Positions 1-64,000 of a DNA stretch of 64,000 bases are shown here, in pieces. Each line of letters starts with the position of its first letter. Within the stretch, counting starts at the first letter, position 1. The position numbers were made by a program, and so were the translations under genes. The notes below the pieces were generated by a model. It was not told the origin of the DNA. It worked only from the letters and a program-made list of their open reading frames with translations, and searched no databases. The stretch is from NCBI GenBank assembly GCA_000509105.1, contig BAIF02000066.1, positions 1-64,000 on the forward strand, read 5' to 3'. The DNA is from Clostridiales bacterium VE202-21 (GTDB taxonomy: Bacteria > Bacillota > Clostridia > Lachnospirales > Lachnospiraceae).

Positions 1-300
1 TCCAACCGGCAGGAAAAGGACTCGTTCCTAAGGTGGGGCCTCAAACGGGGGCAGCGTATGGATATAGAATTGGTGGTACTTTTATGTCCCTAGTAGGTGT
101 ATAAAAGCAATGGGATACGGTTCCAGTATCAAAATAATTCAATACACATCTTGAAGATGAAAGGATACGCATAGCCAATCAACATCCGCTGCCCTGGTCC
201 GGGATCCCACCCGGTTGGTGGGCTTTCCTGCCGATTGGATGAGCCAGCCCCAGTGCCTTCCCGGCCTCCCTGTCATGAAGCGTCCCCGTACGTCGACAAG
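1..300. ncRNA. candidate large structured RNA (class not identified)
   Basis: No convincing reading frame covers this GC-richer stretch, but it folds well. Bases 1-13 pair with 227-239 (one mismatch), 79-85 pair with 101-107 (7 bp), 114-118 pair with 126-130, and a CCACC/GGTGG hairpin sits near 207-223. Bases 45-50 (ACGGGG) can also pair with 284-289 (CCCCGT), which crosses the 1-13/227-239 helix and would form a pseudoknot. The single mismatch in the long helix is A-C if read on + and G-U if read on -, which slightly favours transcription on the minus strand; I leave the strand open. Size and pseudoknotting resemble the clostridial raiA RNA class, but I cannot confirm the match. The RNA may begin before base 1. 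Confidence 0.5.
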
Positions 301-370
301 TCTAAAGCTTGCCAACTAAATCCTGATTTAATAGAACTTATGATGAATGTAAACTGTTATCAAAGATGAG

Positions 371-399
371 TTGACAATTGAGGCGGGATTTTATAATAT
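371..399 (+). promoter_or_regulatory. sigma-A type promoter of bioB
   Basis: A perfect -35 TTGACA at 371-376 is followed by overlapping -10 candidates: TATAAT at 392-397 (15-bp spacer) or TAATAT at 394-399 (17-bp spacer). It lies about 35 bp before the bioB start and places the transcription start close to the gene. This also argues against the longer frame that would begin inside the -35 box. Confidence 0.75.
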
Positions 400-433
400 A
401 GTAGTAAAAACAGTAACAAAGGGAGACAAATTG

Positions 434-1399
434 ATGGAAAATTTACTGGATAACATGAAGAATAGAGTGCTTGCCGGCGATCTTCTTTTGAAGGAAGATG
501 CTATGCAATTGGCAGAGCTGCCGCTGGAACCTTTATGTGAGGCTGCGGATGAGATCCGGGCGGTGTTTTGTGGAAAACGCTTTGATCTCTGCACCATTAT
601 TAATGGGAAAAATGGAAAGTGTTCGGAGGATTGTAAGTATTGTGCACAGTCGGTATTTTATTCCACAGAGGTTGAGAGCTACCCGCTTCTAAAGACGGAG
701 CAGCTGCTGGAACAGGCCAAGTACAATGCAGAGCGGGGAGTTATGAGATATTCGATTGTGACGTCAGGGAAAAGGCTGGATGACGGTGAAGTGGAGGCTG
801 TGTGTAAAAGTATCCGGGCAATTCGGGAGAATGTGGATATCTCGGTCTGCGTATCTTTTGGGTTACTGGATGAGATGGCTTTTCGGAAAATTAAAGAGGC
901 AGGTGCTTGCCGGGTACATAATAATTTGGAATCCTCCAGAAATTATTTTACGGAGGTCTGTACGACACACTCTTATGAAGAAAAGATTGAGACAGTTAAG
1001 GCTGCTAAGCGAGCCGGGCTTAGCGTCTGCAGCGGGGGGATTGTGGGGCTTGGGGAGACGATGGAAGACCGGATTGACCTGGCTTTAACGGTCAGAGATC
1101 TGGGGGTGCGTTCTATTCCGGTTAATATGCTGAACCCGATTCCAGGCACGCCATATGAGAGGAATCCCCGGCTAACGATTGAGGATATGTGCAGGATAAC
1201 GGCAGTTTTCCGGTTTCTTGTGCCGGATGCATTTATCCGCCTGGCGGGCGGCCGCGGATTGATGGCGGATAAAGGTAAACAGTGCTTTCAGTCAGGCGCC
1301 AATGCGGCTATTACAGGAGATATGCTGACGACAGCAGGGATAACCATAGAGCAGGATATGCAGATGCTGAAAGAACTGGGCTTTGAGGTGAAGTCCTAA
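434..1399 (+). CDS. bioB: biotin synthase BioB
   Basis: Radical-SAM enzyme that inserts sulfur into dethiobiotin, the last step of biotin synthesis. The CxxxCxxC cluster motif is seen as CSEDCKYCAQS near residue 58, with the family's surrounding GKCSEDC context. At 321 residues it has the usual BioB length. I chose ATG 434 because GGGAGA precedes it and the promoter boxes at 371-399 fall inside the longer frame. No other bio genes are visible here, so bioB stands alone, as is common in organisms that salvage precursors or carry the rest elsewhere. The next gene, spoIIID, has its own sporulation promoter. Confidence 0.95.
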   Translation: MENLLDNMKNRVLAGDLLLKEDAMQLAELPLEPLCEAADEIRAVFCGKRFDLCTIINGKNGKCSEDCKYCAQSVFYSTEVESYPLLKTEQLLEQAKYNAERGVMRYSIVTSGKRLDDGEVEAVCKSIRAIRENVDISVCVSFGLLDEMAFRKIKEAGACRVHNNLESSRNYFTEVCTTHSYEEKIETVKAAKRAGLSVCSGGIVGLGETMEDRIDLALTVRDLGVRSIPVNMLNPIPGTPYERNPRLTIEDMCRITAVFRFLVPDAFIRLAGGRGLMADKGKQCFQSGANAAITGDMLTTAGITIEQDMQMLKELGFEVKS

Positions 1400-1456
1400 T
1401 AATAGAGAGAAATTTACGCTTGTATGAAAAGAATACAATCATGCGGCAATTAGCAA

Positions 1457-1486
1457 GTCATACTCTCCTTCCCCCGCGCATACATT
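1457..1486 (+). promoter_or_regulatory. sigma-E-like promoter of spoIIID
   Basis: GTCATACT at 1457-1464 and CATACATT at 1479-1486, separated by 14 bp, fit the mother-cell sigma-E pattern (ATA-centred -35, CATACA-T -10). In Bacillus subtilis spoIIID is transcribed by sigma-E, so position and known biology agree. The gene start lies 30 bp downstream. Confidence 0.7.
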
Positions 1487-1515
1487 GTAAAAACAATGAT
1501 TGCAGGGGGATTTTT

Positions 1516-1767
1516 TTGAAAGATTATATTGAGGAAAGAGCCGTGGAAATCGCCAATTATATCATAGATAACAGTGCCACAGTTCGGCAGACGGCGAAGC
1601 AGTTTGGAATCAGCAAGAGTACGGTACATAAGGATGTGACGGAGCGGCTCCTACAGATTAATCCTGCATTGGCGGGAGAGGCACGGAAGGTGCTGGACAT
1701 GAATAAGTCTGAGCGCCATATACGCGGCGGACTTGCTACCAGAGAAAAATATCTGCATCAGCACTAG
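1516..1767 (+). CDS. spoIIID: sporulation transcription factor SpoIIID (TTG start, stop codon supplied by a repeat element)
   Basis: Small DNA-binding regulator of mother-cell gene expression during sporulation. The helix-turn-helix is visible as TAKQFGISKSTVHKDVTERL, followed by the family's basic tail with RHIRGGLATREKY. The TTG at 1516 follows AGGGGGA and gives 83 residues starting LKDYIEERA, like known SpoIIID proteins. The TAG stop at 1765-1767 is part of the ACTAG terminus of the 165-bp repeat element, so the insertion fixed the C-terminus; other SpoIIID proteins can be about ten residues longer, but the DNA-binding core is intact. Its presence indicates an endospore former. Confidence 0.93.
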   Translation: MKDYIEERAVEIANYIIDNSATVRQTAKQFGISKSTVHKDVTERLLQINPALAGEARKVLDMNKSERHIRGGLATREKYLHQH

Positions 1768-1927
1768 ACATCGTATCATAATTAATTGCCGCATAAGCCG
1801 GCCTAAATTTCCGATAGCACTGCTCTCCAAGCCTCAGCGTAGCCCACTACGCCTGCGTTTGTGGAGCGGCACTCTCGAAAATTTATCTCAGCTTATGAGT
1901 CAGTTACTTATTTTACGATATGCTAGT
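1763..1927. repeat. 165-bp MITE-like palindromic element, copy 1
   Basis: The two ends are imperfect terminal inverted repeats: ACTAGACATCGTATCATAAT on the left and, read from the right, ACTAGCATATCGTAAAATAA. The inner arms also pair (TCCAAGCCTCAGCGTAG against the complement of CTACGCCTGCGTTTGTGGA), so the whole element can form one long hairpin. A second copy of equal length lies at 16186-16350, mainly in the opposite orientation. There is no coding capacity, so any mobility would need a transposase from elsewhere. CTAG occurs at both ends and may be a 4-bp target duplication or part of the repeat. Confidence 0.85.
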
Positions 1928-1957
1928 AACTACAGCGAAACGGAGAAATACAGATAG

Positions 1958-2011
1958 AATGCACCTTAGGCGCCGGGAATCAGACAACCCGGTACTTAGG
2001 TGCATTTTATT
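1958..2011 (+). terminator. intrinsic terminator after spoIIID/repeat
   Basis: A long stem pairs AATGCACCT (1958-1966) with AGGTGCATT (1998-2006), extended by GCCGGG/CCCGG inside, and is followed by TTTTATTG. It closes the spoIIID transcript downstream of the inserted repeat. Confidence 0.7.
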
Positions 2012-2334
2012 GTGTACAGATATAGACTTTGCGTGTAACAGCAGTGGAGTCGAAGGCACGTCATAGATATCGGCAAAGTGCCCCGCCTGATGCCAGGGTT
2101 TTCATGAATTCTTTGATTATGGTATAATGTGGTTAGACATTATACCATCATCGGTTCAGTGCTGCATAGAGCAGGTCAAATAACCGGCGGAAGGGGTGCC
2201 CTCCCGGCGGGACAGCAAGCTGGCACATCATAAATGAATGAACGACGACTTATTTTATGATGTACTGGAAGAATGGAATAATGCCTAATGTAAATGACAA
2301 CAGGTTCAGTTATAGTGACAAAGGAGAAACGACG
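2012..2334 (+). promoter_or_regulatory. regulatory intergenic region with a perfect inverted repeat
   Basis: TGGTATAATGT at 2120-2130 and ACATTATACCA at 2137-2147 form a perfect 11-bp inverted repeat with a 6-base spacer. A TATAAT -10 lies inside the left arm (2123-2128), so a protein bound here would block a promoter for the lipoprotein/kinase operon, although no good -35 is visible. No T-run follows, so a terminator is less likely. Between 2160 and 2220 there is a GC-rich segment (CCGGCGG/CCCGGCGG) that I could not assign to a riboswitch class. Confidence 0.5.
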
Positions 2335-3570
2335 GTGAAGAGATATAAGAGAATCTGTGCACTTCTGCTTGCTTTTTTGCTGACAGCGGGGACTGCCGCA
2401 GGATGTGCAGAAAAAGAGCAGGACACGGTGAAAGAAAAGGAGAAGATCACGATCTGGTACTACTGGAGCCAGAGCTATGTAAAAAAAGAACTGGCGAATT
2501 TGGTAAATGGATTTAACCGCACCCAGGATGAGATTGAAGTAACGACCCAGTATGTGCCGGATGAAGATTTTAAGAAAAAACTGGCCCTAAGCATGGCGGA
2601 TGGTAATATGCCGGAGCTGGCTTTGGTGGATTCATCGGATTTTCATTATTTTCATGCAATGGAACCTTTTGTGGATCTGACAGATGAGATCAAGGATTTT
2701 GAGGAATATCTGCCGGAAATAAAGGAAGCCTGCAGTGTAGAGGGACGGATGATGGGGCTGCCTTATGGAATGAACTGTGCGGTCCTATATTATAATAAGA
2801 ACATCATGGAAGTGCATGGGGCAAAAGTACCGCAGACATGGCAGGAGCTTTATGATACTGCAGTGAAGCTCTCTGATCACGGTCATTATGGTTTCGGCCT
2901 TCCGGCAGTGGAGAGTGAAGAAAGTGTATATAGTTTCCTGCCCCTTTTGTGGTCGATGGGCGGAGAGGTAGATTCACTGGATTCGGCCGGAAGCAGGCAG
3001 GCATTCCATCTTCTTCGGCAGCTAACGGAATCGGGGGCCATGAGCAGGCAGACAATCAGCCTGACAGAAGGCGATCTTCTGCGGCAGTTTATTGAGGGCA
3101 ATATTGCTATGATGATTACCTCTTCGTCTATGATTGCCTCTATCCGGGATTTAAACCCTTTTCTGAAGTACGGGGTAACGGTTCTGCCCGCGGCCGATGA
3201 TGGTACCCGGACAACCGTGCTGGGCGGGGAGATTTTTGGGGTTACGAAGGGAGCGCATCAGGATGCGGCGGTCAAATTTCTGCAGTATGTCAGCGATAAG
3301 GAAAGAATGTCTTCCTATATGGACCGTTCCGCTTATATGGCTCCCCGCCGGGATGTGCTTGAAAACCAGTATGTGGAAGACCCGTTGAATAGGAGTATGA
3401 TAGAGATTGCCAAATCTGCCAGGACGAGAGAGTTCTCCGTGGAATGGCCGTACATATCCAGAGTACTTACGGATGCAATGGGGGAGACAGTCATTGGAGA
3501 AAAAACGGAGGACGAGATTCTGAGGGAGGCAGCTGAAAGGATGGCTGAGATCAGGAGGGGAGACTTATGA
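2335..3570 (+). CDS. extracellular sugar-type solute-binding lipoprotein
   Basis: Family 1 (maltose/oligosaccharide type) substrate-binding protein anchored in the membrane as a lipoprotein. The signal peptide VKRYKRICALLLAFLLTAG ends in the lipobox TAAGC, and the mature part has SBP hallmarks such as ITIWYYWSQSY, LPYGMNCAVLYYNK and GGEIFGVTKGA. I chose GTG 2335 because AAGGAG lies at 2321-2326 and it places the signal sequence at the N-terminus; 411 residues is normal. No ABC permease follows. Instead its stop overlaps the histidine kinase start by ATGA, so it probably delivers ligand information to that kinase, either directly or by sharing a regulon with a transporter elsewhere. Ligand unknown. 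Confidence 0.85.
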   Translation: MKRYKRICALLLAFLLTAGTAAGCAEKEQDTVKEKEKITIWYYWSQSYVKKELANLVNGFNRTQDEIEVTTQYVPDEDFKKKLALSMADGNMPELALVDSSDFHYFHAMEPFVDLTDEIKDFEEYLPEIKEACSVEGRMMGLPYGMNCAVLYYNKNIMEVHGAKVPQTWQELYDTAVKLSDHGHYGFGLPAVESEESVYSFLPLLWSMGGEVDSLDSAGSRQAFHLLRQLTESGAMSRQTISLTEGDLLRQFIEGNIAMMITSSSMIASIRDLNPFLKYGVTVLPAADDGTRTTVLGGEIFGVTKGAHQDAAVKFLQYVSDKERMSSYMDRSAYMAPRRDVLENQYVEDPLNRSMIEIAKSARTREFSVEWPYISRVLTDAMGETVIGEKTEDEILREAAERMAEIRRGDL

Positions 3571-5261
3571 AACGGGAAAGAACCTTGAGAACCAGGATGT
3601 CTCTTAGATTTCTGCTGGCAGCGCTGGTGCCGGTCTGTCTGTTTGCTGTTATTTCCCAGATGAGACTCAGGAGCAGCCTGCAGGACAACATAGACGGCCG
3701 TATCAGCAGCAACCTGTACAATGCCAACAAATCCCTGGACATGGTATTGGAAAAGTATGAGACAATCCTGTATGATATGTGTACGGATGATACGATTATA
3801 GATACCGTGCTTGAAATTATTAAGGAACAGGATGATCTGGACGTTAACAGCAGTACACTGCGTCATGAACTGAGCCATATCTGCAATAGTAACCCGGGAG
3901 TGGAAGGAATCACGATATCGCTTCGGAACGGGCGTATTATATTCTATGACCGGTTGAATTCTTCCTCCACAAACAGTGTCTGGGCGGATAAAATCACGGT
4001 TCCGGAGATTGGGAAGGGATATGTGTATCAGGGGCTCACAGATCCGGTGACTGCAAATGAACGGAAAACGTATTTATTTCAGATCGGGAGAAAACTGATC
4101 GATTACAGGAATATCAATGATCCCCTGGGGATCGTGGTAATCAGCATCAACGAGGAACAGATACGGGATACTTTGGTGTCGGGTACGGACAATGCCACAT
4201 ATCTGCTGCAGGGTAATACGGTGATCAGTTCTCCGGACTCTGCAGCTATCGGAAGCCAATTTAACAGTCAGAAGGATACAGCTGATCGTAAGTATACGGC
4301 GATGCTGCATGAGAAAAGCGGTTTTACAATCTGCAATGAGCAGCCGCTGGCTGATTATAACAGGGCAATCTGGGAACAGGTGTTGTTTTTCTTCGTGATT
4401 GCTGTGGTATCCTGTGCAATTATGGTATGTTTGATTTACATGTCCACGCAGCCGTATCTGGCGGCAGTGGATTCTCTCGTAAATGCTATGAATGATCTGG
4501 AAGAAGGAGATTTTGGAGTCAGCATCCAGATTCCTGAAAGTATGCCGCCGGAAATACGGCGGATTGGAACAGGGTTTAATGAGATGGTTGTCCATATTGA
4601 CGACCTGATCGGCCAGGTGAAGGCGGCTGTTGTGGAGCAGAAAAACGCGGAACTCTCCGCATTGGAAGCACAGATAGACCCTCATTTTCTGTATAATACG
4701 CTGGACACGATCAACTGGAAGGCCATAGAAAATGAGCAGTATGACATCAGCGGGATGGTTGGAGCGCTGGCGGATATTCTGCGCTATACCGTCAAAAATG
4801 CGGGAGGCACGACTACCGTGCGCCAGGAACTGGGATGGCTTCGGCATTACTGTATGCTGCAGGGAGCAAAACTCGGAAAGCCGCTGACGATATTGGAAGA
4901 AGTGCCTGAGGATATGATGGGATATAAGATCCATAAGCTTTTGCTGCAGCCCTTTGTGGAAAATGCCATCAAACATGGGTTTGGGGGGAAGGACGGGGAC
5001 TGCCGCCTGACGATTGTGATACGCCGGACAGAAGAGCAGATCCACATGGTTATAGAAGATAACGGATTCGGCATTGGGCCGGAGACGTTGAAGAGATTGA
5101 ATGATGAAGAGCAGGACATGGAGGGACACGTAGGTATTGTAAATGTCCGGAAACGCCTGAAACTGTACTACGGGGATGATGCCACCATTTATTTTGAAAG
5201 TATGCTGGGAAGTTGGACAAAGGTGCATTTGTTTGTGCCCGGAAAGGAGGATCAGCAGTGA
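3567..5261 (+). CDS. YesM-type sensor histidine kinase
   Basis: Membrane sensor kinase of the LytS/YesM class (His_kinase plus HATPase_c). One membrane segment near residues 13-30 and another near 268-292 (VLFFFVIAVVSCAIMVCLIY) bracket an extracellular sensor of about 235 residues, followed by HAMP. The phospho-acceptor is His373 in IDPHFLYNTLDTINW. The ATPase shows QPFVENAIKHGF (N-box) and EDNGFGIG (G1). At 564 residues it has normal length. It overlaps the lipoprotein gene upstream and the response regulator downstream (GTGA), so all three are translationally coupled. This kinase class usually controls polysaccharide or oligosaccharide uptake genes. Confidence 0.92.
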   Translation: MKRERTLRTRMSLRFLLAALVPVCLFAVISQMRLRSSLQDNIDGRISSNLYNANKSLDMVLEKYETILYDMCTDDTIIDTVLEIIKEQDDLDVNSSTLRHELSHICNSNPGVEGITISLRNGRIIFYDRLNSSSTNSVWADKITVPEIGKGYVYQGLTDPVTANERKTYLFQIGRKLIDYRNINDPLGIVVISINEEQIRDTLVSGTDNATYLLQGNTVISSPDSAAIGSQFNSQKDTADRKYTAMLHEKSGFTICNEQPLADYNRAIWEQVLFFFVIAVVSCAIMVCLIYMSTQPYLAAVDSLVNAMNDLEEGDFGVSIQIPESMPPEIRRIGTGFNEMVVHIDDLIGQVKAAVVEQKNAELSALEAQIDPHFLYNTLDTINWKAIENEQYDISGMVGALADILRYTVKNAGGTTTVRQELGWLRHYCMLQGAKLGKPLTILEEVPEDMMGYKIHKLLLQPFVENAIKHGFGGKDGDCRLTIVIRRTEEQIHMVIEDNGFGIGPETLKRLNDEEQDMEGHVGIVNVRKRLKLYYGDDATIYFESMLGSWTKVHLFVPGKEDQQ

Positions 5262-6787
5262 GAATTGTAATTGTGGAAGACGAGGCGCCGATTCGGGAAG
5301 GCCTTGCAAAAATTTTACATAAAATAAACCCGGATTATGAATTGGTGGGGAAGGCCGGGGATGGAAAGGCCGGATATGAGCTGATCCGGAGAATGGAACC
5401 CGATCTGGTGATACTGGACATACAGATGCCGAAGATGGATGGGCTGTCGATGCTCAGAATGCTGCGGAAGGAGCAGAACCACTGCAGAGTGCTCATCCTG
5501 TCAGCTTACTCAGACTTTAATTATGCAAAACAGGCAATAGAGCTTGATATTGAGAATTATCTCCTGAAGCCAATCAAGATCCCGGAGCTGAAACGGGCTC
5601 TGGGACAGATCGAGGAGGAGTTGGACAAAGAGAAAAGCCAGGATAAAGTATTTACCGTCCAGGGCATCTTCATTGGATGCTTAAACGGACAGCTGGCTCC
5701 GGACAAGCAGTTTCATAATATGACTATGGAAAAATACGGATTCTCCGTGGAAGATCCCGCCGAGGTCTTCGCTCTGTGGCTGGGAGACGGGTATGAAGAA
5801 CAGAAAAAAACGGCAAAGGATCTGCTGGAGGATGTGGGCGCCCACACTGTTAAATTTGCCTCCTGTGTGATAGAAGCCGATGCGTGGCAGATGCTGATTA
5901 TGATACTCTACCGGGTTCCACGGGACTGTGCCTTATATGAATACTTCCAGAATTCTGTAGTCCCTATGCTGTGCAGCAATCTGAAAAGCCCAGTGGTCTG
6001 CATCTGGAAGAGCATGGAGCGGATTCTGGATTTACCGGAGGCTGTCAGCGGAATACAGAAGGAAAAGGAATGGAACCTTCTTTTGAATAAGGGAATCCTG
6101 CTTAGGAAAGAGGAGATTGAAAAGTTAAAAATCGTGCCCTTGAAGCATCCAGCTGAGCTGGAGGACGAGGCATGCCAGGCGATCAAGAGGGGGGATCGGG
6201 AGGCGCTCAAAGAATGTTACAGGAAGCTGTTCCAATATTATCCGGAGTCTCCCCATCTGCCGGAAGAAATCAAGAAATCTCTCATACGTTTCAACTGGGC
6301 TGTAGCAAATTCGCGGGGGAACATCCAGGAACTGGATGCGGAACTCGAGATTCAAGGGATCCTGGGAGAAGTGTCCGGGGCGGCGAGCTGGGACCAGATT
6401 AAACGCAGCATGGAAAAGTTCTTTGAACTGCTGGATCTTAATATGCAGGAAAAAGAGGAGCTGCCGGTGAGTGTTCTTGTGCAGAAGGCCCAGCAGATGA
6501 TCCGAAAGTACTATGACCAGGGCATCACCCTGGAGGAAGTGGCAAATAAACTGTTTGTTTCGGAAGAATATCTGAGCGCACAGTTCAAAAAAGAAACCGG
6601 CGTCACATTTTCAGAAACAATCCGGAAGCTGCGGATTGAGAAGGTGAAACAGCTCTTAGCCGATACGCACCTGAAGCTAAATCAGATCGCAGAGCTGGCC
6701 GGATACTCGGATCCCAAGTATATGAGCAAGGTTTTTAAAGAGGAAGTGGGCATGCTTCCAAATGAGTTTCGTAAGTCAGTCTATTAA
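5258..6787 (+). CDS. YesN-type response regulator with AraC DNA-binding domain
   Basis: Partner of the preceding kinase. The receiver domain (residues 1-120) carries Asp54 in LVILDIQMPKMDG with the acidic pair ED at 7-8 and the conserved Lys in LLKPIKIPEL. A middle linker of about 280 residues has no recognised fold. The last 100 residues are an AraC-type double HTH (VANKLFVSEEYLSAQFKKET and IAELAGYSDPKYMSKVFKEE). GTG 5258 is chosen because it gives the canonical receiver N-terminus and follows AAAGGAGG; the longer frame has no family similarity. The likely target is a sugar uptake locus outside this window or its own operon. Confidence 0.92.
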   Translation: MRIVIVEDEAPIREGLAKILHKINPDYELVGKAGDGKAGYELIRRMEPDLVILDIQMPKMDGLSMLRMLRKEQNHCRVLILSAYSDFNYAKQAIELDIENYLLKPIKIPELKRALGQIEEELDKEKSQDKVFTVQGIFIGCLNGQLAPDKQFHNMTMEKYGFSVEDPAEVFALWLGDGYEEQKKTAKDLLEDVGAHTVKFASCVIEADAWQMLIMILYRVPRDCALYEYFQNSVVPMLCSNLKSPVVCIWKSMERILDLPEAVSGIQKEKEWNLLLNKGILLRKEEIEKLKIVPLKHPAELEDEACQAIKRGDREALKECYRKLFQYYPESPHLPEEIKKSLIRFNWAVANSRGNIQELDAELEIQGILGEVSGAASWDQIKRSMEKFFELLDLNMQEKEELPVSVLVQKAQQMIRKYYDQGITLEEVANKLFVSEEYLSAQFKKETGVTFSETIRKLRIEKVKQLLADTHLKLNQIAELAGYSDPKYMSKVFKEEVGMLPNEFRKSVY

Positions 6788-6817
6788 ATTTTTCTACCTT
6801 TTTCAGAAATTTCGTCC

Positions 6818-6845
6818 TTGTAAATGGAAAAAATTGTGCTATGAT
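6818..6845 (+). promoter_or_regulatory. promoter of the HPr-like gene
   Basis: TTGTAA at 6818-6823 and TATGAT at 6840-6845 are separated by 16 bp. The -10 covers the ATG at 6841, so that upstream ATG cannot be the translation start, and the ATG at 6913 is used. Confidence 0.65.
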
Positions 6846-6912
6846 GTCGATAACAAAAAAGCAGAAGCTAATGAAAGCCGTCATAGATAGTCTGAAAAAA
6901 GGAGAGAAAACA

Positions 6913-7143
6913 ATGAATCAAATGATCATAAAATTTCAAAACCCTGAAGAAGTGCTTGATTTTGTAAATAAGGTTGCTAAGTACCCTTATGATATGGATA
7001 TGAAGAGAGGCAGATTCGTAGTAGACGCCAAGTCGATACTTGGGATTATGAATCTGGGATTCAATCATCCCATTGAACTGAAAATCTATGATGAGGACTG
7101 CGAAGACCTGAAACAGGAAATCTCAAAGTACGCTGCGGCATAA
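6913..7143 (+). CDS. HPr-fold protein lacking the phosphorylatable histidine
   Basis: A 76-residue protein whose second half (RGRFVVDAKSILGIMNLGF, then PIELKIYDEDCEDL) matches the HPr phosphocarrier core, including the Ser46-type regulatory segment KSILGIMNL. The N-terminal active-site loop that carries His15 in HPr (consensus LHARPA) is absent; in its place is FQNPEEVLDFVNKVAKYPYD. It therefore cannot relay phosphate in the PTS by the usual route and may have a regulatory role, as Crh does in Bacillus, though even Crh keeps more of the loop. The ATG follows GGAGAG. It has its own promoter and a strong terminator, so it is monocistronic. Confidence 0.8.
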   Translation: MNQMIIKFQNPEEVLDFVNKVAKYPYDMDMKRGRFVVDAKSILGIMNLGFNHPIELKIYDEDCEDLKQEISKYAAA

Positions 7144-7220
7144 AAGCGGCAGTGCGGGCTGTAATTTAACTGCGATATCTGGGCGATATTAATCAAACAA
7201 AGCGTATAACTTGCATCTCA

Positions 7221-7262
7221 AAACTTCTCGGCGTATAATGTACGCGCTGAGAAGTTTTTTCT
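7221..7262 (+). terminator. terminator of the HPr-like gene
   Basis: AACTTCTC and GAGAAGTT pair with GCG/CGC inside, and TTTTTT follows the stem at about 7255-7260. Confidence 0.85.
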
Positions 7263-7265
7263 ATG

Positions 7266-7502
7266 AAGGAAAAGTGCCTGGCACTTTCCTATTATAGAAA
7301 ACCCTCTGGGAGATGTACACGCCGCAATAAGGTATATAACCGCAAAGCAGCATCGCGACGGCGCCAAAGTATGCATGCTCTTCTTGAGTGAGATGGTGGG
7401 GAGTTGAGTGGTCTTGCCCACTTTGTTATTTATGCGGGCCAAAGTGTGCGAGTCCCTCTTGAGTGAGGGCGTGGTGATTTGAGGTGTGCCTGCCCACTTT
7501 GA
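7266..7502. repeat. second repeat family, long copy with internal duplication
   Basis: Non-coding element sharing its whole left part with 44495-44643: a small hairpin (AGGAAAAGTGCC/GGCACTTTCCT), then ACCCTCTGGGAGATGTACAC, GCCGCAATAAGGTATATA and CATCGCGACGGCGCCAAAGT. The right part is a stem-loop unit beginning GCCAAAGT and ending CCCACTTTG, present twice here (7363-7425 and 7438-7501) but once in the other copy. Minus-strand frames across both copies give look-alike peptides (IYLIAAC), which are artefacts of the repeat, not genes. It fills most of the 388-bp gap before the MATE gene. Confidence 0.8.
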
Positions 7503-7531
7503 TATGGGAATGAAAGAGTAGGAATGAGAGT

Positions 7532-8887
7532 ATGAAAAAACAAAGAGACAGAAGCGCCTATTTATTTGATAACAAGGCACTGAGAGCATTGATAATTCCG
7601 CTGATTATCGAGCAGCTGCTTGCAATACTGGTCGGTATGGCGGATTCGATTATGATAGCGAGTGTCGGAGAGGCGGCGGTATCCGGGGTGTCACTGGTTG
7701 ACAATATCATGGTGCTCTTTATTAATGCCTTTGGAGCTCTGGCCGCCGGAGGCGCGGTTATATCGGGGCAGTATCTGGGGCAGAAGAGTGACGAAAACGC
7801 CTGTGAAGCTTCCAATCAGATTGTATGGTTTATCACGATCGTAGCCGTGGGGATTATGGCTATTATTTACTGTGGAAAATGGTTTATCCTGCATGTGGTA
7901 TTCGGTGCGATCGACGCGGATGTAATGGCACATGCGAATACATACCTGCTGATTGTATCAGCTTCCATTCCGTTCATGGCATTATACAATGCCGGAGCGG
8001 CAATATTCCGTGCCATGGGCAACTCTAAGGTGTCCATGCAGGTTTCGATCATTATGAATTTGATTAATATTGGAGGAAATGCGCTTCTGATATATGGATT
8101 CCATCGGGGAACGGAAGGAGTAGCAATTCCAACACTGATCTCCAGGGTCGTGGCGGCCGTTATAATTACCGTGCTGCTGACTGACCAGAAGCGGCAGCTG
8201 CACATCAGCAGGAGCTTCCATTACCGTCCGGACTGGCGGATGATACGAAGAATCCTGTCGATCGGAGTGCCCAACGGCCTGGAAAACAGCATGTTCCAGC
8301 TGGGGAAAATTATGGTGCTGAGCCTGGTATCTACATTTGGTACCTATGCGATCGCTGCAAATGCGGTCAGCAATGCGGTGGCTCTGTTCCAAATTCTGCC
8401 GGGGATTGCACTGAATCTTGCGATCACCTCCGTGATCGCAATGTGCGTGGGGGCAGGGGATTACGAACAGGCACATTATTACACAAAAAAACTAGTGGGT
8501 ATTGTGTACGTACTGATCTGGATTATGAACGCAGTCATTTTCCTTCTGCTGCCATTTATATTGAAGGCATACCACTTATCAGACCTTACGGCGGAGACAA
8601 CGAAGCAGATATTATATTTCCACAGCATCAGCTGTATGATCGTGTGGCCGGTTGCCTTCTCATTGCCTGCAACTCTGCGGGCTGCCGGGGATGCGAAAGT
8701 TACCATGATAATATCCATTGCCTCTATGTGGATCTTCAGAATTGTCTTCAGTTATATACTGGGAAGATATATGGGACTCGGCGTCTTTGGAGTCTGGGTG
8801 GCCATGGTAATCGACTGGTGCTTCCGGGCCGTCTTCATGATGGTCAGGTATTATGGCGGAAAATGGAAATTGATGCGGAGTATATAA
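7532..8887 (+). CDS. MATE family multidrug/toxin exporter
   Basis: Integral membrane antiporter, 451 residues and 12 predicted membrane segments. The MATE pattern is clear: an N-terminal half starting LRALIIPLIIEQLLAILVGM followed by DSIMIASVGEAAVSGVSLVD, with a second half repeating it from about residue 235 (IRRILSIGVPNGLENSMFQL). It probably expels drugs or small metabolites using a cation gradient; substrate not predictable. The ATG at 7532 is preceded by a weak Shine-Dalgarno (GGAATGAGAG). It follows the repeat element directly, with no clear promoter seen between them, and is followed by the guaA promoter. Confidence 0.92.
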   Translation: MKKQRDRSAYLFDNKALRALIIPLIIEQLLAILVGMADSIMIASVGEAAVSGVSLVDNIMVLFINAFGALAAGGAVISGQYLGQKSDENACEASNQIVWFITIVAVGIMAIIYCGKWFILHVVFGAIDADVMAHANTYLLIVSASIPFMALYNAGAAIFRAMGNSKVSMQVSIIMNLINIGGNALLIYGFHRGTEGVAIPTLISRVVAAVIITVLLTDQKRQLHISRSFHYRPDWRMIRRILSIGVPNGLENSMFQLGKIMVLSLVSTFGTYAIAANAVSNAVALFQILPGIALNLAITSVIAMCVGAGDYEQAHYYTKKLVGIVYVLIWIMNAVIFLLLPFILKAYHLSDLTAETTKQILYFHSISCMIVWPVAFSLPATLRAAGDAKVTMIISIASMWIFRIVFSYILGRYMGLGVFGVWVAMVIDWCFRAVFMMVRYYGGKWKLMRSI

Positions 8888-8986
8888 GCAGGGAAAATAA
8901 CAGATTATACAGTGTAGGGCGATGGATTTCCCTGGAAATGCGGCCTGAAAACCAGACGTGGATGCGCGTTTTTTTAAAAGAGAGTC

Positions 8987-9015
8987 TTGTAAATCGCAAA
9001 ACCCTCCCTTATAAT
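8987..9015 (+). promoter_or_regulatory. guaA promoter
   Basis: TTGTAA at 8987-8992 and TATAAT at 9010-9015 with an ideal 17-bp spacer, 56 bp before the guaA start. No purine riboswitch signature was seen in the leader. Confidence 0.75.
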
Positions 9016-9070
9016 AGGAAAGTAAATTTAAAATAGGTTTAGACATTGTGTGTTCAACAGGAGGATAAAT

Positions 9071-10618
9071 TTGAAAAATGAATTAGTCATTGTCCTGGAT
9101 TTCGGAGGGCAGTATAATCAGCTGGTCGCAAGGCGCGTCAGAGAGTGCAGCGTGTATTGCGAGATCTATTCTTATAAGACAGATATAGAAAAAATAAAGG
9201 CAATGAATCCGAAAGGAATCATTCTGACAGGAGGGCCGAACAGCTGCTACGAGGCAGATTCCCCGACTTATACAAAAGAACTTTTTAAGCTTGGCATACC
9301 GGTTCTCGGCTTGTGCTATGGCGCGCAGCTGATGATGCATGTGCTGGGAGGCCGGGTAGAACGTGCGGATGTACGGGAGTATGGAAAGACAGAAGTGCTC
9401 ATCGACAAGCCGGACTCCAAGGTATTTGAAGATGTTTCCACCCCCACAATCTGCTGGATGAGCCACTTTGACTACATCTCCCAGGCGGCGCCCGGATTTG
9501 AAGTCACAGCGCATACCGCAGACTGCCCTACAGCAGCAGCGGAAAGAGCCCAGGACGGCCTCTATGCGATACAATTCCATCCAGAGGTGCTGCATACGGC
9601 GGAAGGCACAAAGATGATTAATAACTTTGTAAAGAATGTCTGCGGCTGTGCTGGAGACTGGAAGATGGATGCATTTGTAGAAGAGACGATCAAGGCAATC
9701 CGGGAAAAAGTTGGCGGAGGCAAAGTGCTCTGCGCGCTTTCGGGCGGCGTGGATTCTTCTGTGGCAGCAGTGTTGCTTTCCAAGGCGATCGGATCACAGC
9801 TCACCTGTGTATTTGTAGATCATGGCCTTTTAAGGAAAGATGAAGGGGACGAAGTAGAGGCTGTCTTTGGACCGGAAGGGCATTATGACCTGAACTTTAT
9901 CAGGGTTAATGCGCAGGAGAGATTCTACAGCAAGCTTGCAGGAGCTGTCGAGCCGGAAGAGAAACGGAAGATTATAGGAGAAGAATTTATCCGTGTATTT
10001 GAGGAAGAGGCTCAGAAGATCGGGGCGGTAGATTTTCTCGTGCAGGGGACGATATATCCGGATGTAGTAGAGAGCGGCCTGGGAGGGGAATCCGCGGTGA
10101 TCAAATCCCATCACAATGTAGGCGGACTGCCGGATTATGTGGATTTTAAAGAGATCATAGAGCCGTTGAGAGACTTGTTTAAGGACGAGGTGCGTAAGGC
10201 GGGACTGGAGCTTGGGATACCGGAGAGACTGGTGTTCAGGCAGCCATTCCCTGGGCCGGGTCTGGGAATACGGATTATTGGCGAGATTACCGCTGAAAAG
10301 GTGAAGATCGTGCAGGATGCAGACGCTATTTACCGTGAGGAAATGGATGCTGCCGGAATGAATAAGATTGTGGGGCAGTATTTTGCGGCTCTGACCAATA
10401 TGAGGTCTGTGGGGGTTATGGGGGATGAGAGAACCTATGACTATGCAGTGGCGCTGCGGGCGGTGAATACTATAGATTTCATGACTGCGGAGTCGTCGGA
10501 AGTGCCTTGGGAGGTGCTGCACCGGGTGACCAGCAGGATTGTGAATGAAGTGGGGCATGTGAATCGGGTGTTCTATGATTTAACGGGGAAACCACCGGGG
10601 ACGATAGAGTTCGAGTAA
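9071..10618 (+). CDS. guaA: GMP synthase (glutamine-hydrolysing)
   Basis: Converts XMP to GMP with glutamine and ATP, in the cytoplasm. The N-terminal class I glutamine amidotransferase domain has [10 protein letters not shown], the nucleophile in [13 protein letters not shown] and the His-x-Glu in IQFHPEV. The ATP pyrophosphatase domain has the PP-loop SGGVDSS, and the C-terminal dimer domain ends in [12 protein letters not shown] 9071 follows AGGAGGA at 9059-9065 and gives the family N-terminus [11 protein letters not shown]; the longer frame adds seven unrelated residues. The resulting 515 residues is standard. It is transcribed alone. Confidence 0.97.
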
Positions 10619-10751
10619 TTTCAATTTAATATAGTTTATTTTATATGGCAGGTAGTCTGTGGATTACTTGCATATTAGGTATTATTTTATTAGTTTTATT
10701 TACAGAATTTTTTGTTGCCAGAATATATCAGAAAATTGACGCATAAAAATG

Positions 10752-10792
10752 TTGACACCAAATACGACACCACATATAATATAAGCAGGAGG
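10752..10792 (+). promoter_or_regulatory. consensus promoter and Shine-Dalgarno of hicAB
   Basis: A perfect TTGACA (10752-10757), 17-bp spacer and perfect TATAAT (10775-10780) are followed by AGGAGG at 10787-10792. Such a strong promoter is typical of toxin-antitoxin operons that repress themselves. Confidence 0.85.
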
Positions 10793-10800
10793 TATTCAAG

Positions 10801-11058
10801 ATGTCAAAGTGGGATAAACTATTAACACGTATTTGTTCTTTATCTAAAGACCTCCGGTTCAATGAATTACGTAAAGTGTTAGAAAGTTATGGATATGAAA
10901 TGAACGCTCCGAGGAGTGGAAGCAGTCATTATACATTTCGGAAATCGGGATGTCAGCCGCTTACGATACCAAAGCATGAACCGATTAAAAAAGTATATGT
11001 AGAATTGGTAAAGCAAATTGTAGAAAGTGAGGCGAAAAACGATGAAGACGCTGAATGA
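10801..11058 (+). CDS. hicA: HicA-type mRNA interferase toxin
   Basis: An 85-residue protein with the HicA double-stranded-RNA-binding-like fold: FNELRKVLESYGYEMNAPRS followed by the active-site His43 in GSSHYTFRK and the conserved IPKHEPIKKVYVELVKQI. HicA cleaves mRNA when the antitoxin is lost. The N-terminal extension (about 18 residues) before the core is somewhat longer than in the shortest family members. The stop overlaps the hicB start by 17 bases, so the pair is translationally coupled. Confidence 0.9.
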   Translation: MSKWDKLLTRICSLSKDLRFNELRKVLESYGYEMNAPRSGSSHYTFRKSGCQPLTIPKHEPIKKVYVELVKQIVESEAKNDEDAE

Positions 11059-11404
11059 TTATATGGCAATGTCCTATCGGATGGAGATTGTAGAGGATAA
11101 GGATGAAGGTGGATTTGTGGTTTCCTATCCTGACCTTCCTGGGTGTATTACCTGTGGTGAGACAGTAGAATCTGCGGTAGCAAATGCACTGGATGCAAAA
11201 AAAGTATGGATTGAAGCTGCACTTGAAGATGGGATTCCGATTCATGAGCCGGATAAGTTAGGAGATTATTCTGGACAGTTTAAGTTGAGAATACCTCGCA
11301 GTCTGCACCGCTCATTAGCAGAGCATTCCAAAAGAGAAGGTATCAGTATGAATCAGTATTGTGTGTATCTCCTTTCTCGAAACGATGCTGTTTATCCAAG
11401 ATGA
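11042..11404 (+). CDS. hicB: HicB-type antitoxin
   Basis: The antitoxin partner of HicA. It has the degenerate RNase-H-like HicB core (DEGGFVVSYPDLPGCITCGE, then AVANALDAKKVWIEAALEDG) and a C-terminal ribbon-helix-helix-like segment (LRIPRSLHRSLAEHSKREGI, then SMNQYCVYLL) that would bind the operator. ATG 11042 was chosen over GTG 11027 because GTGAGG just upstream serves as the ribosome site. The length of 120 residues is normal. Confidence 0.92.
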   Translation: MKTLNDYMAMSYRMEIVEDKDEGGFVVSYPDLPGCITCGETVESAVANALDAKKVWIEAALEDGIPIHEPDKLGDYSGQFKLRIPRSLHRSLAEHSKREGISMNQYCVYLLSRNDAVYPR

Positions 11405-11847
11405 AAAAGGTAGTATGATGTGAAAAAAGACGTTTAAAATATGGCAACATATTGGCAGCAGAAAATCAGTAAGGCAGAATAAGTGATGTAATTGAAGTAA
11501 TAAATGGTGTGTATTTGTACAAAACTTAAACAAATATATTTAATAACAATAAAGGGCACACCGAGTTTGAATATAAAAGAGTCTGGAAATTCAGCATTTA
11601 TGCGGATTTCTGGGCTCTTATTATTGTCAAATACTTACCACCCCTCACATCCTTCCCCACCTCTACATCCTTTTTAAGCCCCCCGCCCGAGAAAAGAACT
11701 AAAAAAGTCTGAGCCCTCCTAAAAATACACCCCAAAAGAGCCCCCTGGTCAATAGGAATCCACGGCCTCTTATACTATGATAATAATATATCAAGCAGCC
11801 CCTATAAGGCTGAAGACAACGATTATTTTCAAAAGGAGGAGAATTGT
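11405..11847 (+). other. intergenic region between hicB and hpdB: hairpin and weak promoter
   Basis: No gene is seen in these 443 bases. A hairpin at 11577-11619 (AAGAGTCTGGAAATTC against GGATTTCTGGGCTCTT) followed by a modest T/A tract may terminate hicAB. Between 11640 and 11700 the + strand is strikingly pyrimidine-rich. Near the hpdB gene TATACT (11771-11776) and TATGAT (11776-11781) are good -10 boxes, but no matching -35 is visible, which suggests an activated promoter. A short CAGCC/GGCTG hairpin (11796-11812) lies in the leader. Confidence 0.5.
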
Positions 11848-14580
11848 ATGGACGCTATTGAGAGAGGAAAACGGCTGGAAGAGATTCTGGCAGAAAAAGG
11901 AATGTCAATGGGTTTAGCGTACGGCAGTGATGACTTACAGCAATCCGAAGAGATTGTTGACAGAGAGATTAAGCTGGAAAAAACAAAACGTGCAGAATAC
12001 TTAATGGATCTGTATTACCAGGCATTTTCAAGCGCAAGTGTTGAGTTCCCTTACTGGTACAGCAGAAAGTTTGCAGAATGTGACGGAGATGTGCTGGAAG
12101 TCCGCCGTGCAAAAGCGCTTGCATGCGCATATGCTCATTCTACCCCGAGTATTTATCCCAAAGATTTACTTCCGGGCGGAAAAACAGATTATTTAAGAGG
12201 CGGTTTTCCAATGCCATGGCTTACCAATTCATTCTACCTTGCAAAAGAAGATGAATTGAAGAGTGCGGCAGCAAGTGGAACGACGGCAATTGATGAGATT
12301 GCAGCGCTTGGAACCGGAGGCGGAAACGTAACCAAGAATCAGGGAAAAGTTGTTTCTCTTGCAGGTAAATTCGGGATCAGGGCGGAAGAAGTACCGGTAC
12401 TTACGAAACTGGCGAGAGAGTGGGCCGGAAAATCGGTAGAAGACCTTGGTCTTGCGTATGAGAAGATGATGTCTGACTACGAAGACAAGGCAAATATCAT
12501 GAAGAGCGTTCTGGTGTTCTGTGACAGCGGCTATACAATTCCGCAGGGACGTGAAGTTGCAAGCTACTATTTCCCACTGGAATATGGAATTGACGGAATG
12601 ATCAGATTCTGCGAGGAAAAGAAACTGGAAGTTGCAGGATTTGCAGATGGCGACGGAATCCTTGGTATGAAACGCCTGTATTTCTACGAGGCGGCACGTA
12701 TTGTATTAGGCGGTATTCAGCAGTTCTGGATGAATTATGTGAAAGAATTGAGAACCGTTGCTGAGATTGAGCCGGATGCAGCTCAGAAAGAAGAGTATCT
12801 TGCACTTGCAGAACAGATGGAATGGATCGCCCACAATCCACCGAGAAACTTCAGAGAAGCACTGCATCTTACTTATTTGATCCATATTACAGTATTGAAT
12901 GAAGATGCAATCTCCGGATACTCTCCGGGACGTCTCGGGCAGGTGCTTTATCCGTATTTTGAAAAAGATATTGCAGATGGAACTATTACAGAAGAAGAAG
13001 TCATTGAGCTTCTGGAAGTACATCGTTTCAAATTCAGTACAATTGAGCTGTTCGCAAGCACAGGAATCTCGGGAGGTATTTCAGGCAATACATTTAACAA
13101 CCTTTCTGTGGGAGGCCTTGATAAAGACGGCGCACCCTGTGGAAACAGACTGGAGTGGCTTATTCTTCATGCGGGTATGACAAATCAGTCTCCACAGCCG
13201 ACTTTATCGGTATTATATGATGAGAGACTTCCGAAGGATTTCCTGATTAAGTGTGTGGAATGTACCAAGACTGGGGTTGGATACCCGGCATGGATGAATA
13301 ACCGGGTTGCGATGGACTTTATGATGAATCAGTACGGCGCAGAGGGGATGACGGTATCTGAGGCACGCGCAGTGGCAATCGGCGGATGTCTGGAGACTGC
13401 GCCTGGCTGTTTCATGCCTCTTCATTTCAACGGAAAGACACACTATATTCCGGCAGGCGCAAGCCAGACAACTTCGGTAGGCGTACACTTTGTATCGAAT
13501 CCGAAGATGATCAATATGGTACTGTTCAACGGTGTGGATCCAAGAACCGGCATACAGGTACTTCCGCCGCACAACAGAGAGCTTAAGACCTATGAGGATT
13601 TCTGGGATCAGTATAAAAAGTATTATGCAAAGACATTGGAGCCGACTGTAAAAGCGGGGAATATCCAGCATGACATCTGGCGTGACAGAAATATGTCTAT
13701 TGTAAACTCCCTGTTCAAACCGGACTGCCTGAAGAACGGACATCATATCGGACATATGGGAACCAGGTATAATGCGACCTATAATATCGAGTCCTGCGGT
13801 ACGATCAATATGGTTAACTCACTTGCGGCGTTGAAGAAGCTTGTTTATGAAGAGAAAAAGTACACATTGGATGATTTCAGAGATGCGATCAAGGATAACT
13901 TTGGCTTCTATACAGCAGTAGAATCAAAAGCATTCTCATTGGGCGAGCAGATTAAAAAGCCAGATGTTACAAAATATGATGAGATTCATGGCGACTGCCT
14001 GAAAGCCCCAAAACATGGGAATGATGAGGACTACGTGAAAGAGATTCTGAAAGAGTATGAAGACTGGTTCTGCGATCTCTGTAATACATACGAATCTCTG
14101 TATGCAAAACCAATGTATGCATGTCAGATCTCCGTGGCGCTGCATGCTGCAGTGGGTATGGCAACATTTGCAACACCGGATGGACGCCTGTGCAATACGG
14201 CATTTGCAGATGGTTCCATGTCTGCATATCCTGGTACAGACCGGAAGGGGCCATATGCTTTACTGGCTTCCGGGTGCTGTTGGGATCAGAGCAAATCCCA
14301 GAACTCGCAGATTAATATGAAATTCCATCCAAACGCAGTACGCGGACTTGACGGGAGCAAGAAGTTACTGACCATGATTTCAGCATTTATGAATAAGGGC
14401 GGATTCCATGTTCAGTTTAACATTGTTGATTCTAAAATGTTAAAAGAGGCACAGAAACATCCGGAGGCAAACCGGGATTTGTTAGTCAGAGTTTCTGGAT
14501 TTACACAGTACTGGGTAGAGACAGGCAAACCGGTTCAGGACGAAGTAATTGCCCGGACAGAATTTGAAGGAGGTATCTGA
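11848..14580 (+). CDS. hpdB: 4-hydroxyphenylacetate decarboxylase, large glycyl-radical subunit
   Basis: Catalytic subunit that decarboxylates 4-hydroxyphenylacetate to p-cresol by radical chemistry, the end of tyrosine fermentation. The pyruvate-formate-lyase-like fold spans 910 residues. Key residues line up with the Clostridium scatologenes enzyme at a constant offset of 11: thiyl Cys514 and Glu516 in GGCLET (C503/E505), His547 (H536), Glu648 in YNIESCG (E637, which contacts the substrate hydroxyl) and radical Gly884 in RVSGFTQYW (G873). The reference numbers are from memory of the published structure. The ATG follows AAAGGAGGAG. The small subunit follows directly; the activase hpdA is two genes on. 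A related arylacetate decarboxylase is the main alternative, but the small subunit argues against it. Confidence 0.93.
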   Translation: MDAIERGKRLEEILAEKGMSMGLAYGSDDLQQSEEIVDREIKLEKTKRAEYLMDLYYQAFSSASVEFPYWYSRKFAECDGDVLEVRRAKALACAYAHSTPSIYPKDLLPGGKTDYLRGGFPMPWLTNSFYLAKEDELKSAAASGTTAIDEIAALGTGGGNVTKNQGKVVSLAGKFGIRAEEVPVLTKLAREWAGKSVEDLGLAYEKMMSDYEDKANIMKSVLVFCDSGYTIPQGREVASYYFPLEYGIDGMIRFCEEKKLEVAGFADGDGILGMKRLYFYEAARIVLGGIQQFWMNYVKELRTVAEIEPDAAQKEEYLALAEQMEWIAHNPPRNFREALHLTYLIHITVLNEDAISGYSPGRLGQVLYPYFEKDIADGTITEEEVIELLEVHRFKFSTIELFASTGISGGISGNTFNNLSVGGLDKDGAPCGNRLEWLILHAGMTNQSPQPTLSVLYDERLPKDFLIKCVECTKTGVGYPAWMNNRVAMDFMMNQYGAEGMTVSEARAVAIGGCLETAPGCFMPLHFNGKTHYIPAGASQTTSVGVHFVSNPKMINMVLFNGVDPRTGIQVLPPHNRELKTYEDFWDQYKKYYAKTLEPTVKAGNIQHDIWRDRNMSIVNSLFKPDCLKNGHHIGHMGTRYNATYNIESCGTINMVNSLAALKKLVYEEKKYTLDDFRDAIKDNFGFYTAVESKAFSLGEQIKKPDVTKYDEIHGDCLKAPKHGNDEDYVKEILKEYEDWFCDLCNTYESLYAKPMYACQISVALHAAVGMATFATPDGRLCNTAFADGSMSAYPGTDRKGPYALLASGCCWDQSKSQNSQINMKFHPNAVRGLDGSKKLLTMISAFMNKGGFHVQFNIVDSKMLKEAQKHPEANRDLLVRVSGFTQYWVETGKPVQDEVIARTEFEGGI

Positions 14581-14581
14581 T

Positions 14582-14836
14582 ATGAGTAAACATAGCGATT
14601 GTAAAAACTTTGTTCAGTTTGATGTATTTAAAGGCTTTTGTAGAAAAAATGGTGGTTTTGTGTTGATCGATACCGATATCTGTCCGGCTTTTGCAGAAAA
14701 AGCAAAATGCAGGAACTGCAGCCATTTTTGTGGGGTGAATGAAGAGGGGATCGGCATGTGCAAAGGGCTGAAGTCTGAATACTGGGCATACGAAGATATG
14801 GATGCTAAGACATGTGAAGGATATGAGACAAAATAG
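14582..14836 (+). CDS. hpdC: 4-hydroxyphenylacetate decarboxylase, small iron-sulfur subunit
   Basis: An 84-residue protein needed for the activity and stability of HpdB. It starts MSKHSDCKNF and has the family's spaced cysteines (SDCKNF, GFCRKN, DICPAF, KCRNCSHFCG, MCKGL, KTCEGY), which bind two iron-sulfur clusters in the known homologue. The ATG lies two bases after the hpdB stop, with GGAGG inside the hpdB tail, so it is translationally coupled. Presence of this subunit distinguishes the hydroxyphenylacetate enzyme from indoleacetate decarboxylase, which is reported to lack it. Confidence 0.93.
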   Translation: MSKHSDCKNFVQFDVFKGFCRKNGGFVLIDTDICPAFAEKAKCRNCSHFCGVNEEGIGMCKGLKSEYWAYEDMDAKTCEGYETK

Positions 14837-14856
14837 ATAATTGAGGTTATCTGGCC

Positions 14857-14880
14857 ATGCAGGCGCTTTAGCGCCTGCAT
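14857..14880 (+). terminator. intercistronic hairpin hpdC-MFS
   Basis: ATGCAGGCGC and GCGCCTGCAT form a perfect 10-bp stem with a TTTA loop. No U-run follows, so it more likely attenuates or stabilises the hpdBC part of the transcript than ends it. Confidence 0.6.
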
Positions 14881-14900
14881 CATGAAAAGGGGGCTTATAT

Positions 14901-16181
14901 ATGAATGAGAAGTCAAACTCTAAAAACTATGGTTTAATGGTAATTGCGGCAGCTTTTCTTGTTTATTTTGTATTTTTTGGATATCGCAGTGCTTTCTCTG
15001 TTTTACTTACCCCAATGACTACGGATATGGGATGGGATACAGCAAGTGTAACGGCAGGGTATTCTATCATGATGCTGATCTATGCGGTTGTATCTTATTT
15101 TTCCGGGCTTATCTTCAGTAAATTCGGGCCGAAGTTCTGCTTTGGTATTGCGACGGTTGCGGGATTTCTGGGGTATTTCGTTACAAGCTATGCAAATTCC
15201 TATATGATGTATCTGCTTCCATATTCTATTTTTGCAGGTACCGCAACGGGTATGCTTTTTGTTCCGGCAGTATCTACGATCAGAAGCTGGTTTATCGGAA
15301 ATGCCTATGGGAAAGCGTTTGGGTTTGCGGCTGCAGGTGCATGTATCGCACAGGTAATACTGACACTTGGGCTGAAAGCGGTTCTCCTGACAATGGACTG
15401 GCGTGTGGCGATGAAGCTTCTCGGTGCTGTTGCGCTGGTACTGTTATTGATAGCCACGCTGATTACAAAACAGGCGCCGCAGTCATATGGCATGGAACCA
15501 AAAGGTGAGATGATCGGCGGCAAGAAATCCGCATCAGAAACGGCTGGATACGCATGGTCAGTAAAAGAAGCATTTTCAACATATTTTGTATGGGGGTCAA
15601 TTCTGTCCTTCTTCTGTTCCTGCTTCTCTGAATTTCTGATCTGGTCACAGCTGGTTCGCTACTGGCAGACAGACGTCGGCCTTTCTATGGGAACGAGTAC
15701 GAACCTTTATGCGTTTGTCGGACTTCTCGGGTGTGTATTCGCACCGCTTCTCGGAACCTTCTCCGATAAGTATGCAGGCAGAGTAGGTGACGAGACAAAA
15801 GCAAGAAGAATTCTGATGTTCTTTGCGGCTGCAAGCGGAGTCCTCGGTATGATCTGCCTGTTGGCAGGCAAGACATCCATCTTTATTACAATTGTTGCAT
15901 GTATCTTTTTTGCAGCATACTGGCAGGGAATGCCGGGGCAGGTTACAGGATATATGGGATCTATATTCGGAAGAAGTTTCCCAAAAATCTGGGGACTTGC
16001 CACTCTGATCATTATGGGTATCGGACCTGCAGTCGGAAGTTACCTGGGAGCCAAATTATATGATGTATTCGGATCCTATAAGGTGTCTTTCATCGTGGCT
16101 ACTATTATGTTTCTTTTATCTGCAATCTTTGCATTCACACTTCCCAAAGCTGCAAAATTGCCGGATAAGTTAAAAAAATAA
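14901..16181 (+). CDS. MFS transporter, probable arylacetate importer of the hpd operon
   Basis: Major facilitator of the OxlT/oxalate-formate-like group, 426 residues with 12 membrane segments, e.g. LMVIAAAFLVYFVFFGYRSA and FSVLLTPMTTDMGW at the N-terminus. A large soluble loop near residues 195-225 separates the halves. It lies between the decarboxylase subunits and the activase with AAAAGGGGG as ribosome site, so it probably imports 4-hydroxyphenylacetate or exchanges it for product. Transport function and operon membership are inferred; MFS genes are also known beside indoleacetate decarboxylase. Confidence 0.82.
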   Translation: MNEKSNSKNYGLMVIAAAFLVYFVFFGYRSAFSVLLTPMTTDMGWDTASVTAGYSIMMLIYAVVSYFSGLIFSKFGPKFCFGIATVAGFLGYFVTSYANSYMMYLLPYSIFAGTATGMLFVPAVSTIRSWFIGNAYGKAFGFAAAGACIAQVILTLGLKAVLLTMDWRVAMKLLGAVALVLLLIATLITKQAPQSYGMEPKGEMIGGKKSASETAGYAWSVKEAFSTYFVWGSILSFFCSCFSEFLIWSQLVRYWQTDVGLSMGTSTNLYAFVGLLGCVFAPLLGTFSDKYAGRVGDETKARRILMFFAAASGVLGMICLLAGKTSIFITIVACIFFAAYWQGMPGQVTGYMGSIFGRSFPKIWGLATLIIMGIGPAVGSYLGAKLYDVFGSYKVSFIVATIMFLLSAIFAFTLPKAAKLPDKLKK

Positions 16182-16185
16182 GTTA

Positions 16186-16350
16186 CCAGTACATCGTAAA
16201 ATAAGTAACTGACTCATAAGCTGAGATAAAGTTTCGAGAGTGCTGCTCCACAAACGCAGGCGTAGTGGGCTGACGCTGAGGCTTGTGGAGCAGTGCTATC
16301 GGAAATTTAGGTCTGCTTAAGTGGCAGTTAATTATTATATGATGTACTAG
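16186..16350. repeat. 165-bp MITE-like palindromic element, copy 2
   Basis: Same length and structure as 1763-1927 but mainly in the opposite orientation. Its termini are CCAGTACATCGTAAAATAAG on the left and, read from the right, CTAGTACATCATATAATAAT. The inner arms CTCCACAAACGCAGGCGTAG and CTGACGCTGAGGCTTGTGGAG pair imperfectly. It sits inside the hpd operon, 4 bases after the MFS stop codon and directly against the hpdA ribosome site (AGGAGGG at about 16355), so its hairpin may separate or stabilise parts of the mRNA. Confidence 0.85.
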
Positions 16351-16368
16351 TGTTCAGGAGGGATTGTT

Positions 16369-17334
16369 ATGGATAAGAAGGGTTTAATATTTGACATACA
16401 GGGATTTTCTGTACATGACGGTCCCGGAGACAGAACTCTTATATTCTTAAGCGGCTGTCCGCTTCGCTGTGAGTGGTGTGCAAATCCCGAGGGGAAAAAG
16501 CTGAAACAGAATCTGTTATTTACTTCCGGCAGATGCAAGGCAGTGCAGAATCATTGTAAAAGCTGCGTGGCTGCGTGCCCGCGCGGCGCGGTTACCATGG
16601 ATCCGGAAAGCGGATTACCGAAGATCCAGCGGGCGCACTGTGTCGACTGTAAAGAGTATCAGTGCACGAATGCGTGTAATTATGAAGCGCTCCGGGTGTC
16701 AGGCACGTATTACACACTGCAGGAACTGATGGATGTGTTAAAGCGGGATAAAGATTTTTGGGGAACCGATGGCGGTGTCACCTTTAGCGGCGGGGATCCT
16801 TTCGTGCAGTGGGAATTTCTTTTAGAGGCATTGAAGGAATGTAAGAAAAATAACATGCATACGGCAATTGAGACATCCGCTTATACGGATGAAAACATAT
16901 TCCTAAAGGTATTAGAGTATATTGATTTTGCTTTTGTAGATATCAAGAACATGGACTCGCAGGCACATAAGGCAAAAACAGGCGTGGGAAACGAGGTTAC
17001 ATTAAGAAACCTTCGGGCACTCAAAAAAAGTGGCTGGAACGGAAGAATAATCCTACGTACACCGATTATTCCTGGATTTAATGACAGTGTGGAAAATGCC
17101 CAAAAAACAGCAGATTTTATGAATGAGAACGGATTTTTTGAAATCAATCTTCTGCCGTTCCACAGACTGGGAACATCCAAATGGGAGCAGCTTGGCACGG
17201 CATATAAGTATAAGCACCAGGAAGCATTGTCAAAAAAGGACTTGGAATACCTTCAGGATGTGTATTTCGATAAAGGAATTGCCTGTTATCTCGATACGGA
17301 TATTGTATATAATTTATCTGCCATACAGAAGTAA
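16369..17334 (+). CDS. hpdA: 4-hydroxyphenylacetate decarboxylase activating enzyme
   Basis: Radical-SAM activase that installs the glycyl radical on HpdB. It has the activase signature GPGDRTLIFLSGCPLRCEWC with CxxxCxxC for the SAM cluster, then an inserted ferredoxin-like region with further cysteines (HCKSCVAACPRG and HCVDCKEYQCTNAC) for two extra clusters, typical of the activases of fermentative glycyl-radical enzymes. GGVTFSGGDP and DIKNMDSQAHK are further family motifs. The length of 321 residues is normal. The ribosome site AGGAGGG directly follows the MITE copy, so expression depends on read-through of that hairpin or on a promoter within the element. Confidence 0.93.
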   Translation: MDKKGLIFDIQGFSVHDGPGDRTLIFLSGCPLRCEWCANPEGKKLKQNLLFTSGRCKAVQNHCKSCVAACPRGAVTMDPESGLPKIQRAHCVDCKEYQCTNACNYEALRVSGTYYTLQELMDVLKRDKDFWGTDGGVTFSGGDPFVQWEFLLEALKECKKNNMHTAIETSAYTDENIFLKVLEYIDFAFVDIKNMDSQAHKAKTGVGNEVTLRNLRALKKSGWNGRIILRTPIIPGFNDSVENAQKTADFMNENGFFEINLLPFHRLGTSKWEQLGTAYKYKHQEALSKKDLEYLQDVYFDKGIACYLDTDIVYNLSAIQK

Positions 17335-17362
17335 AATTTCATGAAATTAAAAGAAAGGAGCG

Positions 17363-17410
17363 GAAATCCAGATTGCTATTATTGATAACAATCTGGATTT
17401 CTGCTATATT
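17363..17410 (+). promoter_or_regulatory. hairpin overlapping a promoter before the PocR-LuxR regulator
   Basis: GAAATCCAGATTG (17363-17375) and CAATCTGGATTTC (17389-17401) form a perfect 13-bp stem that could end the hpd transcript. TTGATA (17382-17387) and TATATT (17405-17410) with a 17-bp spacer make a promoter whose -35 sits in the loop of the palindrome. The same sequence could therefore be a terminator or an operator. An orphan AAAGGAG lies just before it. Confidence 0.55.
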
Positions 17411-17455
17411 TGTTGTATAACTTTATAACCGTATCGAAACATAGAAAGGTGTCAT

Positions 17456-18172
17456 ATGGATAAAATTGCATTAAGGTGGCTTCAGTCTATTGGAAAAGAA
17501 CAAGTACAGACCTTTCAGGATAATTTTGCGGCAAGTTACAATATCAGCCTGTGTCTTCTTTCGATAGACGGAGAACCGTTGACTGTCTGGTCAAATGAGT
17601 CTTTGTTATGTTATAAGCTTCAAAAAAACAATTCCACAGAATGCATTTCCTACAGAAAAGAGTCTATTGCAGCAATGCTCAAAAAGAGGGAACCGATTAT
17701 AGAGTACTGTTACACGGGCCTGGCTTACTTTTTGTATCCGATATTTTATGACAACGACATTATTGCTTTTTTCATCGGCGGCATGGTTTCGCTTTCAGAA
17801 GAAAAAAATGAAATTTACGAAAAGTTTTCTGTTAATTATATGAAGAAATCTGACCTGGAGAATATTCTAAAGTTTCTCTCCAGTATTCTTGCTATGATCC
17901 ATATGCCGGAAGCGGCGGGTGGTTTCGCAGCTCACAACAGTCACCTATACACTCAGCTGATGAAAAGATACGGCCTAACAGATCGGGAAATAAGCATCAT
18001 CGATTTTTTGATGAAAAGAAAGAGTAATCTTGAGATTGCCGAAAGTCTTTTTATAAGTGAAAAGACTGTAAAGACACATGTAAGTAACATTATAAGAAAG
18101 ATGAATGTAAAGAACCGAATTGATGTGATGTTGATTTGTCAGGAACTGGACGCTGAGGAAATCAAGAGGTGA
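17456..18172 (+). CDS. PocR-domain LuxR-type transcriptional regulator
   Basis: A 238-residue cytoplasmic regulator. The N-terminal 150 residues match the PocR sensory domain (FQDNFAASYNISLCLLSIDG, then conserved cysteines in LLCYKLQ, TECISYR and IEYCYTGLAYFLYPI), a PAS-like pocket thought to bind small hydrocarbon-type ligands. The C-terminus is a LuxR/GerE helix-turn-helix (LTDREISIIDFLM, then IAESLFISEKTVKTHVSNII). This pairing of domains directly after the hpd operon suggests it senses an arylacetate or p-cresol and activates hpdB, whose promoter lacks a -35. That link is inference. The following kinase gene starts 3 bases after its stop. Confidence 0.82.
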   Translation: MDKIALRWLQSIGKEQVQTFQDNFAASYNISLCLLSIDGEPLTVWSNESLLCYKLQKNNSTECISYRKESIAAMLKKREPIIEYCYTGLAYFLYPIFYDNDIIAFFIGGMVSLSEEKNEIYEKFSVNYMKKSDLENILKFLSSILAMIHMPEAAGGFAAHNSHLYTQLMKRYGLTDREISIIDFLMKRKSNLEIAESLFISEKTVKTHVSNIIRKMNVKNRIDVMLICQELDAEEIKR

Positions 18173-18175
18173 CGC

Positions 18176-20201
18176 ATGTCTATTAATAAAAGGCTCATAA
18201 TTTTTAATTCTGTAATCATGATCCTGTCCATGCTGCTTGTCCTGCTGGTCTCCAATCGTGCACTGAATAAGATGCTGGATAATTCTGTAAAGAATTATCT
18301 GAATACATCTGTGTACGCGGCAATGGAGATTCGGGATGCCCGTTTGAATGAGATGGAAAAAGGGGCCTCTCTAATTATCCGTTTAGATGATGTCAGAGAG
18401 TTTTACCAGGCGGGGAATCAGGAGCAGCTTGCCGCAAGTTTATCAGACTTAAAACAAGAATACGAGTATCTTGATCTGGGCATGTTCGTGGATGCATCGG
18501 GAAATGTATTGGCACATATGGTAGAAAACGCGGATCGTGCGGGGAAGATATCGCTCCTATATAGAACAGGCCCCGGGCCGTGTGATCAAAACACAGTGCG
18601 TGGCAGACCTGCGCGATATATTTGAGAAGGGAAGCGGCCTGGCAGAAAACTATGCGGTTACGCTGGAATCCACAGGAGAGCTCAGTTATGACGGCCTTGT
18701 GGCGATCGTAATTTTCCCTGTCAAGGATACGGATGGGCAGGTACTGGGATATCTGATGCTGGGGGATATCATCAATAAGAACAGTTACTATACCACAGAG
18801 TACACTGAGATTATACCGGATTCTTATCTTACCATATCTCTTGACGATCTAAGGATATGTTCCAACATTTTTTCGGAAGATAAAAGTGATTATACAGGGA
18901 CAACAATACCGGATATTACACAGGGGACAAAGACGGGGAATGAGATCTATTTTGGTTCTGAATATGCGCCGATCGGAGATAATTATTACTTTCTTTATAA
19001 ACCTCTGAAGGGATATTTTGATGACTTTCAGGGATATCTCAGCGTGGGGATTCCAGAAACTATATTTGTAGAGATGCTTTCTGTGAACCGGAAGATTGTA
19101 ATTACGGTAATCTGTATTACATTTTTTATTATCCTGGTATCCAGTATTCTATTCGGAAAGAGTATCACGAAACCAATCCGGGCAAGTGCCGACATTGCAC
19201 GGAATATCTGCCAGGGAGATTTTACAGTGGCGCACGGCTATGGGAATATGAATAATCAAAGCCGTGAAACGAAGGAACTGCTGGTTGCAATGGAAGAAAT
19301 GGCTGAAACTCTTTATCGAAACAAAATGGATATTGAGCAGTACATAGATGAGCTTGTGAAAAAGCATCAGGAAGCAGACAGTCTTTCCCAGCAGCTGATG
19401 GAGATGAATTCTACTCTGGAACAAAAGGTTGACGCAAGAACCATAGAACTCCAGCAGACGATTGAAGAGCTGAAAGAGTCAAATCAGGTGAAATCGCGGT
19501 TTCTTGCAAACATAAGCCATGAACTGAAGACGCCGCTGACCGGAAGCATTAATGCATCGGAACTGCTGCTGGATGAGCTTTTCGGTACGCTCAACGAACG
19601 GCAGACCAAGTATGTAAAAAACATCTGGCTCTCCAGTAACCAGTTATTACTTTTGATCAATGATATCCTGGATCTATCTAAGATAAATGCAGGGAAACTG
19701 AATGTGAATCCTGCAGAATGTCTTGTCAATGAGGTGTTGGAAGAAGCAATTGGGATAGTAAAAAGTACCACATATAAGAAATCTATCGAACTGATTACAT
19801 CGGTGTCACCGGATGATCTGGAAGTATGGGCGGATAAGAAACTGCTGAAGCAGATTCTCTATAATCTGCTGTCCAATGCGATCAAATTTTCTCATGAAAA
19901 CGGTACGGTCACTATTTCAGCAGAGAACGTCAATTGTCCGGATAACGGCAGAAAGTATGTAAAATTCTGTGTTTTGGATCGGGGGATAGGAATTGATGAA
20001 AAGGATTTGGAACGGGTATTTCTCGAATTTGAACAGACAGACAATTCTTATTCAAGAGAATATGGCGGAACCGGCCTTGGACTGCCGCTTTCCAAGAAAT
20101 GGGTGGAGGTCCAGGGAGGGAAGATAGAATTGCACAGCAAAGTGAATGTGGGGACAGAGGCCATCTTCTATCTGCCGGCAGCAGAAGAGCAGGAAATATA
20201 A
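18176..20201 (+). pseudogene. hybrid-sensor-type histidine kinase interrupted by a frameshift
   Basis: Two frames together encode one membrane sensor kinase. Frame one (18176-18625) gives an N-terminal membrane segment and the first part of a Cache-like sensor, up to AHMVENADRAGK. Frame two, shifted by +1, resumes as RVIKTQCVADLRDIFEKGSG within about 18540-18600 and continues through a second membrane segment (VITVICITFFIILVSSILFG), HAMP, a coiled coil, HisKA with FLANISHELKTPLTG, and HATPase (NLLSNAIKFS, DRGIGI, GGTGLGLPLSK). One extra base would explain it. Either the gene is newly broken or this is a sequencing error; the kinase half alone is intact but would lack the sensor. Confidence 0.8.
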
Positions 20202-20218
20202 ATATGGGGGCGCATGAG

Positions 20219-21103
20219 ATGGAAAAAATTCTTGTGATAGATGATAATGAAGTGATTTGCGATATGCTGTATGATGTACTGAATGAGTGGGGGTTTTGTG
20301 TCGAAAAAGCATATCAGGGAATGAAAGCGCTGCCGCTTGTGGATGAGTTTCAGCCGGATCTGGTATTGCTGGATGTTATGCTGCCCGGCATGAACGGTTT
20401 TGAGATATGCAGACGAATAAAATCCGACCCGGAGAAAGAACATATTGCAGTTATATTACTTACGGTATTAAGTGATGTAGGCGACAGGATGCAGGCGGTC
20501 AATGTGGGCGCCGATCTGTTCCTGAGCAAGCCCGTGAATTACAAGGAACTCCGAAAGCAGATCGGATATCTGCTGGGGAAGAAAAAGAGGCTTGCAGACA
20601 TGGAAAAGGCGGAGAGTGTTTGTCAGTTCATTTTAAACCTGGTACGGTATATGGATTCGGAACTATACAGCCAGGCCAAAGAAGTGAAAAGATATTGCGA
20701 CCGTCTGCTGCATATTTTAAACTTTTCAGAAAATGAAAGAGTGGAAATTGAACTTGGAATCGCGTTTCATGTATTTGGGGAATTTGTAATGTCTCATGGA
20801 ATAACAAGAGATGAGCTTGAAGACATGATTGCACCACTGAAGCTCTCAGGGCGGATTGTACCATATCTGAGAGACGAGCAGAGCGAAATGTTCGTTGATC
20901 CGGACCAGAAAAATGTAAAAGTGCTCCGGATTGTTGAGAAGTTCTGTGAGTTTAAGCGGGAAGGAAAAAACAATGAGGAGGCGCTGTCTGCACTGGCGGT
21001 CATGGTGCCCAGGGCGGACAAAGAGCTGCTGGATGGACTAAAGCGTCAAATCAGTGCAGAAAAATTTATGGAGAATCTGAAATCCGGAAAAGAGAGTATT
21101 TGA
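20219..21103 (+). CDS. response regulator with degenerate HD-GYP-like output
   Basis: Receiver domain (residues 1-120) with Asp52 in LVLLDVMLPGMNG, acidic pair at 8-9 and the conserved Lys in FLSKPVNYKEL. The remaining 170 residues look like a helical HD-GYP domain: YCDRLLHILNFSENERVEIE aligns with the family, but the metal-binding HD motif expected there reads FHVFGEF, and no GYP is present. Cyclic-di-GMP hydrolysis is therefore unlikely; a protein-interaction role is more plausible. ATG 20219 follows GGGGG; ATG 20204 in the same frame is possible. It starts 17 bases after the kinase stop and is its likely partner. Confidence 0.78.
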   Translation: MEKILVIDDNEVICDMLYDVLNEWGFCVEKAYQGMKALPLVDEFQPDLVLLDVMLPGMNGFEICRRIKSDPEKEHIAVILLTVLSDVGDRMQAVNVGADLFLSKPVNYKELRKQIGYLLGKKKRLADMEKAESVCQFILNLVRYMDSELYSQAKEVKRYCDRLLHILNFSENERVEIELGIAFHVFGEFVMSHGITRDELEDMIAPLKLSGRIVPYLRDEQSEMFVDPDQKNVKVLRIVEKFCEFKREGKNNEEALSALAVMVPRADKELLDGLKRQISAEKFMENLKSGKESI

Positions 21104-21138
21104 GAACAATCTATGGTTATAAGAGGTTGGAAGAAAGT

Positions 21139-21172
21139 TGGTCCTTCGCCGTTGGGCGGGGGCCTTTTTACT
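21139..21172 (+). terminator. terminator of the PocR/kinase/regulator operon
   Basis: GGTCC..CGCC pairs with GGCG..GGCC around GTTG and is followed by TTTTTA. It lies 36 bp past the response regulator stop. Confidence 0.8.
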
Positions 21173-21442
21173 TAATAGAAAAGTTCGCTGATTAAGTTAA
21201 AAGGCCTTTCGGAGTATGCTAAACTTTGGGATGTGGGAACAAATGTTGTATAAATGTTCTAAAAATAGTTCGATATTGTTGTAAAATTTAGATAATTGAC
21301 GATCATATAGATTCAGTGCTAAAATAATAACATCATAGGAGAAATAAATACTAGGCAAAAAAACCGACAATATAATTTGAACTTTGAGTCTAAGAGGAAA
21401 TGGATTGACAGGCACACCCGGCTGGTTCAACAGGAGAATAGA
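21173..21442 (+). promoter_or_regulatory. promoter region of the ROK/M24/ABC operon
   Basis: TTGACG at 21296-21301 and TAAAAT at 21320-21325 with an 18-bp spacer form the likely promoter, leaving a leader of about 110 bases. A/T-rich sequence precedes it. I see no clear operator palindrome for the ROK repressor encoded at the far end of the locus. Confidence 0.6.
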
Positions 21443-22396
21443 ATGAAGATAGCAATTGGGATTGACGTGGGAGGAACCAACACAAAATACGGCGTATTAA
21501 CAGAAAACGGAAAACTTATAAAAAAACTGTCCACGCCAACAGACTGCACGAATGGCGGAAGGCTCTTTATGGAAGAGATCGCGAAAACAGTTTTTCATAT
21601 AGAGGAAGCGCTTAAAGGTGAAAAATATCAGACGGCAGGCGTAGGCATCGGAATGCCGGGGCCGGTTCTTACGGATGGAAGAGTAGAGAACTGTGTAAAC
21701 CTGAATTTACAGGATATGTATCCTGAGGCTGTCCTAACAGAAATGCTGAACGGTATATCCGTAAATGTCGGAAACGATGCGAATGTAGCAGCGCTTGGAG
21801 AACTATGGAAAGGCGGGGGAAAAGGTTATGACAGTATCGTGTTCATTACGTTGGGAACAGGCGTGGGAGGAGGGGTAGTCTTAAACAACCGGATCGCGAA
21901 CGGCTCCAAAGGCCTTGCCGGTGAGATCGGGCATATTGTTGTCAATCCATATGAGACAGATTTGTGCAACTGCGGGAAACGGGGGTGTCTGGATCAGATC
22001 GCCTCAGCCAAAGGCATAGAGCGTATGGCAAGGCAGATGCTGGAGTTTACGGACGCAGCCTCTGTTTTGAGAGACACAAAAAGGCTGAGCGCAAAGTCTA
22101 TTGTGGATGCTGCCAGGGAGGGAGATACACTTGCATATATGATCTTAGACTATTGCATGAGTTTCCTTGGAAAATGTCTGGCAGACGTCAGTTATGTGAT
22201 AGACCCCCAGGTGTTTGTCATAGGAGGAGGAGTCTCCCAGGGTGGGCGTATTCTGACAGACATGATTCAAAGGCATTATCAAAAAGAAGCAACGTTAGTC
22301 AAAAAAAAGACGCCGGTCTTACTTGCCAAATTGGGGAATGACGCCGGAATATACGGGGCGGCGAAGATGGTGTTTGACAGGCTGGAACACAGATGA
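21443..22396 (+). CDS. ROK family sugar kinase (glucokinase-like)
   Basis: A 317-residue cytoplasmic kinase without a DNA-binding domain. It shows the ATP loop IGIDVGGTNTKYGVL at the N-terminus, the catalytic region NDANVAALGELWKGGG, and the ROK zinc motif CNCGKRGCLDQIAS. ROK kinases phosphorylate glucose, N-acetylated hexosamines or similar sugars. ATG 21443 follows AGGAG; the longer frame adds 22 unrelated residues. As first gene of a locus with a ribose-type ABC importer it probably phosphorylates the imported or released sugar moiety. Confidence 0.9.
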   Translation: MKIAIGIDVGGTNTKYGVLTENGKLIKKLSTPTDCTNGGRLFMEEIAKTVFHIEEALKGEKYQTAGVGIGMPGPVLTDGRVENCVNLNLQDMYPEAVLTEMLNGISVNVGNDANVAALGELWKGGGKGYDSIVFITLGTGVGGGVVLNNRIANGSKGLAGEIGHIVVNPYETDLCNCGKRGCLDQIASAKGIERMARQMLEFTDAASVLRDTKRLSAKSIVDAAREGDTLAYMILDYCMSFLGKCLADVSYVIDPQVFVIGGGVSQGGRILTDMIQRHYQKEATLVKKKTPVLLAKLGNDAGIYGAAKMVFDRLEHR

Positions 22397-22420
22397 GAAG
22401 CAAATGAAGGAGAAACAAAT

Positions 22421-23824
22421 ATGTTAATACAAAGGCAGCAGATAAAATATGATTACATACAGAAACCCGAGGCAGAGGCCGCATCGTTCCCGGTAGATTT
22501 AACCGATAAGACCATGGAAGATCATAGACATAAAATCCTGGAAAAAATGAAGTGTGATAATCTGGACTTCCTCTTTGTATATGCAGATCGGGAACATGGA
22601 GGGAATTTTGGATATCTGACGGGTTTTGAGCCCCGATTTGAGGAGGCTGTGCTAGTCATCCATCAAAACGGGAAGGCTTGTCTTCTGCTAGGAAATGAGA
22701 GTCTGAAAATGGGAGGCTGTGCAAGAATTAAAGCAGATGTGATACATGTACCTCATTTTTCGCTCCCAAACCAGCCCATGGAGACAAAGTATACGCTGCA
22801 GGAGCTGATCAGGCAGGCTGGAATCAAAGAAGGCATGCGGGGAGGAGTGGTCGGATGGAAGATGTTTACTTCAAGGTATGAAAATAACGAAAAAATATTT
22901 GACGCGCCTTATTTTCTTGTCAATGTTGTAAAAGATATGACAGGCCAGACAGGGGAAATTTGCAATAAAAGTGACCTGTTTATCCATCCCGGATACGGTG
23001 TGCGTACCCGTGTGAACGCAAATGAGGCAGCCCACTATGAGTTTGGTGCCTCCAACGCGGCAGCTTGTATTATGCGGTTGATGGAAGAGATCCAGGTAGG
23101 AAAGAGTGAGCTTGAATTAGCCGGATATTTAAATCCGGGAGGGCAGCCCCTGGCCGTACAGACGATCTGCGCCACGGGGGAAAGATTTACCAACGCAGTA
23201 ACAGCCCCTAGAAATAAGCGCACGGCCCTGGGAGATAAATTTTCCATGACAATAGGGCTCAGGGGAGGCCTTTCATGCAGAACAGGATTTATTGCCCACG
23301 ACGAGACTGAGCTGCCAAAACCACAGAAAGAATATCTGGAACATGTTGTGAAGCCGTACTATGCGGCCCTCGCAACCTGGTATTCTACTATACGAACAGG
23401 GATTACCGGCGGGGATATCTATGAGGCAGTAGAACGGACAATACCAAAGGCAATTTTTGGATGGTCTTTAAATCCGGGGCACTTTGTCTCAGGAGAAGAA
23501 TGGCTCTCTTCTCCGTTTTACCAGGATTCTGACATCAGGCTGGAGAGCGGGATGATGTTTCAAATGGATATCATCGTTTCTGTACCGGGATATGCAGGTG
23601 CAAATGCAGAGGATGGGATCCTGCTGGCAGATGAAGAATTAAGAAAGCAAATTGCAGTGCAGTATCCGGATATGTGGGGGCGTATGCAAAAAAGAAGGAA
23701 ATATATGACAGAGACTTTAGGAATCCCATTATCCGAAGATGTCCTGCCAATGTCGGGGCTGTGCGGCTATATCAGACCCTATCTTCTGAATAAACAAATG
23801 GCCTTGCATGTGTCATGCAGATAG
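22421..23824 (+). CDS. M24/creatinase-fold protein lacking canonical metal ligands
   Basis: A 467-residue protein with an N-terminal creatinase-like domain (DNLDFLFVYADREHGGNFGY) and a C-terminal pita-bread fold. In metallo-members two aspartates lie in patterns like DxG...SDxTRT; the corresponding stretch here is DKFSMTIGLRGGLSCRTG, with neither. NPGH and AEDGILL retain the family His and one Glu. It resembles creatinase-type members, which hydrolyse C-N bonds without metal, more than Xaa-Pro peptidases, so amidinohydrolase- or amidohydrolase-like chemistry on the imported compound is possible. Function unknown. The start follows AAGGAGAAAC, 25 bases after the kinase. Confidence 0.75.
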   Translation: MLIQRQQIKYDYIQKPEAEAASFPVDLTDKTMEDHRHKILEKMKCDNLDFLFVYADREHGGNFGYLTGFEPRFEEAVLVIHQNGKACLLLGNESLKMGGCARIKADVIHVPHFSLPNQPMETKYTLQELIRQAGIKEGMRGGVVGWKMFTSRYENNEKIFDAPYFLVNVVKDMTGQTGEICNKSDLFIHPGYGVRTRVNANEAAHYEFGASNAAACIMRLMEEIQVGKSELELAGYLNPGGQPLAVQTICATGERFTNAVTAPRNKRTALGDKFSMTIGLRGGLSCRTGFIAHDETELPKPQKEYLEHVVKPYYAALATWYSTIRTGITGGDIYEAVERTIPKAIFGWSLNPGHFVSGEEWLSSPFYQDSDIRLESGMMFQMDIIVSVPGYAGANAEDGILLADEELRKQIAVQYPDMWGRMQKRRKYMTETLGIPLSEDVLPMSGLCGYIRPYLLNKQMALHVSCR

Positions 23825-23982
23825 ACATATGTGCGACAGGGTAAGGTAAAGGAGATATACTTTTGCCCGCTTACGCTGGAGCGGGGAAAAGAAAAATATA
23901 TCTATGGCTTTATAGGAATACGGTGCGAAAAATTATGAAGCCAGAAAAAGTAACCAATGAGGAAAAAGTAAGGAGGAAGCGT

Positions 23983-24984
23983 ATGAGAATAAGAATCAAA
24001 AAACTAGCGGCACTTGGGTTTGCAGCACTATTGGCATTACAGCTTGCAGCCTGCGCAGACAGCGGCACGCCCGCGAAATCAGAGGACAGCACCACAGAAA
24101 GCAAAAAAAGTACAGAGAACGGTGCAGAAGGCGATGTGAAATTTGCCACCATTATGGTTACCAACAATGACTGGGCCATGACACTGGCAAAAGCAGGGGA
24201 AGATGCCTGCGCGCAGTACGGATATGAGCACATCACCATGAACCCGGAGAATGACATTCAGAAGCAGATTGACCTTGTACAGAGCTGCATCAGCCAAGGC
24301 GTTAATGGGTTTTATATTCAGACCGTTGACAGCAAAGCGATCGCACCGATCTTAACACAGGCGGCGGAAAAAGGGCTTTATGTCTTTACGATGACGGACA
24401 TGAAGGACGCACTCGAATCCTATGACAATGTATTTTTTGCGGATTATGACCACAAGGCGGCTGGAGCAAAATCGGCAGACGCGGTTGCAGAGGCACTGGA
24501 CGGAAAAGGCAAAGTCGGTATAATTGCCGGCCTTGCGGGCGCAGACAATACCACCCAGAGGTCGGAAGGATTCAGGACACAGATCAAAGAAAAATACAAC
24601 GGCATTGAAGTTGTAAATGAAATTAACTGTGACTGGGACCGTGCGGTGGCTATGAATGCGGCAGAAGATATGATCACCGGAAACCCGGATATCGGTGCTT
24701 TTTACTGCATGGGTGAAGAAATGGCATGGGGTGTTCTGGAAGCGGTTCAGAATTCGGGTAAGGATATCAAAGTTGTAACGATTGATGCGTCATCACAGAC
24801 CGTGCAGATGGTTATGGACGGTGAAATGTACGCTTGTATCGGCTGCCCGCCAAAAGCATTCTCAGCCCCCGCAGTAGATATGCTGCATGACCTTCTTGAT
24901 GGCAGGAATGTTGATCAGATATACGGCGTAGAACCAACCTATATGACACAGGAGACAGCATCTCTGGATCAGGCAGACTACTAA
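23983..24984 (+). CDS. ribose-type (Peripla_BP_4) ABC substrate-binding lipoprotein
   Basis: Binding component of the following transporter. The signal peptide MRIRIKKLAALGFAALLALQ ends with lipobox LAAC; a low-complexity linker (residues 23-50, Ser/Thr/Glu-rich) follows. The mature protein has the RbsB fold: CISQGVNGFYIQTVDSKAIA, then VGIIAGLAGADNTTQRSEGF and IGAFYCMGEEMAWGVLEAVQ. ATG 23983 is chosen because AAGGAGG precedes it and it starts the signal peptide. The 333 residues are typical. The ligand is not predictable from sequence; it is probably a sugar or a sugar-like polar compound. Confidence 0.9.
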   Translation: MRIRIKKLAALGFAALLALQLAACADSGTPAKSEDSTTESKKSTENGAEGDVKFATIMVTNNDWAMTLAKAGEDACAQYGYEHITMNPENDIQKQIDLVQSCISQGVNGFYIQTVDSKAIAPILTQAAEKGLYVFTMTDMKDALESYDNVFFADYDHKAAGAKSADAVAEALDGKGKVGIIAGLAGADNTTQRSEGFRTQIKEKYNGIEVVNEINCDWDRAVAMNAAEDMITGNPDIGAFYCMGEEMAWGVLEAVQNSGKDIKVVTIDASSQTVQMVMDGEMYACIGCPPKAFSAPAVDMLHDLLDGRNVDQIYGVEPTYMTQETASLDQADY

Positions 24985-25286
24985 AATAACGCACGGCATA
25001 CCGGAATAAGTACAGCAGAATGGACAGGGTTGATTTCAAAAATGTATAAAGCGGACAAGTTTCTTTGATATAAGTAATCCCGTTCCCTATTTCAAGTATT
25101 CTTAGGGGAATCTCAGACAGAGAATTCTAAAAAAAGGTCTCTGTGGTAACAGTTCAGTCTCGTCTGAACTGTTGCTCTCTGTGTGGCAGCGATGGGAAAG
25201 AAAGTCAGGAAAGCTTGTCCGTTTCATTTTTGCATTACAGCAGATTGCAGAATCAACCTTAGGGGAAGAGCATGGGAGGAGACCGC
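24985..25286 (+). other. intergenic region between binding protein and ABC ATPase with a 10-bp hairpin
   Basis: No gene is seen. AACAGTTCAG (25148-25157) and CTGAACTGTT (25164-25173) form a perfect stem with loop TCTCGT; there is no U-run. This may partly attenuate, leaving more binding protein than transporter. A near-identical stem occurs at 62832-62861, far away, so the sequence may be a small repeat. I saw no strong promoter. Confidence 0.55.
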
Positions 25287-26774
25287 ATGGAAGAATATAT
25301 TTTAGAGGTGAACAATGTATCGAAAATATTCCCGGGCGTCAAGGCATTGGATCATGTTACGCTGAGAATACATAAGGGAGAGATCCACGCTTTTATAGGT
25401 GAGAATGGAGCCGGGAAATCTACATTAATGAAGATCTTGAACGGGAACTACGCAAAGGATGGCGGCAGCATTATATTTGACGGACAAAATGTGGATATCA
25501 AATGTCCGGACGACGCAAGAAACTTAGGCATCAGTATTATCTTCCAGGAATTGAACCTGGTGCCGCATCTGTCTGTAGCAGAGAATATTTTTATGGGCCG
25601 GCTGTTTAAAGGGAAAAAACGGCTGATTGACTGGAAGAAGGTGTACAGGGAAGCAGATGCGCTGATGGAGCGGATCGGCTACGAGATGGACACCAGAACC
25701 CTGGTAGAAAAATTAAGTGTTGCACAGAAACAAATGGTTGAGATTGCAAAAGCACTTTCTTATAAAAACACAAAATTAATTCTTATGGACGAGCCGTCCG
25801 CTACACTGACGACAAAAGAGTGTGAAAAAATGTTTGAAGTTGTGAGAGGGCTTAAAAAACAAGGGGTTTCTGTTATTTATATTTCCCATAAGCTGGAAGA
25901 GATAAATGAGTTGTGCGAATGGGTGACAATCCTGCGGGACGGCAGGATCATTGACAGCGGAAAAATAGAAACATTTACGAAAGAAGAAATTATCTCGAAA
26001 ATGATTGGGCGTGAGATTACAAATAAATTCCCAAAAAGAGACTTTGAAGCAGGCGGCAAAGAAGTGCTGAGGGTTGAAAACCTCTCCCGCAGGGGAGTTC
26101 TATCAGACGTGTTTTTTACTCTGAGGGAAGGCGAGATTCTGGGGTTGGCCGGCCTGGTGGGGGCAGGGCGTACAGAAATCGGCCGGGCAATTTGTGGAAT
26201 TGACTATATAGACTCGGGCGACGTGTATGTGGAGGGAAAAAAAGTTAAAATTACCAGCCCCAAAGATGCCCTTCATGCAGGGATTGCATACTTGAGCGAG
26301 GATAGGAAGCAGGAAGGCCTTGTGCTGAAATCCTCTGTTAGATGGAACCTTAGTATGGCGAATATGCATAACACCCTTTCCATGGGTATGGTAAATCTTA
26401 AAAAAGATGAAAAGATTGCCGACGAAATGATAGAGGCAATGCAGATAAAAACACCGACCAAGGAACAGTATGCTATGAATTTGAGCGGCGGTAACCAACA
26501 GAAAATTGTGATCGGCAAATGGCTGAACACAAACGCTAAGGTCTTTATCTTTGATGAGCCTACACGGGGGATTGATGTAGGTGCCAAGTATGAAATCTAT
26601 CTTCTTATGAACCAGCTGGTGAGGGATGGCAAGAGTATCATTATGATCTCCTCCGAAATGCCGGAGGTACTGGAGATGAGTGACAGGGTGCTTGTTGTAA
26701 ATAAAGGGAAGATCACGGCAGACTTGACCGGGAATGATAAAAATGCCCAGACCGTCATGGAATATGCTATATAA
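25287..26774 (+). CDS. ribose/xylose-type ABC transporter ATPase (RbsA-like)
   Basis: A double-nucleotide-binding-domain ATPase of 495 residues that energises the two permeases. Domain 1: Walker A GENGAGKST, Q-loop, signature LSVAQKQM, Walker B LILMDEPSATLT. Domain 2: degenerate Walker A GLVGAGRTE, signature LSGGNQQK, Walker B VFIFDEPTRGIDVGA, all as in RbsA/MglA/XylG. ATG 25287 follows GGGAGGAG; ATG 25272 lies before that site and is less likely. The permease gene follows after 14 bases. Confidence 0.94.
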   Translation: MEEYILEVNNVSKIFPGVKALDHVTLRIHKGEIHAFIGENGAGKSTLMKILNGNYAKDGGSIIFDGQNVDIKCPDDARNLGISIIFQELNLVPHLSVAENIFMGRLFKGKKRLIDWKKVYREADALMERIGYEMDTRTLVEKLSVAQKQMVEIAKALSYKNTKLILMDEPSATLTTKECEKMFEVVRGLKKQGVSVIYISHKLEEINELCEWVTILRDGRIIDSGKIETFTKEEIISKMIGREITNKFPKRDFEAGGKEVLRVENLSRRGVLSDVFFTLREGEILGLAGLVGAGRTEIGRAICGIDYIDSGDVYVEGKKVKITSPKDALHAGIAYLSEDRKQEGLVLKSSVRWNLSMANMHNTLSMGMVNLKKDEKIADEMIEAMQIKTPTKEQYAMNLSGGNQQKIVIGKWLNTNAKVFIFDEPTRGIDVGAKYEIYLLMNQLVRDGKSIIMISSEMPEVLEMSDRVLVVNKGKITADLTGNDKNAQTVMEYAI

Positions 26775-26788
26775 GGAGGGTGAAGAAT

Positions 26789-27772
26789 ATGAGTGGAAAA
26801 CAGAATGTAATGACAAAACAAATTTCACTTAAAACAGCGGGACAGCTCATTGTAGAGAACCTGAATTGGGTAATCTTATTCCTTCTTATTGTATTTGGAA
26901 TCGTGTTTTCTGATAACTTCGGTACCTGGAACAATGTTTCAAATGTGTTAAGGCAAGTAAGCATCAACGGCGTACTTGCAGCAGGCTTTACCATCGTTAT
27001 ACTTGCAGATGGATTTGATTTGTCTATTGGTACAATTATTTCTATCTGTGCAGTGGTGGCGGTTGGAACCCTAAATTCTACGAAGAATACATTTCTGGCT
27101 ATTGCGGCAGCGCTGGCCATCGGGCTGCTCTTTGGCGTGTTCAACGGAATACTGATCAAGATTATCAAAGGAAACAGTAGTGATTCCTTTCTGACAACCC
27201 TGGGCACCATGCTTCTGGCCCAGAGCTGTGCGTATACATATAGTGGCGGGTTCAATATCTACTGCGATAACAGCATGGAGTCTTACCGCTTTATCGGCAA
27301 AGGAATGTTTTTGGGAATACCGGTGCTTGTTATCATCATGTTTGCAGTTATGACCGTGTTGGAATTTATAACGCAGAAGACCACCCTCGGGAGAAAAATA
27401 AAGCTTAGCGGCAGCAACCGGGTAGCGGTGTTTATGTCCGGTATCAACGCCCACAATATTAAAATTTTTTCCTTTGCAATGACGGGTCTGTGTGCGGGGA
27501 TTGCAGCCATTATGCTGACGGCCAGGACGGGAGTCGCGTCTCCGTCAACCGGCTATGGCTATGAGGTTGACGCGGCCACTGCAGCCATTATCGGTGGAAA
27601 CCGGGAAGGCGGCATGCGGGGAAGTATCGTAAAAACGCTGACCGGTGTGTTGATACTCGGGCTGATTACCAACATTATGAACTTAATGAATATTAATACG
27701 GTAATACAGACGATCGTGAAAGGTGTAATTCTCCTCGTGGCGCTGTATACAAACCGACTGAAAAAACTGTAA
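26789..27772 (+). CDS. ribose-type ABC permease 1 (RbsC-like)
   Basis: An inner-membrane permease of the BPD_transp_2 family, 327 residues and about ten membrane segments. The family pattern ADGFDLSIGTIISICAVV near residue 75 and AATAAIIGGNREGGMRGSIV near 265 are typical of RbsC/XylH. ATG 26789 follows AAGGAGGG. It is one of two related permeases, so the transporter may be a heterodimer, unlike the classical RbsC homodimer. Confidence 0.92.
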   Translation: MSGKQNVMTKQISLKTAGQLIVENLNWVILFLLIVFGIVFSDNFGTWNNVSNVLRQVSINGVLAAGFTIVILADGFDLSIGTIISICAVVAVGTLNSTKNTFLAIAAALAIGLLFGVFNGILIKIIKGNSSDSFLTTLGTMLLAQSCAYTYSGGFNIYCDNSMESYRFIGKGMFLGIPVLVIIMFAVMTVLEFITQKTTLGRKIKLSGSNRVAVFMSGINAHNIKIFSFAMTGLCAGIAAIMLTARTGVASPSTGYGYEVDAATAAIIGGNREGGMRGSIVKTLTGVLILGLITNIMNLMNINTVIQTIVKGVILLVALYTNRLKKL

Positions 27773-27785
27773 AGGAGGCCGGAGC

Positions 27786-28727
27786 ATGACAATCGTAAAA
27801 AAAGTGTTAAACGAATATCGTATCTGGCTGGTCAGTGTTTTGGCCTTCCTGATCGTCCCAATTATGAAACCAGCTTTTTTATCTATGAATAATATAGAAG
27901 GCATCCTTGCATCCATGATTACTTATGGCGTGGTTGCTCTTGGCCTTGCCATGACTTTGATCACCGGTGAGATTAATATTTCTATTGGTGCGGTGATGGC
28001 ATTTTCCAGTGTTACCTTTGCCGTTACAATTGAAAAACTCCCGATGGCTGCAGCAATTCTAATTGCATTGGCAGGTTCTGCACTGTTTGGGCTGATAGAT
28101 GGATACTTTGTGGCATACAAAAAGCTTCCCGCTTTTATGGTGTCTGTGGCGGTGATGGTTTCTGTACGCGGCGTGGCGCTGGCAGTTGCAGGCGAAAAGC
28201 CAGTGGGGATCATGTCTGATCTTGTGCTAAGGCTAAGTATGGCTTCAATCGGTCCAATACCGGTACTCTTCCTTTTCCTGCTTTTTTGTGTGACTGTACT
28301 TGAATTATTCTTAAAGAAAACCCAGACCGGAAGAAATATGTATGCAGTGGGCGGTGCTCCGGATGTGGCGAAGGCTTATGGCCTGAATGTAGAAAAATAT
28401 AAATGCCTGTCCCTTACTTTCTGCTCCTTTATGGCAGGTATGGGAGGAATACTTCTTGCAATCCGTATGTGTTCGGGCTCTCCTTCTGTGGGCGAGGATG
28501 CCATGCCCTCCGTGCTACCTATGATTGTAATCGGCGGGACTGCCATCTCAGGCGGAAAAGGCGGTATGGTTAAAACACTATCAGGAATCCTGCTGATGAA
28601 TTTGATATTTAACATCATGAGCATGTTTAATATTTATGTAAATATCCAGAACCTGATTAAAGGCGCGATACTTTTGATTATCGTAGTGGCAGATAAATAT
28701 ATTGAAAATAAGGATAAGAAAATTTAA
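27786..28727 (+). CDS. ribose-type ABC permease 2 (RbsC-like)
   Basis: The second permease, 313 residues, same family: GEINISIGAVMAFSSVTFAV and VLPMIVIGGTAISGGKGGMV match the RbsC signatures. It starts 13 bases after permease 1, with AAAGGAGG. A two-permease arrangement is seen in autoinducer-2/rhamnose type (Lsr/Rha) importers as well as in uncharacterised sugar importers. A short G/C-rich stem near 28740-28760 lies between it and the M81 gene. Confidence 0.92.
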   Translation: MTIVKKVLNEYRIWLVSVLAFLIVPIMKPAFLSMNNIEGILASMITYGVVALGLAMTLITGEINISIGAVMAFSSVTFAVTIEKLPMAAAILIALAGSALFGLIDGYFVAYKKLPAFMVSVAVMVSVRGVALAVAGEKPVGIMSDLVLRLSMASIGPIPVLFLFLLFCVTVLELFLKKTQTGRNMYAVGGAPDVAKAYGLNVEKYKCLSLTFCSFMAGMGGILLAIRMCSGSPSVGEDAMPSVLPMIVIGGTAISGGKGGMVKTLSGILLMNLIFNIMSMFNIYVNIQNLIKGAILLIIVVADKYIENKDKKI

Positions 28728-28793
28728 CCTCATAAACCCAGGGGGGTCTGACCCCTCTGCAAATTTTCATGCACAAAGAAAGAGGGAAAGAAG

Positions 28794-30248
28794 ATGAAAT
28801 TTTTAATAGCAGGTTTTTATCATGAGTCCAATACTTTTAATCCTATCCTTACTAAGAAGGAAGATTTTATTGAAGTAACTGGAAAGGAACTCCTTGACTA
28901 CTTTCCGGGAGCTGTGTCTGCATTCCGAGAGGCGGGGGCGGAAGTAGTGCCCTGCACGTTTGCAGGCTGGATGTCGTCTGGAGTGATAGAGGAAAGCGCG
29001 TACCGGTATTATGTGGATAAGATCGTCGGACAGATTCGCGCCCAGGACAACATAAGCGGAATCTGGCTTCAGCTCCACGGCGCCATCTATGCAGAGAATA
29101 TCGGGTGCGGAGAATTGTTCATGCTTAGGAAGATCCGAAGCGTTGTAGGGTATGACATCCCCATCGCCATAGGTATGGATCCGCATGGGAATCTGTCTCC
29201 GGATATCACGAAATATGCAAATATCCTGCGGGCCTACCACACGGCACCCCATGAGGATCAGCAGGATACTTACCGCGTAACAGCGGAGGCACTTATTGAT
29301 TTTTCAAAACGGGGGGTTAAGATTGAGCCAGCACTTGTGCGCCTGCCCATGCTGCTGTGCGGAGATACTGCCCTTACAAGGGACGAGCCTCTGCGCTCTG
29401 TAATCTCCAGATTTAAAAATATGGAGGCGTCAGGGGAATCGGCGTGTGCGTCATTTTTTATCTCCATGCATTCGGCAAACACAGAGAACACTTACCCGGC
29501 CGTTGTTATCGTACCCAGGAATCAGGAAGATTACGGGAAAGCCATGAAGACGGCAAGAGAGATTGCAGAGGAAATCTATGACAGGAGACACGAATTCAGA
29601 TTCGAGGGAGAGCTGGTGGAACCGGAAAAAGCAATTGAAATGGCCTGTGAGAGCGAGGCATATCCGGTTGTGATTTCGGATTCCGGGGACAATACTACAG
29701 CAGGGGGCACGGGCATGAATACTTATTTCCTGAAATTGTTTTTGGAAAAAGGACGGTTCAATGGGAAAAAAGTGCTGGTCTCTACGATTTATGACAGAGA
29801 TGCGTACCATAAGCTGAAGGATATGGCAGACGGTGAAGAATTTGATATTATGCTGGGTACGGGGGTAGATGAATGGTCGTTGCCGGTACGGATCCAGGGG
29901 AAAGTAAAATCAAAGGGGCATGTTCTGGTGTACCACCCCATGCGTTCGGGCCTTAACACATACGCAGGCGGACTTGTCACGGTTACATTGGGGGATGTGG
30001 ATGTTACAATCTGTGAAGTGGCGGATTCCTTTACAGATATGGAACAGTGCAGAGTCGGTAATTTTAGGGCTGAGGATTACGATATAGTTGTCGTAAAGCA
30101 GGCTTATCAATTTCCTGATATTGTTAAGTTTGCAAAAAAACAGATCATAGCGCTTACTCCCGGAGCTACTTATCAGGATTTGAAAGCAATCCGGAACAAA
30201 TATACGAAGCTTCCCTGGACACTGTGGCCATTTACGGAAACATATTAA
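28794..30248 (+). CDS. M81 family (MlrC-like) metallohydrolase
   Basis: A 484-residue protein of the M81 family, named for MlrC, the enzyme that cleaves linearised microcystin. Visible landmarks: FYHESNTFNP, IWLQLHGAIYAE, the metal-site motif MDPHGNLS, and ISDSGDNTTAGGTGMNTYF, followed by the MlrC C-terminal domain. In gut bacteria the true substrates are mostly unknown; hydrolysis of an amide or peptide-like bond is the family expectation. Its position downstream of the importer and upstream of a ROK regulator makes it part of the same breakdown locus. The start follows AAAGAGGGAAAG. Confidence 0.87.
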   Translation: MKFLIAGFYHESNTFNPILTKKEDFIEVTGKELLDYFPGAVSAFREAGAEVVPCTFAGWMSSGVIEESAYRYYVDKIVGQIRAQDNISGIWLQLHGAIYAENIGCGELFMLRKIRSVVGYDIPIAIGMDPHGNLSPDITKYANILRAYHTAPHEDQQDTYRVTAEALIDFSKRGVKIEPALVRLPMLLCGDTALTRDEPLRSVISRFKNMEASGESACASFFISMHSANTENTYPAVVIVPRNQEDYGKAMKTAREIAEEIYDRRHEFRFEGELVEPEKAIEMACESEAYPVVISDSGDNTTAGGTGMNTYFLKLFLEKGRFNGKKVLVSTIYDRDAYHKLKDMADGEEFDIMLGTGVDEWSLPVRIQGKVKSKGHVLVYHPMRSGLNTYAGGLVTVTLGDVDVTICEVADSFTDMEQCRVGNFRAEDYDIVVVKQAYQFPDIVKFAKKQIIALTPGATYQDLKAIRNKYTKLPWTLWPFTETY

Positions 30249-30271
30249 GCTGAAATGCGGATCTAATCCGT

Positions 30272-30300
30272 TTGTGTACGGTTTTTGCTTATGGTATAAT
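30272..30300 (+). promoter_or_regulatory. promoter of the ROK regulator gene
   Basis: TTGTGT (30272-30277), 17-bp spacer and TATAAT (30295-30300). It shows the regulator can be transcribed independently and rules out the longer frame that begins within the -35. Confidence 0.65.
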
Positions 30301-30340
30301 AGGAGCAAATACAGGAAAAATAAGGAAGAGGTGGATAAAT

Positions 30341-31528
30341 TTGCAAAAGCGAAGTGTCCAGAGCCAAAGCGATATAAAGGCAAATAACTGTAAGTTAGTA
30401 TTGAACATTATACGTGATAATCAGAATTCTAACATTTCCAGAGCAGATATTGCCAAGATAACAAAGATGAGCGCCACCAGCATTACCAGGATTACGGAGT
30501 TACTTATGGCCTCCGGGTTCGTGCGGCAGTCAGAGAGCGTGGCAAATGGAAATGTGGGGCGCAATGGGATCAAGCTAGAGGTGGAGACGGATGCAGTGCT
30601 TACGTTGGGGATTTCAATAGATTCGGACTACATTGGCATATGTATCCTGAATTTTGTGGATGACTTTACAGCCCATAAGAGGATCAGGCTTGAAGGAACG
30701 GGGTATCAGGCGAAGGAGATCCTGGAAATTGCATACCAGGGCTGCCTTGGGCTGTGCGCGGACTCATCCTGCCGGATGGAGGACATAGATGCAGTGGGTA
30801 TCTCCTGTATAGGGAATATTGATTACAAAACCGGAACTGTATTTTTCGCTCCTCAGTTCCAATGGAAGGATGTGGAACTGGGACAGATGGCCCGGGAAAA
30901 ATTCCAGAAACCGGTTTATGTAGACAATGATATGAAGTCGTCTCTGATTGGGCTGGCGCATCGCAGAAAGGATATCCGGCATGAGGATGTGACATATCTG
31001 TCAATAGGCACAGGCGTGGGTTCTGCTATCATGTATGCAGGCAGTATTGTGCGGGGAAGCGATAATGCGGCAGGAGAAGTGGGACATATTATCCTGGAAT
31101 CCAGCGGAAGGCTATGTGACTGTGGCAGTACAGGCTGTGTGCAGACATACCTGACAAAAAATAGCTTAATCGAGCAATGCAGGGAACAAGGACATGAGGT
31201 GAAGGACGTGCATCAGATATACGAGGCATACCGAAGAAAGGAAGGCTGGGCCAGCGAGTTCGTTGAGCGTCAGGGACAGTATCTGGCTATGCTGATACGA
31301 AATCTTGTATATATGTACAATACCAGATATATCCTCGTGGGTGGCGCAATTGTAACGGACTTTCCAGAATTATTCCATGTGACAAAGGGGAAAGTGTCGG
31401 GGCTGCTGCATGATAATTTAAGAAAGGGACTCCAGATAGAAATGGTGAAAGAAAGAGATAACAGCAGAGCAGGCGCGGCATTTGCGGCGCAGGAAGCTTT
31501 TTTGGAGCAGATGCTTTGTGCAGAATAG
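30341..31528 (+). CDS. ROK family transcriptional regulator (NagC/XylR-like)
   Basis: 395 residues: an N-terminal winged helix (NISRADIAKITKMSATSITR, then ITELLMASGFV) and a sugar-kinase-like ROK domain with LSIGTGVGSAIMYAG and the zinc motif CDCGSTGCVQTYL. Such proteins usually repress sugar-catabolic genes until the sugar binds. The TTG start follows AGAGGTGG and the promoter at 30272-30300. It probably controls the ROK-kinase/M24/ABC/M81 locus immediately upstream. Confidence 0.9.
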   Translation: MQKRSVQSQSDIKANNCKLVLNIIRDNQNSNISRADIAKITKMSATSITRITELLMASGFVRQSESVANGNVGRNGIKLEVETDAVLTLGISIDSDYIGICILNFVDDFTAHKRIRLEGTGYQAKEILEIAYQGCLGLCADSSCRMEDIDAVGISCIGNIDYKTGTVFFAPQFQWKDVELGQMAREKFQKPVYVDNDMKSSLIGLAHRRKDIRHEDVTYLSIGTGVGSAIMYAGSIVRGSDNAAGEVGHIILESSGRLCDCGSTGCVQTYLTKNSLIEQCREQGHEVKDVHQIYEAYRRKEGWASEFVERQGQYLAMLIRNLVYMYNTRYILVGGAIVTDFPELFHVTKGKVSGLLHDNLRKGLQIEMVKERDNSRAGAAFAAQEAFLEQMLCAE

Positions 31529-31566
31529 AGCTGCCTGATTTCATAAATATAATTGATGATTCCAGT

Positions 31567-31596
31567 TTGACCAATAGAGAAAGGATATGGTAAAAT
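31567..31596 (+). promoter_or_regulatory. promoter of the yjdF riboswitch transcript
   Basis: TTGACC (31567-31572) and TAAAAT (31591-31596) with an 18-bp spacer, about 25 bp before the riboswitch fold. Confidence 0.65.
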
Positions 31597-31620
31597 CAAG
31601 AAACAGAGATAAAAACACAA

Positions 31621-31735
31621 CGCGGTTATCATCCCGCAGAGCCGGTAGGTAGTCCGGCCGCACCGTTTTGGTGTAAGTAACCCTCCCTCCTTGGGTCGTC
31701 CGTTCTTTGTGCATCACAATTTTTGCAGGTAAAGA
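31621..31735 (+). promoter_or_regulatory. yjdF riboswitch (azaaromatic-sensing)
   Basis: The leader of the yjdF gene begins GCGGTTATCATCCCGCAGAG and folds a GCCGG...CCGGC hairpin (31641-31658), then CACC/GGTG (31661-31673) and the CCCTCCCTCCTTGGGTCG segment, as expected for the yjdF motif. It precedes a DUF2992 gene by less than 200 bases, which is the known arrangement. The class is reported to bind many azaaromatic compounds. The 3' end is approximate. Confidence 0.75.
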
Positions 31736-31806
31736 GGATAATGCTTTGTTTACAGGAGCATTCGCCGAATACTGCGACAGCCGCAAGGTATGAAGGAGGA
31801 ATTGTC

Positions 31807-32223
31807 ATGGACAAAGTATCGGTAAAATTGACAGTATTTTTTGCGGAACCTTTCTGGATCGGTGTTTTTGAACGGATATCAGAGGGAAAGCTATCGGTTT
31901 GTAAGATTACGTTTGGGGCTGAACCCAAAGATTATGAAGTGTATGCTTTTATTCTGAAAAATTACGATCAATTGAGATTTAGCCAGGCCGTGGCTGCTGA
32001 TGTAAAAGAATCCGGCCGCAATCCCAAGAGGGTACAGCGGGAGGTGCACAAACAGGTTCAAAACACCGGTATAGGCACCAAATCGCAGCAAGCTTTAAAA
32101 TTACAGCAGGAGCAGAGGAAAACTGAGCGCAGGACTGTGGGCCGGGAACAGCGGGAAGCAGAGAAACAGCGGCAGTTTGAACTGAAACAGCAAAAAAGAA
32201 AAGAGAAGCATAAGGGCAGGTAA
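31807..32223 (+). CDS. yjdF: YjdF family protein (DUF2992)
   Basis: A 138-residue protein with the YjdF core VSVKLTVFFAEPFWIGVFER, then ITFGAEPKDYEVYAFILKN, and a long very basic tail (residues 70-138) rich in Lys, Arg and Gln that is typical of the family and probably binds nucleic acid. Function is unknown; expression under an azaaromatic-responsive riboswitch suggests a role in dealing with planar heterocycles. ATG 31807 follows AAGGAGGA. A 14-bp hairpin covers its stop codon. Confidence 0.85.
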   Translation: MDKVSVKLTVFFAEPFWIGVFERISEGKLSVCKITFGAEPKDYEVYAFILKNYDQLRFSQAVAADVKESGRNPKRVQREVHKQVQNTGIGTKSQQALKLQQEQRKTERRTVGREQREAEKQRQFELKQQKRKEKHKGR

Positions 32224-32238
32224 AACCTGTCCTTATGC
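32208..32238 (+). terminator. hairpin over the yjdF stop codon
   Basis: GCATAAGGGCAGGT and ACCTGTCCTTATGC form a 14-bp stem (one G-U) with loop AAA. No clear U-run follows, so termination may be partial and allow read-through to the next gene. Confidence 0.6.
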
Positions 32239-32277
32239 TATAGTATTACCGGATATTAATAGCAGGAGCATTTACTT

Positions 32278-33756
32278 ATGTATGATAATTCGATGAAAGA
32301 AAAACTGGAATCTAAAATAGCTGATTTTATAGATGCGTACGACAGGCAGTGTGACTCCCTAGCAGGAAGACTCTGGAGACAGCCTATTATTGGTTACGCA
32401 GATGTAAATCATCCATACATCCGGAGGCTGCCTGACATTGTGAGAAGTACACATCAGCTTCCCAAAGATATTATGCAGGATGCATCTGTTGTATTATGCT
32501 GTTTTGTTCCATTTACCAAAAAGACAGCGCGAAGTAATAAGTACACGGATCATCTTGCATCTGCGGAATGGGCTCAGGCTTATGAGCTCACAAATGCAAT
32601 GTTTCCCAGACTCAATAAGATGATAATAGAGATACTGAATGAGTATGGGTACAACGGAATGACTGCGCCGGAATCATTAGTGTTTGATAATAAGATACTA
32701 AAAAGCAACTGGTCACACAGGCATTTTGCATATGCCAGCGGTATAGGAACATTTGGGCTGAACAATATGTTAATTACAAAGGCCGGATGCTGCGGGCGTC
32801 TAACAACAATTGTGACAAACCTGAATGTGGAACCGGGAGAACCCATGAAAACGGAGCAGTGCCTGTACAAACAGAAGAAAACCTGCGGGGTCTGTGTGAA
32901 GCACTGTCCTGTGAATGCACTTACATATGAAGGATATGACAGAAAGAAGTGCTATGCCATGTGCAGGGAAAATGCGCAGGAACACACAGAGTTCGGCAGT
33001 TCCTATCTAAACAGTGCAGGCGAAGTAAATGCAGCGGGCAGCGAGGTCTGTGGAAAATGTGTTACCTACGCGCCTGTACTTATAAGGAAATATAAAAAAG
33101 CGGGGGATATGCAGAAAATGAAAGATGAAATTACAAGAAGCTGTATAGATTGTGGAACTGCCAACTGTGGTTCACAGAATAAAGTCTATCCTAAATTCTG
33201 TCTGACAACAGAGAACAGCGACCAGGAACTGCTGGATGTTGCAATAAAAGAATATGATAAAGAAGAGAATAAGCAGATTATGCTTAATGCCGCAGAAGTT
33301 GAGTATGAATTCTACTGTAAAATGACCAGAGTAGAAGAGACGATAGAATTTGCAAAGAGAATGAATTATTATAAACTGGGAATTGCCACATGTGCAGGCC
33401 TGATTAATGAGTCCAGAATATTAGCACGGATTTTAAGAAGTCATGGTTTTGAAGTGTTTGGGGTTGCGTGTAAGGCGGGGGCGGTTGATAAAACTGAAGT
33501 GGGAATTCCCGAAAAATGTAAGGGGGTTGGAGCTACTATGTGCAATCCAATTCATCAGGCCATGAGACTGAATAAAGAAGAAACGGATCTTAATATTTTA
33601 ATTGGATTATGTGTGGGTCATGACAGTCTTTTTTATAAGTATTCGAAAGCCCCTGTTACTACTTTGGTGGTGAAAGACCGCGTACTGGGGCATAATCCGG
33701 CGGCGGCGCTTTATACCGCAGATTCATACTACGGGAAGATCATGGGAGACCGATAA
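32278..33756 (+). CDS. fusion of epoxyqueuosine-reductase-like iron-sulfur domain and DUF1847
   Basis: A 492-residue protein in two parts. Residues 1-270 resemble the QueG/4Fe-4S double-cluster family: FAYASGIGTFGLNNMLITKA is the typical reductase motif and CGVCVKHCPVNAL (from Cys203) a ferredoxin cluster site. From Cys289 the DUF1847 metal-binding domain begins with CIDCGTANCGS and continues to YTADSYYGKIM with ATCAGL, KAGAVDK and GLCVGHDSLF motifs. DUF1847 normally exists as a free protein of about 200 residues. A cluster-dependent reductase with a metal-binding module is a fair description; the substrate is unknown. Queuosine synthesis itself is doubtful because the N-terminus diverges from QueG. 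Confidence 0.8.
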   Translation: MYDNSMKEKLESKIADFIDAYDRQCDSLAGRLWRQPIIGYADVNHPYIRRLPDIVRSTHQLPKDIMQDASVVLCCFVPFTKKTARSNKYTDHLASAEWAQAYELTNAMFPRLNKMIIEILNEYGYNGMTAPESLVFDNKILKSNWSHRHFAYASGIGTFGLNNMLITKAGCCGRLTTIVTNLNVEPGEPMKTEQCLYKQKKTCGVCVKHCPVNALTYEGYDRKKCYAMCRENAQEHTEFGSSYLNSAGEVNAAGSEVCGKCVTYAPVLIRKYKKAGDMQKMKDEITRSCIDCGTANCGSQNKVYPKFCLTTENSDQELLDVAIKEYDKEENKQIMLNAAEVEYEFYCKMTRVEETIEFAKRMNYYKLGIATCAGLINESRILARILRSHGFEVFGVACKAGAVDKTEVGIPEKCKGVGATMCNPIHQAMRLNKEETDLNILIGLCVGHDSLFYKYSKAPVTTLVVKDRVLGHNPAAALYTADSYYGKIMGDR

Positions 33757-34058
33757 GGAGACGAAGAAACAGAAGCCCTGTACAGATTTTGATTGAGTAT
33801 AGGAGATTAATTTGCTATACTCATATTATGAGAAAATAAATTTGCAAACGGTATGGGAATGAACAGTCATGGAAATCGGAAGAAGTCTGTATTGTACAGT
33901 GTTACATCTGCAGGCACCGGAAAAATGATTAGATCCAAAGCCGCCGGCGGATGGCAGAGGCGTACAGAGGTATTATGCCAGGCAAAGCATGACGCGACCT
34001 CGCAGCAAGTACGCCCTGGCGTACTTGAATATGGAAAAAATTAGGAGGAGAAAATATT
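33757..34058 (+). promoter_or_regulatory. promoter and long leader of the TM2 gene
   Basis: TTGAGT (33793-33798) and TATACT (33816-33821) with a 17-bp spacer give a leader of about 230 bases. A 63-codon frame at 33853-34044 has no ribosome site or recognisable product, so I do not call a gene. AGTACGCC/GGCGTACT (near 34008-34026) is a short stem before the Shine-Dalgarno AGGAGGAG. Confidence 0.5.
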
Positions 34059-34502
34059 ATGGGTGGGGAATGTCCGCGCTGCGGCGCGCCTCTGGAAGGG
34101 GCAACTTGTTCTTATTGCGGCTATGTAGAACCGCAGGAGACACAGAACAGTAGAATGGAAAATGGATATGTGAATCCACAGGATGTGAATAATAATGGAT
34201 ATGCCAATCCACAGGGGGCTAATAATAATGGGTATGGTACAGAAGTGTTTACAAATGGTGTGCCCGTATATCCGAATCAGCAATATGCAGAGGCCTGCAG
34301 CCCAAAGAGCAAGATGCTTGCGTTGGTTCTATGCTTCCTGGTAGGGTATCTGGGCATACACCGGTTTTATGTGGGGAAATACGGGACAGGCATCGTGTGG
34401 TTTGTGACAGCAGGGTGCTTCGGATTTGGCTGGGTTGTTGACATTATCATGATTGCCATAGGATCCTTCACAGATAATACCGGTTTGCCATTAAAGAGAT
34501 AG
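34059..34502 (+). CDS. zinc-ribbon TM2 domain membrane protein
   Basis: 147 residues. It starts with a zinc ribbon (CPRCGAPLEGATCSYCGYVE), then an Asn/Gly-rich linker with a tandem repeat (NGYVNPQDVNN, NGYANPQGANN, NNGYG) and a C-terminal TM2 domain with two membrane segments: LALVLCFLVGYLGIHRFYVG and the DI(I)MIAIG(S/D) end of the family. TM2 proteins are common in gut Firmicutes and have no settled role. The gene is monocistronic, with its own promoter and terminator. Confidence 0.85.
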   Translation: MGGECPRCGAPLEGATCSYCGYVEPQETQNSRMENGYVNPQDVNNNGYANPQGANNNGYGTEVFTNGVPVYPNQQYAEACSPKSKMLALVLCFLVGYLGIHRFYVGKYGTGIVWFVTAGCFGFGWVVDIIMIAIGSFTDNTGLPLKR

Positions 34503-34517
34503 TATAAGTATGATTGA

Positions 34518-34558
34518 TAAGGGACAGGGCCGTTTTTTAGGCTCTGTCCCTTTCTATA
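34518..34558 (+). terminator. terminator of the TM2 gene
   Basis: AGGGACAG and CTGTCCCT pair, with GGCC/GGCT inside and a T-rich loop, followed by TTCTATAT. Confidence 0.8.
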
Positions 34559-34701
34559 TAGGAAAAAGCTATAGAAGATTATTAAAAAAAGAATATATTT
34601 GTCCACAAAATCAGACACTATCCAGTGAGTACTAAAAATAAGATGAAGCCCTATTACATTAATGTTAGAATAATATCACCGCATGTTAAAGGAGCAGCTA
34701 T

Positions 34702-35562
34702 ATGGAATGGAATGAAAAATTACAGATCATTATCGACTATGTGGAGCATCATCTGCAGCGGAAAGAGGAGCCTGTTGACGTTCAGGAGATAGCAAAAATA
34801 GCGGGTTGCTCATATGGCTTCTTTCAAAAGGTGTTTTCATATATGAATGGCATCAGTTTTGCGGAGTATGTCCGTTCGAGGAAAATGACTCTTGCGGGCT
34901 ACGATTTAAAAAGTACAGACATGAAAGTAGTTGATATCAGCTACAAGTACGGCTATGATTCTCCCACATCATTTACAAAGGCGTTTCACCAGTTTCATGG
35001 TATATCACCCATGGAGGCCAGGCGTGATCAGAGTGAACTGCGGATACTGCCTAAGATGCAGATTTCCGTAAAACAGCAATATTCCTGGAGGCTGGAACAA
35101 AAGGAAGCATTCCGTCTGGTTGGAAGGCGTACCCGCATATCACGGGAGAATGATGCCCATCTGGTTAAAATTCCCGGATTTTGGAGTGAGTGTCAAAGAG
35201 ACGGTACCTTCGCAGCTTTGGCAACGATGGATCAGGGAGAACCCCGCGGCCTGTTTGGCCTGGTTGAGGAACCGGGGGATTCACCGGATGAAGTGGATTA
35301 TTCGATCATGGCCGTCACAGACAGAAAGGCTCCGCAGGGATTCCATGAAATGATAATTCCACAGGCAGCATGGGCTGTCTTCGATTGCAGAGGGCCGGTG
35401 CCGCAGGGGATTCAAAATGGGTGGAAGTACCTGACAGAGGAATGGCTGATCAGCTATCCCTTTGCGCATGCAGACTGCCCGGAGCTGGAGTGGTACAGCA
35501 GCAATAACCCCTATGATCAGGATTATCTGGCGCAGATATGGATACCGATAGAAGAAAAATAA
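34702..35562 (+). CDS. AraC family regulator with GyrI-like effector domain
   Basis: 286 residues: two AraC helix-turn-helix motifs in the first 110 (VQEIAKIAGCSYGFFQKVFS and VDISYKYGYDSPTSFTKAFH, then FHGISPMEAR), then a GyrI-like/effector-binding domain from about 125 (FRLVGRRTRIS to LAQIWIPIEEK). Such regulators often respond to toxic or hydrophobic small molecules. The ATG follows AAAGGAG. The gene of unknown function 16 bases downstream is probably co-transcribed. Confidence 0.9.
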   Translation: MEWNEKLQIIIDYVEHHLQRKEEPVDVQEIAKIAGCSYGFFQKVFSYMNGISFAEYVRSRKMTLAGYDLKSTDMKVVDISYKYGYDSPTSFTKAFHQFHGISPMEARRDQSELRILPKMQISVKQQYSWRLEQKEAFRLVGRRTRISRENDAHLVKIPGFWSECQRDGTFAALATMDQGEPRGLFGLVEEPGDSPDEVDYSIMAVTDRKAPQGFHEMIIPQAAWAVFDCRGPVPQGIQNGWKYLTEEWLISYPFAHADCPELEWYSSNNPYDQDYLAQIWIPIEEK

Positions 35563-35578
35563 AAGAGGAGAGTATATT

Positions 35579-36058
35579 ATGGACGAAAAGTTTGAAGAGT
35601 TTCTAGCCAGTGTTGACAGTAAAAACCAGGGCTTTGTAAAGGAATTGAATGATTATCTTACACAGAACAATTGTAAATGTGATATAAAATCCGCAAAGAG
35701 CGGGTTTGTTGTTTCCTATGTTTTCTGCGATACGAAGAAAACACTGGCAACGTTTGTTTTCCGGAAAACCGGAGTAAAACTGCGTATCTATCCGGAGAAT
35801 CTTGGAAAGTATGCCGATTTTCTTAATATTCTGCCCGAGAAGATGAAAAAGGATATCCGGAAATCCTCTGTATGTAAGAGGCTGTTAAATCCGGATGACT
35901 GTAATCCAAAATGTGTGACCGGATATTCCTTCAGCCTGGATGGAGAAAGCTTCCAAAAATGCAGGTATATGGCATTTATGCCCACACTGAATGAGGAAAA
36001 CAACGCATATATCAGGCAGTTTTTAGAAAAAGAGCTGGAAGCCAGAGCACTGGCATAA
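35579..36058 (+). CDS. conserved-looking protein of unknown function
   Basis: A 159-residue soluble protein I do not recognise. It has a basic/aromatic middle (TLATFVFRKTGVKLRIYPEN) and a C-terminal half with spaced cysteines (CKRLLNPDDCNPKC, KCRYMAF) that could bind a metal. The start follows AGAGGAGAG and lies 16 bases after the AraC/GyrI-like gene, suggesting co-regulation by the same small molecule. Confidence 0.7.
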   Translation: MDEKFEEFLASVDSKNQGFVKELNDYLTQNNCKCDIKSAKSGFVVSYVFCDTKKTLATFVFRKTGVKLRIYPENLGKYADFLNILPEKMKKDIRKSSVCKRLLNPDDCNPKCVTGYSFSLDGESFQKCRYMAFMPTLNEENNAYIRQFLEKELEARALA

Positions 36059-36073
36059 AGCAGCAGTTTATCA

Positions 36074-36116
36074 AAAGCCGCAGTCCCTTCATAACCAGCG
36101 GGAGCTGCGGCTTTTG
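36074..36116. terminator. bidirectional terminator between convergent genes
   Basis: AAAAGCCGCAG and CTGCGGCTTTT form an 11-bp stem with A-run and T-run on either side, so it can stop transcription from both the unknown gene (+) and the AIPR gene (-). Confidence 0.85.
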
Positions 36117-36121
36117 TGATT

Positions 36122-37321
36122 TTAGCGCGCATTGCTTAGCAGTTTTCTCAGGCTCTGCGTTTCTACAATTCTATAGTTAGACAGCCATAATTGTTTGTCC
36201 TTACCTGCTAACTGTGGATTCGTATAGGTTTCGAACGTATTCTGCACGATATTTACCCCAACTTCGTTCCATATTTCCATAGGATCGAACAGCCAGGAGA
36301 CCTCCTGATCGATTACGTCATATTTCAACAGACTGCGGAATGCCCCGAAAATAGGGTAAATATATCCGCTGGATACAACGTAATTGGTATCCGTGCACAG
36401 GAATTCCGTCTTGGCACTTTTTTCCAGTGATTCAATCCCGCGGACGCTGCCGAACCGGGGGACGCTGACGCCCAATGCCTTTTTATACTCCTGGTATTTG
36501 ACAGGCAGTTCATGTTCGATAACATCGTATAAAGAAACCAGCTTGGGGATCTGTCTGGTCAGAGATTTATAAAAGGGGGTGTTATAGGCTTCCTTATAGC
36601 GCTTAAAGACCTGAGCCTTTCCGGAATAGCTCTGCACCGGGGCCGCAGAATCGTCAGGATATTTGGTGATATCAAAGGCATACATCAGGCGGAGCAATTC
36701 CGAGATATTAATGGGTTTATTTTCATTATCTTTGTATGCAATACGGCTGGCATACGGTTGGCTGCTGATTGCGTCTTTTATTTCCTCAAAATTGTCATCC
36801 AGATTAAATAGTGCAATGTCCGATACCTGGACAGAGGTATTCCGGGCATCGGATAGCCGGGAGATATTCTGTACATTTGTAATAACTTCGATGCGGACAT
36901 ATTTTGTGATTCCTGCAGGGATTGCATTGCGCTTTTTAATAATTGCAGTATAGGTATGGCCGCCGTCCAGAATTCCGTAAACAAACCGGTCATTTTCATT
37001 GTCTTGATCACCAATATCGATCGTAACTTCGGAATCTGTGCTGTTAAAAGTAAGCGATTTGGCAGCGATTACGATTCCGCGGTTGTTGATATAAAAGTCC
37101 GTCTCGGGTTCCGTGACCGCGGCCAACAGACTTTTGGCAACATTGGTGGTCATCTTTGGCTCCCTTGGGTTTACATCCAGGGGAATGTTTTCGGGCAGAT
37201 CCTTCATGTCCACCAATAAATAATAAATAGTCTCATATGTACTTTCATCTTTCGCTCCTTTTTTATAGGGAGAGACGAGGGTTCGAAGGGAGTTGACTTT
37301 AAACTTCAGCGGTTTCTTCAT
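36122..37321 (-). CDS. AIPR (abortive infection phage resistance) family protein
   Basis: A 399-residue protein with the AIPR family pattern: FYINNRGIVIAAKSLTF near residue 75, then YGILDGGHTYTAIIKKR (the family's DGGHT motif) and the DARNTSVQVSDIALFNLDD stretch. AIPR proteins are linked to abortive infection and appear in defence islands beside nucleases and restriction genes; the mechanism is not established. It is read leftward, divergent from a small HTH gene with a shared 117-bp control region, and separated from the neighbouring + genes by a bidirectional terminator. It starts AAGGAGG-type (complement at about 37327-37335). Confidence 0.85.
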   Translation of the reverse strand: MKKPLKFKVNSLRTLVSPYKKGAKDESTYETIYYLLVDMKDLPENIPLDVNPREPKMTTNVAKSLLAAVTEPETDFYINNRGIVIAAKSLTFNSTDSEVTIDIGDQDNENDRFVYGILDGGHTYTAIIKKRNAIPAGITKYVRIEVITNVQNISRLSDARNTSVQVSDIALFNLDDNFEEIKDAISSQPYASRIAYKDNENKPINISELLRLMYAFDITKYPDDSAAPVQSYSGKAQVFKRYKEAYNTPFYKSLTRQIPKLVSLYDVIEHELPVKYQEYKKALGVSVPRFGSVRGIESLEKSAKTEFLCTDTNYVVSSGYIYPIFGAFRSLLKYDVIDQEVSWLFDPMEIWNEVGVNIVQNTFETYTNPQLAGKDKQLWLSNYRIVETQSLRKLLSNAR

Positions 37322-37409
37322 AAATAATTCCTCCTTAGAATGCCAGAAATGCTTCCATGCGGTTGTCTTTATTATAAAAATAGAGTAATATAAAATCTAT
37401 AAAAAATAA

Positions 37410-37425
37410 ATGCACCATGGTGCAT
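37410..37425. promoter_or_regulatory. perfect 16-bp palindrome in the AIPR/HTH divergent region
   Basis: ATGCACCATGGTGCAT is fully self-complementary and lies 13 bp before the HTH gene start and about 90 bp before the AIPR start. It is the obvious operator for the HTH protein, which would control itself and perhaps AIPR. Confidence 0.65.
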
Positions 37426-37438
37426 ATTTGGAAAAATC

Positions 37439-37729
37439 ATGGCGGAGAAAAAAGAATACAGTCAGGCGCTGGTCAGAGTGGGCGAACTGTTGTCGGGCAA
37501 GAGAAAAGGCCTTGGTGAACAGTATAAGAACAGAGAAAACTTCATAGACCTCAGAAGCGAGGAACTGTTTGGGGGAGAACCCTGGATCTCCCCGCGGCAC
37601 CTGGCAAATGTAGAGCTGGGGAAAAATTGGATTAGCATTGAGAAGCTCATTGTATTGGCAAATGCTTTGGAAGAAAATCCGGTGGAGTTGTTTGAAGAAA
37701 TTTTGGATGCTTATTTGGGGAAGGAATAG
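37439..37729 (+). CDS. small helix-turn-helix (XRE-like) regulator
   Basis: 96 residues. The segment PRHLANVELGKNWISIEKLI, then VLANALEENPVELF, matches the second half of an XRE/Cro helix-turn-helix, preceded by an atypical insertion (ENFIDLRSEELFGGEPWIS) between the first helices. It starts 13 bp after the 16-bp palindrome with only a weak ribosome site (TGGAAA), consistent with low, self-limited expression. It is divergent from AIPR and precedes the nuclease-helicase operon, so it may control the whole defence-like cluster. Confidence 0.72.
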   Translation: MAEKKEYSQALVRVGELLSGKRKGLGEQYKNRENFIDLRSEELFGGEPWISPRHLANVELGKNWISIEKLIVLANALEENPVELFEEILDAYLGKE

Positions 37730-37776
37730 GGAATACAGTAAAATAACGCAGCTTTCATGATTTATTGCCAGGTCTG

Positions 37777-37805
37777 TTGAAAAAGATCTGTATTTCCGGT
37801 ACACT
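37777..37805 (+). promoter_or_regulatory. promoter of the nuclease-helicase operon
   Basis: TTGAAA (37777-37782), 17-bp spacer and TACACT (37800-37805), 64 bp before the first helicase gene. Confidence 0.7.
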
Positions 37806-37869
37806 AGAGTGAGAGCAGTCAGGATATATAAGAATACAAACAGGCAGGGGCTGCCTGTGGAGATAAACT

Positions 37870-39753
37870 ATGAAAATATATGCAAAAACAGTTGGAGAGT
37901 TCATAAATGATGTAGAAAATAGAACCTTTCTGGCAACATTGGAGAAAAATTACAGAGTTTTAGCAGGGAAAGTTCAGACCGGTGAATACCGTGCATGGCA
38001 GCATTCTGTGCAGAAGTATATGTACGCGGTTATTAAGAAGGCAGGACTCCCAGCAGACGCCGGGATCGCTGTTGAATATCAGGTACCCGGGCTTTCCGAG
38101 CGGGTAGACCTGATAATAACCGGATTTGATGATAATGGAGAAATGACTGCAATATTAATAGAACTGAAACAGTGGTCAGCCATAGAATGCTGTGACAGTG
38201 CAGTAAGCTATAAAGTGCAGATCCCAATGAGCGGCGGGAGTGAATTGAGGGATCATCCATGTTATCAGATTAATTATTATAAAAATGCAATAGCAGGAGG
38301 TATTAGTAAAGAGGATGTCCCCCTGCACTTATGCCCGGCTGTAGTATTACATAATTACTGCTTACAGGAAAATGAAGATCCTCTTTTTCAAAATGGGTAT
38401 AAAAATTATATGTTAAATATCCCCGTGTTTTTTAAAGGAGAGGATGAGAAACTAGAGTCTTATCTGGCAGAGAAAATTAAAAGCGGTGATAATGGAAGCG
38501 TATTGACTTATATTGAAACAAAATGCTGTGGTATTTCCCTGACTCTTTTAGAATTGTTAAAAAAATTGAGTGTAAATGACAGTTCCCTGCGATTAAATGC
38601 AGAACAGCAAAGAATGCAGGGAACAGTCATGAAAATGCTGAATACTGCCAAACGCGATAAACGTAAAAAAGTAGTATTGGTGCAGGGCGGTCCGGGAACG
38701 GGTAAATCAGTAGTAGCTTTGAAAATCTTGGCAGCATGTTTGTGTGAGCATACGGATATGAACTGTTATTATACTGCGAAAAATAAAGCACTCAGAGCAG
38801 TTTTGAGGTTTGACTTAAGACAAATAGCAGGAATGGAACGGTTTAGCAGCAGTATCGTATACCCTCCTTTCTTCGAAAAACTCGAAAGAAATAAAGCCAG
38901 TGTCATTACCGTTGATGAAGCTCATCGACTAAGCGAGGAAAAACAGATTGTGTCTATTATAAAAGCTGCGGTAGTTTCCGTTTTCTTTATAGATGAGGGA
39001 CAGATTGTTTCCTTTGAAGATATTGGAACGAAAGAAGTAATTATGGAATGTGCAAAGCGTCAGGATGCGGATATTATCGATGCAGGAGAGCTGCAGGCAC
39101 AATTCAGGTGCAGGGGAATGACAGACTATATCCAATGGGTTGACGCACTTTTGGAGAATGAGGAAGGAGAGGCAGTCAGTCTCAAGTATGATATCCAGGT
39201 AGAAGATAATTTTAAAAAATTTGAAGGTTCTCTGGAAAAGATGAACCGAAGAAATCTAAATACCAGAATTATTGCAGGATATTGCTGGGAGTGGAAGACG
39301 CGAAATGACCGAACAAAGAAGCTATATGATTTTAATATTGAAAATGAAAATCTGCGCTGGAATAATGATGACAAGATAGATCCTGTCAGCTGGGCTATAG
39401 GCGAAACATTTGATCAGATTGGCTGTATTCATACCTGTCAGGGATTAGAATTTTGTTATGTGGGAGTCATTATCGGAGAAGATCTGAGATATGAAAATGG
39501 GAAAATAATTACGGATATTAGTAAGAGGGCAACTGATGACTATACCGTAAGCAAGAGTGCAAGAGAAAAATTCTTACGTAAGTTTGGAATAGAAGCGACA
39601 ATGAAACGAGAAGTGGATATTGTAAAAAATACATACAGGGTATTGCTGACACGAGGGACAAGAGGGTGTAAAGTATACTGCATGGACAAAGCTTTGGGAG
39701 AACATATTAAAGACAGACTTTCAAAGTCCAGTGGAGTGAATCGGGGAATATAA
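37870..39753 (+). CDS. PD-(D/E)xK nuclease - DUF2075 helicase fusion, paralogue 1
   Basis: A 627-residue protein. Residues 1-140 form a likely restriction-type nuclease: Glu69, Asp80 in ERVDLIITG and Glu98-x-Lys100 in LIELKQW, with HPCYQ at 129-133. The DUF2075 (Schlafen-type) superfamily 1 helicase follows: Walker A GGPGTGKS (273-280), Walker B TVDEAHR (348-354), QFRCRGM, and the C-terminal HTCQGLEFCYVGVIIG and NTYRVLLTRGTRG motifs. Such a protein would bind and cut DNA or RNA while hydrolysing ATP. A paralogue follows 12 bases later and a MazG-like gene after that. Function as phage defence is inferred from domain types and the neighbouring AIPR gene. Confidence 0.85.
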   Translation: MKIYAKTVGEFINDVENRTFLATLEKNYRVLAGKVQTGEYRAWQHSVQKYMYAVIKKAGLPADAGIAVEYQVPGLSERVDLIITGFDDNGEMTAILIELKQWSAIECCDSAVSYKVQIPMSGGSELRDHPCYQINYYKNAIAGGISKEDVPLHLCPAVVLHNYCLQENEDPLFQNGYKNYMLNIPVFFKGEDEKLESYLAEKIKSGDNGSVLTYIETKCCGISLTLLELLKKLSVNDSSLRLNAEQQRMQGTVMKMLNTAKRDKRKKVVLVQGGPGTGKSVVALKILAACLCEHTDMNCYYTAKNKALRAVLRFDLRQIAGMERFSSSIVYPPFFEKLERNKASVITVDEAHRLSEEKQIVSIIKAAVVSVFFIDEGQIVSFEDIGTKEVIMECAKRQDADIIDAGELQAQFRCRGMTDYIQWVDALLENEEGEAVSLKYDIQVEDNFKKFEGSLEKMNRRNLNTRIIAGYCWEWKTRNDRTKKLYDFNIENENLRWNNDDKIDPVSWAIGETFDQIGCIHTCQGLEFCYVGVIIGEDLRYENGKIITDISKRATDDYTVSKSAREKFLRKFGIEATMKREVDIVKNTYRVLLTRGTRGCKVYCMDKALGEHIKDRLSKSSGVNRGI

Positions 39754-39765
39754 GGATGAGATACG

Positions 39766-41631
39766 ATGATAATTTACAATGGGACAAAAACGGATTTTTT
39801 GAAAAGCGTGGAAGAAGATACAATAGCGCTGGAAATAGAAGCGGGCATGTATCAGAAGATGAACAGGCATACGGCATCCAATGAATTTCGGGCCTGGGAA
39901 AATTCGCTGGAATATATGTATAAAGTGCTGAATGATGAAGGAATTCCTCAAAATGCCGGAATTGCAATTGAGTATAACATTCCTCACACATCCAGAAGAG
40001 TGGACTTTTTGATCTCTGGTTATGATTTACAGAACAAAGGAAATGTGATTATTATAGAATTAAAACAGTGGGGCAATCTTGAAGCGGTGGATGGAAGAGA
40101 CGGACTGGTAGAAACCTACACAGGAAATGCAGTACGCCGTGTGGTGCATCCCTCCTATCAGGCATGGTCATATGCAATGCTGATTGGGGATTATAATCAA
40201 TCTGTCCAGAACGAAGGAATTCGTCTCTTTCCCTGTTCGTATCTTCACAATTACAGAAGAAAATCAGATGATCCATTAGATGCAGTGCAGTATTTGGAGT
40301 ATCTAAAAGAAGCTCCTGCATTTACACGGGGGCAGGTTAAAAAATTTAGGGAATTTATCAAAAAGCGGATTGTTGCCGGTGATAACAAAACCCTAATCTA
40401 CCATATTGACAGTGGCAGAATAAAACCGTCTAAGAGTCTGCAGGACTCCATTGTTAATATGCTTAAGGGGAATCAGGAATTTGTCATGATAGATGATCAG
40501 AAGGTAGTATATGAAGAGATTCTTGGATTAGCAAGACAGTCCCAAAGAGATCAAAAAAAACGGGTAATTGTCATACAGGGAGGTCCGGGTACGGGCAAGA
40601 CGGTTGTAGCGGTTAATCTGCTGGCACAATTGACATATGAAGAGCAGTTTTGTCAGTATGTTTCGAAAAACAGTGCACCGAGAAATGTTTATCTAAAGAA
40701 ATTGAAGGGAACCATGAAGAGAAGCAGTATTGATAATATGTTTAAGGGGTCAGGCGCCTATACTATGATGCCGAAAGACAGCATGGACACGCTGCTTGTG
40801 GATGAGGCCCACCGCCTAAATGAAAAGTCCGGTATGCTTCATAATCAGGGAGTTAACCAAATCATGGAGATTATACATGCCGCAAAATGCAGTGTGTTTT
40901 TTATTGACGAAAGTCAAAGGGTAACAATCAGTGATATCGGGAGTAAAGCTGAGATTCAACGGTGGGCAGAAAAAGAGGAAGCAGAATACTTTGAAATGGA
41001 GCTGACCTCACAGTTCAGATGCAATGGGTCCGAAGGGTATCTTGCCTGGCTGGATGACGTGCTGGAGATCCGCCCAACTGCTAATTACGATCTGCAGGAT
41101 TTGAATTATGATATCAAAATTCTGGATTCCCCAAAGGAAGTACATGAAATAATCATTGAAAAAAACAGAAGTGCCAACCATGCCAGAATACTTGCCGGAT
41201 ATTGTTGGGACTGGCCCAAAAAGGGCAGAAATAACTCTGAGGTGCATGACATAAAAATTGATGATTTTGAAATCAGCTGGAATCTGGAGAACACCACCAC
41301 ATTTGCAATCGACGAAAACTCTGTTAATGAGGCTGGCTGTATTCATACATGCCAGGGGCTCGAATTCGAATATGCGGGGGTTATCATTGGCAATGATATG
41401 CGCTTTGAAAACGGCCATATCGTTACTGACTTTACTAAAAGAGCTTTAACGGATCAATCACTTAAGGGAATTAAGAAAATGAGCAGAGAAGACCCGGAAC
41501 ATGCAGTAAAAGTTGCGGATGAATTAATTAAAAACACATATCGGACACTGATGACACGTGGCATGAAGGGATGTTATGTCTACTGTGTTGACAAAAATCT
41601 GGCAGAATACCTGAAAGGAAGATTACAGTAA
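39766..41631 (+). CDS. PD-(D/E)xK nuclease - DUF2075 helicase fusion, paralogue 2
   Basis: A 621-residue paralogue of the preceding gene with the same order of domains. The nuclease residues fall at identical positions: Glu69, Asp80 (RRVDFLISG), Glu98 and Lys100 (IIELKQW), and HPSYQ at 129-133. Walker A GGPGTGKT (272-279), LVDEAHRLNEK, FIDESQRVTISDIGSKAE, SQFRCNGSEG, HTCQGLEFEYAGVIIG and NTYRTLMTRGMKG are intact. The two proteins differ widely elsewhere, so the duplication is old and both copies have been kept. They may act as a heteromer. The ribosome site AAGGATGAG lies in the short gap. Confidence 0.86.
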   Translation: MIIYNGTKTDFLKSVEEDTIALEIEAGMYQKMNRHTASNEFRAWENSLEYMYKVLNDEGIPQNAGIAIEYNIPHTSRRVDFLISGYDLQNKGNVIIIELKQWGNLEAVDGRDGLVETYTGNAVRRVVHPSYQAWSYAMLIGDYNQSVQNEGIRLFPCSYLHNYRRKSDDPLDAVQYLEYLKEAPAFTRGQVKKFREFIKKRIVAGDNKTLIYHIDSGRIKPSKSLQDSIVNMLKGNQEFVMIDDQKVVYEEILGLARQSQRDQKKRVIVIQGGPGTGKTVVAVNLLAQLTYEEQFCQYVSKNSAPRNVYLKKLKGTMKRSSIDNMFKGSGAYTMMPKDSMDTLLVDEAHRLNEKSGMLHNQGVNQIMEIIHAAKCSVFFIDESQRVTISDIGSKAEIQRWAEKEEAEYFEMELTSQFRCNGSEGYLAWLDDVLEIRPTANYDLQDLNYDIKILDSPKEVHEIIIEKNRSANHARILAGYCWDWPKKGRNNSEVHDIKIDDFEISWNLENTTTFAIDENSVNEAGCIHTCQGLEFEYAGVIIGNDMRFENGHIVTDFTKRALTDQSLKGIKKMSREDPEHAVKVADELIKNTYRTLMTRGMKGCYVYCVDKNLAEYLKGRLQ

Positions 41632-41632
41632 A

Positions 41633-41995
41633 ATGGAAGATTATACAGTGAAAGAATTAACGGAGAAAGTAAGAGCATTCTGCAGTGAGCGTGACTGGGA
41701 TCAGTTTCATAATCCTAAAGATCTGGCAATTGGGATTTCAACAGAAGCGAATGAACTTTTAGATATATTCCGCTTTAAAAACGAAGAGGAAATGAAAAAA
41801 ATCATGAACGATGAAATAAAGCGCCGGCATGTTGAAGAGGAATTGGCAGATGTACTGTTTTTTGTACTGCGTTTTGCTCAGATGAATCACATGGATCTTA
41901 AGGATATACTGACCAGTAAAATACAGAAGAATGGCCAAAAGTATCCTGCCGATGAAGTGAGGGGTAAAAACTTTAAATATAATGAATATAAATAA
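41633..41995 (+). CDS. MazG-like nucleotide pyrophosphohydrolase
   Basis: A 120-residue all-alpha NTP pyrophosphohydrolase. The metal-binding pattern is seen as Glu38-x-x-Glu41 (STEANELLDIF) and Glu70-x-x-Asp73 (EEELADVLFFV). It would hydrolyse (d)NTPs to monophosphates. The ATG lies two bases after the helicase stop, so it is translationally coupled to paralogue 2. In this setting it could deplete nucleotides or remove modified ones during infection; that is inference. Small MazG-like proteins also have housekeeping roles. Confidence 0.9.
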   Translation: MEDYTVKELTEKVRAFCSERDWDQFHNPKDLAIGISTEANELLDIFRFKNEEEMKKIMNDEIKRRHVEEELADVLFFVLRFAQMNHMDLKDILTSKIQKNGQKYPADEVRGKNFKYNEYK

Positions 41996-42079
41996 GTGAA
42001 TAAGTAAAGAAGCTAGGCAATAAAATGCGGGATATAGGGAATTACTTTTATATCCTATCCAGTAAAACATAAAAATCTC

Positions 42080-42127
42080 TTGACATACATACCGTAAGTA
42101 TGTAAAATAAACATACCGTTAGTATGT
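42080..42127 (+). promoter_or_regulatory. tetR promoter with two tandem operators
   Basis: TTGACA (42080-42085), 17-bp spacer and TAAAAT (42103-42108). Two near-identical palindromes, ACATACCGTAAGTATGT (42087-42103) and ACATACCGTTAGTATGT (42111-42127), cover the spacer and the transcription start. They are the expected operators for the TetR protein encoded just downstream. Confidence 0.85.
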
Positions 42128-42149
42128 TACGTAGAAATAGGAGTGAGAC

Positions 42150-42809
42150 ATGGCAAGAAACAAATATCCTGAAGAAACCAGGAATTTAATCATTGATACC
42201 GCTGCCCGTCTGTACAGTGAGAAGGGGTATGACCATACATCCATTCAGGACATTATCGATCACCTGGGCGGTCTAAGCAAGGGGGCTATATACCATCATT
42301 TTAAGTCAAAAGAAGATATCATGATGGCAGTAGCAGATAAGATGTATCTTGGCTCTGAGTCAGAGATGATGAAAGTCTCCAATAGAAAAGATCTGAGCGG
42401 GATGGAAAAGCTGAAGGAACTTTTCAGGGTATCTGCTTTCAATCCTGCACAGAAGGAGATGTTTGAAGTGGCTCCGGATATGCTGAAGAACCCGCAGCTT
42501 CTCGTGCTATATTTGCGTGACTCTGTCCAGAGAGAGGCGACGGAAATGGTCTGGAAAGTGATCGAGGAGGGAATCGAAGACGGTTCCATTCAGACGGATT
42601 ATCCAAAGCAGCTGGCGGAAGTTATTATGCTGCTGGGAAATGTATGGCTCAACCCGATGATTTATCATTGCGGTCCGGAGGAGATGATTGAGAAAGTAAA
42701 ATTTTATCACATAATACTGCAATCATTTGGGATCAATGTTATTGACGATAAAGTGCTGGCTGCTTTGGAAGAATATGCAGCTATATATCAGAAAAACAAA
42801 AATAGTTAG
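42150..42809 (+). CDS. TetR family repressor
   Basis: 219 residues: the N-terminal TetR helix-turn-helix (LIIDTAARLYSEKGYDHTSI, then IIDHLGGLSKGAIYHHFKSK) and a helical ligand domain. It is expected to bind the two palindromes in its own promoter and a related one before the MFS gene, relieving repression when a drug-like ligand binds. The ATG follows AGGAGTGAG. A strong terminator separates it from the transporter gene. Confidence 0.92.
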   Translation: MARNKYPEETRNLIIDTAARLYSEKGYDHTSIQDIIDHLGGLSKGAIYHHFKSKEDIMMAVADKMYLGSESEMMKVSNRKDLSGMEKLKELFRVSAFNPAQKEMFEVAPDMLKNPQLLVLYLRDSVQREATEMVWKVIEEGIEDGSIQTDYPKQLAEVIMLLGNVWLNPMIYHCGPEEMIEKVKFYHIILQSFGINVIDDKVLAALEEYAAIYQKNKNS

Positions 42810-42819
42810 GATGTTCACA

Positions 42820-42850
42820 ATCTGTCCTGTCCAGACAGGACAGATAATTT
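42820..42850 (+). terminator. tetR terminator
   Basis: ATCTGTCCTGT and ACAGGACAGAT form an 11-bp stem with loop CCAG, followed by AATTTTT. Confidence 0.85.
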
Positions 42851-42860
42851 TTGGACATAT

Positions 42861-42879
42861 ACATACCAACGGTCGGTAT
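42861..42879 (+). promoter_or_regulatory. TetR-type operator before the MFS gene
   Basis: ACATACCAACGGTCGGTAT contains the inverted ATACC/GGTAT half-sites seen in the tetR operators, with wider spacing. TAAAAT at 42881-42886 directly follows and may be the -10. Confidence 0.6.
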
Positions 42880-42906
42880 CTAAAATAAAAAATGGAGGCA
42901 GAATAT

Positions 42907-44172
42907 ATGAATCAGAAAAAAGGATTCTCAAAAGATTTTTGGCTGGTCGTGACCGGTCAGATTATTTCGTTGTTCGGCAATGCGGTTATGAGATTTGCAT
43001 TGCCTATTCATCTGCTGAACGTAACGGGTTCGGCGGCGGTACTTGGTGTAGTTTCCGGGTGCGCATTTATTCCTCTGGCAGTAATGTCACCAATCGGAGG
43101 TATCATAGCGGATCGGGTAAATAAGAGAAATATCATGGTATTTCTGGACTTTTTTACTTCGGCCCTGACAATCCTCTTTTTACTATTTTACGGAAAAGTT
43201 AATATAACGGGGCTTGTTATGGTGATGCTGTTTATGCTTTACGGCATATCCGGCGCTTACCAGCCTTCCGTGCAGGCCAGCATACCGGTGTTGGTGTCCG
43301 GTGAAAGAGTGATGCAGGCAAATGCAGTCATTAATATGGTATCTTCGCTTTCAGGCCTTCTGGGGCCGGCACTTGGAGGAATTGCATACAGTTTATGGGG
43401 GATTTACCCGGTTTTGGCTATGGCGGCAGGATGTTTCTTTTTATCGGCGGTCATGGAACTCTTTATTCATATCCCTTCTTCACGGAGAACGCGGAATGTC
43501 TCCGTTCTGCGTGAGGCAGCTGCGGATTTAAAACAAAGCATATCTTATATCAGCCGTGAGAAGTCTGAGATCGGAAAGCTGACACTTTGCTGTGCCGGGG
43601 TAAATCTGGTGATGTCCTCCCTGATGATTATAGGGCTTCCCGTAATCGTTATGCAGCTGCTGAGGTTTTCAGAGAGCGAAGCATCCAGATTGTATGGATT
43701 CATGCAGGCGGCTCTGGCGGTCGGCGGACTGGCAGGAGGAGTAGGGGCCGGCGTGCTGGGGGCAAAACTGAGGGTGGACAAAAGCTGGAAACTGTTGGCA
43801 TACTGCGGAATTCTTCTGGTGCCCCTCGGAGTTATTTTAATGATAGACGGTCCGGCATATCTGACTTATACATTGCTGACGGCAGTAGGAATGGTTATCA
43901 TGGCTTTATCTTCTATTTACAGTATACAGATTATGTCCTATATCCAAATGACAGTGCCGCAGGAAATGATCGGGAAAGTAATATCCTGGATCATTGCGGT
44001 ATCAACCTGTGCACAGCCGGTTGGGCAGATGGTCTATGGTTTTCTGTTTGAGAAGCTGGATCATGGGGTGTTTATTATCTTTTACGCGGCAGCTGCACTT
44101 GGACTTCTGATTGCGTGGTACAGCAGGAAAGCGTCAGGAGAACTTGGGGGTGAAATGCAGCCAATATTCTGA
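42907..44172 (+). CDS. MFS efflux transporter (macrolide-efflux-like group)
   Basis: 421 residues, 12 membrane segments. WLVVTGQIISLFGNAVMRFA and PIGGIIADRVNKRNIM (motif A) resemble the MFS_3/Mef-like exporters. ATG 42907 is chosen because GGAGG at 42894-42898 has ideal spacing to it; ATG 42892 overlaps that site. Being under TetR-type operators next to the repressor, it is most likely a regulated drug or toxin exporter. Substrate not predictable. Confidence 0.88.
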   Translation: MNQKKGFSKDFWLVVTGQIISLFGNAVMRFALPIHLLNVTGSAAVLGVVSGCAFIPLAVMSPIGGIIADRVNKRNIMVFLDFFTSALTILFLLFYGKVNITGLVMVMLFMLYGISGAYQPSVQASIPVLVSGERVMQANAVINMVSSLSGLLGPALGGIAYSLWGIYPVLAMAAGCFFLSAVMELFIHIPSSRRTRNVSVLREAAADLKQSISYISREKSEIGKLTLCCAGVNLVMSSLMIIGLPVIVMQLLRFSESEASRLYGFMQAALAVGGLAGGVGAGVLGAKLRVDKSWKLLAYCGILLVPLGVILMIDGPAYLTYTLLTAVGMVIMALSSIYSIQIMSYIQMTVPQEMIGKVISWIIAVSTCAQPVGQMVYGFLFEKLDHGVFIIFYAAAALGLLIAWYSRKASGELGGEMQPIF

Positions 44173-44260
44173 GTTTCAACTGAATATATTGCAGAAGCAT
44201 GCTGATTTCCATCACACAGAGTGATATAATTAAAAAAAGTGATATGGAGGCAGTACATAT

Positions 44261-44450
44261 GATATATGAGGGATGGGAAAATTTGTTTTCTTCCAAGATA
44301 TTAGAAAGAGGCTATGATTACTGGGCCGAAAACCGTGGAACGGATTGTGGAATCCTGGAGATATAAGTATCGGAACAGGCCGGCTATGATGGAAGAGATA
44401 AAGTACTTATGACATTTCATAAAAAAAAGTTAAGAGCTGTTGTTTCATAG
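44261..44450 (+). pseudogene. remnant of a SWIM zinc-finger gene
   Basis: A start codon with a good ribosome site (GGAGG) opens a frame reading WENLFSSKILERGYDYW, the typical N-terminus of SWIM-domain proteins. After 34 codons a TAA interrupts it at GILEI, yet the same frame resumes with VSEQAGYDGRDKVLMTF before a second stop near 44450. The rest of the gene (normally several hundred codons, including the SWIM finger) is missing. TATAAT at about 44222-44227 may be its old promoter. The second repeat family begins 45 bp further on. Confidence 0.65.
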
Positions 44451-44494
44451 TGGAAGAAACTTCTATGGAGCTGCGGCTCTGTTTCTTATATAAT

Positions 44495-44643
44495 AGGAAA
44501 GTACTAAGCACTTTTCTATTACATAAAAACCCTCCGGGGAATGCACACGCCGCGATAAGGTATATAGCCGCAAAGCGGCATCGCGGCGGCGCCAAAGTGT
44601 ACAAGCCCCACACGAGTGAGGGGGTGGGGTTTGTACACTTTGA
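44495..44643. repeat. second repeat family, short copy
   Basis: Matches 7266-7502: the hairpin AGGAAAGTACTAAGCACTTT, then CCTCCGGGGAATGCACACGC, GATAAGGTATATAGCCGCAA and GCGGCGGCGCCAAAGTGTAC. It ends in one stem-loop (CAAAGTGTACAAGCCCCAC against GTGGGGTTTGTACACTTTG). No coding capacity. It lies between the SWIM remnant and nth, and may have been involved in the loss of the SWIM gene. Confidence 0.8.
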
Positions 44644-44797
44644 TCTATAATAGAAACGTAGTGAATTATAACTGGAAAGCAATGTGCAAGGTTGTTATAA
44701 TAGAAGAAGATTAATCTTGAAAGCGGATAAGCCTTCCATATCTATAGGCGGAGGGCAGGCAAACAGATTTCAATAAAGTCTTAATTGGAGGATCAAG

Positions 44798-45436
44798 ATG
44801 ACAAAAGAAGAATTAGCATTGGAAATCATAGAACGTCTGAAAAAGGAATATCCGGATGCGGACTGTACCCTGGATTATGACCAGGCATGGAAACTGCTTG
44901 TGGGTGTGCGTCTGGCAGCACAGTGTACTGATGCCCGGGTAAATGTGGTGGTAGAAGATTTATATGAAAAGTACCCGGATGTAGATGCGCTTGCCCAAGC
45001 AGATGTGCAAGATATTGAGCGAATCGTAAAGCCATGTGGGCTTGGCAAAAGCAAGGCCAGAGACATCAGCGCCTGCATGAAAATATTAAAGGAACAATAT
45101 GGCGGCGGCATTCCTAAAACCTTTGATGAGCTGCTGAAGCTTCCGGGGGTAGGAAGAAAAAGCGCCAATCTAATCATGGGGGACGTATTCGGTGAGCCGG
45201 CGATTGTGACAGATACACATTGCATCCGCCTGGTAAACCGCATTGGACTGGTAGACGGAATAAAGGATCCTAAAAAAGTAGAGATGGCCTTGTGGAAACT
45301 GATACCGCCGGCAGAAGGGAGTGACTTCTGCCACAGGCTTGTATACCACGGACGGGATGTCTGTACGGCACGGACAAAGCCGCACTGTGATAAATGCTGT
45401 CTTGCGGATATCTGCGCAAAGTCAGGAGTGGAGTAG
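44798..45436 (+). CDS. nth: endonuclease III
   Basis: DNA glycosylase/AP lyase that removes oxidised pyrimidines. The helix-hairpin-helix LPGVGRKSANLI contains the catalytic lysine, IVTDTHCIRLVNRI the catalytic aspartate, and four cysteines near the C-terminus (CTARTKPHCDKCCLADIC) hold the 4Fe-4S cluster. The length of 212 residues is standard. The start follows GGAGGATC. The oxoguanine glycosylase gene begins 11 bases after its stop. Confidence 0.95.
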   Translation: MTKEELALEIIERLKKEYPDADCTLDYDQAWKLLVGVRLAAQCTDARVNVVVEDLYEKYPDVDALAQADVQDIERIVKPCGLGKSKARDISACMKILKEQYGGGIPKTFDELLKLPGVGRKSANLIMGDVFGEPAIVTDTHCIRLVNRIGLVDGIKDPKKVEMALWKLIPPAEGSDFCHRLVYHGRDVCTARTKPHCDKCCLADICAKSGVE

Positions 45437-45447
45437 AAGAGATACGG

Positions 45448-46266
45448 ATGAAAGCAATGACTGAAAAAACACTGAATTATTTTGATATATCCCAGATCTG
45501 CAATTCCGGACAGTGTTTTCGGATGAGCCAGAAGGGGGAAGATACATATTCCGTGATCGCCGGGGAAAGATATCTGGAAATCCGGCAGAGCGGGAACCAA
45601 TGCACATTTTATTGTGATGAAGCAGAATACGAAAATTATTGGAAGCACTATTTTGACCTGGATACAGACTATGAAGACTATCAAAAATGTATCAGCCAGC
45701 GTGACCGATATCTGTTGTCTGCCTCAGAATTTGGCAGCGGCATCCGCATCCTGCATCAGGACTTGTGGGAGATGATCGTGTCGTTTCTGATATCCCAGCA
45801 GAATAATATTGTCCGGATCAGAAGATGCATACAAAATATCAGCGAAAAGTACGGGGAAAGAAAACAGGATGCTGACGGAAACATTTATGATACGTTTCCG
45901 AAGCCGGAGGCTTTGGCCTGCCTGGATGAGGACGAGCTGAAGGCCTGCAATCTGGGATACAGGAGCAAATATGTGGTCAGGACATCCAAAAGCGTGGTAA
46001 ATGGTGATATATCCCTGGATGAGATCAGGCAGATGCCGTATAAAAAGGCGAAAGAAGAGCTGTTGAAGCTATTCGGCGTGGGCGAAAAGGTGGCTGACTG
46101 TATCTGTCTGTTTGCGCTCCACCACCTCCAGGCATTTCCAGTAGACACTCATATTAATCAGGCTTTAAAGCAGCATTATCCGAAGGGTTTTCCGAAAAGG
46201 CGGTATAAGGGCTGTGAAGGGGTTATGCAGCAGTATATATTCTATTATGAGCTTCTGGGAAAATAA
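45448..46266 (+). CDS. ogg: 8-oxoguanine DNA glycosylase (OGG1 type)
   Basis: 272 residues. An N-terminal OGG_N domain (FDISQICNSGQCFRM) precedes the HhH-GPD domain, where FGVGEKVADCICLFAL carries the catalytic Lys and FPVDTHINQAL the catalytic Asp, both as in OGG1. It removes 8-oxoguanine paired with C. ATG 45448 is preferred; ATG 45457 in the same frame is possible, and the longer frame overlaps nth. Adjacent to nth it forms a base-excision-repair operon for oxidised bases. Confidence 0.93.
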   Translation: MKAMTEKTLNYFDISQICNSGQCFRMSQKGEDTYSVIAGERYLEIRQSGNQCTFYCDEAEYENYWKHYFDLDTDYEDYQKCISQRDRYLLSASEFGSGIRILHQDLWEMIVSFLISQQNNIVRIRRCIQNISEKYGERKQDADGNIYDTFPKPEALACLDEDELKACNLGYRSKYVVRTSKSVVNGDISLDEIRQMPYKKAKEELLKLFGVGEKVADCICLFALHHLQAFPVDTHINQALKQHYPKGFPKRRYKGCEGVMQQYIFYYELLGK

Positions 46267-46345
46267 TGGATTGGTTCATATACAAAAGAAGATCGATGAC
46301 GGATTGAGCGGCGGTAAATTTGTCGGGTAAGGGATTGGTGGAAAC

Positions 46346-47521
46346 ATGAGTATGGAATTAAAATTGGATTCAGAAATTATCTATGAAAATAATCTAGATA
46401 CAATTAAATTTGCAAAAATGCTGGATGACCCTTCCCAGTGTTATAAATTCTATTGGCTCGAAGCAATCCTGAATTTAATTAGGGATAATGAAGTGGTAAG
46501 TTTTGATGCTATTATTAATGAAATGATCTGCGGGGCCTGGTATACAGTCACCTGTTTTCACCTTCATCTGGGACCGGTTATAAAAAACAAAACAGAGAAT
46601 TTTCTTGAACATGCCATTAACACTCTGGCTAAGAACTCGGATTTATCACAAGATGCAGAAAGGGAAGACATTATAGCGGCCATCAAGCTGAATGAAAAGG
46701 AACTGAGAAGTGATAAAACGAACCTTACGAACTGCGTTCCGTACAGGCTTTTGTCATCTTTCCTGGATGAACTCGGGGGCGGGAATAAACTTTGGAACCA
46801 GCGGGGGAGGCTGATTGAGTATATCAATCGGATGAATGAAAAAACATCGCTTCTCTACACCATTATTGATGGAAAAGGACTGCAGAAAAAGATCCGGATT
46901 AATCCCCACTGGAGGCAGCTGATACTAGATAACTATCCTGTAATATACAGCTGGATCCAATTAAAGAAAATCCGTTTTCTGCAGGACCGTAACCCGGGAG
47001 TTCCCGGCATCATATATAAATTAGAGCGCGAGAATAACAAGATCCGGAAATTGCATCACGCCAGAGAACTATGGAAAAGTGCGGTCGAAATAGGCGGCTC
47101 CCCGATATATGATATCTACTCAGGAAAAGAATTGGATCTTAAAAGTTATGACTTGGATCACTTTGTTCCACGGTCATATATCGCAAATGACGAATTATGG
47201 AACTTAACGCCAATGGAGAAGAGGCTGAATTCCAGCAAGAATAACAGACTTCCGGAATGGGACAGCTATTTTCCGGGGCTGGCTGGCAATCAGTATTACT
47301 TATATAAAATTGTTTTCAGCAATCCCGGTATCCGTAAAAAATTCGAAAATTGCAGGAGAGATAATCTCAATGCAATATGGGCAAGTGAAACCTTATTTAT
47401 CGAGGGAAACACGGAGGAAAGATTTACGAATATACTTGAACATAATTTAAAACCACTGCATGAATCCGCCTTGCTGCAGGGATATGGATTATGGAAATGT
47501 CCTGCGGATTTGATTCTGTAG
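46346..47521 (+). CDS. HNH endonuclease domain protein
   Basis: A 391-residue protein with an unassigned helical N-terminal region of about 230 residues and a C-terminal HNH nuclease: IYSGKELDL, YDLDHFVPRS (His272), then LWNLTPMEKRLNSSKNNRLP. The ββα-metal core is of the type found in Cas9 and in stand-alone defence nucleases (HNH_4). A SAM methyltransferase gene follows 57 bases later. It could be a modification-dependent or conflict nuclease. The start follows GGTGG and is fairly weak. Confidence 0.82.
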   Translation: MSMELKLDSEIIYENNLDTIKFAKMLDDPSQCYKFYWLEAILNLIRDNEVVSFDAIINEMICGAWYTVTCFHLHLGPVIKNKTENFLEHAINTLAKNSDLSQDAEREDIIAAIKLNEKELRSDKTNLTNCVPYRLLSSFLDELGGGNKLWNQRGRLIEYINRMNEKTSLLYTIIDGKGLQKKIRINPHWRQLILDNYPVIYSWIQLKKIRFLQDRNPGVPGIIYKLERENNKIRKLHHARELWKSAVEIGGSPIYDIYSGKELDLKSYDLDHFVPRSYIANDELWNLTPMEKRLNSSKNNRLPEWDSYFPGLAGNQYYLYKIVFSNPGIRKKFENCRRDNLNAIWASETLFIEGNTEERFTNILEHNLKPLHESALLQGYGLWKCPADLIL

Positions 47522-47578
47522 CTGCTTCCTTGAAATAAATAAGAAATCCAGAAAGTTTATGGAAGGCGGGAAATACGG

Positions 47579-48187
47579 ATGGAAGATAGTAAGACAATCA
47601 CCTATTATAATGAGCATGCAGAGGAATTTATAGAAAACACCTGGAAGGCTGATATGTCAGAAGTTTACGGCCGCTTTTTAAAATACATGGAGCCAGGTGC
47701 GCATATATTGGATGCGGGCTGCGGCAGTGGACGCGATAGCTATTGGTTTATGCAAAAGGGATACCAGGTGACGGTTGCCGATGCATCGGAGTCGATGTGT
47801 AAAGCTGCTGAACGACTGACCGGCCAGCAGGTAGTGCAGTTCCGTTTTGAGGATATGGATTTTCAAGAGGCGTTTGATGGTATATGGGCCTGCGCCTCTT
47901 TGCTGCATGTAAAGAGAGATAAGTTACCGGAGATAATCGGGAAAATGATGACTGCCTTAAGAGAGGGAGGCGTCCTATATGCCTCATGGAAATACGGGCT
48001 TTCTGAAAGATGGTCTGGTGACCGGTATTTTTGCGATCTTACACAGGAAGAACTGTCACAAATACTCTCGGAACAAGGTGGATATATATTAGAGGAATGG
48101 TGGATTACAGAGGATGTGCGGGTAGAGCATAAATCTGAAAGGTGGCTGAATGTTATTATCAGAAAAAGTAATCGAAAAATAAAATAA
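47579..48187 (+). CDS. class I SAM-dependent methyltransferase
   Basis: 202 residues with motif I ILDAGCGSGRDSYWF, VTVADASESMCKAA (motif II) and ALREGGVLYASWKYG (post-motif). It resembles the Methyltransf_11/TehB-like small-molecule methyltransferases. There is no DPPY or PC motif, so it is not a recognisable DNA methylase. It is next to the HNH nuclease gene and may be co-transcribed; a functional link is not shown. Confidence 0.88.
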   Translation: MEDSKTITYYNEHAEEFIENTWKADMSEVYGRFLKYMEPGAHILDAGCGSGRDSYWFMQKGYQVTVADASESMCKAAERLTGQQVVQFRFEDMDFQEAFDGIWACASLLHVKRDKLPEIIGKMMTALREGGVLYASWKYGLSERWSGDRYFCDLTQEELSQILSEQGGYILEEWWITEDVRVEHKSERWLNVIIRKSNRKIK

Positions 48188-48293
48188 ATATCTCGAATTA
48201 ACTGTCAGACAGAGATATACAATCAGTCAATTAAACTGTCAAAATATTTTTTATAACAGAGTGCCTTATTCTAACGGAGGATAAATATAGAAA

Positions 48294-48728
48294 ATGAAGA
48301 AACAAATATGTATAGAAGATATTGCTGAAGAATTAGAGGCATGTACAGATAGCTGGGAACAGTTTTTAAATACCGAAACCGGTGAAATAGTGGCGTTGTC
48401 GGATGGCATGTGGGTAGACCGGGATGAAGAATTAGAGGAAGAGATTGATGCTTCGGATAGTTATGAACGTCTTCCGAACCAATATGAAATACATGAGTGG
48501 AAGATTATGGAGACGTTTGCGCTGGGAGTGACATCGGAAAGAAAACAGGAGCGGCTTTTGTTGGCACTGCATGGAAGAAAGGCTTATCGCCATTTTAAAG
48601 ATGAAATTATAAACTTAGGTATTGATGAAGAATACTACGCATACCGATTCCAGGCGCTATGTAAAATTGCGGAAGAATGGTGTGAAGAGAATGAGATTCC
48701 GTATACCACCAGGGAGGAAAGGCACTAA
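48294..48728 (+). CDS. UPF0158 family protein
   Basis: 144 residues, acidic. Typical UPF0158 pattern: LNTETGEIVALSDG early and RHFKDEIINLGIDEEYYAYR, then ALCKIAEEWCEENEI, at the end. The family has no assigned function. The ribosome site CGGAGG is 13 bases away, rather far. Its stop overlaps the next start (TAATG), so it is translationally coupled to the DUF6615-like gene. Confidence 0.8.
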   Translation: MKKQICIEDIAEELEACTDSWEQFLNTETGEIVALSDGMWVDRDEELEEEIDASDSYERLPNQYEIHEWKIMETFALGVTSERKQERLLLALHGRKAYRHFKDEIINLGIDEEYYAYRFQALCKIAEEWCEENEIPYTTREERH

Positions 48729-49594
48729 TGAAAAGAGTAGTATTTATTGGGGAAGAGGAAGAAGCGCTTGTGTTTCATCAGTGTTCAGCTTTTATTTATG
48801 AATGGTTACTGAAGCAGGCACATGTAAAAGAAGAGTCTTTGACGGATTGGCTGTTATATGATATATCAAGCAGCAATCCGAATATTTATTATAAGGCATT
48901 TTCACGCCATGAAGAATCAGAGAATGGAGCAGATTGGGAGTGGTGGATATTAACGACGGATCCTTTTTATAAAGATAAGTATAATGGGTATAGATTTTTG
49001 GTACAGGCTAAAAAGTTATGGCCAAATAATCAGGATAATTATTCATTATTAAGTTATGGTAATAAAAATGGCTTCCAGATAGATTTACTTTTGAATGAAG
49101 CCAGGTATAGAAATTCGTATCCATTATATATGTTTTACACGACAACACAACCGGACATAACAGAACAAATAAAAAATATTCAATTTATACAGGAAGAAAC
49201 ACTCCGATGGTGTGAAGACTGTAATAACGGATGTTTTTTATTAGATGCTGGAAGTATTAGTGAGATTCTTTTTAATTTGCCAAGACATAAAATATTTGAT
49301 ACAGAGATCGTAAATCATTCATGGAAATTATCTCTTTTAGATAAATTGTTTCAGGATCGAAGCAAGAGCGGTCATTTATTGAATGAATTCAATCAGAGAT
49401 TGATACAACTTGGTGGAATGGACTCTAAATATAATGGCGGGGTATATGGCATTAAGCATAGTAGTAGAGGAATTCCGAATTACTTAAAGTTTTTTGTTGA
49501 GCACCAGGGACAAGACCTTGGTTGGCTTGAGAGAGAAATGAAGTTCGAGATAAAAGAGATTGGCGGATTAGCTGTTATTGACCTACGCGAGTGA
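48728..49594 (+). CDS. DUF6615-like protein, possible nuclease
   Basis: 288 residues. The region ESLTDWLLYDISSSNPNIYY, then GADWEWWILTTDPFY and YRFLVQAKKLWP, matches what I know as DUF6615. The arrangement Asp in GADWEWW followed about 25 residues later by Gln-x-Lys in VQAKK is like the metal-site spacing of PD-(D/E)xK nucleases with Q in place of E; this is inference. The codon use is distinctly A/T-rich compared with nearby housekeeping genes, suggesting acquisition by transfer. It is coupled to the UPF0158 gene. Confidence 0.65.
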   Translation: MKRVVFIGEEEEALVFHQCSAFIYEWLLKQAHVKEESLTDWLLYDISSSNPNIYYKAFSRHEESENGADWEWWILTTDPFYKDKYNGYRFLVQAKKLWPNNQDNYSLLSYGNKNGFQIDLLLNEARYRNSYPLYMFYTTTQPDITEQIKNIQFIQEETLRWCEDCNNGCFLLDAGSISEILFNLPRHKIFDTEIVNHSWKLSLLDKLFQDRSKSGHLLNEFNQRLIQLGGMDSKYNGGVYGIKHSSRGIPNYLKFFVEHQGQDLGWLEREMKFEIKEIGGLAVIDLRE

Positions 49595-49646
49595 AACGGG
49601 CGAAATCGGTGCCTTAAAGATAGAAGGGGACGTGAAATAAATGCCC

Positions 49647-49752
49647 TGACTGATAATATTTATGACCGTAAAATTTATATGAAGGGCATTGATCACAGTT
49701 ACTATTATGAAGGTTATTATGTTTTCAAGACCGAAGAATTAACAAAGCGGTA
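49647..49752 (+). pseudogene. 3' remnant of an unidentified gene
   Basis: A frame without a proper start reads TDNIYDRKIYMKGIDHSYYY, then EGYYVFKTEELTKR and a stop. The composition looks coding, but nothing precedes it in frame. It is probably the end of a gene deleted when the accessory region was rearranged. Product not recognised. Confidence 0.4.
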
Positions 49753-49830
49753 AGCGTGGAGATAGTTATTGAACAAAAATTCAAGGAGATTTTGGTTTGG
49801 AAAACTTAGACAGATATAAACGGAGGAAAT

Positions 49831-50718
49831 ATGCGATATCTCTCAGTTAATGAAACAGCGAAAAAATGGAATATATCGGAGCGAAGTGTGAGAAATTATT
49901 ACGCTCATAGGCGTGTAAAAGGCGCATTTCTTACCAGCAAGACCTGGAACATTCCGGAAGATGCTGAAAAACCAGAGCGATCCAACAAGAGAAAAGAACA
50001 GATAACTTTGCTGGATATTTTGCAGGGACAGAAGGCAAGTAAATATTCAGATGGAATTTACCATAAGACTCAAATTGATTTAACATATAATTCAAACCAT
50101 ATGGAAGGCAGCCGTCTGACTCGCGATCAGACCAGATATATTTTTGAAACTAATACTATCGGCGTGGAAAATGAAGTTCTCAATGTGGATGATGTGATTG
50201 AAACAGCAAATCATTTTCGTTGTATTGATATGATCATTGATCATGCAAAATTCGCTTTGACGGAAAAGCTTATTAAGGAACTGCACCTGATACTAAAAAG
50301 CGGAACCAGTGATTCCAGAAAAGACTGGTTTGCAGCGGGAGAATATAAGAAACTGCCAAATGAGGTGGGCGGCATGGAAACCGTACTTCCGGAAGAAGTT
50401 GTCGACAAAATGAAGGCCCTGCTGGCAGAGTACAATGCGAAAGAAGAAAAGACCTTTGAGGATATTTTAGATTTCTATGTGAAGTTTGAGAGAATCCACC
50501 CATTTCAGGACGGAAACGGCCGTGTGGGCAGACTGATTATGTTTAAAGAGTGTCTGAAATATAATATTGTTCCGTTTATCATCGAGGATCATCTAAAACT
50601 AATTTATTATCGAGGATTGAAAGAGTGGGATAATGAGAAGGGGTATCTGACAGATACCTGTCTGACGGCGCAGGATAAATATAAAGTTTATCTGGATTAT
50701 TTCAGGATTGAGTATTAA
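49831..50718 (+). CDS. Fic family protein with N-terminal HTH, copy 1
   Basis: 295 residues. An N-terminal MerR-like helix-turn-helix (VNETAKKWNISERSVRNYYA, about residues 4-45) is followed by a Fic domain with the complete catalytic loop HPFQDGNGRVGRLI. The autoinhibitory motif (S/T)xxxE(G/N) is seen as SNHMEG before the core, the class II arrangement. Fic enzymes usually transfer AMP to protein hydroxyls; targets here are unknown. The HTH suggests it regulates its own or other genes. A second HTH-Fic gene lies 1.1 kb downstream, across broken IS66 pieces. The start follows GGAGG. Confidence 0.9.
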   Translation: MRYLSVNETAKKWNISERSVRNYYAHRRVKGAFLTSKTWNIPEDAEKPERSNKRKEQITLLDILQGQKASKYSDGIYHKTQIDLTYNSNHMEGSRLTRDQTRYIFETNTIGVENEVLNVDDVIETANHFRCIDMIIDHAKFALTEKLIKELHLILKSGTSDSRKDWFAAGEYKKLPNEVGGMETVLPEEVVDKMKALLAEYNAKEEKTFEDILDFYVKFERIHPFQDGNGRVGRLIMFKECLKYNIVPFIIEDHLKLIYYRGLKEWDNEKGYLTDTCLTAQDKYKVYLDYFRIEY

Positions 50719-50881
50719 GAGTATCTTTAGATTACCACAGGTTTATCCTAAAGTATCAACTTGATACTTTAGAAATATTGCAAAGGGACAAAGTGACTTT
50801 GACAATTTTTAAATTCATCAAAACAATGATATTCAATGACTGAGAGATGATGTTTGGAATCATTGCGGTAAAAAGCTAAAC
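50719..50881 (+). other. intergenic stretch after Fic copy 1
   Basis: No gene seen. A short inverted AAAGTATCAA/TTGATACTTT pair (about 50751-50772) could act as a weak terminator for the fic gene. Confidence 0.4.
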
Positions 50882-51075
50882 AGTGCGATCATCTACAGCA
50901 TAACGGAAACAGCTAAGGCGAATAACCTGAATCCGTTCCGTTATCTGCCCCACATCCTGACAGTATTGAGGTCCATCAGGATGATACAGATTACAGCTTT
51001 ATTGAAGAACTGCTTCCATGGTTCGATCAGTTACCGGAGATCTGTCGGAGCAAATCTAAAACAACCAATGTGTAG
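50882..51075 (+). mobile_element. C-terminal fragment of an IS66 transposase
   Basis: Reads SAIIYSITETAKANNLNPFR, then after a frameshift EVHQDDTDYSFIEELLPWFD, QLPEICRSK and a stop, the usual C-terminus of IS66 TnpC. The upstream part of the gene is absent. Clearly non-functional. Confidence 0.8.
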
Positions 51076-51159
51076 ACCTGGCCGCCGGAAACGGCGGTAA
51101 AAAATGAGCCAGTACTCATGTTTTACCGTATACGAAAAATACGCGGATGGATATAACTA

Positions 51160-51654
51160 GCTGAGCCTTTTTAACGAGGCAGAGCAGGAAACAGATCCGG
51201 ATGCGCCGGAGCCGGAAATGGAGGAAATCCATTCGTCTTCTTATAAAAGAAGTGTCCCGGCAAATAGGCGGAAGACCTTTCCGCCTTTGAAACGGAAAAG
51301 AGGCCTTCCCTTCTTAAAGGCAGTGTGGCAACACCATTCCTGGTTTCAGGCATCATGAACGCAAAGTATGTCAATGGCATGCCCCTGGCGCGTCAGGAAC
51401 GGGAATTTGCCCGTTATGGCCTGAACCTTTCTGCGGAGACCATGGCGAATTGGATCATTCAGTGTGCGGAACGGTATCTGCAGCCATTTTATGGACTGAT
51501 AAAGGAAGAATTCCTCCAGGGCAGGTATGCCCATGGAGATGCAACCCGTGTTCAGTATCACAGAAACTGCGCTTATGAATGGACTGAAGCCATACAACTA
51601 TCTCTCACATATGATGGGAAAAATGAAAGATTTCGGTGCGTTTCCGGCAAATGA
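51160..51654 (+). mobile_element. central fragment of an IS66 transposase
   Basis: Reads LSLFNEAEQETDPDAPEPEM as in the IS66 TnpC N-terminal region, then, after one or more frameshifts, GSVATPFLVSGIMNAKYVNG, RYGLNLSAETMANWIIQ and YAHGDATRVQ (around the first DDE Asp), ending prematurely near 51654. It stands downstream of a C-terminal fragment, the wrong order for one copy, so at least two IS66 insertions or a rearrangement are recorded here. Confidence 0.8.
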
Positions 51655-51765
51655 AGAGATGTTGGATATTCTTCCATGATCCGCCAAACTGCCGGATGAT
51701 TACCTACTTACCTACATTGGAAAAAGTAGCTTTTGAGCTTTTGCATTGTTCCGAAAAAGGGGTAA

Positions 51766-51810
51766 TATTATTCCGATAGCGTTGCTATTATTCCGATAAT
51801 TGGGTATACT
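51766..51810 (+). promoter_or_regulatory. promoter of Fic copy 2 with direct repeats
   Basis: TTGCTA (51782-51787), 17-bp spacer and TATACT (51805-51810). TATTATTCCGATA occurs twice in direct orientation, 20 bp apart (51766-51778 and 51786-51798), the second inside the spacer. Two helical turns of spacing suits a dimeric or tandem HTH regulator, possibly the HTH-Fic protein itself. Confidence 0.6.
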
Positions 51811-51835
51811 ATTGTTTGAAGCGAGGTGCAGAAAT

Positions 51836-52729
51836 ATGTATATGTCAGTAAAACAGACCGCAGAGAAATGGGGCATTTCAGATAGAAGAGTACGAATATT
51901 ATGTTCAGAGGGGAAAATTCCAGGTGTTATTCGTGAGGGGCGCAGTTGGAAGGTTCCAGCAGAGGCGCAAAAACCGGAGGATGGCCGGTATAAGTCTGCG
52001 GAAAGCCTGCTTGAGAACATTGATAGGAAGAAAATAGAACTGGATTCCAGACGTCCTTTGACTGAGGGAGAGGTTGAGCGGCTGACAGAGGAATTTGTGG
52101 TTGAATTCACTTATAATTCCAATGCCATTGAGGGGAATACGCTGACTCTCCGTGAAACTGATATGGTACTGCGCGGTTTGACCATTGATCAGAAGCCTTT
52201 AAAAGATCATATGGAGGCGGTTGGACATAAGGAAGCCTTTGATTTTGTGAGGGAATTAGTGAAAGAACAGTCACCATTATCAGAAAGTATCATTAAACAA
52301 ATTCATTATTTAGTGTTGGCTGATAAAAAAGATGACAAGGGTGTATACAGAAAAGTTCCGGTAAGAATTATGGGGGCAAAACATGAGCCTGTACAGCCGT
52401 ATTTAATCCAGCCGAAGATGGAGCAGTTGCTGGAGGGTTATAGAAAAAGCCCAGAGCATATCATTCCCAGGCTTGCCTGGTTTCATATTGAATTTGAAGG
52501 CATTCACCCGTTTATCGATGGTAATGGCCGCACGGGGCGCTTGCTTGTGAATCTGGAATTGATGAAAGCAGGATATCCACCGATCGATATAAAATTTGCG
52601 GATCGAATTGCGTATTACAGTGCTTTTGACGAATACCATGTGAAGCATAATTGGGGAGCGATGGAGAAATTATTTGCGGGGTATGTGAATGAAAGACTGG
52701 ACAGCTATTTAGCAATGCTAAAAGAATAA
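51836..52729 (+). CDS. Fic family protein with N-terminal HTH, copy 2
   Basis: 297 residues. The HTH VKQTAEKWGISDRRVRILCS is followed by the linker GVIREGRSWKVPAEAQKP and a Fic domain with HPFIDGNGRTGRLLVN. The inhibitory motif is SNAIEG, again in a FTYNSN context as in copy 1. The DNA-binding halves of the two copies are similar but the Fic cores diverge. ATG 51836 follows GAGGTG; the longer frame runs through the promoter. Confidence 0.9.
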   Translation: MYMSVKQTAEKWGISDRRVRILCSEGKIPGVIREGRSWKVPAEAQKPEDGRYKSAESLLENIDRKKIELDSRRPLTEGEVERLTEEFVVEFTYNSNAIEGNTLTLRETDMVLRGLTIDQKPLKDHMEAVGHKEAFDFVRELVKEQSPLSESIIKQIHYLVLADKKDDKGVYRKVPVRIMGAKHEPVQPYLIQPKMEQLLEGYRKSPEHIIPRLAWFHIEFEGIHPFIDGNGRTGRLLVNLELMKAGYPPIDIKFADRIAYYSAFDEYHVKHNWGAMEKLFAGYVNERLDSYLAMLKE

Positions 52730-52752
52730 ATATTGTTGTATGGGAGATAAAA

Positions 52753-52884
52753 ATGTTTGTTTCAGAATACTTTGGCTTTGATAATGAACTGAATGTTAAG
52801 AATGTATTTGAATGTATATTAGATAAAGATAGCCTATTTTTTATTAACCTGAAATGTGTTATTCAAAAGCTGGAAGGAATATAA
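52753..52884 (+). pseudogene. 5' stub of a truncated gene
   Basis: A 43-codon frame starting MFVSEYFGFDNELNVKNVFE with CILDKDSLFFINLK. This N-terminus resembles a family of larger phage-or-defence-associated proteins with a KDSHFFIN-type motif, but I cannot name it. The frame stops right before the phosphatase gene, whose ribosome site GGAAGGAA lies inside the stub. Probably a deletion remnant; a genuine small protein is less likely. Confidence 0.4.
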
Positions 52885-52889
52885 TCAAG

Positions 52890-53354
52890 ATGAAAAAAAT
52901 ACTATTTATCTGCCACGGCAACATCTGCCGTTCCCCCATGGCAGAATTTGTTTTCCGCGACATGGTCCAAAAGAGAGGATTAGCCAATTCATTTTCCATA
53001 GCCTCAGCAGCCACAAGCCGCGAGGAAGAAGGCAACCCAGTCCATTACGGTACAGTCCAAAAGTTAAAGACCCAAGGCATCAGTACAGCCGGCAAATATG
53101 CAGTTCAAATGCAAAAGAAGGATTACGCCGCATACGACTACATCATAGGCATGGAGTACCGCAATATCCGTAACATCCACCGCATCATAGGATCCGACCC
53201 AGACCACAAGGTACACCGCCTTCTAGACTTTACCGTCAATCCCCGTGATATTGCCGACCCCTGGTACACAGGCAATTTCGACAGAACGTACGACGATATA
53301 GTAGAAGGATGCGAAGGTCTGCTATTACATATCCTGGAAAATGAAAAAATTTAG
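52890..53354 (+). CDS. low-molecular-weight protein-tyrosine phosphatase
   Basis: 154 residues. The catalytic P-loop CHGNICRSPMAEF lies at the N-terminus and the general acid Asp in IADPWYTGNFDRTYDDI at the C-terminus, as in the LMW-PTP family. ATG 52890 gives the canonical start MKKILFICHGN. The gene, and the next one, use many C-ending codons, so the coding strand is C-rich rather than G-rich like its neighbours. Role unknown, often linked to exopolysaccharide control. Confidence 0.93.
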   Translation: MKKILFICHGNICRSPMAEFVFRDMVQKRGLANSFSIASAATSREEEGNPVHYGTVQKLKTQGISTAGKYAVQMQKKDYAAYDYIIGMEYRNIRNIHRIIGSDPDHKVHRLLDFTVNPRDIADPWYTGNFDRTYDDIVEGCEGLLLHILENEKI

Positions 53355-53417
53355 CTGCGAAACAGATCCCGCCTGTTTTCACCGTAACATAAAATCACCA
53401 GAATTAGGAGATTAAGT

Positions 53418-54125
53418 ATGAGATTAGAGCAGTTAAATCCCGTACTCCACTTGGAAGATTACGAAGACATACCTGAAGACATTCTCCTCTGGAAGGATGA
53501 TTCAGAGCTGCAGCAAGGGGCCGGATGGCTCCGGATCGCCAAGAAGATTCAAACAGCCGAGAGTCCGCAGCTAGACAAGCGGCCATATACAACAGAGGGC
53601 GTCCCAATACCAAATCAGCCGTGCAATCAGCCGTGCGTAAAGGTCCCGTCCCCGCACAAGCTGTGTGTCGGCATAGGACAATATCACACAGAGATGGATG
53701 GAAACATCTATCTCTGTGTTCTTCTAAGCAGAGATACAAGAGAAGTCTTATCCTGTTCATTCGGTGTATACCGTTCCCCGGAATTAGTACAAAAAGCCCT
53801 GGAACTATTTTTCGAAATATACGATTATCCGAACCAAAACGGACAGGAAAAATACCGGGAAATATTACTTCTCACCAGCAGAAATCCGATTTACCAGAAA
53901 ACGCGTTACACTGACATCCTCAGCAGATTTCCAATAGTACCAGTAATGCCCCCTCCCGGAAGCCGGGGCCAGGCGGCCATAATAAGCACGTATTTTTCTC
54001 AGCTGATGAGGAGGAAGGGCAGGACCATATTCTATACATGGCATGATGCGATAGACTGGATTTCCGACGATATCACATGTTATAATGAACGGCAAAGATA
54101 CAAAAGCGGACAAGTAATTTCATAA
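53418..54125 (+). CDS. IS3-type integrase-core-like protein without catalytic residues
   Basis: 235 residues. From about residue 90 it follows the rve/IS3 transposase core: HTEMDGNIYLCVLLSRDTRE matches the strand region around the first Asp, LTSRNPIYQ stands where HSDRGSQY is expected, and GQAAIISTYFSQLMRR where DNAVIESFFSTLK is expected, then CYNERQRYKSG like WYNNxRxHSxLG. All three DDE acids are replaced. No inverted repeats or partner orfA are seen. It has a good ribosome site (AGGAG) and an open frame, so it looks like a domesticated protein rather than decay. Fit is by eye and needs confirmation. Confidence 0.55.
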   Translation: MRLEQLNPVLHLEDYEDIPEDILLWKDDSELQQGAGWLRIAKKIQTAESPQLDKRPYTTEGVPIPNQPCNQPCVKVPSPHKLCVGIGQYHTEMDGNIYLCVLLSRDTREVLSCSFGVYRSPELVQKALELFFEIYDYPNQNGQEKYREILLLTSRNPIYQKTRYTDILSRFPIVPVMPPPGSRGQAAIISTYFSQLMRRKGRTIFYTWHDAIDWISDDITCYNERQRYKSGQVIS

Positions 54126-54150
54126 AGTATTCAGAAGAGAAGGTGTTTAT

Positions 54151-57100
54151 ATGTACATAGCAGATTTGCATATCCATTCCCATTATTCCCGTGCAACCAG
54201 CAGGGACTGTAATCTGGAAAACCTGGACTTATGGGCGAGACGAAAGGGAATTCACATTGTCGGAACCGGTGATTTTACCCATCCGGCCTGGCGGGAAGAA
54301 ATGCTGGAAAAGCTCCAGCCGGCGGAAGAAGGGCTTTACACTTTGAAAGAAGAATACCGCATATCAGACGGCTCTGTAGCGGATGTGATGATCCCAAGGT
54401 TTGTAATCACAGGAGAAATCAGTTCTATCTATAAGAAGTACGACAGAGTCCGGAAGGTACACAGCCTGATTTTGCTGCCGGGCCTGGAGGACGCGGAGAT
54501 ACTGGCAAGAAAGCTGGAGATCATTGGAAATATCCATTCAGACGGGCGGCCGATCCTGGGGCTGGACTGTCATGATCTGCTGGAAATTATGTTGGAGTTG
54601 TGTCCCGGTGCAATTTATGTGCCCGCTCATATCTGGACACCTCATTTTTCCCTTTTCGGTGCTTTCTCAGGATTCGATTCGGTGGAGGAGTGCTTTGGGG
54701 ATTTAGCAGGACATATCCATGCTATGGAGACCGGCCTGTCCTCTGACCCGCCGATGAACTGGCGGATTTCTGCGCTGGATCAGTATCAGCTGATTTCCAA
54801 CTCAGATGCGCATTCCCCGGCTAAATTGGGCCGTGAAGCTAATCTGCTGGATATCGGGCTTTCGTTTACAGAACTCAGGGAGGCCATACAGACCGGAAAA
54901 GGCCTGCATGGAACGATTGAGTTTTTCCCCGAAGAAGGAAAATACCATTACGACGGCCACCGAAAATGCGGCATCTGCCTGACGCCCGCGGAGACGATAA
55001 AATATGGGGGCGTCTGCCCCGTATGCGGCCGAAAGCTGACAATCGGAGTGTCGCATCGGGTAGAACAGCTGGCTGACCGCGAAGAAGGCTATGTTCGGAC
55101 TGGGGCGAAAGGTTTTGAGAGCCTGGTGCCTCTGCCGGAAGTGATTGGAGCATCCCTGGGGCACTCTGCGGCGAGTACAAAAGTACAGAAGGAGTATCAG
55201 AATATGCTGCGTACATTGGGACCGGAGTTCGAAATACTGCGGACGGTTCCTGAGGAAGAAGTGAAAAAAATATCGGGTCATCTGATTGCGGAAGGAATCC
55301 GAAGACTGAGAGATGGGAAGGTAGAGCGCAATCCGGGATTTGATGGAGAGTATGGGACAATTCAATTATTTACGCAGGACGAGATCGACCGTTTGGATGG
55401 GCAAATGAGTTTCTTTGATGCCCTTTGTATCCAGGCAGCAGAGACGGTAGAGAAACGCATCAACGAAGAGGGGAATCAGGCTGATAAGCCACAGATGTCC
55501 GGTGACGGCAAGGAGACTGCAGCGGAAACAGGGGCGGAAAATGTTGTACCAGAGAGCATGGCAGACGGTGAGAAAACTGTAGGGGAAGCGGACAGCCAGA
55601 ACCAATCGGCGGGGCTCAACCCGGAACAGGAACAGGCAGTTCGTGCCGTGGGCAGCGCAATTGCCGTGGTTGCCGGGCCAGGTACCGGAAAAACAAAGAC
55701 TCTGATATCAAGGATTTTACATATGCTGGAGGTGCGAAAGGTAAAGCCTTCTGAAATTACTGCGGTTACATTTACAAATAAGGCGGCAGGGGAGCTGATG
55801 GAAAGAATCAAAAAGGCGATTGGCAGAACCAGAAATCTGAACAAAATGCAGGTAGGGACTTTCCACGCGATCTGCCTGAATTTCCTGAAAAAACAGGGGA
55901 TCGAATTTTCACTGGCGGATGATGCGGCCTCAATGGAGGCGGCAGGAAGGGCATTGGACGAAACCGGGCTGAAGATGAAGCCAAAAGAACTGCTCCGGGT
56001 GGTTTCCCTTCTCAAATCGGGAATGTCCCCCGAAGAGATGCAGACCAGGCTGGTGCAAAACGGTGCGGATGAAGAGGAGACGGATATGCCTCTGAACTGG
56101 CAGGAAGGAGCGGATGCGTACCAGAGGATTCTTCAGGAACAGAAGCTGTTGGATTTTGACGACCTGCTTCTGGAGACATTAAAGCGAATGGAACAGGGAG
56201 TCGCGCAGGAAGGATGGGAAAAAGGGTTTTCCTATCTGCTTGTCGATGAATTTCAGGATATCAGTCCCATACAGTACCGTCTTATTCAGGCTTGGAACAA
56301 AGGCGGAAGGGAGCTGTTTGTAATTGGGGATCCGGATCAGTCCATCTATGGTTTCCGTGGATCGGATGCGCGTTGTTTTGAAAAGCTGAAACAGGATTAT
56401 CCGGATATGCAGGAGATCCGGCTTGCATGGAACTACCGCTGTATACCTTCCGTACTTCATGCGGCTGCGTCTGTTATTTCACACAATCCGGGACCGGAGA
56501 GACGGCTTTTGCCCCACAGGCAGGAAGAAATGCCGGTACGCGTAGTAAAAGCAGCAAGCGAGATGGCAGAGGCCATATTTACAGCAAAGGAGATCAATAG
56601 GCTTACAGGCGGAATCGGCATGCTGGAAGCCCAGGAGATTGGCGCCGGAAGCGGAAAAGAACGGGGATTCGGTGACATCGCCGTGCTCTACCGCACACAC
56701 CGGCAGGCTGACCTGTTGGAGAGATGCCTCAGAAAAGAAGGAATCCCATATGTTACAGCGGGAAGAGAAGCATTTCTGGCTGAGGATGAAGTAAGAGGGA
56801 GCATATCCTTCTTCAAATGCCTGGCGAATCCGGCGGATGAGTTTTCTAAGAAAATATCCCTGAAGCTGTTATGGGATATGGAAATCAATGTGGTGGCAGA
56901 AGGCGTATTTCAGGCAATGGCAGAAAAGTTCAGACCCCTCTATGCAAAAAGCAGAACTCAGAAGTTCCTGGAGAAATGGATAGAAGAAATGCAGATGCAG
57001 GATAGCAGTGCGATGAAAAAACTTGCGGGCATGACGGTGTTCTATAAAAATATGGATGAATTTATGGAGGCGCTGAGCATGGGTGTGGAGAGCGATTTAA

Positions 57101-57432
57101 AACGCTGCGGTGACAAGCGCTATACAGGCGAGGCGGTCACGCTTATGACGCTTCACGGGGCAAAAGGACTGGAGTTTCCTGTAACATTCATCTATGGTGT
57201 CAGAAAAGGGCTTATCCCCTTTGAAAAAGACGATACTGTTGATACAGAAGAGGAGCGCAGGCTTTTCTATGTTGGTATGACAAGGGCGAAAGACGAACTG
57301 ATACTGACAACTTCCCAGGAAGAATCCGGATTTCTCGCGGAACTGCCTGAGGAGGAAATCTGCCGGGAGCGGGCAGACAAACGTAAAAATGCGGACAGTG
57401 GGAAACAGATGAGTCTGTTCGATTTTCTATAA
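54151..57432 (+). CDS. PHP-domain / UvrD-family helicase fusion
   Basis: 1093 residues. Residues 1-430 are a PHP-type metallo-domain (DLHIHSHYSRATSRDC, TGDFTHPAW, ISNSDAHSPAKLGREAN) with a CxxC zinc pair (CGICLTP, CPVCGRKL). An acidic linker (430-490) leads to a superfamily 1A helicase: Walker A AGPGTGKTKT, TFTNKAAGELMERI, LLVDEFQDISPIQ, GDPDQSIYGFRG, LAWNYRC, and TLHGAKGLEFPVTF, then FYVGMTRAKDEL. The C-terminus QMSLFDFL is a sliding-clamp-binding motif; QMSFFDAL near 427 is a second candidate. Likely a repair helicase working at the clamp. Such PHP-UvrD fusions are found in Firmicutes. Confidence 0.92.
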   Translation: MYIADLHIHSHYSRATSRDCNLENLDLWARRKGIHIVGTGDFTHPAWREEMLEKLQPAEEGLYTLKEEYRISDGSVADVMIPRFVITGEISSIYKKYDRVRKVHSLILLPGLEDAEILARKLEIIGNIHSDGRPILGLDCHDLLEIMLELCPGAIYVPAHIWTPHFSLFGAFSGFDSVEECFGDLAGHIHAMETGLSSDPPMNWRISALDQYQLISNSDAHSPAKLGREANLLDIGLSFTELREAIQTGKGLHGTIEFFPEEGKYHYDGHRKCGICLTPAETIKYGGVCPVCGRKLTIGVSHRVEQLADREEGYVRTGAKGFESLVPLPEVIGASLGHSAASTKVQKEYQNMLRTLGPEFEILRTVPEEEVKKISGHLIAEGIRRLRDGKVERNPGFDGEYGTIQLFTQDEIDRLDGQMSFFDALCIQAAETVEKRINEEGNQADKPQMSGDGKETAAETGAENVVPESMADGEKTVGEADSQNQSAGLNPEQEQAVRAVGSAIAVVAGPGTGKTKTLISRILHMLEVRKVKPSEITAVTFTNKAAGELMERIKKAIGRTRNLNKMQVGTFHAICLNFLKKQGIEFSLADDAASMEAAGRALDETGLKMKPKELLRVVSLLKSGMSPEEMQTRLVQNGADEEETDMPLNWQEGADAYQRILQEQKLLDFDDLLLETLKRMEQGVAQEGWEKGFSYLLVDEFQDISPIQYRLIQAWNKGGRELFVIGDPDQSIYGFRGSDARCFEKLKQDYPDMQEIRLAWNYRCIPSVLHAAASVISHNPGPERRLLPHRQEEMPVRVVKAASEMAEAIFTAKEINRLTGGIGMLEAQEIGAGSGKERGFGDIAVLYRTHRQADLLERCLRKEGIPYVTAGREAFLAEDEVRGSISFFKCLANPADEFSKKISLKLLWDMEINVVAEGVFQAMAEKFRPLYAKSRTQKFLEKWIEEMQMQDSSAMKKLAGMTVFYKNMDEFMEALSMGVESDLKRCGDKRYTGEAVTLMTLHGAKGLEFPVTFIYGVRKGLIPFEKDDTVDTEEERRLFYVGMTRAKDELILTTSQEESGFLAELPEEEICRERADKRKNADSGKQMSLFDFL

Positions 57433-57560
57433 AACCGGACAGCGGATAAACACTCAAAAAGGGTGTCTTAAAACTTTCTTTTGTTCATAATTTGGACAAG
57501 CAGGGCATATAATATCTCATATTTGTAATAGTGCCGGGAATGCGGCTGAAAAGGAGAATT

Positions 57561-58526
57561 ATGGACAAGAAGAAAATCAGAGGAATAGCGGGAATAGCCG
57601 TTGTGTTAGCAGTGGCTGCGGCCGGAGTCTTTATCTATTCGGCCAGGAAGCCGGAACGGGCAGCAGGAAAGCAGGTAATGGCCGATCAGGTCAGCCGGCA
57701 GGCTTCATCACAGACAGAAACTCCGAAAGCCGGTGCTGAGAAACTTAATAACGGAGACACTCCCAAAGCTGGCTTAGCGGAATCATACACGGAGGAATCA
57801 AATACTGAAGAATCAAATACCAAGAAATCAGATCCTGTAAAATCGGACACTCAGGAACCAGATCCTGCAACAGAACCTGAGAAAACAGAGGACCAGATCA
57901 TCATAGCGCTGGATCCAGGCCATCAGGGACCGGATGCGGGAATGATGGGAGAAGAAGAGGACGGACCGGGCTCCGGTATCATGAAGGCGAAGACAACATC
58001 AGGCACTGCAGGCCGTTTTACCGGACTTGCCGAATATCAGCTCAACCTGGATATAGCCAAGCAGGTAAAAGCGTGTTTGGCTGAACGTGGTTTCCAGGTG
58101 GTGATGACCCGCGAAAACCATGAAACATCGGTCAGCAACCAGGACCGTGCAAAGATTGCAAATGAATCCGGAGCAGAACTTTGTGTAAGGATTCATGCAA
58201 ACGGCAGTGAGAGTCCAGAGAGTGCCGGTGCCCTGTGTCTGGTTATGTCACCGGATAATCCTTATGCGGGAGGCCTGTACGAGGAGAGTTTCCGGCTCGC
58301 AGAGAAAGTCCTGAATTCATACTGCGCAGCCACCGGTATTTATAACAGAGGCGTTCAGACAGACGATACCATGACCGGAATCAATTGGAGCCAGGTTCCG
58401 GTTATAATCCTTGAGATGGGATTTATGACCAACCAGCAGGATGATATGCAGATGGCAGATCCGGAATTTCAGCAAAAAATGGCTGAAGGGATAGCAAACG
58501 GTATTGAGTCATACATTAGAGAATGA
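57561..58526 (+). CDS. N-acetylmuramoyl-L-alanine amidase (Amidase_3), membrane anchored
   Basis: 321 residues. A signal anchor (IAGIAVVLAVAAAGVFIYSA) is followed by a low-complexity Ser/Thr/Glu/Pro linker with an EESNT repeat, then the zinc amidase: IIIALDPGHQGPDAG (His), GLAEYQLNLDIAKQ (Glu), CVRIHANGSES (His) and VPVIILEMGFMTNQQDD (catalytic Glu). It cleaves the amide between muramic acid and L-alanine in peptidoglycan. ATG 57561 follows AAGGAG. Role could be growth, division or sporulation. Confidence 0.93.
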   Translation: MDKKKIRGIAGIAVVLAVAAAGVFIYSARKPERAAGKQVMADQVSRQASSQTETPKAGAEKLNNGDTPKAGLAESYTEESNTEESNTKKSDPVKSDTQEPDPATEPEKTEDQIIIALDPGHQGPDAGMMGEEEDGPGSGIMKAKTTSGTAGRFTGLAEYQLNLDIAKQVKACLAERGFQVVMTRENHETSVSNQDRAKIANESGAELCVRIHANGSESPESAGALCLVMSPDNPYAGGLYEESFRLAEKVLNSYCAATGIYNRGVQTDDTMTGINWSQVPVIILEMGFMTNQQDDMQMADPEFQQKMAEGIANGIESYIRE

Positions 58527-58594
58527 GTTGACGATGAAACGGATGAGGAGTGGGATCCTTTCTTGGTCTGCAAATTCAAGAATAGTAAGAGGTG

Positions 58595-58657
58595 ACACAC
58601 AAAATCAGCCGGCAAAAGTTGATTATAGTTCAATTTTTGCCGGCTGATTTTGTGTGT
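58595..58657. repeat. perfect 23-bp inverted repeat
   Basis: The arm at 58595-58617 (starting ACACACAAAATCAGCC) is exactly complementary to the arm at 58635-58657, with a 17-base loop. It lies 68 bp after the amidase gene. The perfect, long stem is unusual for an intrinsic terminator; the T-tract is inside the arm rather than after it. It could be a terminator, an RNase III site or one end of a small mobile element. Confidence 0.75.
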
Positions 58658-58863
58658 CTTCTTTTACTGCTGTTTAGCACAGCGGTCAGAATCCCCAACA
58701 GAAAGATGCTTCCGTCTGCGTCCCGTCCCACGCCAGGCGTCCTCACTTTCATCTTCCCCACATGGAAACTCAGCCCCTTATTTGGGCAGGTTAGTTTATG
58801 GGGATTGTTTTTCCAACTTTGAGCAAGTATAGTTAATACAGAAATTGAAAGGGGGAGGGCTTT
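58658..58863 (+). promoter_or_regulatory. promoter region of the LytTR operon
   Basis: TTGTTT (58805-58810), 17-bp spacer and TATAGT (58828-58833), with GGGGGAGGG as ribosome site. Upstream (58660-58790) is C-rich sequence with no gene I can support. Confidence 0.55.
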
Positions 58864-59304
58864 TTGAAAATCTCGATTCATACGGACAGCCAGATTGATG
58901 AGACTGAGATACAGATTACCTGCCGGCATTTGACTCCGCAGCTGGAGCGGGTGATTTCGATCCTGCGCATTTTAGATTTTAAGCTGCTGGGAGAGAAGGA
59001 CGGAGAAGCGCATATACTGGACATTTCTAAGATCCTTTATATTGACACGGCAGATAAGAAAACTTTTTTGTATACCAAGGACGATGTTTTTGAATCTTGC
59101 TTAAAATTGTATGAGCTTGAGGAGGAACTGAAAGAGTTCGATTTTTTTCGGGCAGGAAAGTCCTGCATTATTAATCTGCGGCAAATCCAGAAGATCCGTG
59201 CGGATCTGGACAGGAAGCTGCGGGTAACGATGACAAACGGGGAGCAGCTGACCGTGTCCAGGCAGTATGCGGACTATGTGCGAAAGAAACTGGGGGTGAA
59301 ATAA
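58864..59304 (+). CDS. LytTR-type DNA-binding regulator
   Basis: 146 residues with a short N-terminal part and a C-terminal LytTR domain (ISKILYIDTADKKTFLYTKD, then FFRAGKSCIINLRQIQKIRA and TVSRQYADYVRKKLG). There is no receiver domain. The start is TTG at 58864 after AAAGGGGGAGGG; the first residues read LKISIHTDSQIDETE. Together with the following DUF3021 membrane protein and ABC exporter it makes a common, self-regulating Firmicutes unit. Confidence 0.9.
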   Translation: MKISIHTDSQIDETEIQITCRHLTPQLERVISILRILDFKLLGEKDGEAHILDISKILYIDTADKKTFLYTKDDVFESCLKLYELEEELKEFDFFRAGKSCIINLRQIQKIRADLDRKLRVTMTNGEQLTVSRQYADYVRKKLGVK

Positions 59305-59802
59305 ATGGAAGAAAAAAAGAATTTTTTTGACTTTGCGGAAAATGTACTTTGTACATTTGGGTTTATGATGATCCTGATGCTGATCTTTACTTTTGCTTTC
59401 GGAGAAGAGACCCGCACTCTTTCCACGATGTTCAGGCTGGGCGGGAGAGGGATTGCGCTGGCTACGATGTGCCAGTATCTGGGATTAGCCGTACTGATCA
59501 CCGGGATAAGGTTTCTTTTCTTTTCAGAAAGGGCGGCAAAATATATGCCGGAATTGTACCGGATCTGCCTGATGCTGCTTTGTTCTGTCTTGGTAATTGT
59601 ACTTTTTATTATTCTGTTTCGATGGTTCCCGGTTCATATGTGGCAGGCCTGGGTGATGTTTGTTTTATGCTTTGCAATATGTTTTGGGGCCAGTGTCTGG
59701 ATTATGTCTGTTAAGAACCGGATGGAAAATGAAAAACTGGAGGAAAGCCTGGAGCATCTGAAGGAAAGGTGGAAGGAGGATCAGGATGGAAAACGCGATT
59801 AG
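59305..59802 (+). CDS. DUF3021 membrane protein
   Basis: 165 residues, four membrane segments (e.g. VLCTFGFMMILMLIFTFAFG and LYRICLMLLCSVLVIVLFII) and a charged C-terminal helix. DUF3021 proteins almost always follow a LytTR regulator, and probably hold it inactive at the membrane until a signal arrives. The start codon directly follows the LytTR stop, and its end overlaps the ABC ATPase start by 17 bases. Confidence 0.88.
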   Translation: MEEKKNFFDFAENVLCTFGFMMILMLIFTFAFGEETRTLSTMFRLGGRGIALATMCQYLGLAVLITGIRFLFFSERAAKYMPELYRICLMLLCSVLVIVLFIILFRWFPVHMWQAWVMFVLCFAICFGASVWIMSVKNRMENEKLEESLEHLKERWKEDQDGKRD

Positions 59803-60637
59803 TATCAGAGGGGTCAGCAAATCATTTTACGAAAAGCAAGTGCTTAGAGAGATCTCTATAGAGATCCATAAGGGGGAAGTCTTTGGCCTGCTGGGGCCTT
59901 CCGGAGCTGGGAAAACGACGCTGATTAAGTTAATTACCGGTCAGTTAAAGGCGGACCGGGGGAAGATCCGGGTACTGGGGCTGCCGGTTACTGAGCGGAC
60001 CAAAATCTACAGCCAGATGGGGGCTATGCTGGATGATTCAGGTGTTTATGAAAGATTGAGCTGTTACGACAATTTGAAGCTGTTTACTGATATCCACGGG
60101 ATTCCGAAAAGCCGGATTCGGGAAGTACTGCGCCAGGTAGGCCTGGACGGAGAAGGCCGTACGGCTGCGTCCAGCCTGTCCAAGGGGATGCGCCAGCGTC
60201 TGGTCTTCGCCAGGGCGATTCTGCAGGAACCAAAGCTGTTATTCATGGATGAACCGACCGGTGCCCTGGATCCGGCCATGACGGCGGAAATACACGGGCT
60301 GATTCGTGAGCAGAAAGAAAATGGCGCTACCATATTTCTGACTACTCATAATATGGAGGAGGCGGCAAAGCTGTGTGACCATATCGCGCTGATCCATCAG
60401 GGAAAGATTGTGGAATACGGTGAACCGGACGCGTTGTGCCGCAAGTATAATGAATTGAATCAGATTCAAATTTTATTTAAAAACGGAGAGATGCTGACTC
60501 TGCCCAATTCTCCAGAGGCTGCTGACACGATATCATCCTCCTTCCGGCAGGGAGAGGTAGAGAGCATCCATTCAACAGAGCCGGATCTGGAAACTGTATT
60601 TATGAAACTGACAGGAAGAAGCCTGGTGAAAGGCTGA
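59786..60637 (+). CDS. ABC transporter ATPase (DrrA/CcmA-like)
   Basis: 283 residues. Walker A GPSGAGKTT, signature SLSKGMRQRL, Walker B LLFMDEPTGALD and the H-loop TTHNME are intact; a C-terminal extension of about 65 residues follows. It partners the ABC-2 permease downstream. The substrate is unknown; such LytTR-controlled exporters often give protection against antimicrobial peptides or bacteriocins. Confidence 0.92.
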   Translation: MENAISIRGVSKSFYEKQVLREISIEIHKGEVFGLLGPSGAGKTTLIKLITGQLKADRGKIRVLGLPVTERTKIYSQMGAMLDDSGVYERLSCYDNLKLFTDIHGIPKSRIREVLRQVGLDGEGRTAASSLSKGMRQRLVFARAILQEPKLLFMDEPTGALDPAMTAEIHGLIREQKENGATIFLTTHNMEEAAKLCDHIALIHQGKIVEYGEPDALCRKYNELNQIQILFKNGEMLTLPNSPEAADTISSSFRQGEVESIHSTEPDLETVFMKLTGRSLVKG

Positions 60638-60714
60638 AACAGGCAGTCACCTTGCAAAAACTGATATTGAAGAAGCGCTGCAGGGAGGTCTGTACGATAT
60701 ATTAGGAGGCAGAT

Positions 60715-61407
60715 ATGAGAAATGTAACCGCGATTCTGAAAAAACAATGGAAGGATACCCTGAAAAATAAAAATGTACTGATCCAGTTTGTCATGTTTCC
60801 TGTATTAGCGGTTATTATGACGTTTGCAGTGAAGATGCCGGGCTTGCCGAGAAATTATTTTGTTTATATGTTTGCGTCCATGTATATTGGAATGGCGCCG
60901 CTTATTGCTACGACGGAGGTTCTGGCAGAAGAAAAGGAAAAACATACATTAAAGGCGCTGCTGATGGCAAATGTCAGAATGCCTCAGTATCTGGCCGCAG
61001 TGGGCGGGTGCGTCCTGCTGGCGTGTCTGGCAGGCACGGTGTGCTTCGGTTTGACGGCTGGACTTTCCGGCATGGCATTTTTGAAGTTCTGCGGCGTAAT
61101 GATGACGGGAATAATCCTGTCCGTTCTGATCGGTGCAATTATCGGAACTGCATGTAAAAGCCAGATGAGTGCAACCTCCCTGACAGTGCCGGTTATGATG
61201 GTGCTCTCTTTCTTACCAATGCTGTCTGCGTTTAACGATACAATTAAGAAAATAGCTGCCGTTTTTTATTCACAGCAGATTTACTTGATTATCAGCGGAA
61301 CGGACGATGGCGGCACAGCAAAGGCCTGGGGGACTGTTTTAGTGAATCTCGGTATTTTAACGGTAGTTTTTATATATGTTTACCGGAGACTGGCTGAGGA
61401 GTCTTAG
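60715..61407 (+). CDS. ABC-2 type permease
   Basis: 230 residues, six membrane segments, of the ABC-2 family. VTAILKKQWKDTLKNKNVLI at the N-terminus and APLIATTEVLAEEKEKHTLK are typical. It is shorter than most single-chain permeases and probably works as a dimer with the ATPase. The gap of 77 bases to the ATPase gene contains AGGAGGC as ribosome site. Confidence 0.9.
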   Translation: MRNVTAILKKQWKDTLKNKNVLIQFVMFPVLAVIMTFAVKMPGLPRNYFVYMFASMYIGMAPLIATTEVLAEEKEKHTLKALLMANVRMPQYLAAVGGCVLLACLAGTVCFGLTAGLSGMAFLKFCGVMMTGIILSVLIGAIIGTACKSQMSATSLTVPVMMVLSFLPMLSAFNDTIKKIAAVFYSQQIYLIISGTDDGGTAKAWGTVLVNLGILTVVFIYVYRRLAEES

Positions 61408-61465
61408 CTGCATGGTCTCGAAGCCGATGAAGTAACGGTTATCAGATAGAAATGGCTGGCGCACC

Positions 61466-61494
61466 TTGTCTGTTTGATGTATAATAAGTATAAT
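61466..61494 (+). promoter_or_regulatory. promoter of the TfoX_C gene
   Basis: TTGTCT (61466-61471), 17-bp spacer and TATAAT (61489-61494), directly before AGGAGG and the start codon. Confidence 0.7.
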
Positions 61495-61517
61495 ATTCGA
61501 ATGACAGGAGGTAAGGG

Positions 61518-61778
61518 ATGATGGGAGAATTATCGAAACTGCCCAATATAGGCACGGTGGTGGAAGAACAGCTTCGGGAGGCCGGCATTACTACGTTTGA
61601 TCAGCTCAGGGCGATGGGAAGTAAACAGGCCTGGCTGAAAATACAGGAGATCGATTCATCCGCCTGTATCCACCGTCTGTATTCGCTGGAGGGCGCAATA
61701 CGGGGGATCAAAAAGGCACAGCTGCCTCCGGATGTAAAAGAGGATCTGAAGGATTTTTATAATCATTTTAAAATGTAA
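61518..61778 (+). CDS. TfoX C-terminal domain protein
   Basis: 86 residues consisting of the TfoX_C helix-hairpin-helix domain alone: LSKLPNIGTVVEEQLREAGI, TTFDQLRAMGSKQAW, LYSLEGAIRGIKKAQLP. The N-terminal TfoX domain of the competence regulator is absent, a common arrangement in Firmicutes. The function is unknown, possibly nucleic-acid binding. ATG 61518 or the adjacent 61521 may be used. A terminator follows. Confidence 0.87.
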   Translation: MMGELSKLPNIGTVVEEQLREAGITTFDQLRAMGSKQAWLKIQEIDSSACIHRLYSLEGAIRGIKKAQLPPDVKEDLKDFYNHFKM

Positions 61779-61821
61779 TCAACAAAGATTTATATAAGAT
61801 GAACTGGACTGCATTAAAATG

Positions 61822-61862
61822 GCCCGCCAGACTGAGTGATATAGTTTTGGCGGGCTTTTTTT
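61822..61862 (+). terminator. terminator of the TfoX_C gene
   Basis: GCCCGCCA (61822-61829) and TGGCGGGC (61848-61855) pair and TTTTTTT follows. Confidence 0.9.
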
Positions 61863-61877
61863 GTCTTTCTTTGTGTA

Positions 61878-62810
61878 TTAATTCTCGTATATGGCAGCGA
61901 TATTATATAATCTGCGCTTCATTTCTGTACGGATATGTAACGGCTCTAAACACTCGCATTTGTCTCCAAAACTGAGAAGAACATTGTAGTAATATTCGTT
62001 CTCTATGAAAGGAAAATTAACAATGTAATGTTCATTACCGTCCGGCGATAAGTCTTCATAAGTGCAATAATCAAGTACCCTGTCCATGACAGAGCTATGA
62101 ATACGAATTTTGATTTTGGTCTGCATAGATGCCAAAATATCAGCAAAATCTAACTGCGGTTTTTGATATTCCCGAGGTGTGAAAGTTTCCTCGTTCATTT
62201 GCAGATTTGATATACGGGATAGTCTGAATAAGCGAAAAGCATTTCTTTTATGGCAATACCCCTGCAAATACCAATGACTGCTTTTCAATACAAGCTGATA
62301 TGGTTCGGCTGTTCTTGCGGTTTTATTGCCGTAGCGGTCTGCATAGTCAAATGAAACCAGTTTGCTTTCCTGTAGAGCTGTTTTGATTATTTCTAAATAG
62401 GGTTGTATGTTTATGCTGCCCATCCACGGACTTAAGTCTATATATATTTGATTTGCCTTTAATTCTATGTCTTTCGCCTGGTCGGCGGGGATAAAGCTCT
62501 TGACTTTCGCAAGGGCATTTATCAGTTCACTGCCTCTCATCATATTGGAAAGACTGGAAAGTCCCATTAAGATAGCGGAAAGGTCAGTAGTCGAAAACAC
62601 CTTTTTATCCACCTTGTAATTCTGCATGATTTCAAAGCCGCCGCCGACTCCCGATGCCCCGCGGACAGGAATACCTGCCATATTGATCGCGTCTATGTCC
62701 CGATAGATTGTGCGGGGAGAAACTTCAAATATATCTGCTAACTCCTGTGCGCCTACCCGCTCTTTGTCAAGGAGTATCATAATAATACTAATAAGCCTGT
62801 CAACTTTCAT
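61878..62810 (-). CDS. WYL-domain transcriptional regulator (YafY family)
   Basis: 310 residues. The N-terminal winged helix (RLISIIMILLDKERVGAQEL, then FEVSPRTIYRDIDAI) is followed by the WYL domain (KLVSFDYADRYGNKTARTAE, then LKSSHWYLQGYCHKRNAFRL) and a C-terminal extension. It starts at the ATG complementary to 62808-62810 behind AAAGGTGG. It is divergent from the isochorismatase-fold gene, which it may regulate. Confidence 0.9.
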   Translation of the reverse strand: MKVDRLISIIMILLDKERVGAQELADIFEVSPRTIYRDIDAINMAGIPVRGASGVGGGFEIMQNYKVDKKVFSTTDLSAILMGLSSLSNMMRGSELINALAKVKSFIPADQAKDIELKANQIYIDLSPWMGSINIQPYLEIIKTALQESKLVSFDYADRYGNKTARTAEPYQLVLKSSHWYLQGYCHKRNAFRLFRLSRISNLQMNEETFTPREYQKPQLDFADILASMQTKIKIRIHSSVMDRVLDYCTYEDLSPDGNEHYIVNFPFIENEYYYNVLLSFGDKCECLEPLHIRTEMKRRLYNIAAIYEN

Positions 62811-62831
62811 GTGAGAACCACCTTTCAAAAC

Positions 62832-62908
62832 GTAACAGTTCGGGCAGGCCTGAACTGTTACTCAACAACTTCTTTTTTTAATATAGATTGTTGCCATAAT
62901 GTTGTCAA
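62832..62908 (-). promoter_or_regulatory. promoter and leader hairpin of the WYL regulator
   Basis: On the minus strand TTGACA (62903-62908) and TATATT (62880-62885) are 17 bp apart. Downstream, GTAACAGTTC (62832-62841) and GAACTGTTAC (62852-62861) form a hairpin in the leader just before the ribosome site, almost the same stem as at 25148-25173. Confidence 0.65.
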
Positions 62909-62967
62909 CAATTAGATGTTATCATAATAAAGCAAACAAATTAATTTACCTGTCAGGAGGAGACACT

Positions 62968-63459
62968 ATGCAGAAAAAAGCCTTAGTAATCATTGATATT
63001 CAAAATGACATCACAAAAAATTACAAAGATATTATAGACAATATCAATCAAGCTGTCGATTGGGCAGACAATCATAATATTCATGTGGTTTATATCAGGC
63101 ATGAAAATCTATCAGCAGGCACGAGGACTTTCAAACCCAATACGCATGGGGCGGAATTAGCTTCAGACTTGAAAATAGTATCAAATAATATTTTTACAAA
63201 ATACAAGGGAAACGCATTAACCAGTGAAGAATTTTCAGACTTTATTCGTAAGAATGAAATATGTGATTTCTATATAGCAGGGGCAGATGCTGCTGCCTGC
63301 GTGAAATCGACCTGCTACAATTTATGCAAAGCGAATTACGGCGTTGCTGTTCTTTCAGATTGTATTACCAGTTATGATAAAAGAAAAATCGACGAAATGC
63401 TGCGCTATTATGAAAGTAAAGGGAGCCGCATAATGTGTTTGAATGACCTGCTTCTGTAA
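62968..63459 (+). CDS. isochorismatase-fold cysteine hydrolase
   Basis: 163 residues. The triad of the family is visible: Asp in LVIIDIQNDI, Lys in FTKYKGNAL and the nucleophile Cys in AGADAAACVKSTCYN. Members hydrolyse nicotinamide, N-carbamoyl compounds or isochorismate; the substrate here is not evident. ATG 62968 follows AGGAGG; the longer frame covers the divergent control region. Confidence 0.88.
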   Translation: MQKKALVIIDIQNDITKNYKDIIDNINQAVDWADNHNIHVVYIRHENLSAGTRTFKPNTHGAELASDLKIVSNNIFTKYKGNALTSEEFSDFIRKNEICDFYIAGADAAACVKSTCYNLCKANYGVAVLSDCITSYDKRKIDEMLRYYESKGSRIMCLNDLLL

Positions 63460-63567
63460 TCACAGATAAAAATCTGTATTTTCTGGCGTTGTATCCTTCT
63501 TCTTAATGCGTCTGTGCTTACTATGCGGTGAGAGCTATTTTTTTACCCGCTTACGGGCATAAAAGAA

Positions 63568-63615
63568 ACGCCGGCGGCCTGCAAAACTCAGTGTTTATGC
63601 AAGTTGCCGGCGTAT
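63568..63615 (-). terminator. thrS terminator
   Basis: Read on the minus strand, a stem of ACGCCGGC and GCCGGCGT with internal TTGCA/TGCA is followed by TTCTTTT. It lies between the convergent hydrolase and thrS genes. Confidence 0.75.
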
Positions 63616-63630
63616 CTCAAATAGCAGCAA

Positions 63631-64000
63631 TTATTTCTGTTCCTGCACTTCAATTTTACGGATTTCTTTTGTTCTGATTTCCCGGCAGACTGCGTCGATA
63701 AATTCCGAAAGGCCTTTCGCGCCTTCATCTCCAAGGAAACGGCTTCTTACGGATACGGTGCCTTCCGCTTCTTCCTTTTCCCCGACAATCAGCATATAAG
63801 GGATCTTGGCAAGCCTTGCCTCACGGATTTTGTACCCGATCTTTTCGGAACGGCCGTCAACCGTGGCGAGGATATGATTTGCCTTAAGCTCTTTCTCCAC
63901 TTTGCCTGCATAATCAAGGTATTTATCGGAGACAGGGAGGATACGAACCTGTTCCGGGCAAAGCCAGGTAGGGAACATGCCGGCATATTTTTCGATCAGC
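63631..64000 (-). CDS. thrS: threonine-tRNA ligase, C-terminal part (cut by window edge)
   Basis: The visible part is the anticodon-binding domain of threonyl-tRNA synthetase: LIEKYAGMFPTWLCPEQVRI, LPVSDKYLDYAGKVEKELK, RLAKIPYMLIVGEKE, AEGTVSVRSR and the C-terminal KEIRKIEVQEQK. The frame stays open to base 64000, so the catalytic and editing domains lie beyond the window. The stop is the TTA complement at 63631-63633. This enzyme charges tRNA-Thr. Confidence 0.93.
   Translation of the reverse strand, partial: LIEKYAGMFPTWLCPEQVRILPVSDKYLDYAGKVEKELKANHILATVDGRSEKIGYKIREARLAKIPYMLIVGEKEEAEGTVSVRSRFLGDEGAKGLSEFIDAVCREIRTKEIRKIEVQEQK

What the first reader, a model, noticed from the sequence alone, without database searches (positions are those of the whole stretch)
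36122..41995. Tandem nuclease-helicase paralogues coupled to MazG beside AIPR: candidate anti-phage system
Seen: two adjacent proteins, each with a nuclease-like N-terminus (Glu69, Asp80, Glu98-x-Lys100, HPxYQ at 129-133, identical numbering in both) and a DUF2075 superfamily 1 helicase, then a MazG-like pyrophosphohydrolase two bases after the second. A divergent AIPR gene and a small HTH gene lie just upstream. Known: AIPR is associated with abortive infection, and PD-(D/E)xK-helicase proteins are common in defence. Inference: the pair may form a heteromeric nucleic-acid-degrading complex, with MazG adding nucleotide depletion, under control of the HTH protein.
Basis: partly seen in the sequence, partly recalled or inferred. 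Interest (0 to 1): 0.85.

Follow-up and report, generated by a model that had tools for sequence, protein, structure and literature searches.

The report
Nuclease-helicase plus MazG defence module
A bacterium carries a DNA-cutting motor protein paired with an enzyme of a kind that destroys DNA building blocks; relatives of this pair sit together in bacteria and archaea, often beside known virus-defence genes in the places examined, so it is probably a little-described antiviral system, here with an unusual extra copy of the motor.

Summary
The genes are as described, bar one off-by-one. The conserved unit is not the tandem pair but HelB + MazG: MazG lies within 700 bp of HelB in 60 of 80 loci, and in 200 genomes of the family MazG occurs in 16 of 18 HelB-type carriers but 32 of 182 others. 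Of 20 MazG loci without adjacent HelB (of 37 such), 12 have another Schlafen-group-3 helicase beside MazG, 11 with a readable GIY-YIG-like N-terminus. So the nuclease is exchangeable while helicase and MazG stay together. Neighbours of HelB in 13 loci match 114 PADLOC families, control proteins of the same genomes 9. HelA is an orphan: no full-length relative above about 39%, a very long branch, catalytic motifs kept, a linker conserved in HelB relatives lost. AIPR and HTH are not part of the conserved module. Best reading: a two-gene nuclease-helicase/pyrophosphatase defence, with a diverged second helicase added here. The pairing appeared in no paper found (open-licence library). Function is untested.

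The parts
37870..39753 (+). HelA: diverged paralogue; N-terminal PD-(D/E)xK-like nuclease (E69, D80, E98, K100, Q133, Y137) + SF1 Schlafen-group-3 helicase (266-606)
   Evidence: orphan; long branch
39766..41631 (+). HelB: conserved member; same architecture, helicase 265-609
41633..41995 (+). MazG-like NTP pyrophosphohydrolase, sequence closest among solved structures to DCTPP1/RS21-C6; E38-x-x-E41 and E70-x-x-D73
37439..37729 (+). Small HTH protein (96 aa), possible regulator of the operon; not shown to belong to the conserved module
   Evidence: HTH_3, 21.0 bits, just below cut-off; no relative in the 80 HelB loci by BLASTP at 1e-4
37410..37425 (.). Perfect 16-bp palindrome in the AIPR/HTH divergent intergenic region, candidate operator
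   Evidence: the only match in the window with up to 3 mismatches; 25 of 100 shuffles have at least one match at that tolerance
36122..37321 (-). AIPR-family gene, divergent; neighbour rather than component
46346..47521 (+). HNH_4 protein; in several relatives beside MazG; looser island partner
47579..48187 (+). Small SAM methyltransferase-like gene (by eye); relatives lie next to HNH in some loci; looser island partner
   Evidence: the window copy itself was not scanned with family models

Best explanation
HelB and MazG form a two-gene defence module. Inferred mechanism: the SF1 (Schlafen-group-3) helicase loads on ends or gaps of invading or replicating foreign DNA and feeds it to its own N-terminal PD-(D/E)xK nuclease, while the DCTPP1-like MazG hydrolyses (d)NTPs, perhaps dCTP or base-modified dCTP, so that the invader cannot resynthesise what is cut. 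Other members carry a GIY-YIG-like domain in place of PD-(D/E)xK, so the constant part is motor + pyrophosphatase. In this genome a strongly diverged second copy, HelA, stands in front of HelB; it keeps the catalytic motifs but has lost the conserved nuclease-helicase linker, so it probably acts as a second specificity or as a modulating partner of HelB. Shown: gene linkage, domain families, motif conservation, nuclease exchange, defence-rich neighbourhoods in the loci tested. Inferred: antiviral function, DNA as target, dNTP as MazG substrate, the role of HelA.
For: MazG within 700 bp of HelB in 60 of 80 loci from Bacillota, Spirochaetes, haloarchaea, Saccharibacteria and others. In 200 family genomes, MazG in 16 of 18 HelB-type carriers versus 32 of 182 others, Fisher p 1.4e-9; adjacent in 12 of the 18. 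Of 20 MazG loci without adjacent HelB (of 37 such places), 12 have another PF09848 protein adjacent; 11 of these have a complete N-terminus with a GIY-YIG-like motif read by eye; Pfam GIY-YIG passed its cut-off in 1 of 4 scanned. Patchy presence: 18 of 200 genomes. PADLOC hits at 1e-20: 114 families among 128 neighbour proteins (Druantia, pAgo, DRT2, Ssp, restriction among those listed) versus 9 among 142 control proteins of the same genomes. Of five annotated plasmid stretches, two have restriction or methylase genes beside the helicase, one has cas3 in the stretch, and two have an annotated nucleotide pyrophosphohydrolase directly upstream. MazG's best solved relatives are RS21-C6 and dCTP pyrophosphatase 1, E 3.4e-18. 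HelB model: helix 38-55, strands 65-71, 78-86, 92-100, hairpin, helix 129-143, strand 153-160, with the invariant acidic, Lys and QxxxY residues in the expected elements. Helicase resembles UvrD, SLFN11 and HelD.
Against: 20 of 80 HelB loci lack a nearby MazG, and 8 of the 20 fetched MazG loci have no PF09848 protein adjacent. In the family sample 6 of 18 carriers have no adjacent MazG, two of them none at all. The close relative L073 (Murimonas) lies among ordinary-looking genes, not in a defence island. No sequence search placed the N-terminus in a nuclease family above threshold (Pfam NERD in 12 of 44 members, best 0.0022), a profile search of PDB sequences found nothing, and a profile comparison with one NERD protein found nothing. 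Only 4 of 50,697 phage records hold a HelB relative, so the gene itself is rarely phage-borne. No antiviral activity was measured. HelA's role is a guess.
Confidence: 0.6

Rival explanations
1. Housekeeping or stress module: the nuclease-helicase processes damaged host DNA and the MazG (with nearby Nudix enzymes elsewhere) cleans the nucleotide pool; no antiviral role.
For: MazG's best relative DCTPP1 is a pool-sanitising enzyme (family knowledge). Nudix genes lie in the fetched flanks of 11 of 80 loci. In the window nth- and ogg-like genes follow downstream (naming by eye). L073 sits among metabolic-looking genes.
Against: Patchy presence (18 of 200), plasmid copies and defence-rich neighbours in the 13 loci tested are unlike a repair core gene.
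Confidence: 0.2
2. RNA-directed defence: as in Schlafens, the helicase-nuclease acts on RNA (tRNA or phage transcripts) and MazG adds NTP depletion, giving dormancy or abortive infection.
For: Foldseek's two top hits are human SLFN11 structures and Pfam calls the domain Schlafen group 3. A 2026 paper states that several prokaryotic Schlafen-linked systems can act as anti-phage modules that cleave tRNAs (PMC12839542, passages seen).
Against: The similarity lies in the SF1 helicase, shared with UvrD, HelD and RecD2 at similar scores. No Schlafen RNase domain is among the Pfam families listed (all 23 for HelA, 25 of 36 for HelB). PD-(D/E)xK and GIY-YIG domains are mostly DNases (family knowledge).
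Confidence: 0.12
3. HelA is a decaying or neutral duplicate and adds nothing.
For: Very long branch, 1.76 versus median terminal 0.137; 32 of 144 positions at least 95% conserved in 108 HelB-type relatives are changed; linker 220-239 modelled with pLDDT below 50.
Against: Open frame of 627 aa; the nuclease and helicase motif residues examined are kept; 12-bp spacing to HelB. A decaying gene should lose motifs at random.
Confidence: 0.2
4. One reading: AIPR, HTH, HelA, HelB and MazG act as one system with a HelA/HelB heteromer.
For: Tight spacing of HelA, HelB and MazG; shared divergent region with a palindrome.
Against: AIPR rarely co-occurs; tandem helicases are rare and differ between loci. 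HelA-MazG has lower GC (0.398) than AIPR (0.443), a weak point because other nearby genes are as low.
Confidence: 0.08

Closest known systems
PF09848 Schlafen group 3 helicases (former DUF2075)
   Same: Both helicases far above cut-off. One E. coli defence-island survey lists PF09848 among 'Abi proteins' together with PF10592, the AIPR family (PMC10121019, one passage seen).
   Different: That passage names no nuclease domain and no MazG partner.
PADLOC PDC-S41, AbiO, Nhi
   Same: Hits, HelA and HelB: PDC-S41 69.7 and 64.2 bits, AbiO 45.9 and 49.4, Nhi 50.5 and 49.0.
   Different: Partial, weak hits mainly in the helicase region; no basis for calling HelB a member.
MazG as a predicted defence domain (DefensePredictor, PMC13092281, one passage seen)
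   Same: An NTP pyrophosphohydrolase (MazG) is listed among predicted defence domains, none experimentally validated.
   Different: The word 'helicase' does not occur in the held main text, so the pairing is not described there.
DCTPP1 / RS21-C6 dCTP pyrophosphatase (2a3q, 6sqw)
   Same: Best solved relatives of the window MazG, residues 6-118 aligned.
   Different: Not known to be partnered with a helicase (recalled); substrate of the window protein untested.
Nucleotide-depleting defences (dCTP deaminase, dGTPase) and nuclease-helicase systems such as Gabija or Hna (recalled, not compared here)
   Same: Would work alike: invader DNA cut, or precursors removed.
   Different: Homology was not tested; here both activities would sit in one operon.

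Membership tests
SLFN-g3 (PF09848) SF1 helicases | Full-length PF09848 match above the curated cut-off | tested here: met
   263.7 and 341.3 bits versus cut-off 24, profile 1-354/354
SLFN-g3 (PF09848) SF1 helicases | Walker A, DEAH-like motif and later helicase motifs conserved | tested here: met
   kept in HelA and HelB
PD-(D/E)xK nucleases | Conserved acidic residue, (D/E)xK and a RecB-like QxxxY motif (motif names recalled) | tested here: met
   E69, D80, E98, K100, Q132, Y136 invariant in 46 of 46
PD-(D/E)xK nucleases | alpha-beta-beta-beta-alpha-beta core | tested here: inconclusive
   order of elements fits; full-length fold searches were filled by the helicase; no family model above cut-off for the first member, others sub-threshold
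MazG / all-alpha NTP pyrophosphohydrolases | MazG-like model above cut-off and ExxE...ExxD | tested here: met
DCTPP1 subgroup | dCTP hydrolysis | not testable with these tools
   only sequence similarity
AIPR | PF10592 above cut-off | tested here: met
   159.3 bits versus 25
AIPR-dependent system | AIPR conserved beside HelB-MazG | tested here: not met
   0 of 80 loci by BLASTP with the window protein; 4 of 40 genomes examined hold any PF10592
Known PADLOC defence systems | Strong full-length match to a system model | tested here: not met
   best 69.7 bits, in three stretches; MazG, HTH and AIPR no hit up to E 1
Known PADLOC defence systems | Protects against phage | not testable with these tools
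   needs bench work

The most novel reading that the evidence does not exclude
A widespread, undescribed immune module of bacteria and archaea in which one Schlafen-like motor carries an exchangeable nuclease (PD-(D/E)xK or GIY-YIG) and works with a dedicated dCTPase-like MazG, coupling target destruction to precursor depletion; in this genome it has been upgraded to a three-protein form by a second, linker-less nuclease-helicase that partners HelB.
Probability: 0.25. Interest if true: 0.75.

Novelty: new variant of a known kind. Interest (0 to 1): 0.5.

Why it matters
It points to a compact, widely spread two-gene candidate that the PADLOC models tried here do not name. It pairs nucleic-acid cutting with nucleotide destruction, two strategies usually studied apart, and could help explain why MazG enzymes appear among predicted defence genes. 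The natural exchange of the nuclease makes the division of labour directly testable.

Tried and rejected
AIPR as component: rejected on co-occurrence (one search was given 40 of the 80 loci). Linker residues 217-250 as a MazG-binding patch: weakened, because two helicases without nearby MazG (L031, L038) keep the motif and the four GIY-YIG-like partners of MazG that the script printed (L179, L182, L195, L196) lack it. Placing the N-terminus by sequence: PDB profile search no hit, Pfam sub-threshold, comparison with one NERD protein no better than with an unrelated control. Literature: no paper with MazG and DUF2075 together; five papers with DUF2075, none on defence judging by title and abstract start; one irrelevant paper with Schlafen and MazG; PF09848 search, six papers. 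The library holds open-licence papers only, so this does not show that nothing is in print.

Limits of the counts. The defence test used 13 of 80 loci: those whose genomes gave a control stretch (13 of 20 asked; the other 7 contigs were too short). It counts families, not proteins, and one protein can hit several; 10 MazG proteins were left out of the neighbour set (128 of 138 used); only 25 of the 114 families were shown. The 20 MazG loci are 20 of 37 places without adjacent HelB and not a random draw: five (L187-L191) were chosen because an HNH gene lay close by; of these 4 of 5 have the adjacent helicase, of the other fifteen 8 of 15. Two of the 18 carriers (G015, G079) are distant matches (34% and 37%). 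Genes were called by a simple longest-ORF script. The tree left out short fragments and duplicates (118 sequences); the position of HelA at the base rests on weak supports (0.80, then 0.12) and long-branch attraction is possible.
Full report
What is there. The window holds five genes in the stated interval: AIPR 36122-37321(-), a 96-aa HTH protein 37439-37729(+), HelA 37870-39753(+), HelB 39766-41631(+) and MazG 41633-41995(+). HelA and HelB are paralogues, 35% identical over their length. Both have a PF09848 helicase (now called Schlafen group 3; formerly DUF2075) at residues 266-606 and 265-609, and MazG matches MazG-like PF12643 above its cut-off. The window is contig C78 of a 5.3-Mb genome. 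The closest HelB relatives in the tree, L055 and L073, come from Candidatus Merdenecus merdavium and Murimonas intestini, so the host is probably a member of the Lachnospiraceae (inference, taxonomy recalled).

The N-terminal domain. In 46 aligned proteins, HelA included, E69, D80, E98, K100, H128, P129, Q132 and Y136 (HelB numbering) are invariant. The AlphaFold model of HelB (mean pLDDT 86.5) gives helix 38-55, strands 65-71, 78-86 and 92-100, a hairpin at 114-127, helix 129-143 and strand 153-160, the order expected of a PD-(D/E)xK core with a QxxxY helix (family knowledge). HelA gives the same order. Sequence models do not reach significance: Pfam NERD hits 12 of 44 N-termini, best 0.0022, a PDB profile search found nothing, and a comparison with one NERD protein did no better than a control. 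The nuclease assignment is strong on motifs and open on a direct fold match.

The helicase. The HelB model aligns with UvrD (Z 21.2), SLFN11 (Z 20.0, but rmsd 18 over more than one domain) and HelD (Z 19.1); Foldseek ranks SLFN11 first. This shows an SF1 motor and does not by itself show a Schlafen-like RNA function.

MazG. Its best solved relatives are RS21-C6 and dCTP pyrophosphatase 1 (E 3.4e-18). E38, E41, E70 and D73 are conserved in 60, 59, 60 and 60 of 60 sequences. The substrate is untested.

What is conserved. All helicases found in the fetched loci score higher with HelB than with HelA. MazG lies within 700 bp of the helicase in 60 of 80: 38 upstream and 20 downstream on the same strand, 2 on the opposite strand; 20 of 80 have none. 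In 200 family genomes, 18 have a match to HelB at E <= 1e-40 (16 at 60% identity or more; G015 and G079 are distant). MazG is found in 16 of these 18 but in 32 of the other 182 (Fisher p 1.4e-9; without the window's own genome 15 of 17, p 5e-9). In 12 of the 18 the two are adjacent; in 4 MazG is elsewhere and in 2 (G079, G189) absent (coordinates).

Exchange of the nuclease. I fetched 20 of the 37 MazG places that lack an adjacent HelB. In 12 of 20 a different PF09848-type helicase lies next to MazG (L196 by the coordinates). Eleven of these have a complete N-terminus with a GIY-YIG-like motif, read by eye from sequences printed (the script's own pattern matched one of them); one is a fragment. 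Pfam GIY-YIG passed its cut-off in one of four scanned, and PADLOC PDC-S14 matched the N-terminal part of three of three. In 8 of 20 no such helicase was adjacent. Five of the 20 had been chosen because an HNH gene lay near; without them the figure is 8 of 15. So helicase and MazG stay together while the nuclease changes.

Neighbourhood. For 13 loci I compared the genes in about 14 kb around HelB (128 proteins, HelB and MazG left out) with 142 proteins from stretches of the same genomes chosen without regard to content. PADLOC hits at E <= 1e-20: 114 families (those shown include Druantia, pAgo, DRT2, SspC, methylases, type III and IV restriction) versus 9 (SspA/DndA, DpdF, IetA and others). 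Families, not proteins, are counted. Of five annotated plasmid stretches, two have restriction or methylase genes near the helicase, one has cas3 in the stretch, two have neither; in two a nucleotide pyrophosphohydrolase lies directly upstream. In the family, an HNH protein like window 46346-47521 occurs in 10 of 18 carriers and 32 of 182 others (p 0.0007) and lies beside MazG in several loci, sometimes with a methyltransferase, a PLD-helicase (PADLOC type IV restriction enzyme, 601 bits) and a Nudix protein (PDC-S07). In the window HNH and the methyltransferase-like gene lie 4.3 kb beyond MazG, behind a TetR gene and MFS-, nth- and ogg-like genes (named by eye). Against this, the close relative L073 sits among metabolic-looking genes, and a HelB relative was found in only 4 of 50,697 phage records.

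HelA. No collection gave a full-length relative above about 39%: genome contigs (not exhaustive), plasmids (34.7% over 99%, 36.4% over 57%, 40.3% over a 37% stretch), order genomes (at most 37%), viral contigs (none). In a tree of 118 sequences its branch is 1.76 against a median terminal branch of 0.137; its place at the base of the HelB clade has weak support. Of 144 positions at least 95% conserved in 108 HelB-type relatives HelA keeps 112, including the motif residues examined, and changes 32, 11 of them in 217-250. That stretch, a linker before the helicase, is kept by two relatives without nearby MazG (L031, L038) and is absent from the four GIY-YIG-like partners of MazG printed, so it more likely couples the nuclease to the motor than binds MazG. 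In the HelA model 220-239 is below pLDDT 50. Directly adjacent PF09848 pairs were seen in three other places (Hymenobacter plasmid L156, genome G205, L105), each with a different make-up and without an adjacent MazG in the stretches seen; two more copies some kilobases apart occur in G454, L070 and L093. Tandem duplication thus recurs but is rare.

AIPR, HTH and regulation. AIPR is a clear PF10592 protein, but no relative of it was found in the flanks of the 80 loci, 4 of 40 HelB genomes examined hold any PF10592, and only one other of 295 order genomes holds a relative of the window protein. A perfect palindrome, 37410-37425, lies just upstream of the HTH gene, and a promoter-like site lies at 37777-37805 before HelA (such sites are common by chance). 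Small HTH genes of another cluster occur in 5 of 80 HelB loci. HelA-MazG has a GC of 0.398 against 0.445 for the window, at the fifth percentile of equal stretches, a weak hint of foreign origin.

Comparison and verdict. PF09848 already appears in a list of Abi proteins (PMC10121019, passage seen), and MazG is listed as a predicted, unvalidated defence domain (PMC13092281, passage seen). I found no paper joining the two (open-licence library only). I therefore call this a new variant of a known kind: a probable nuclease-helicase defence with a dedicated nucleotide pyrophosphatase. The antiviral function, the DNA target and HelA's role are inferences.

Noticed in passing
window 46346-48187: HNH_4 protein and a small SAM methyltransferase-like gene whose relatives recur with MazG, a PLD-type IV restriction helicase and Nudix in other genomes.
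   Followed up: partly
window 49831-50718 and 51800-52729: Two different Fic-like proteins (HPFxDGNGR motif, recalled) close together downstream.
   Followed up: no
window 54151-57432: 1093-aa protein that looks like a PHP-type phosphoesterase fused to a UvrD-like helicase (by eye).
   Followed up: no
L158 (Microcystis phage Mwe-JY31, record 3843-5705): A HelB-type protein, 50% identical, annotated as hypothetical in a 22-kb phage record, with a gene of about 109 aa directly upstream that was not tested for MazG.
   Followed up: partly
L187:5469-5780, L190:3940-4251, L201:6969-7295: A small 'KLVRDKIP' protein recurring beside HNH/MazG or HelB; no Pfam or PADLOC hit at 1e-4 for the L187 copy; looks like another NTP pyrophosphohydrolase (by eye).
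   Followed up: partly
G000:C72:2284-2604 (L177): A second MazG-like gene in the same genome, 32% identical, with one stop codon inside the match; its contig has no PF09848 match.
   Followed up: no
L105:8235-9926 and 10001-11893: GIY-YIG-like and HelB-type PF09848 proteins side by side in one island, with a PLD-helicase and a methyltransferase downstream.
   Followed up: partly
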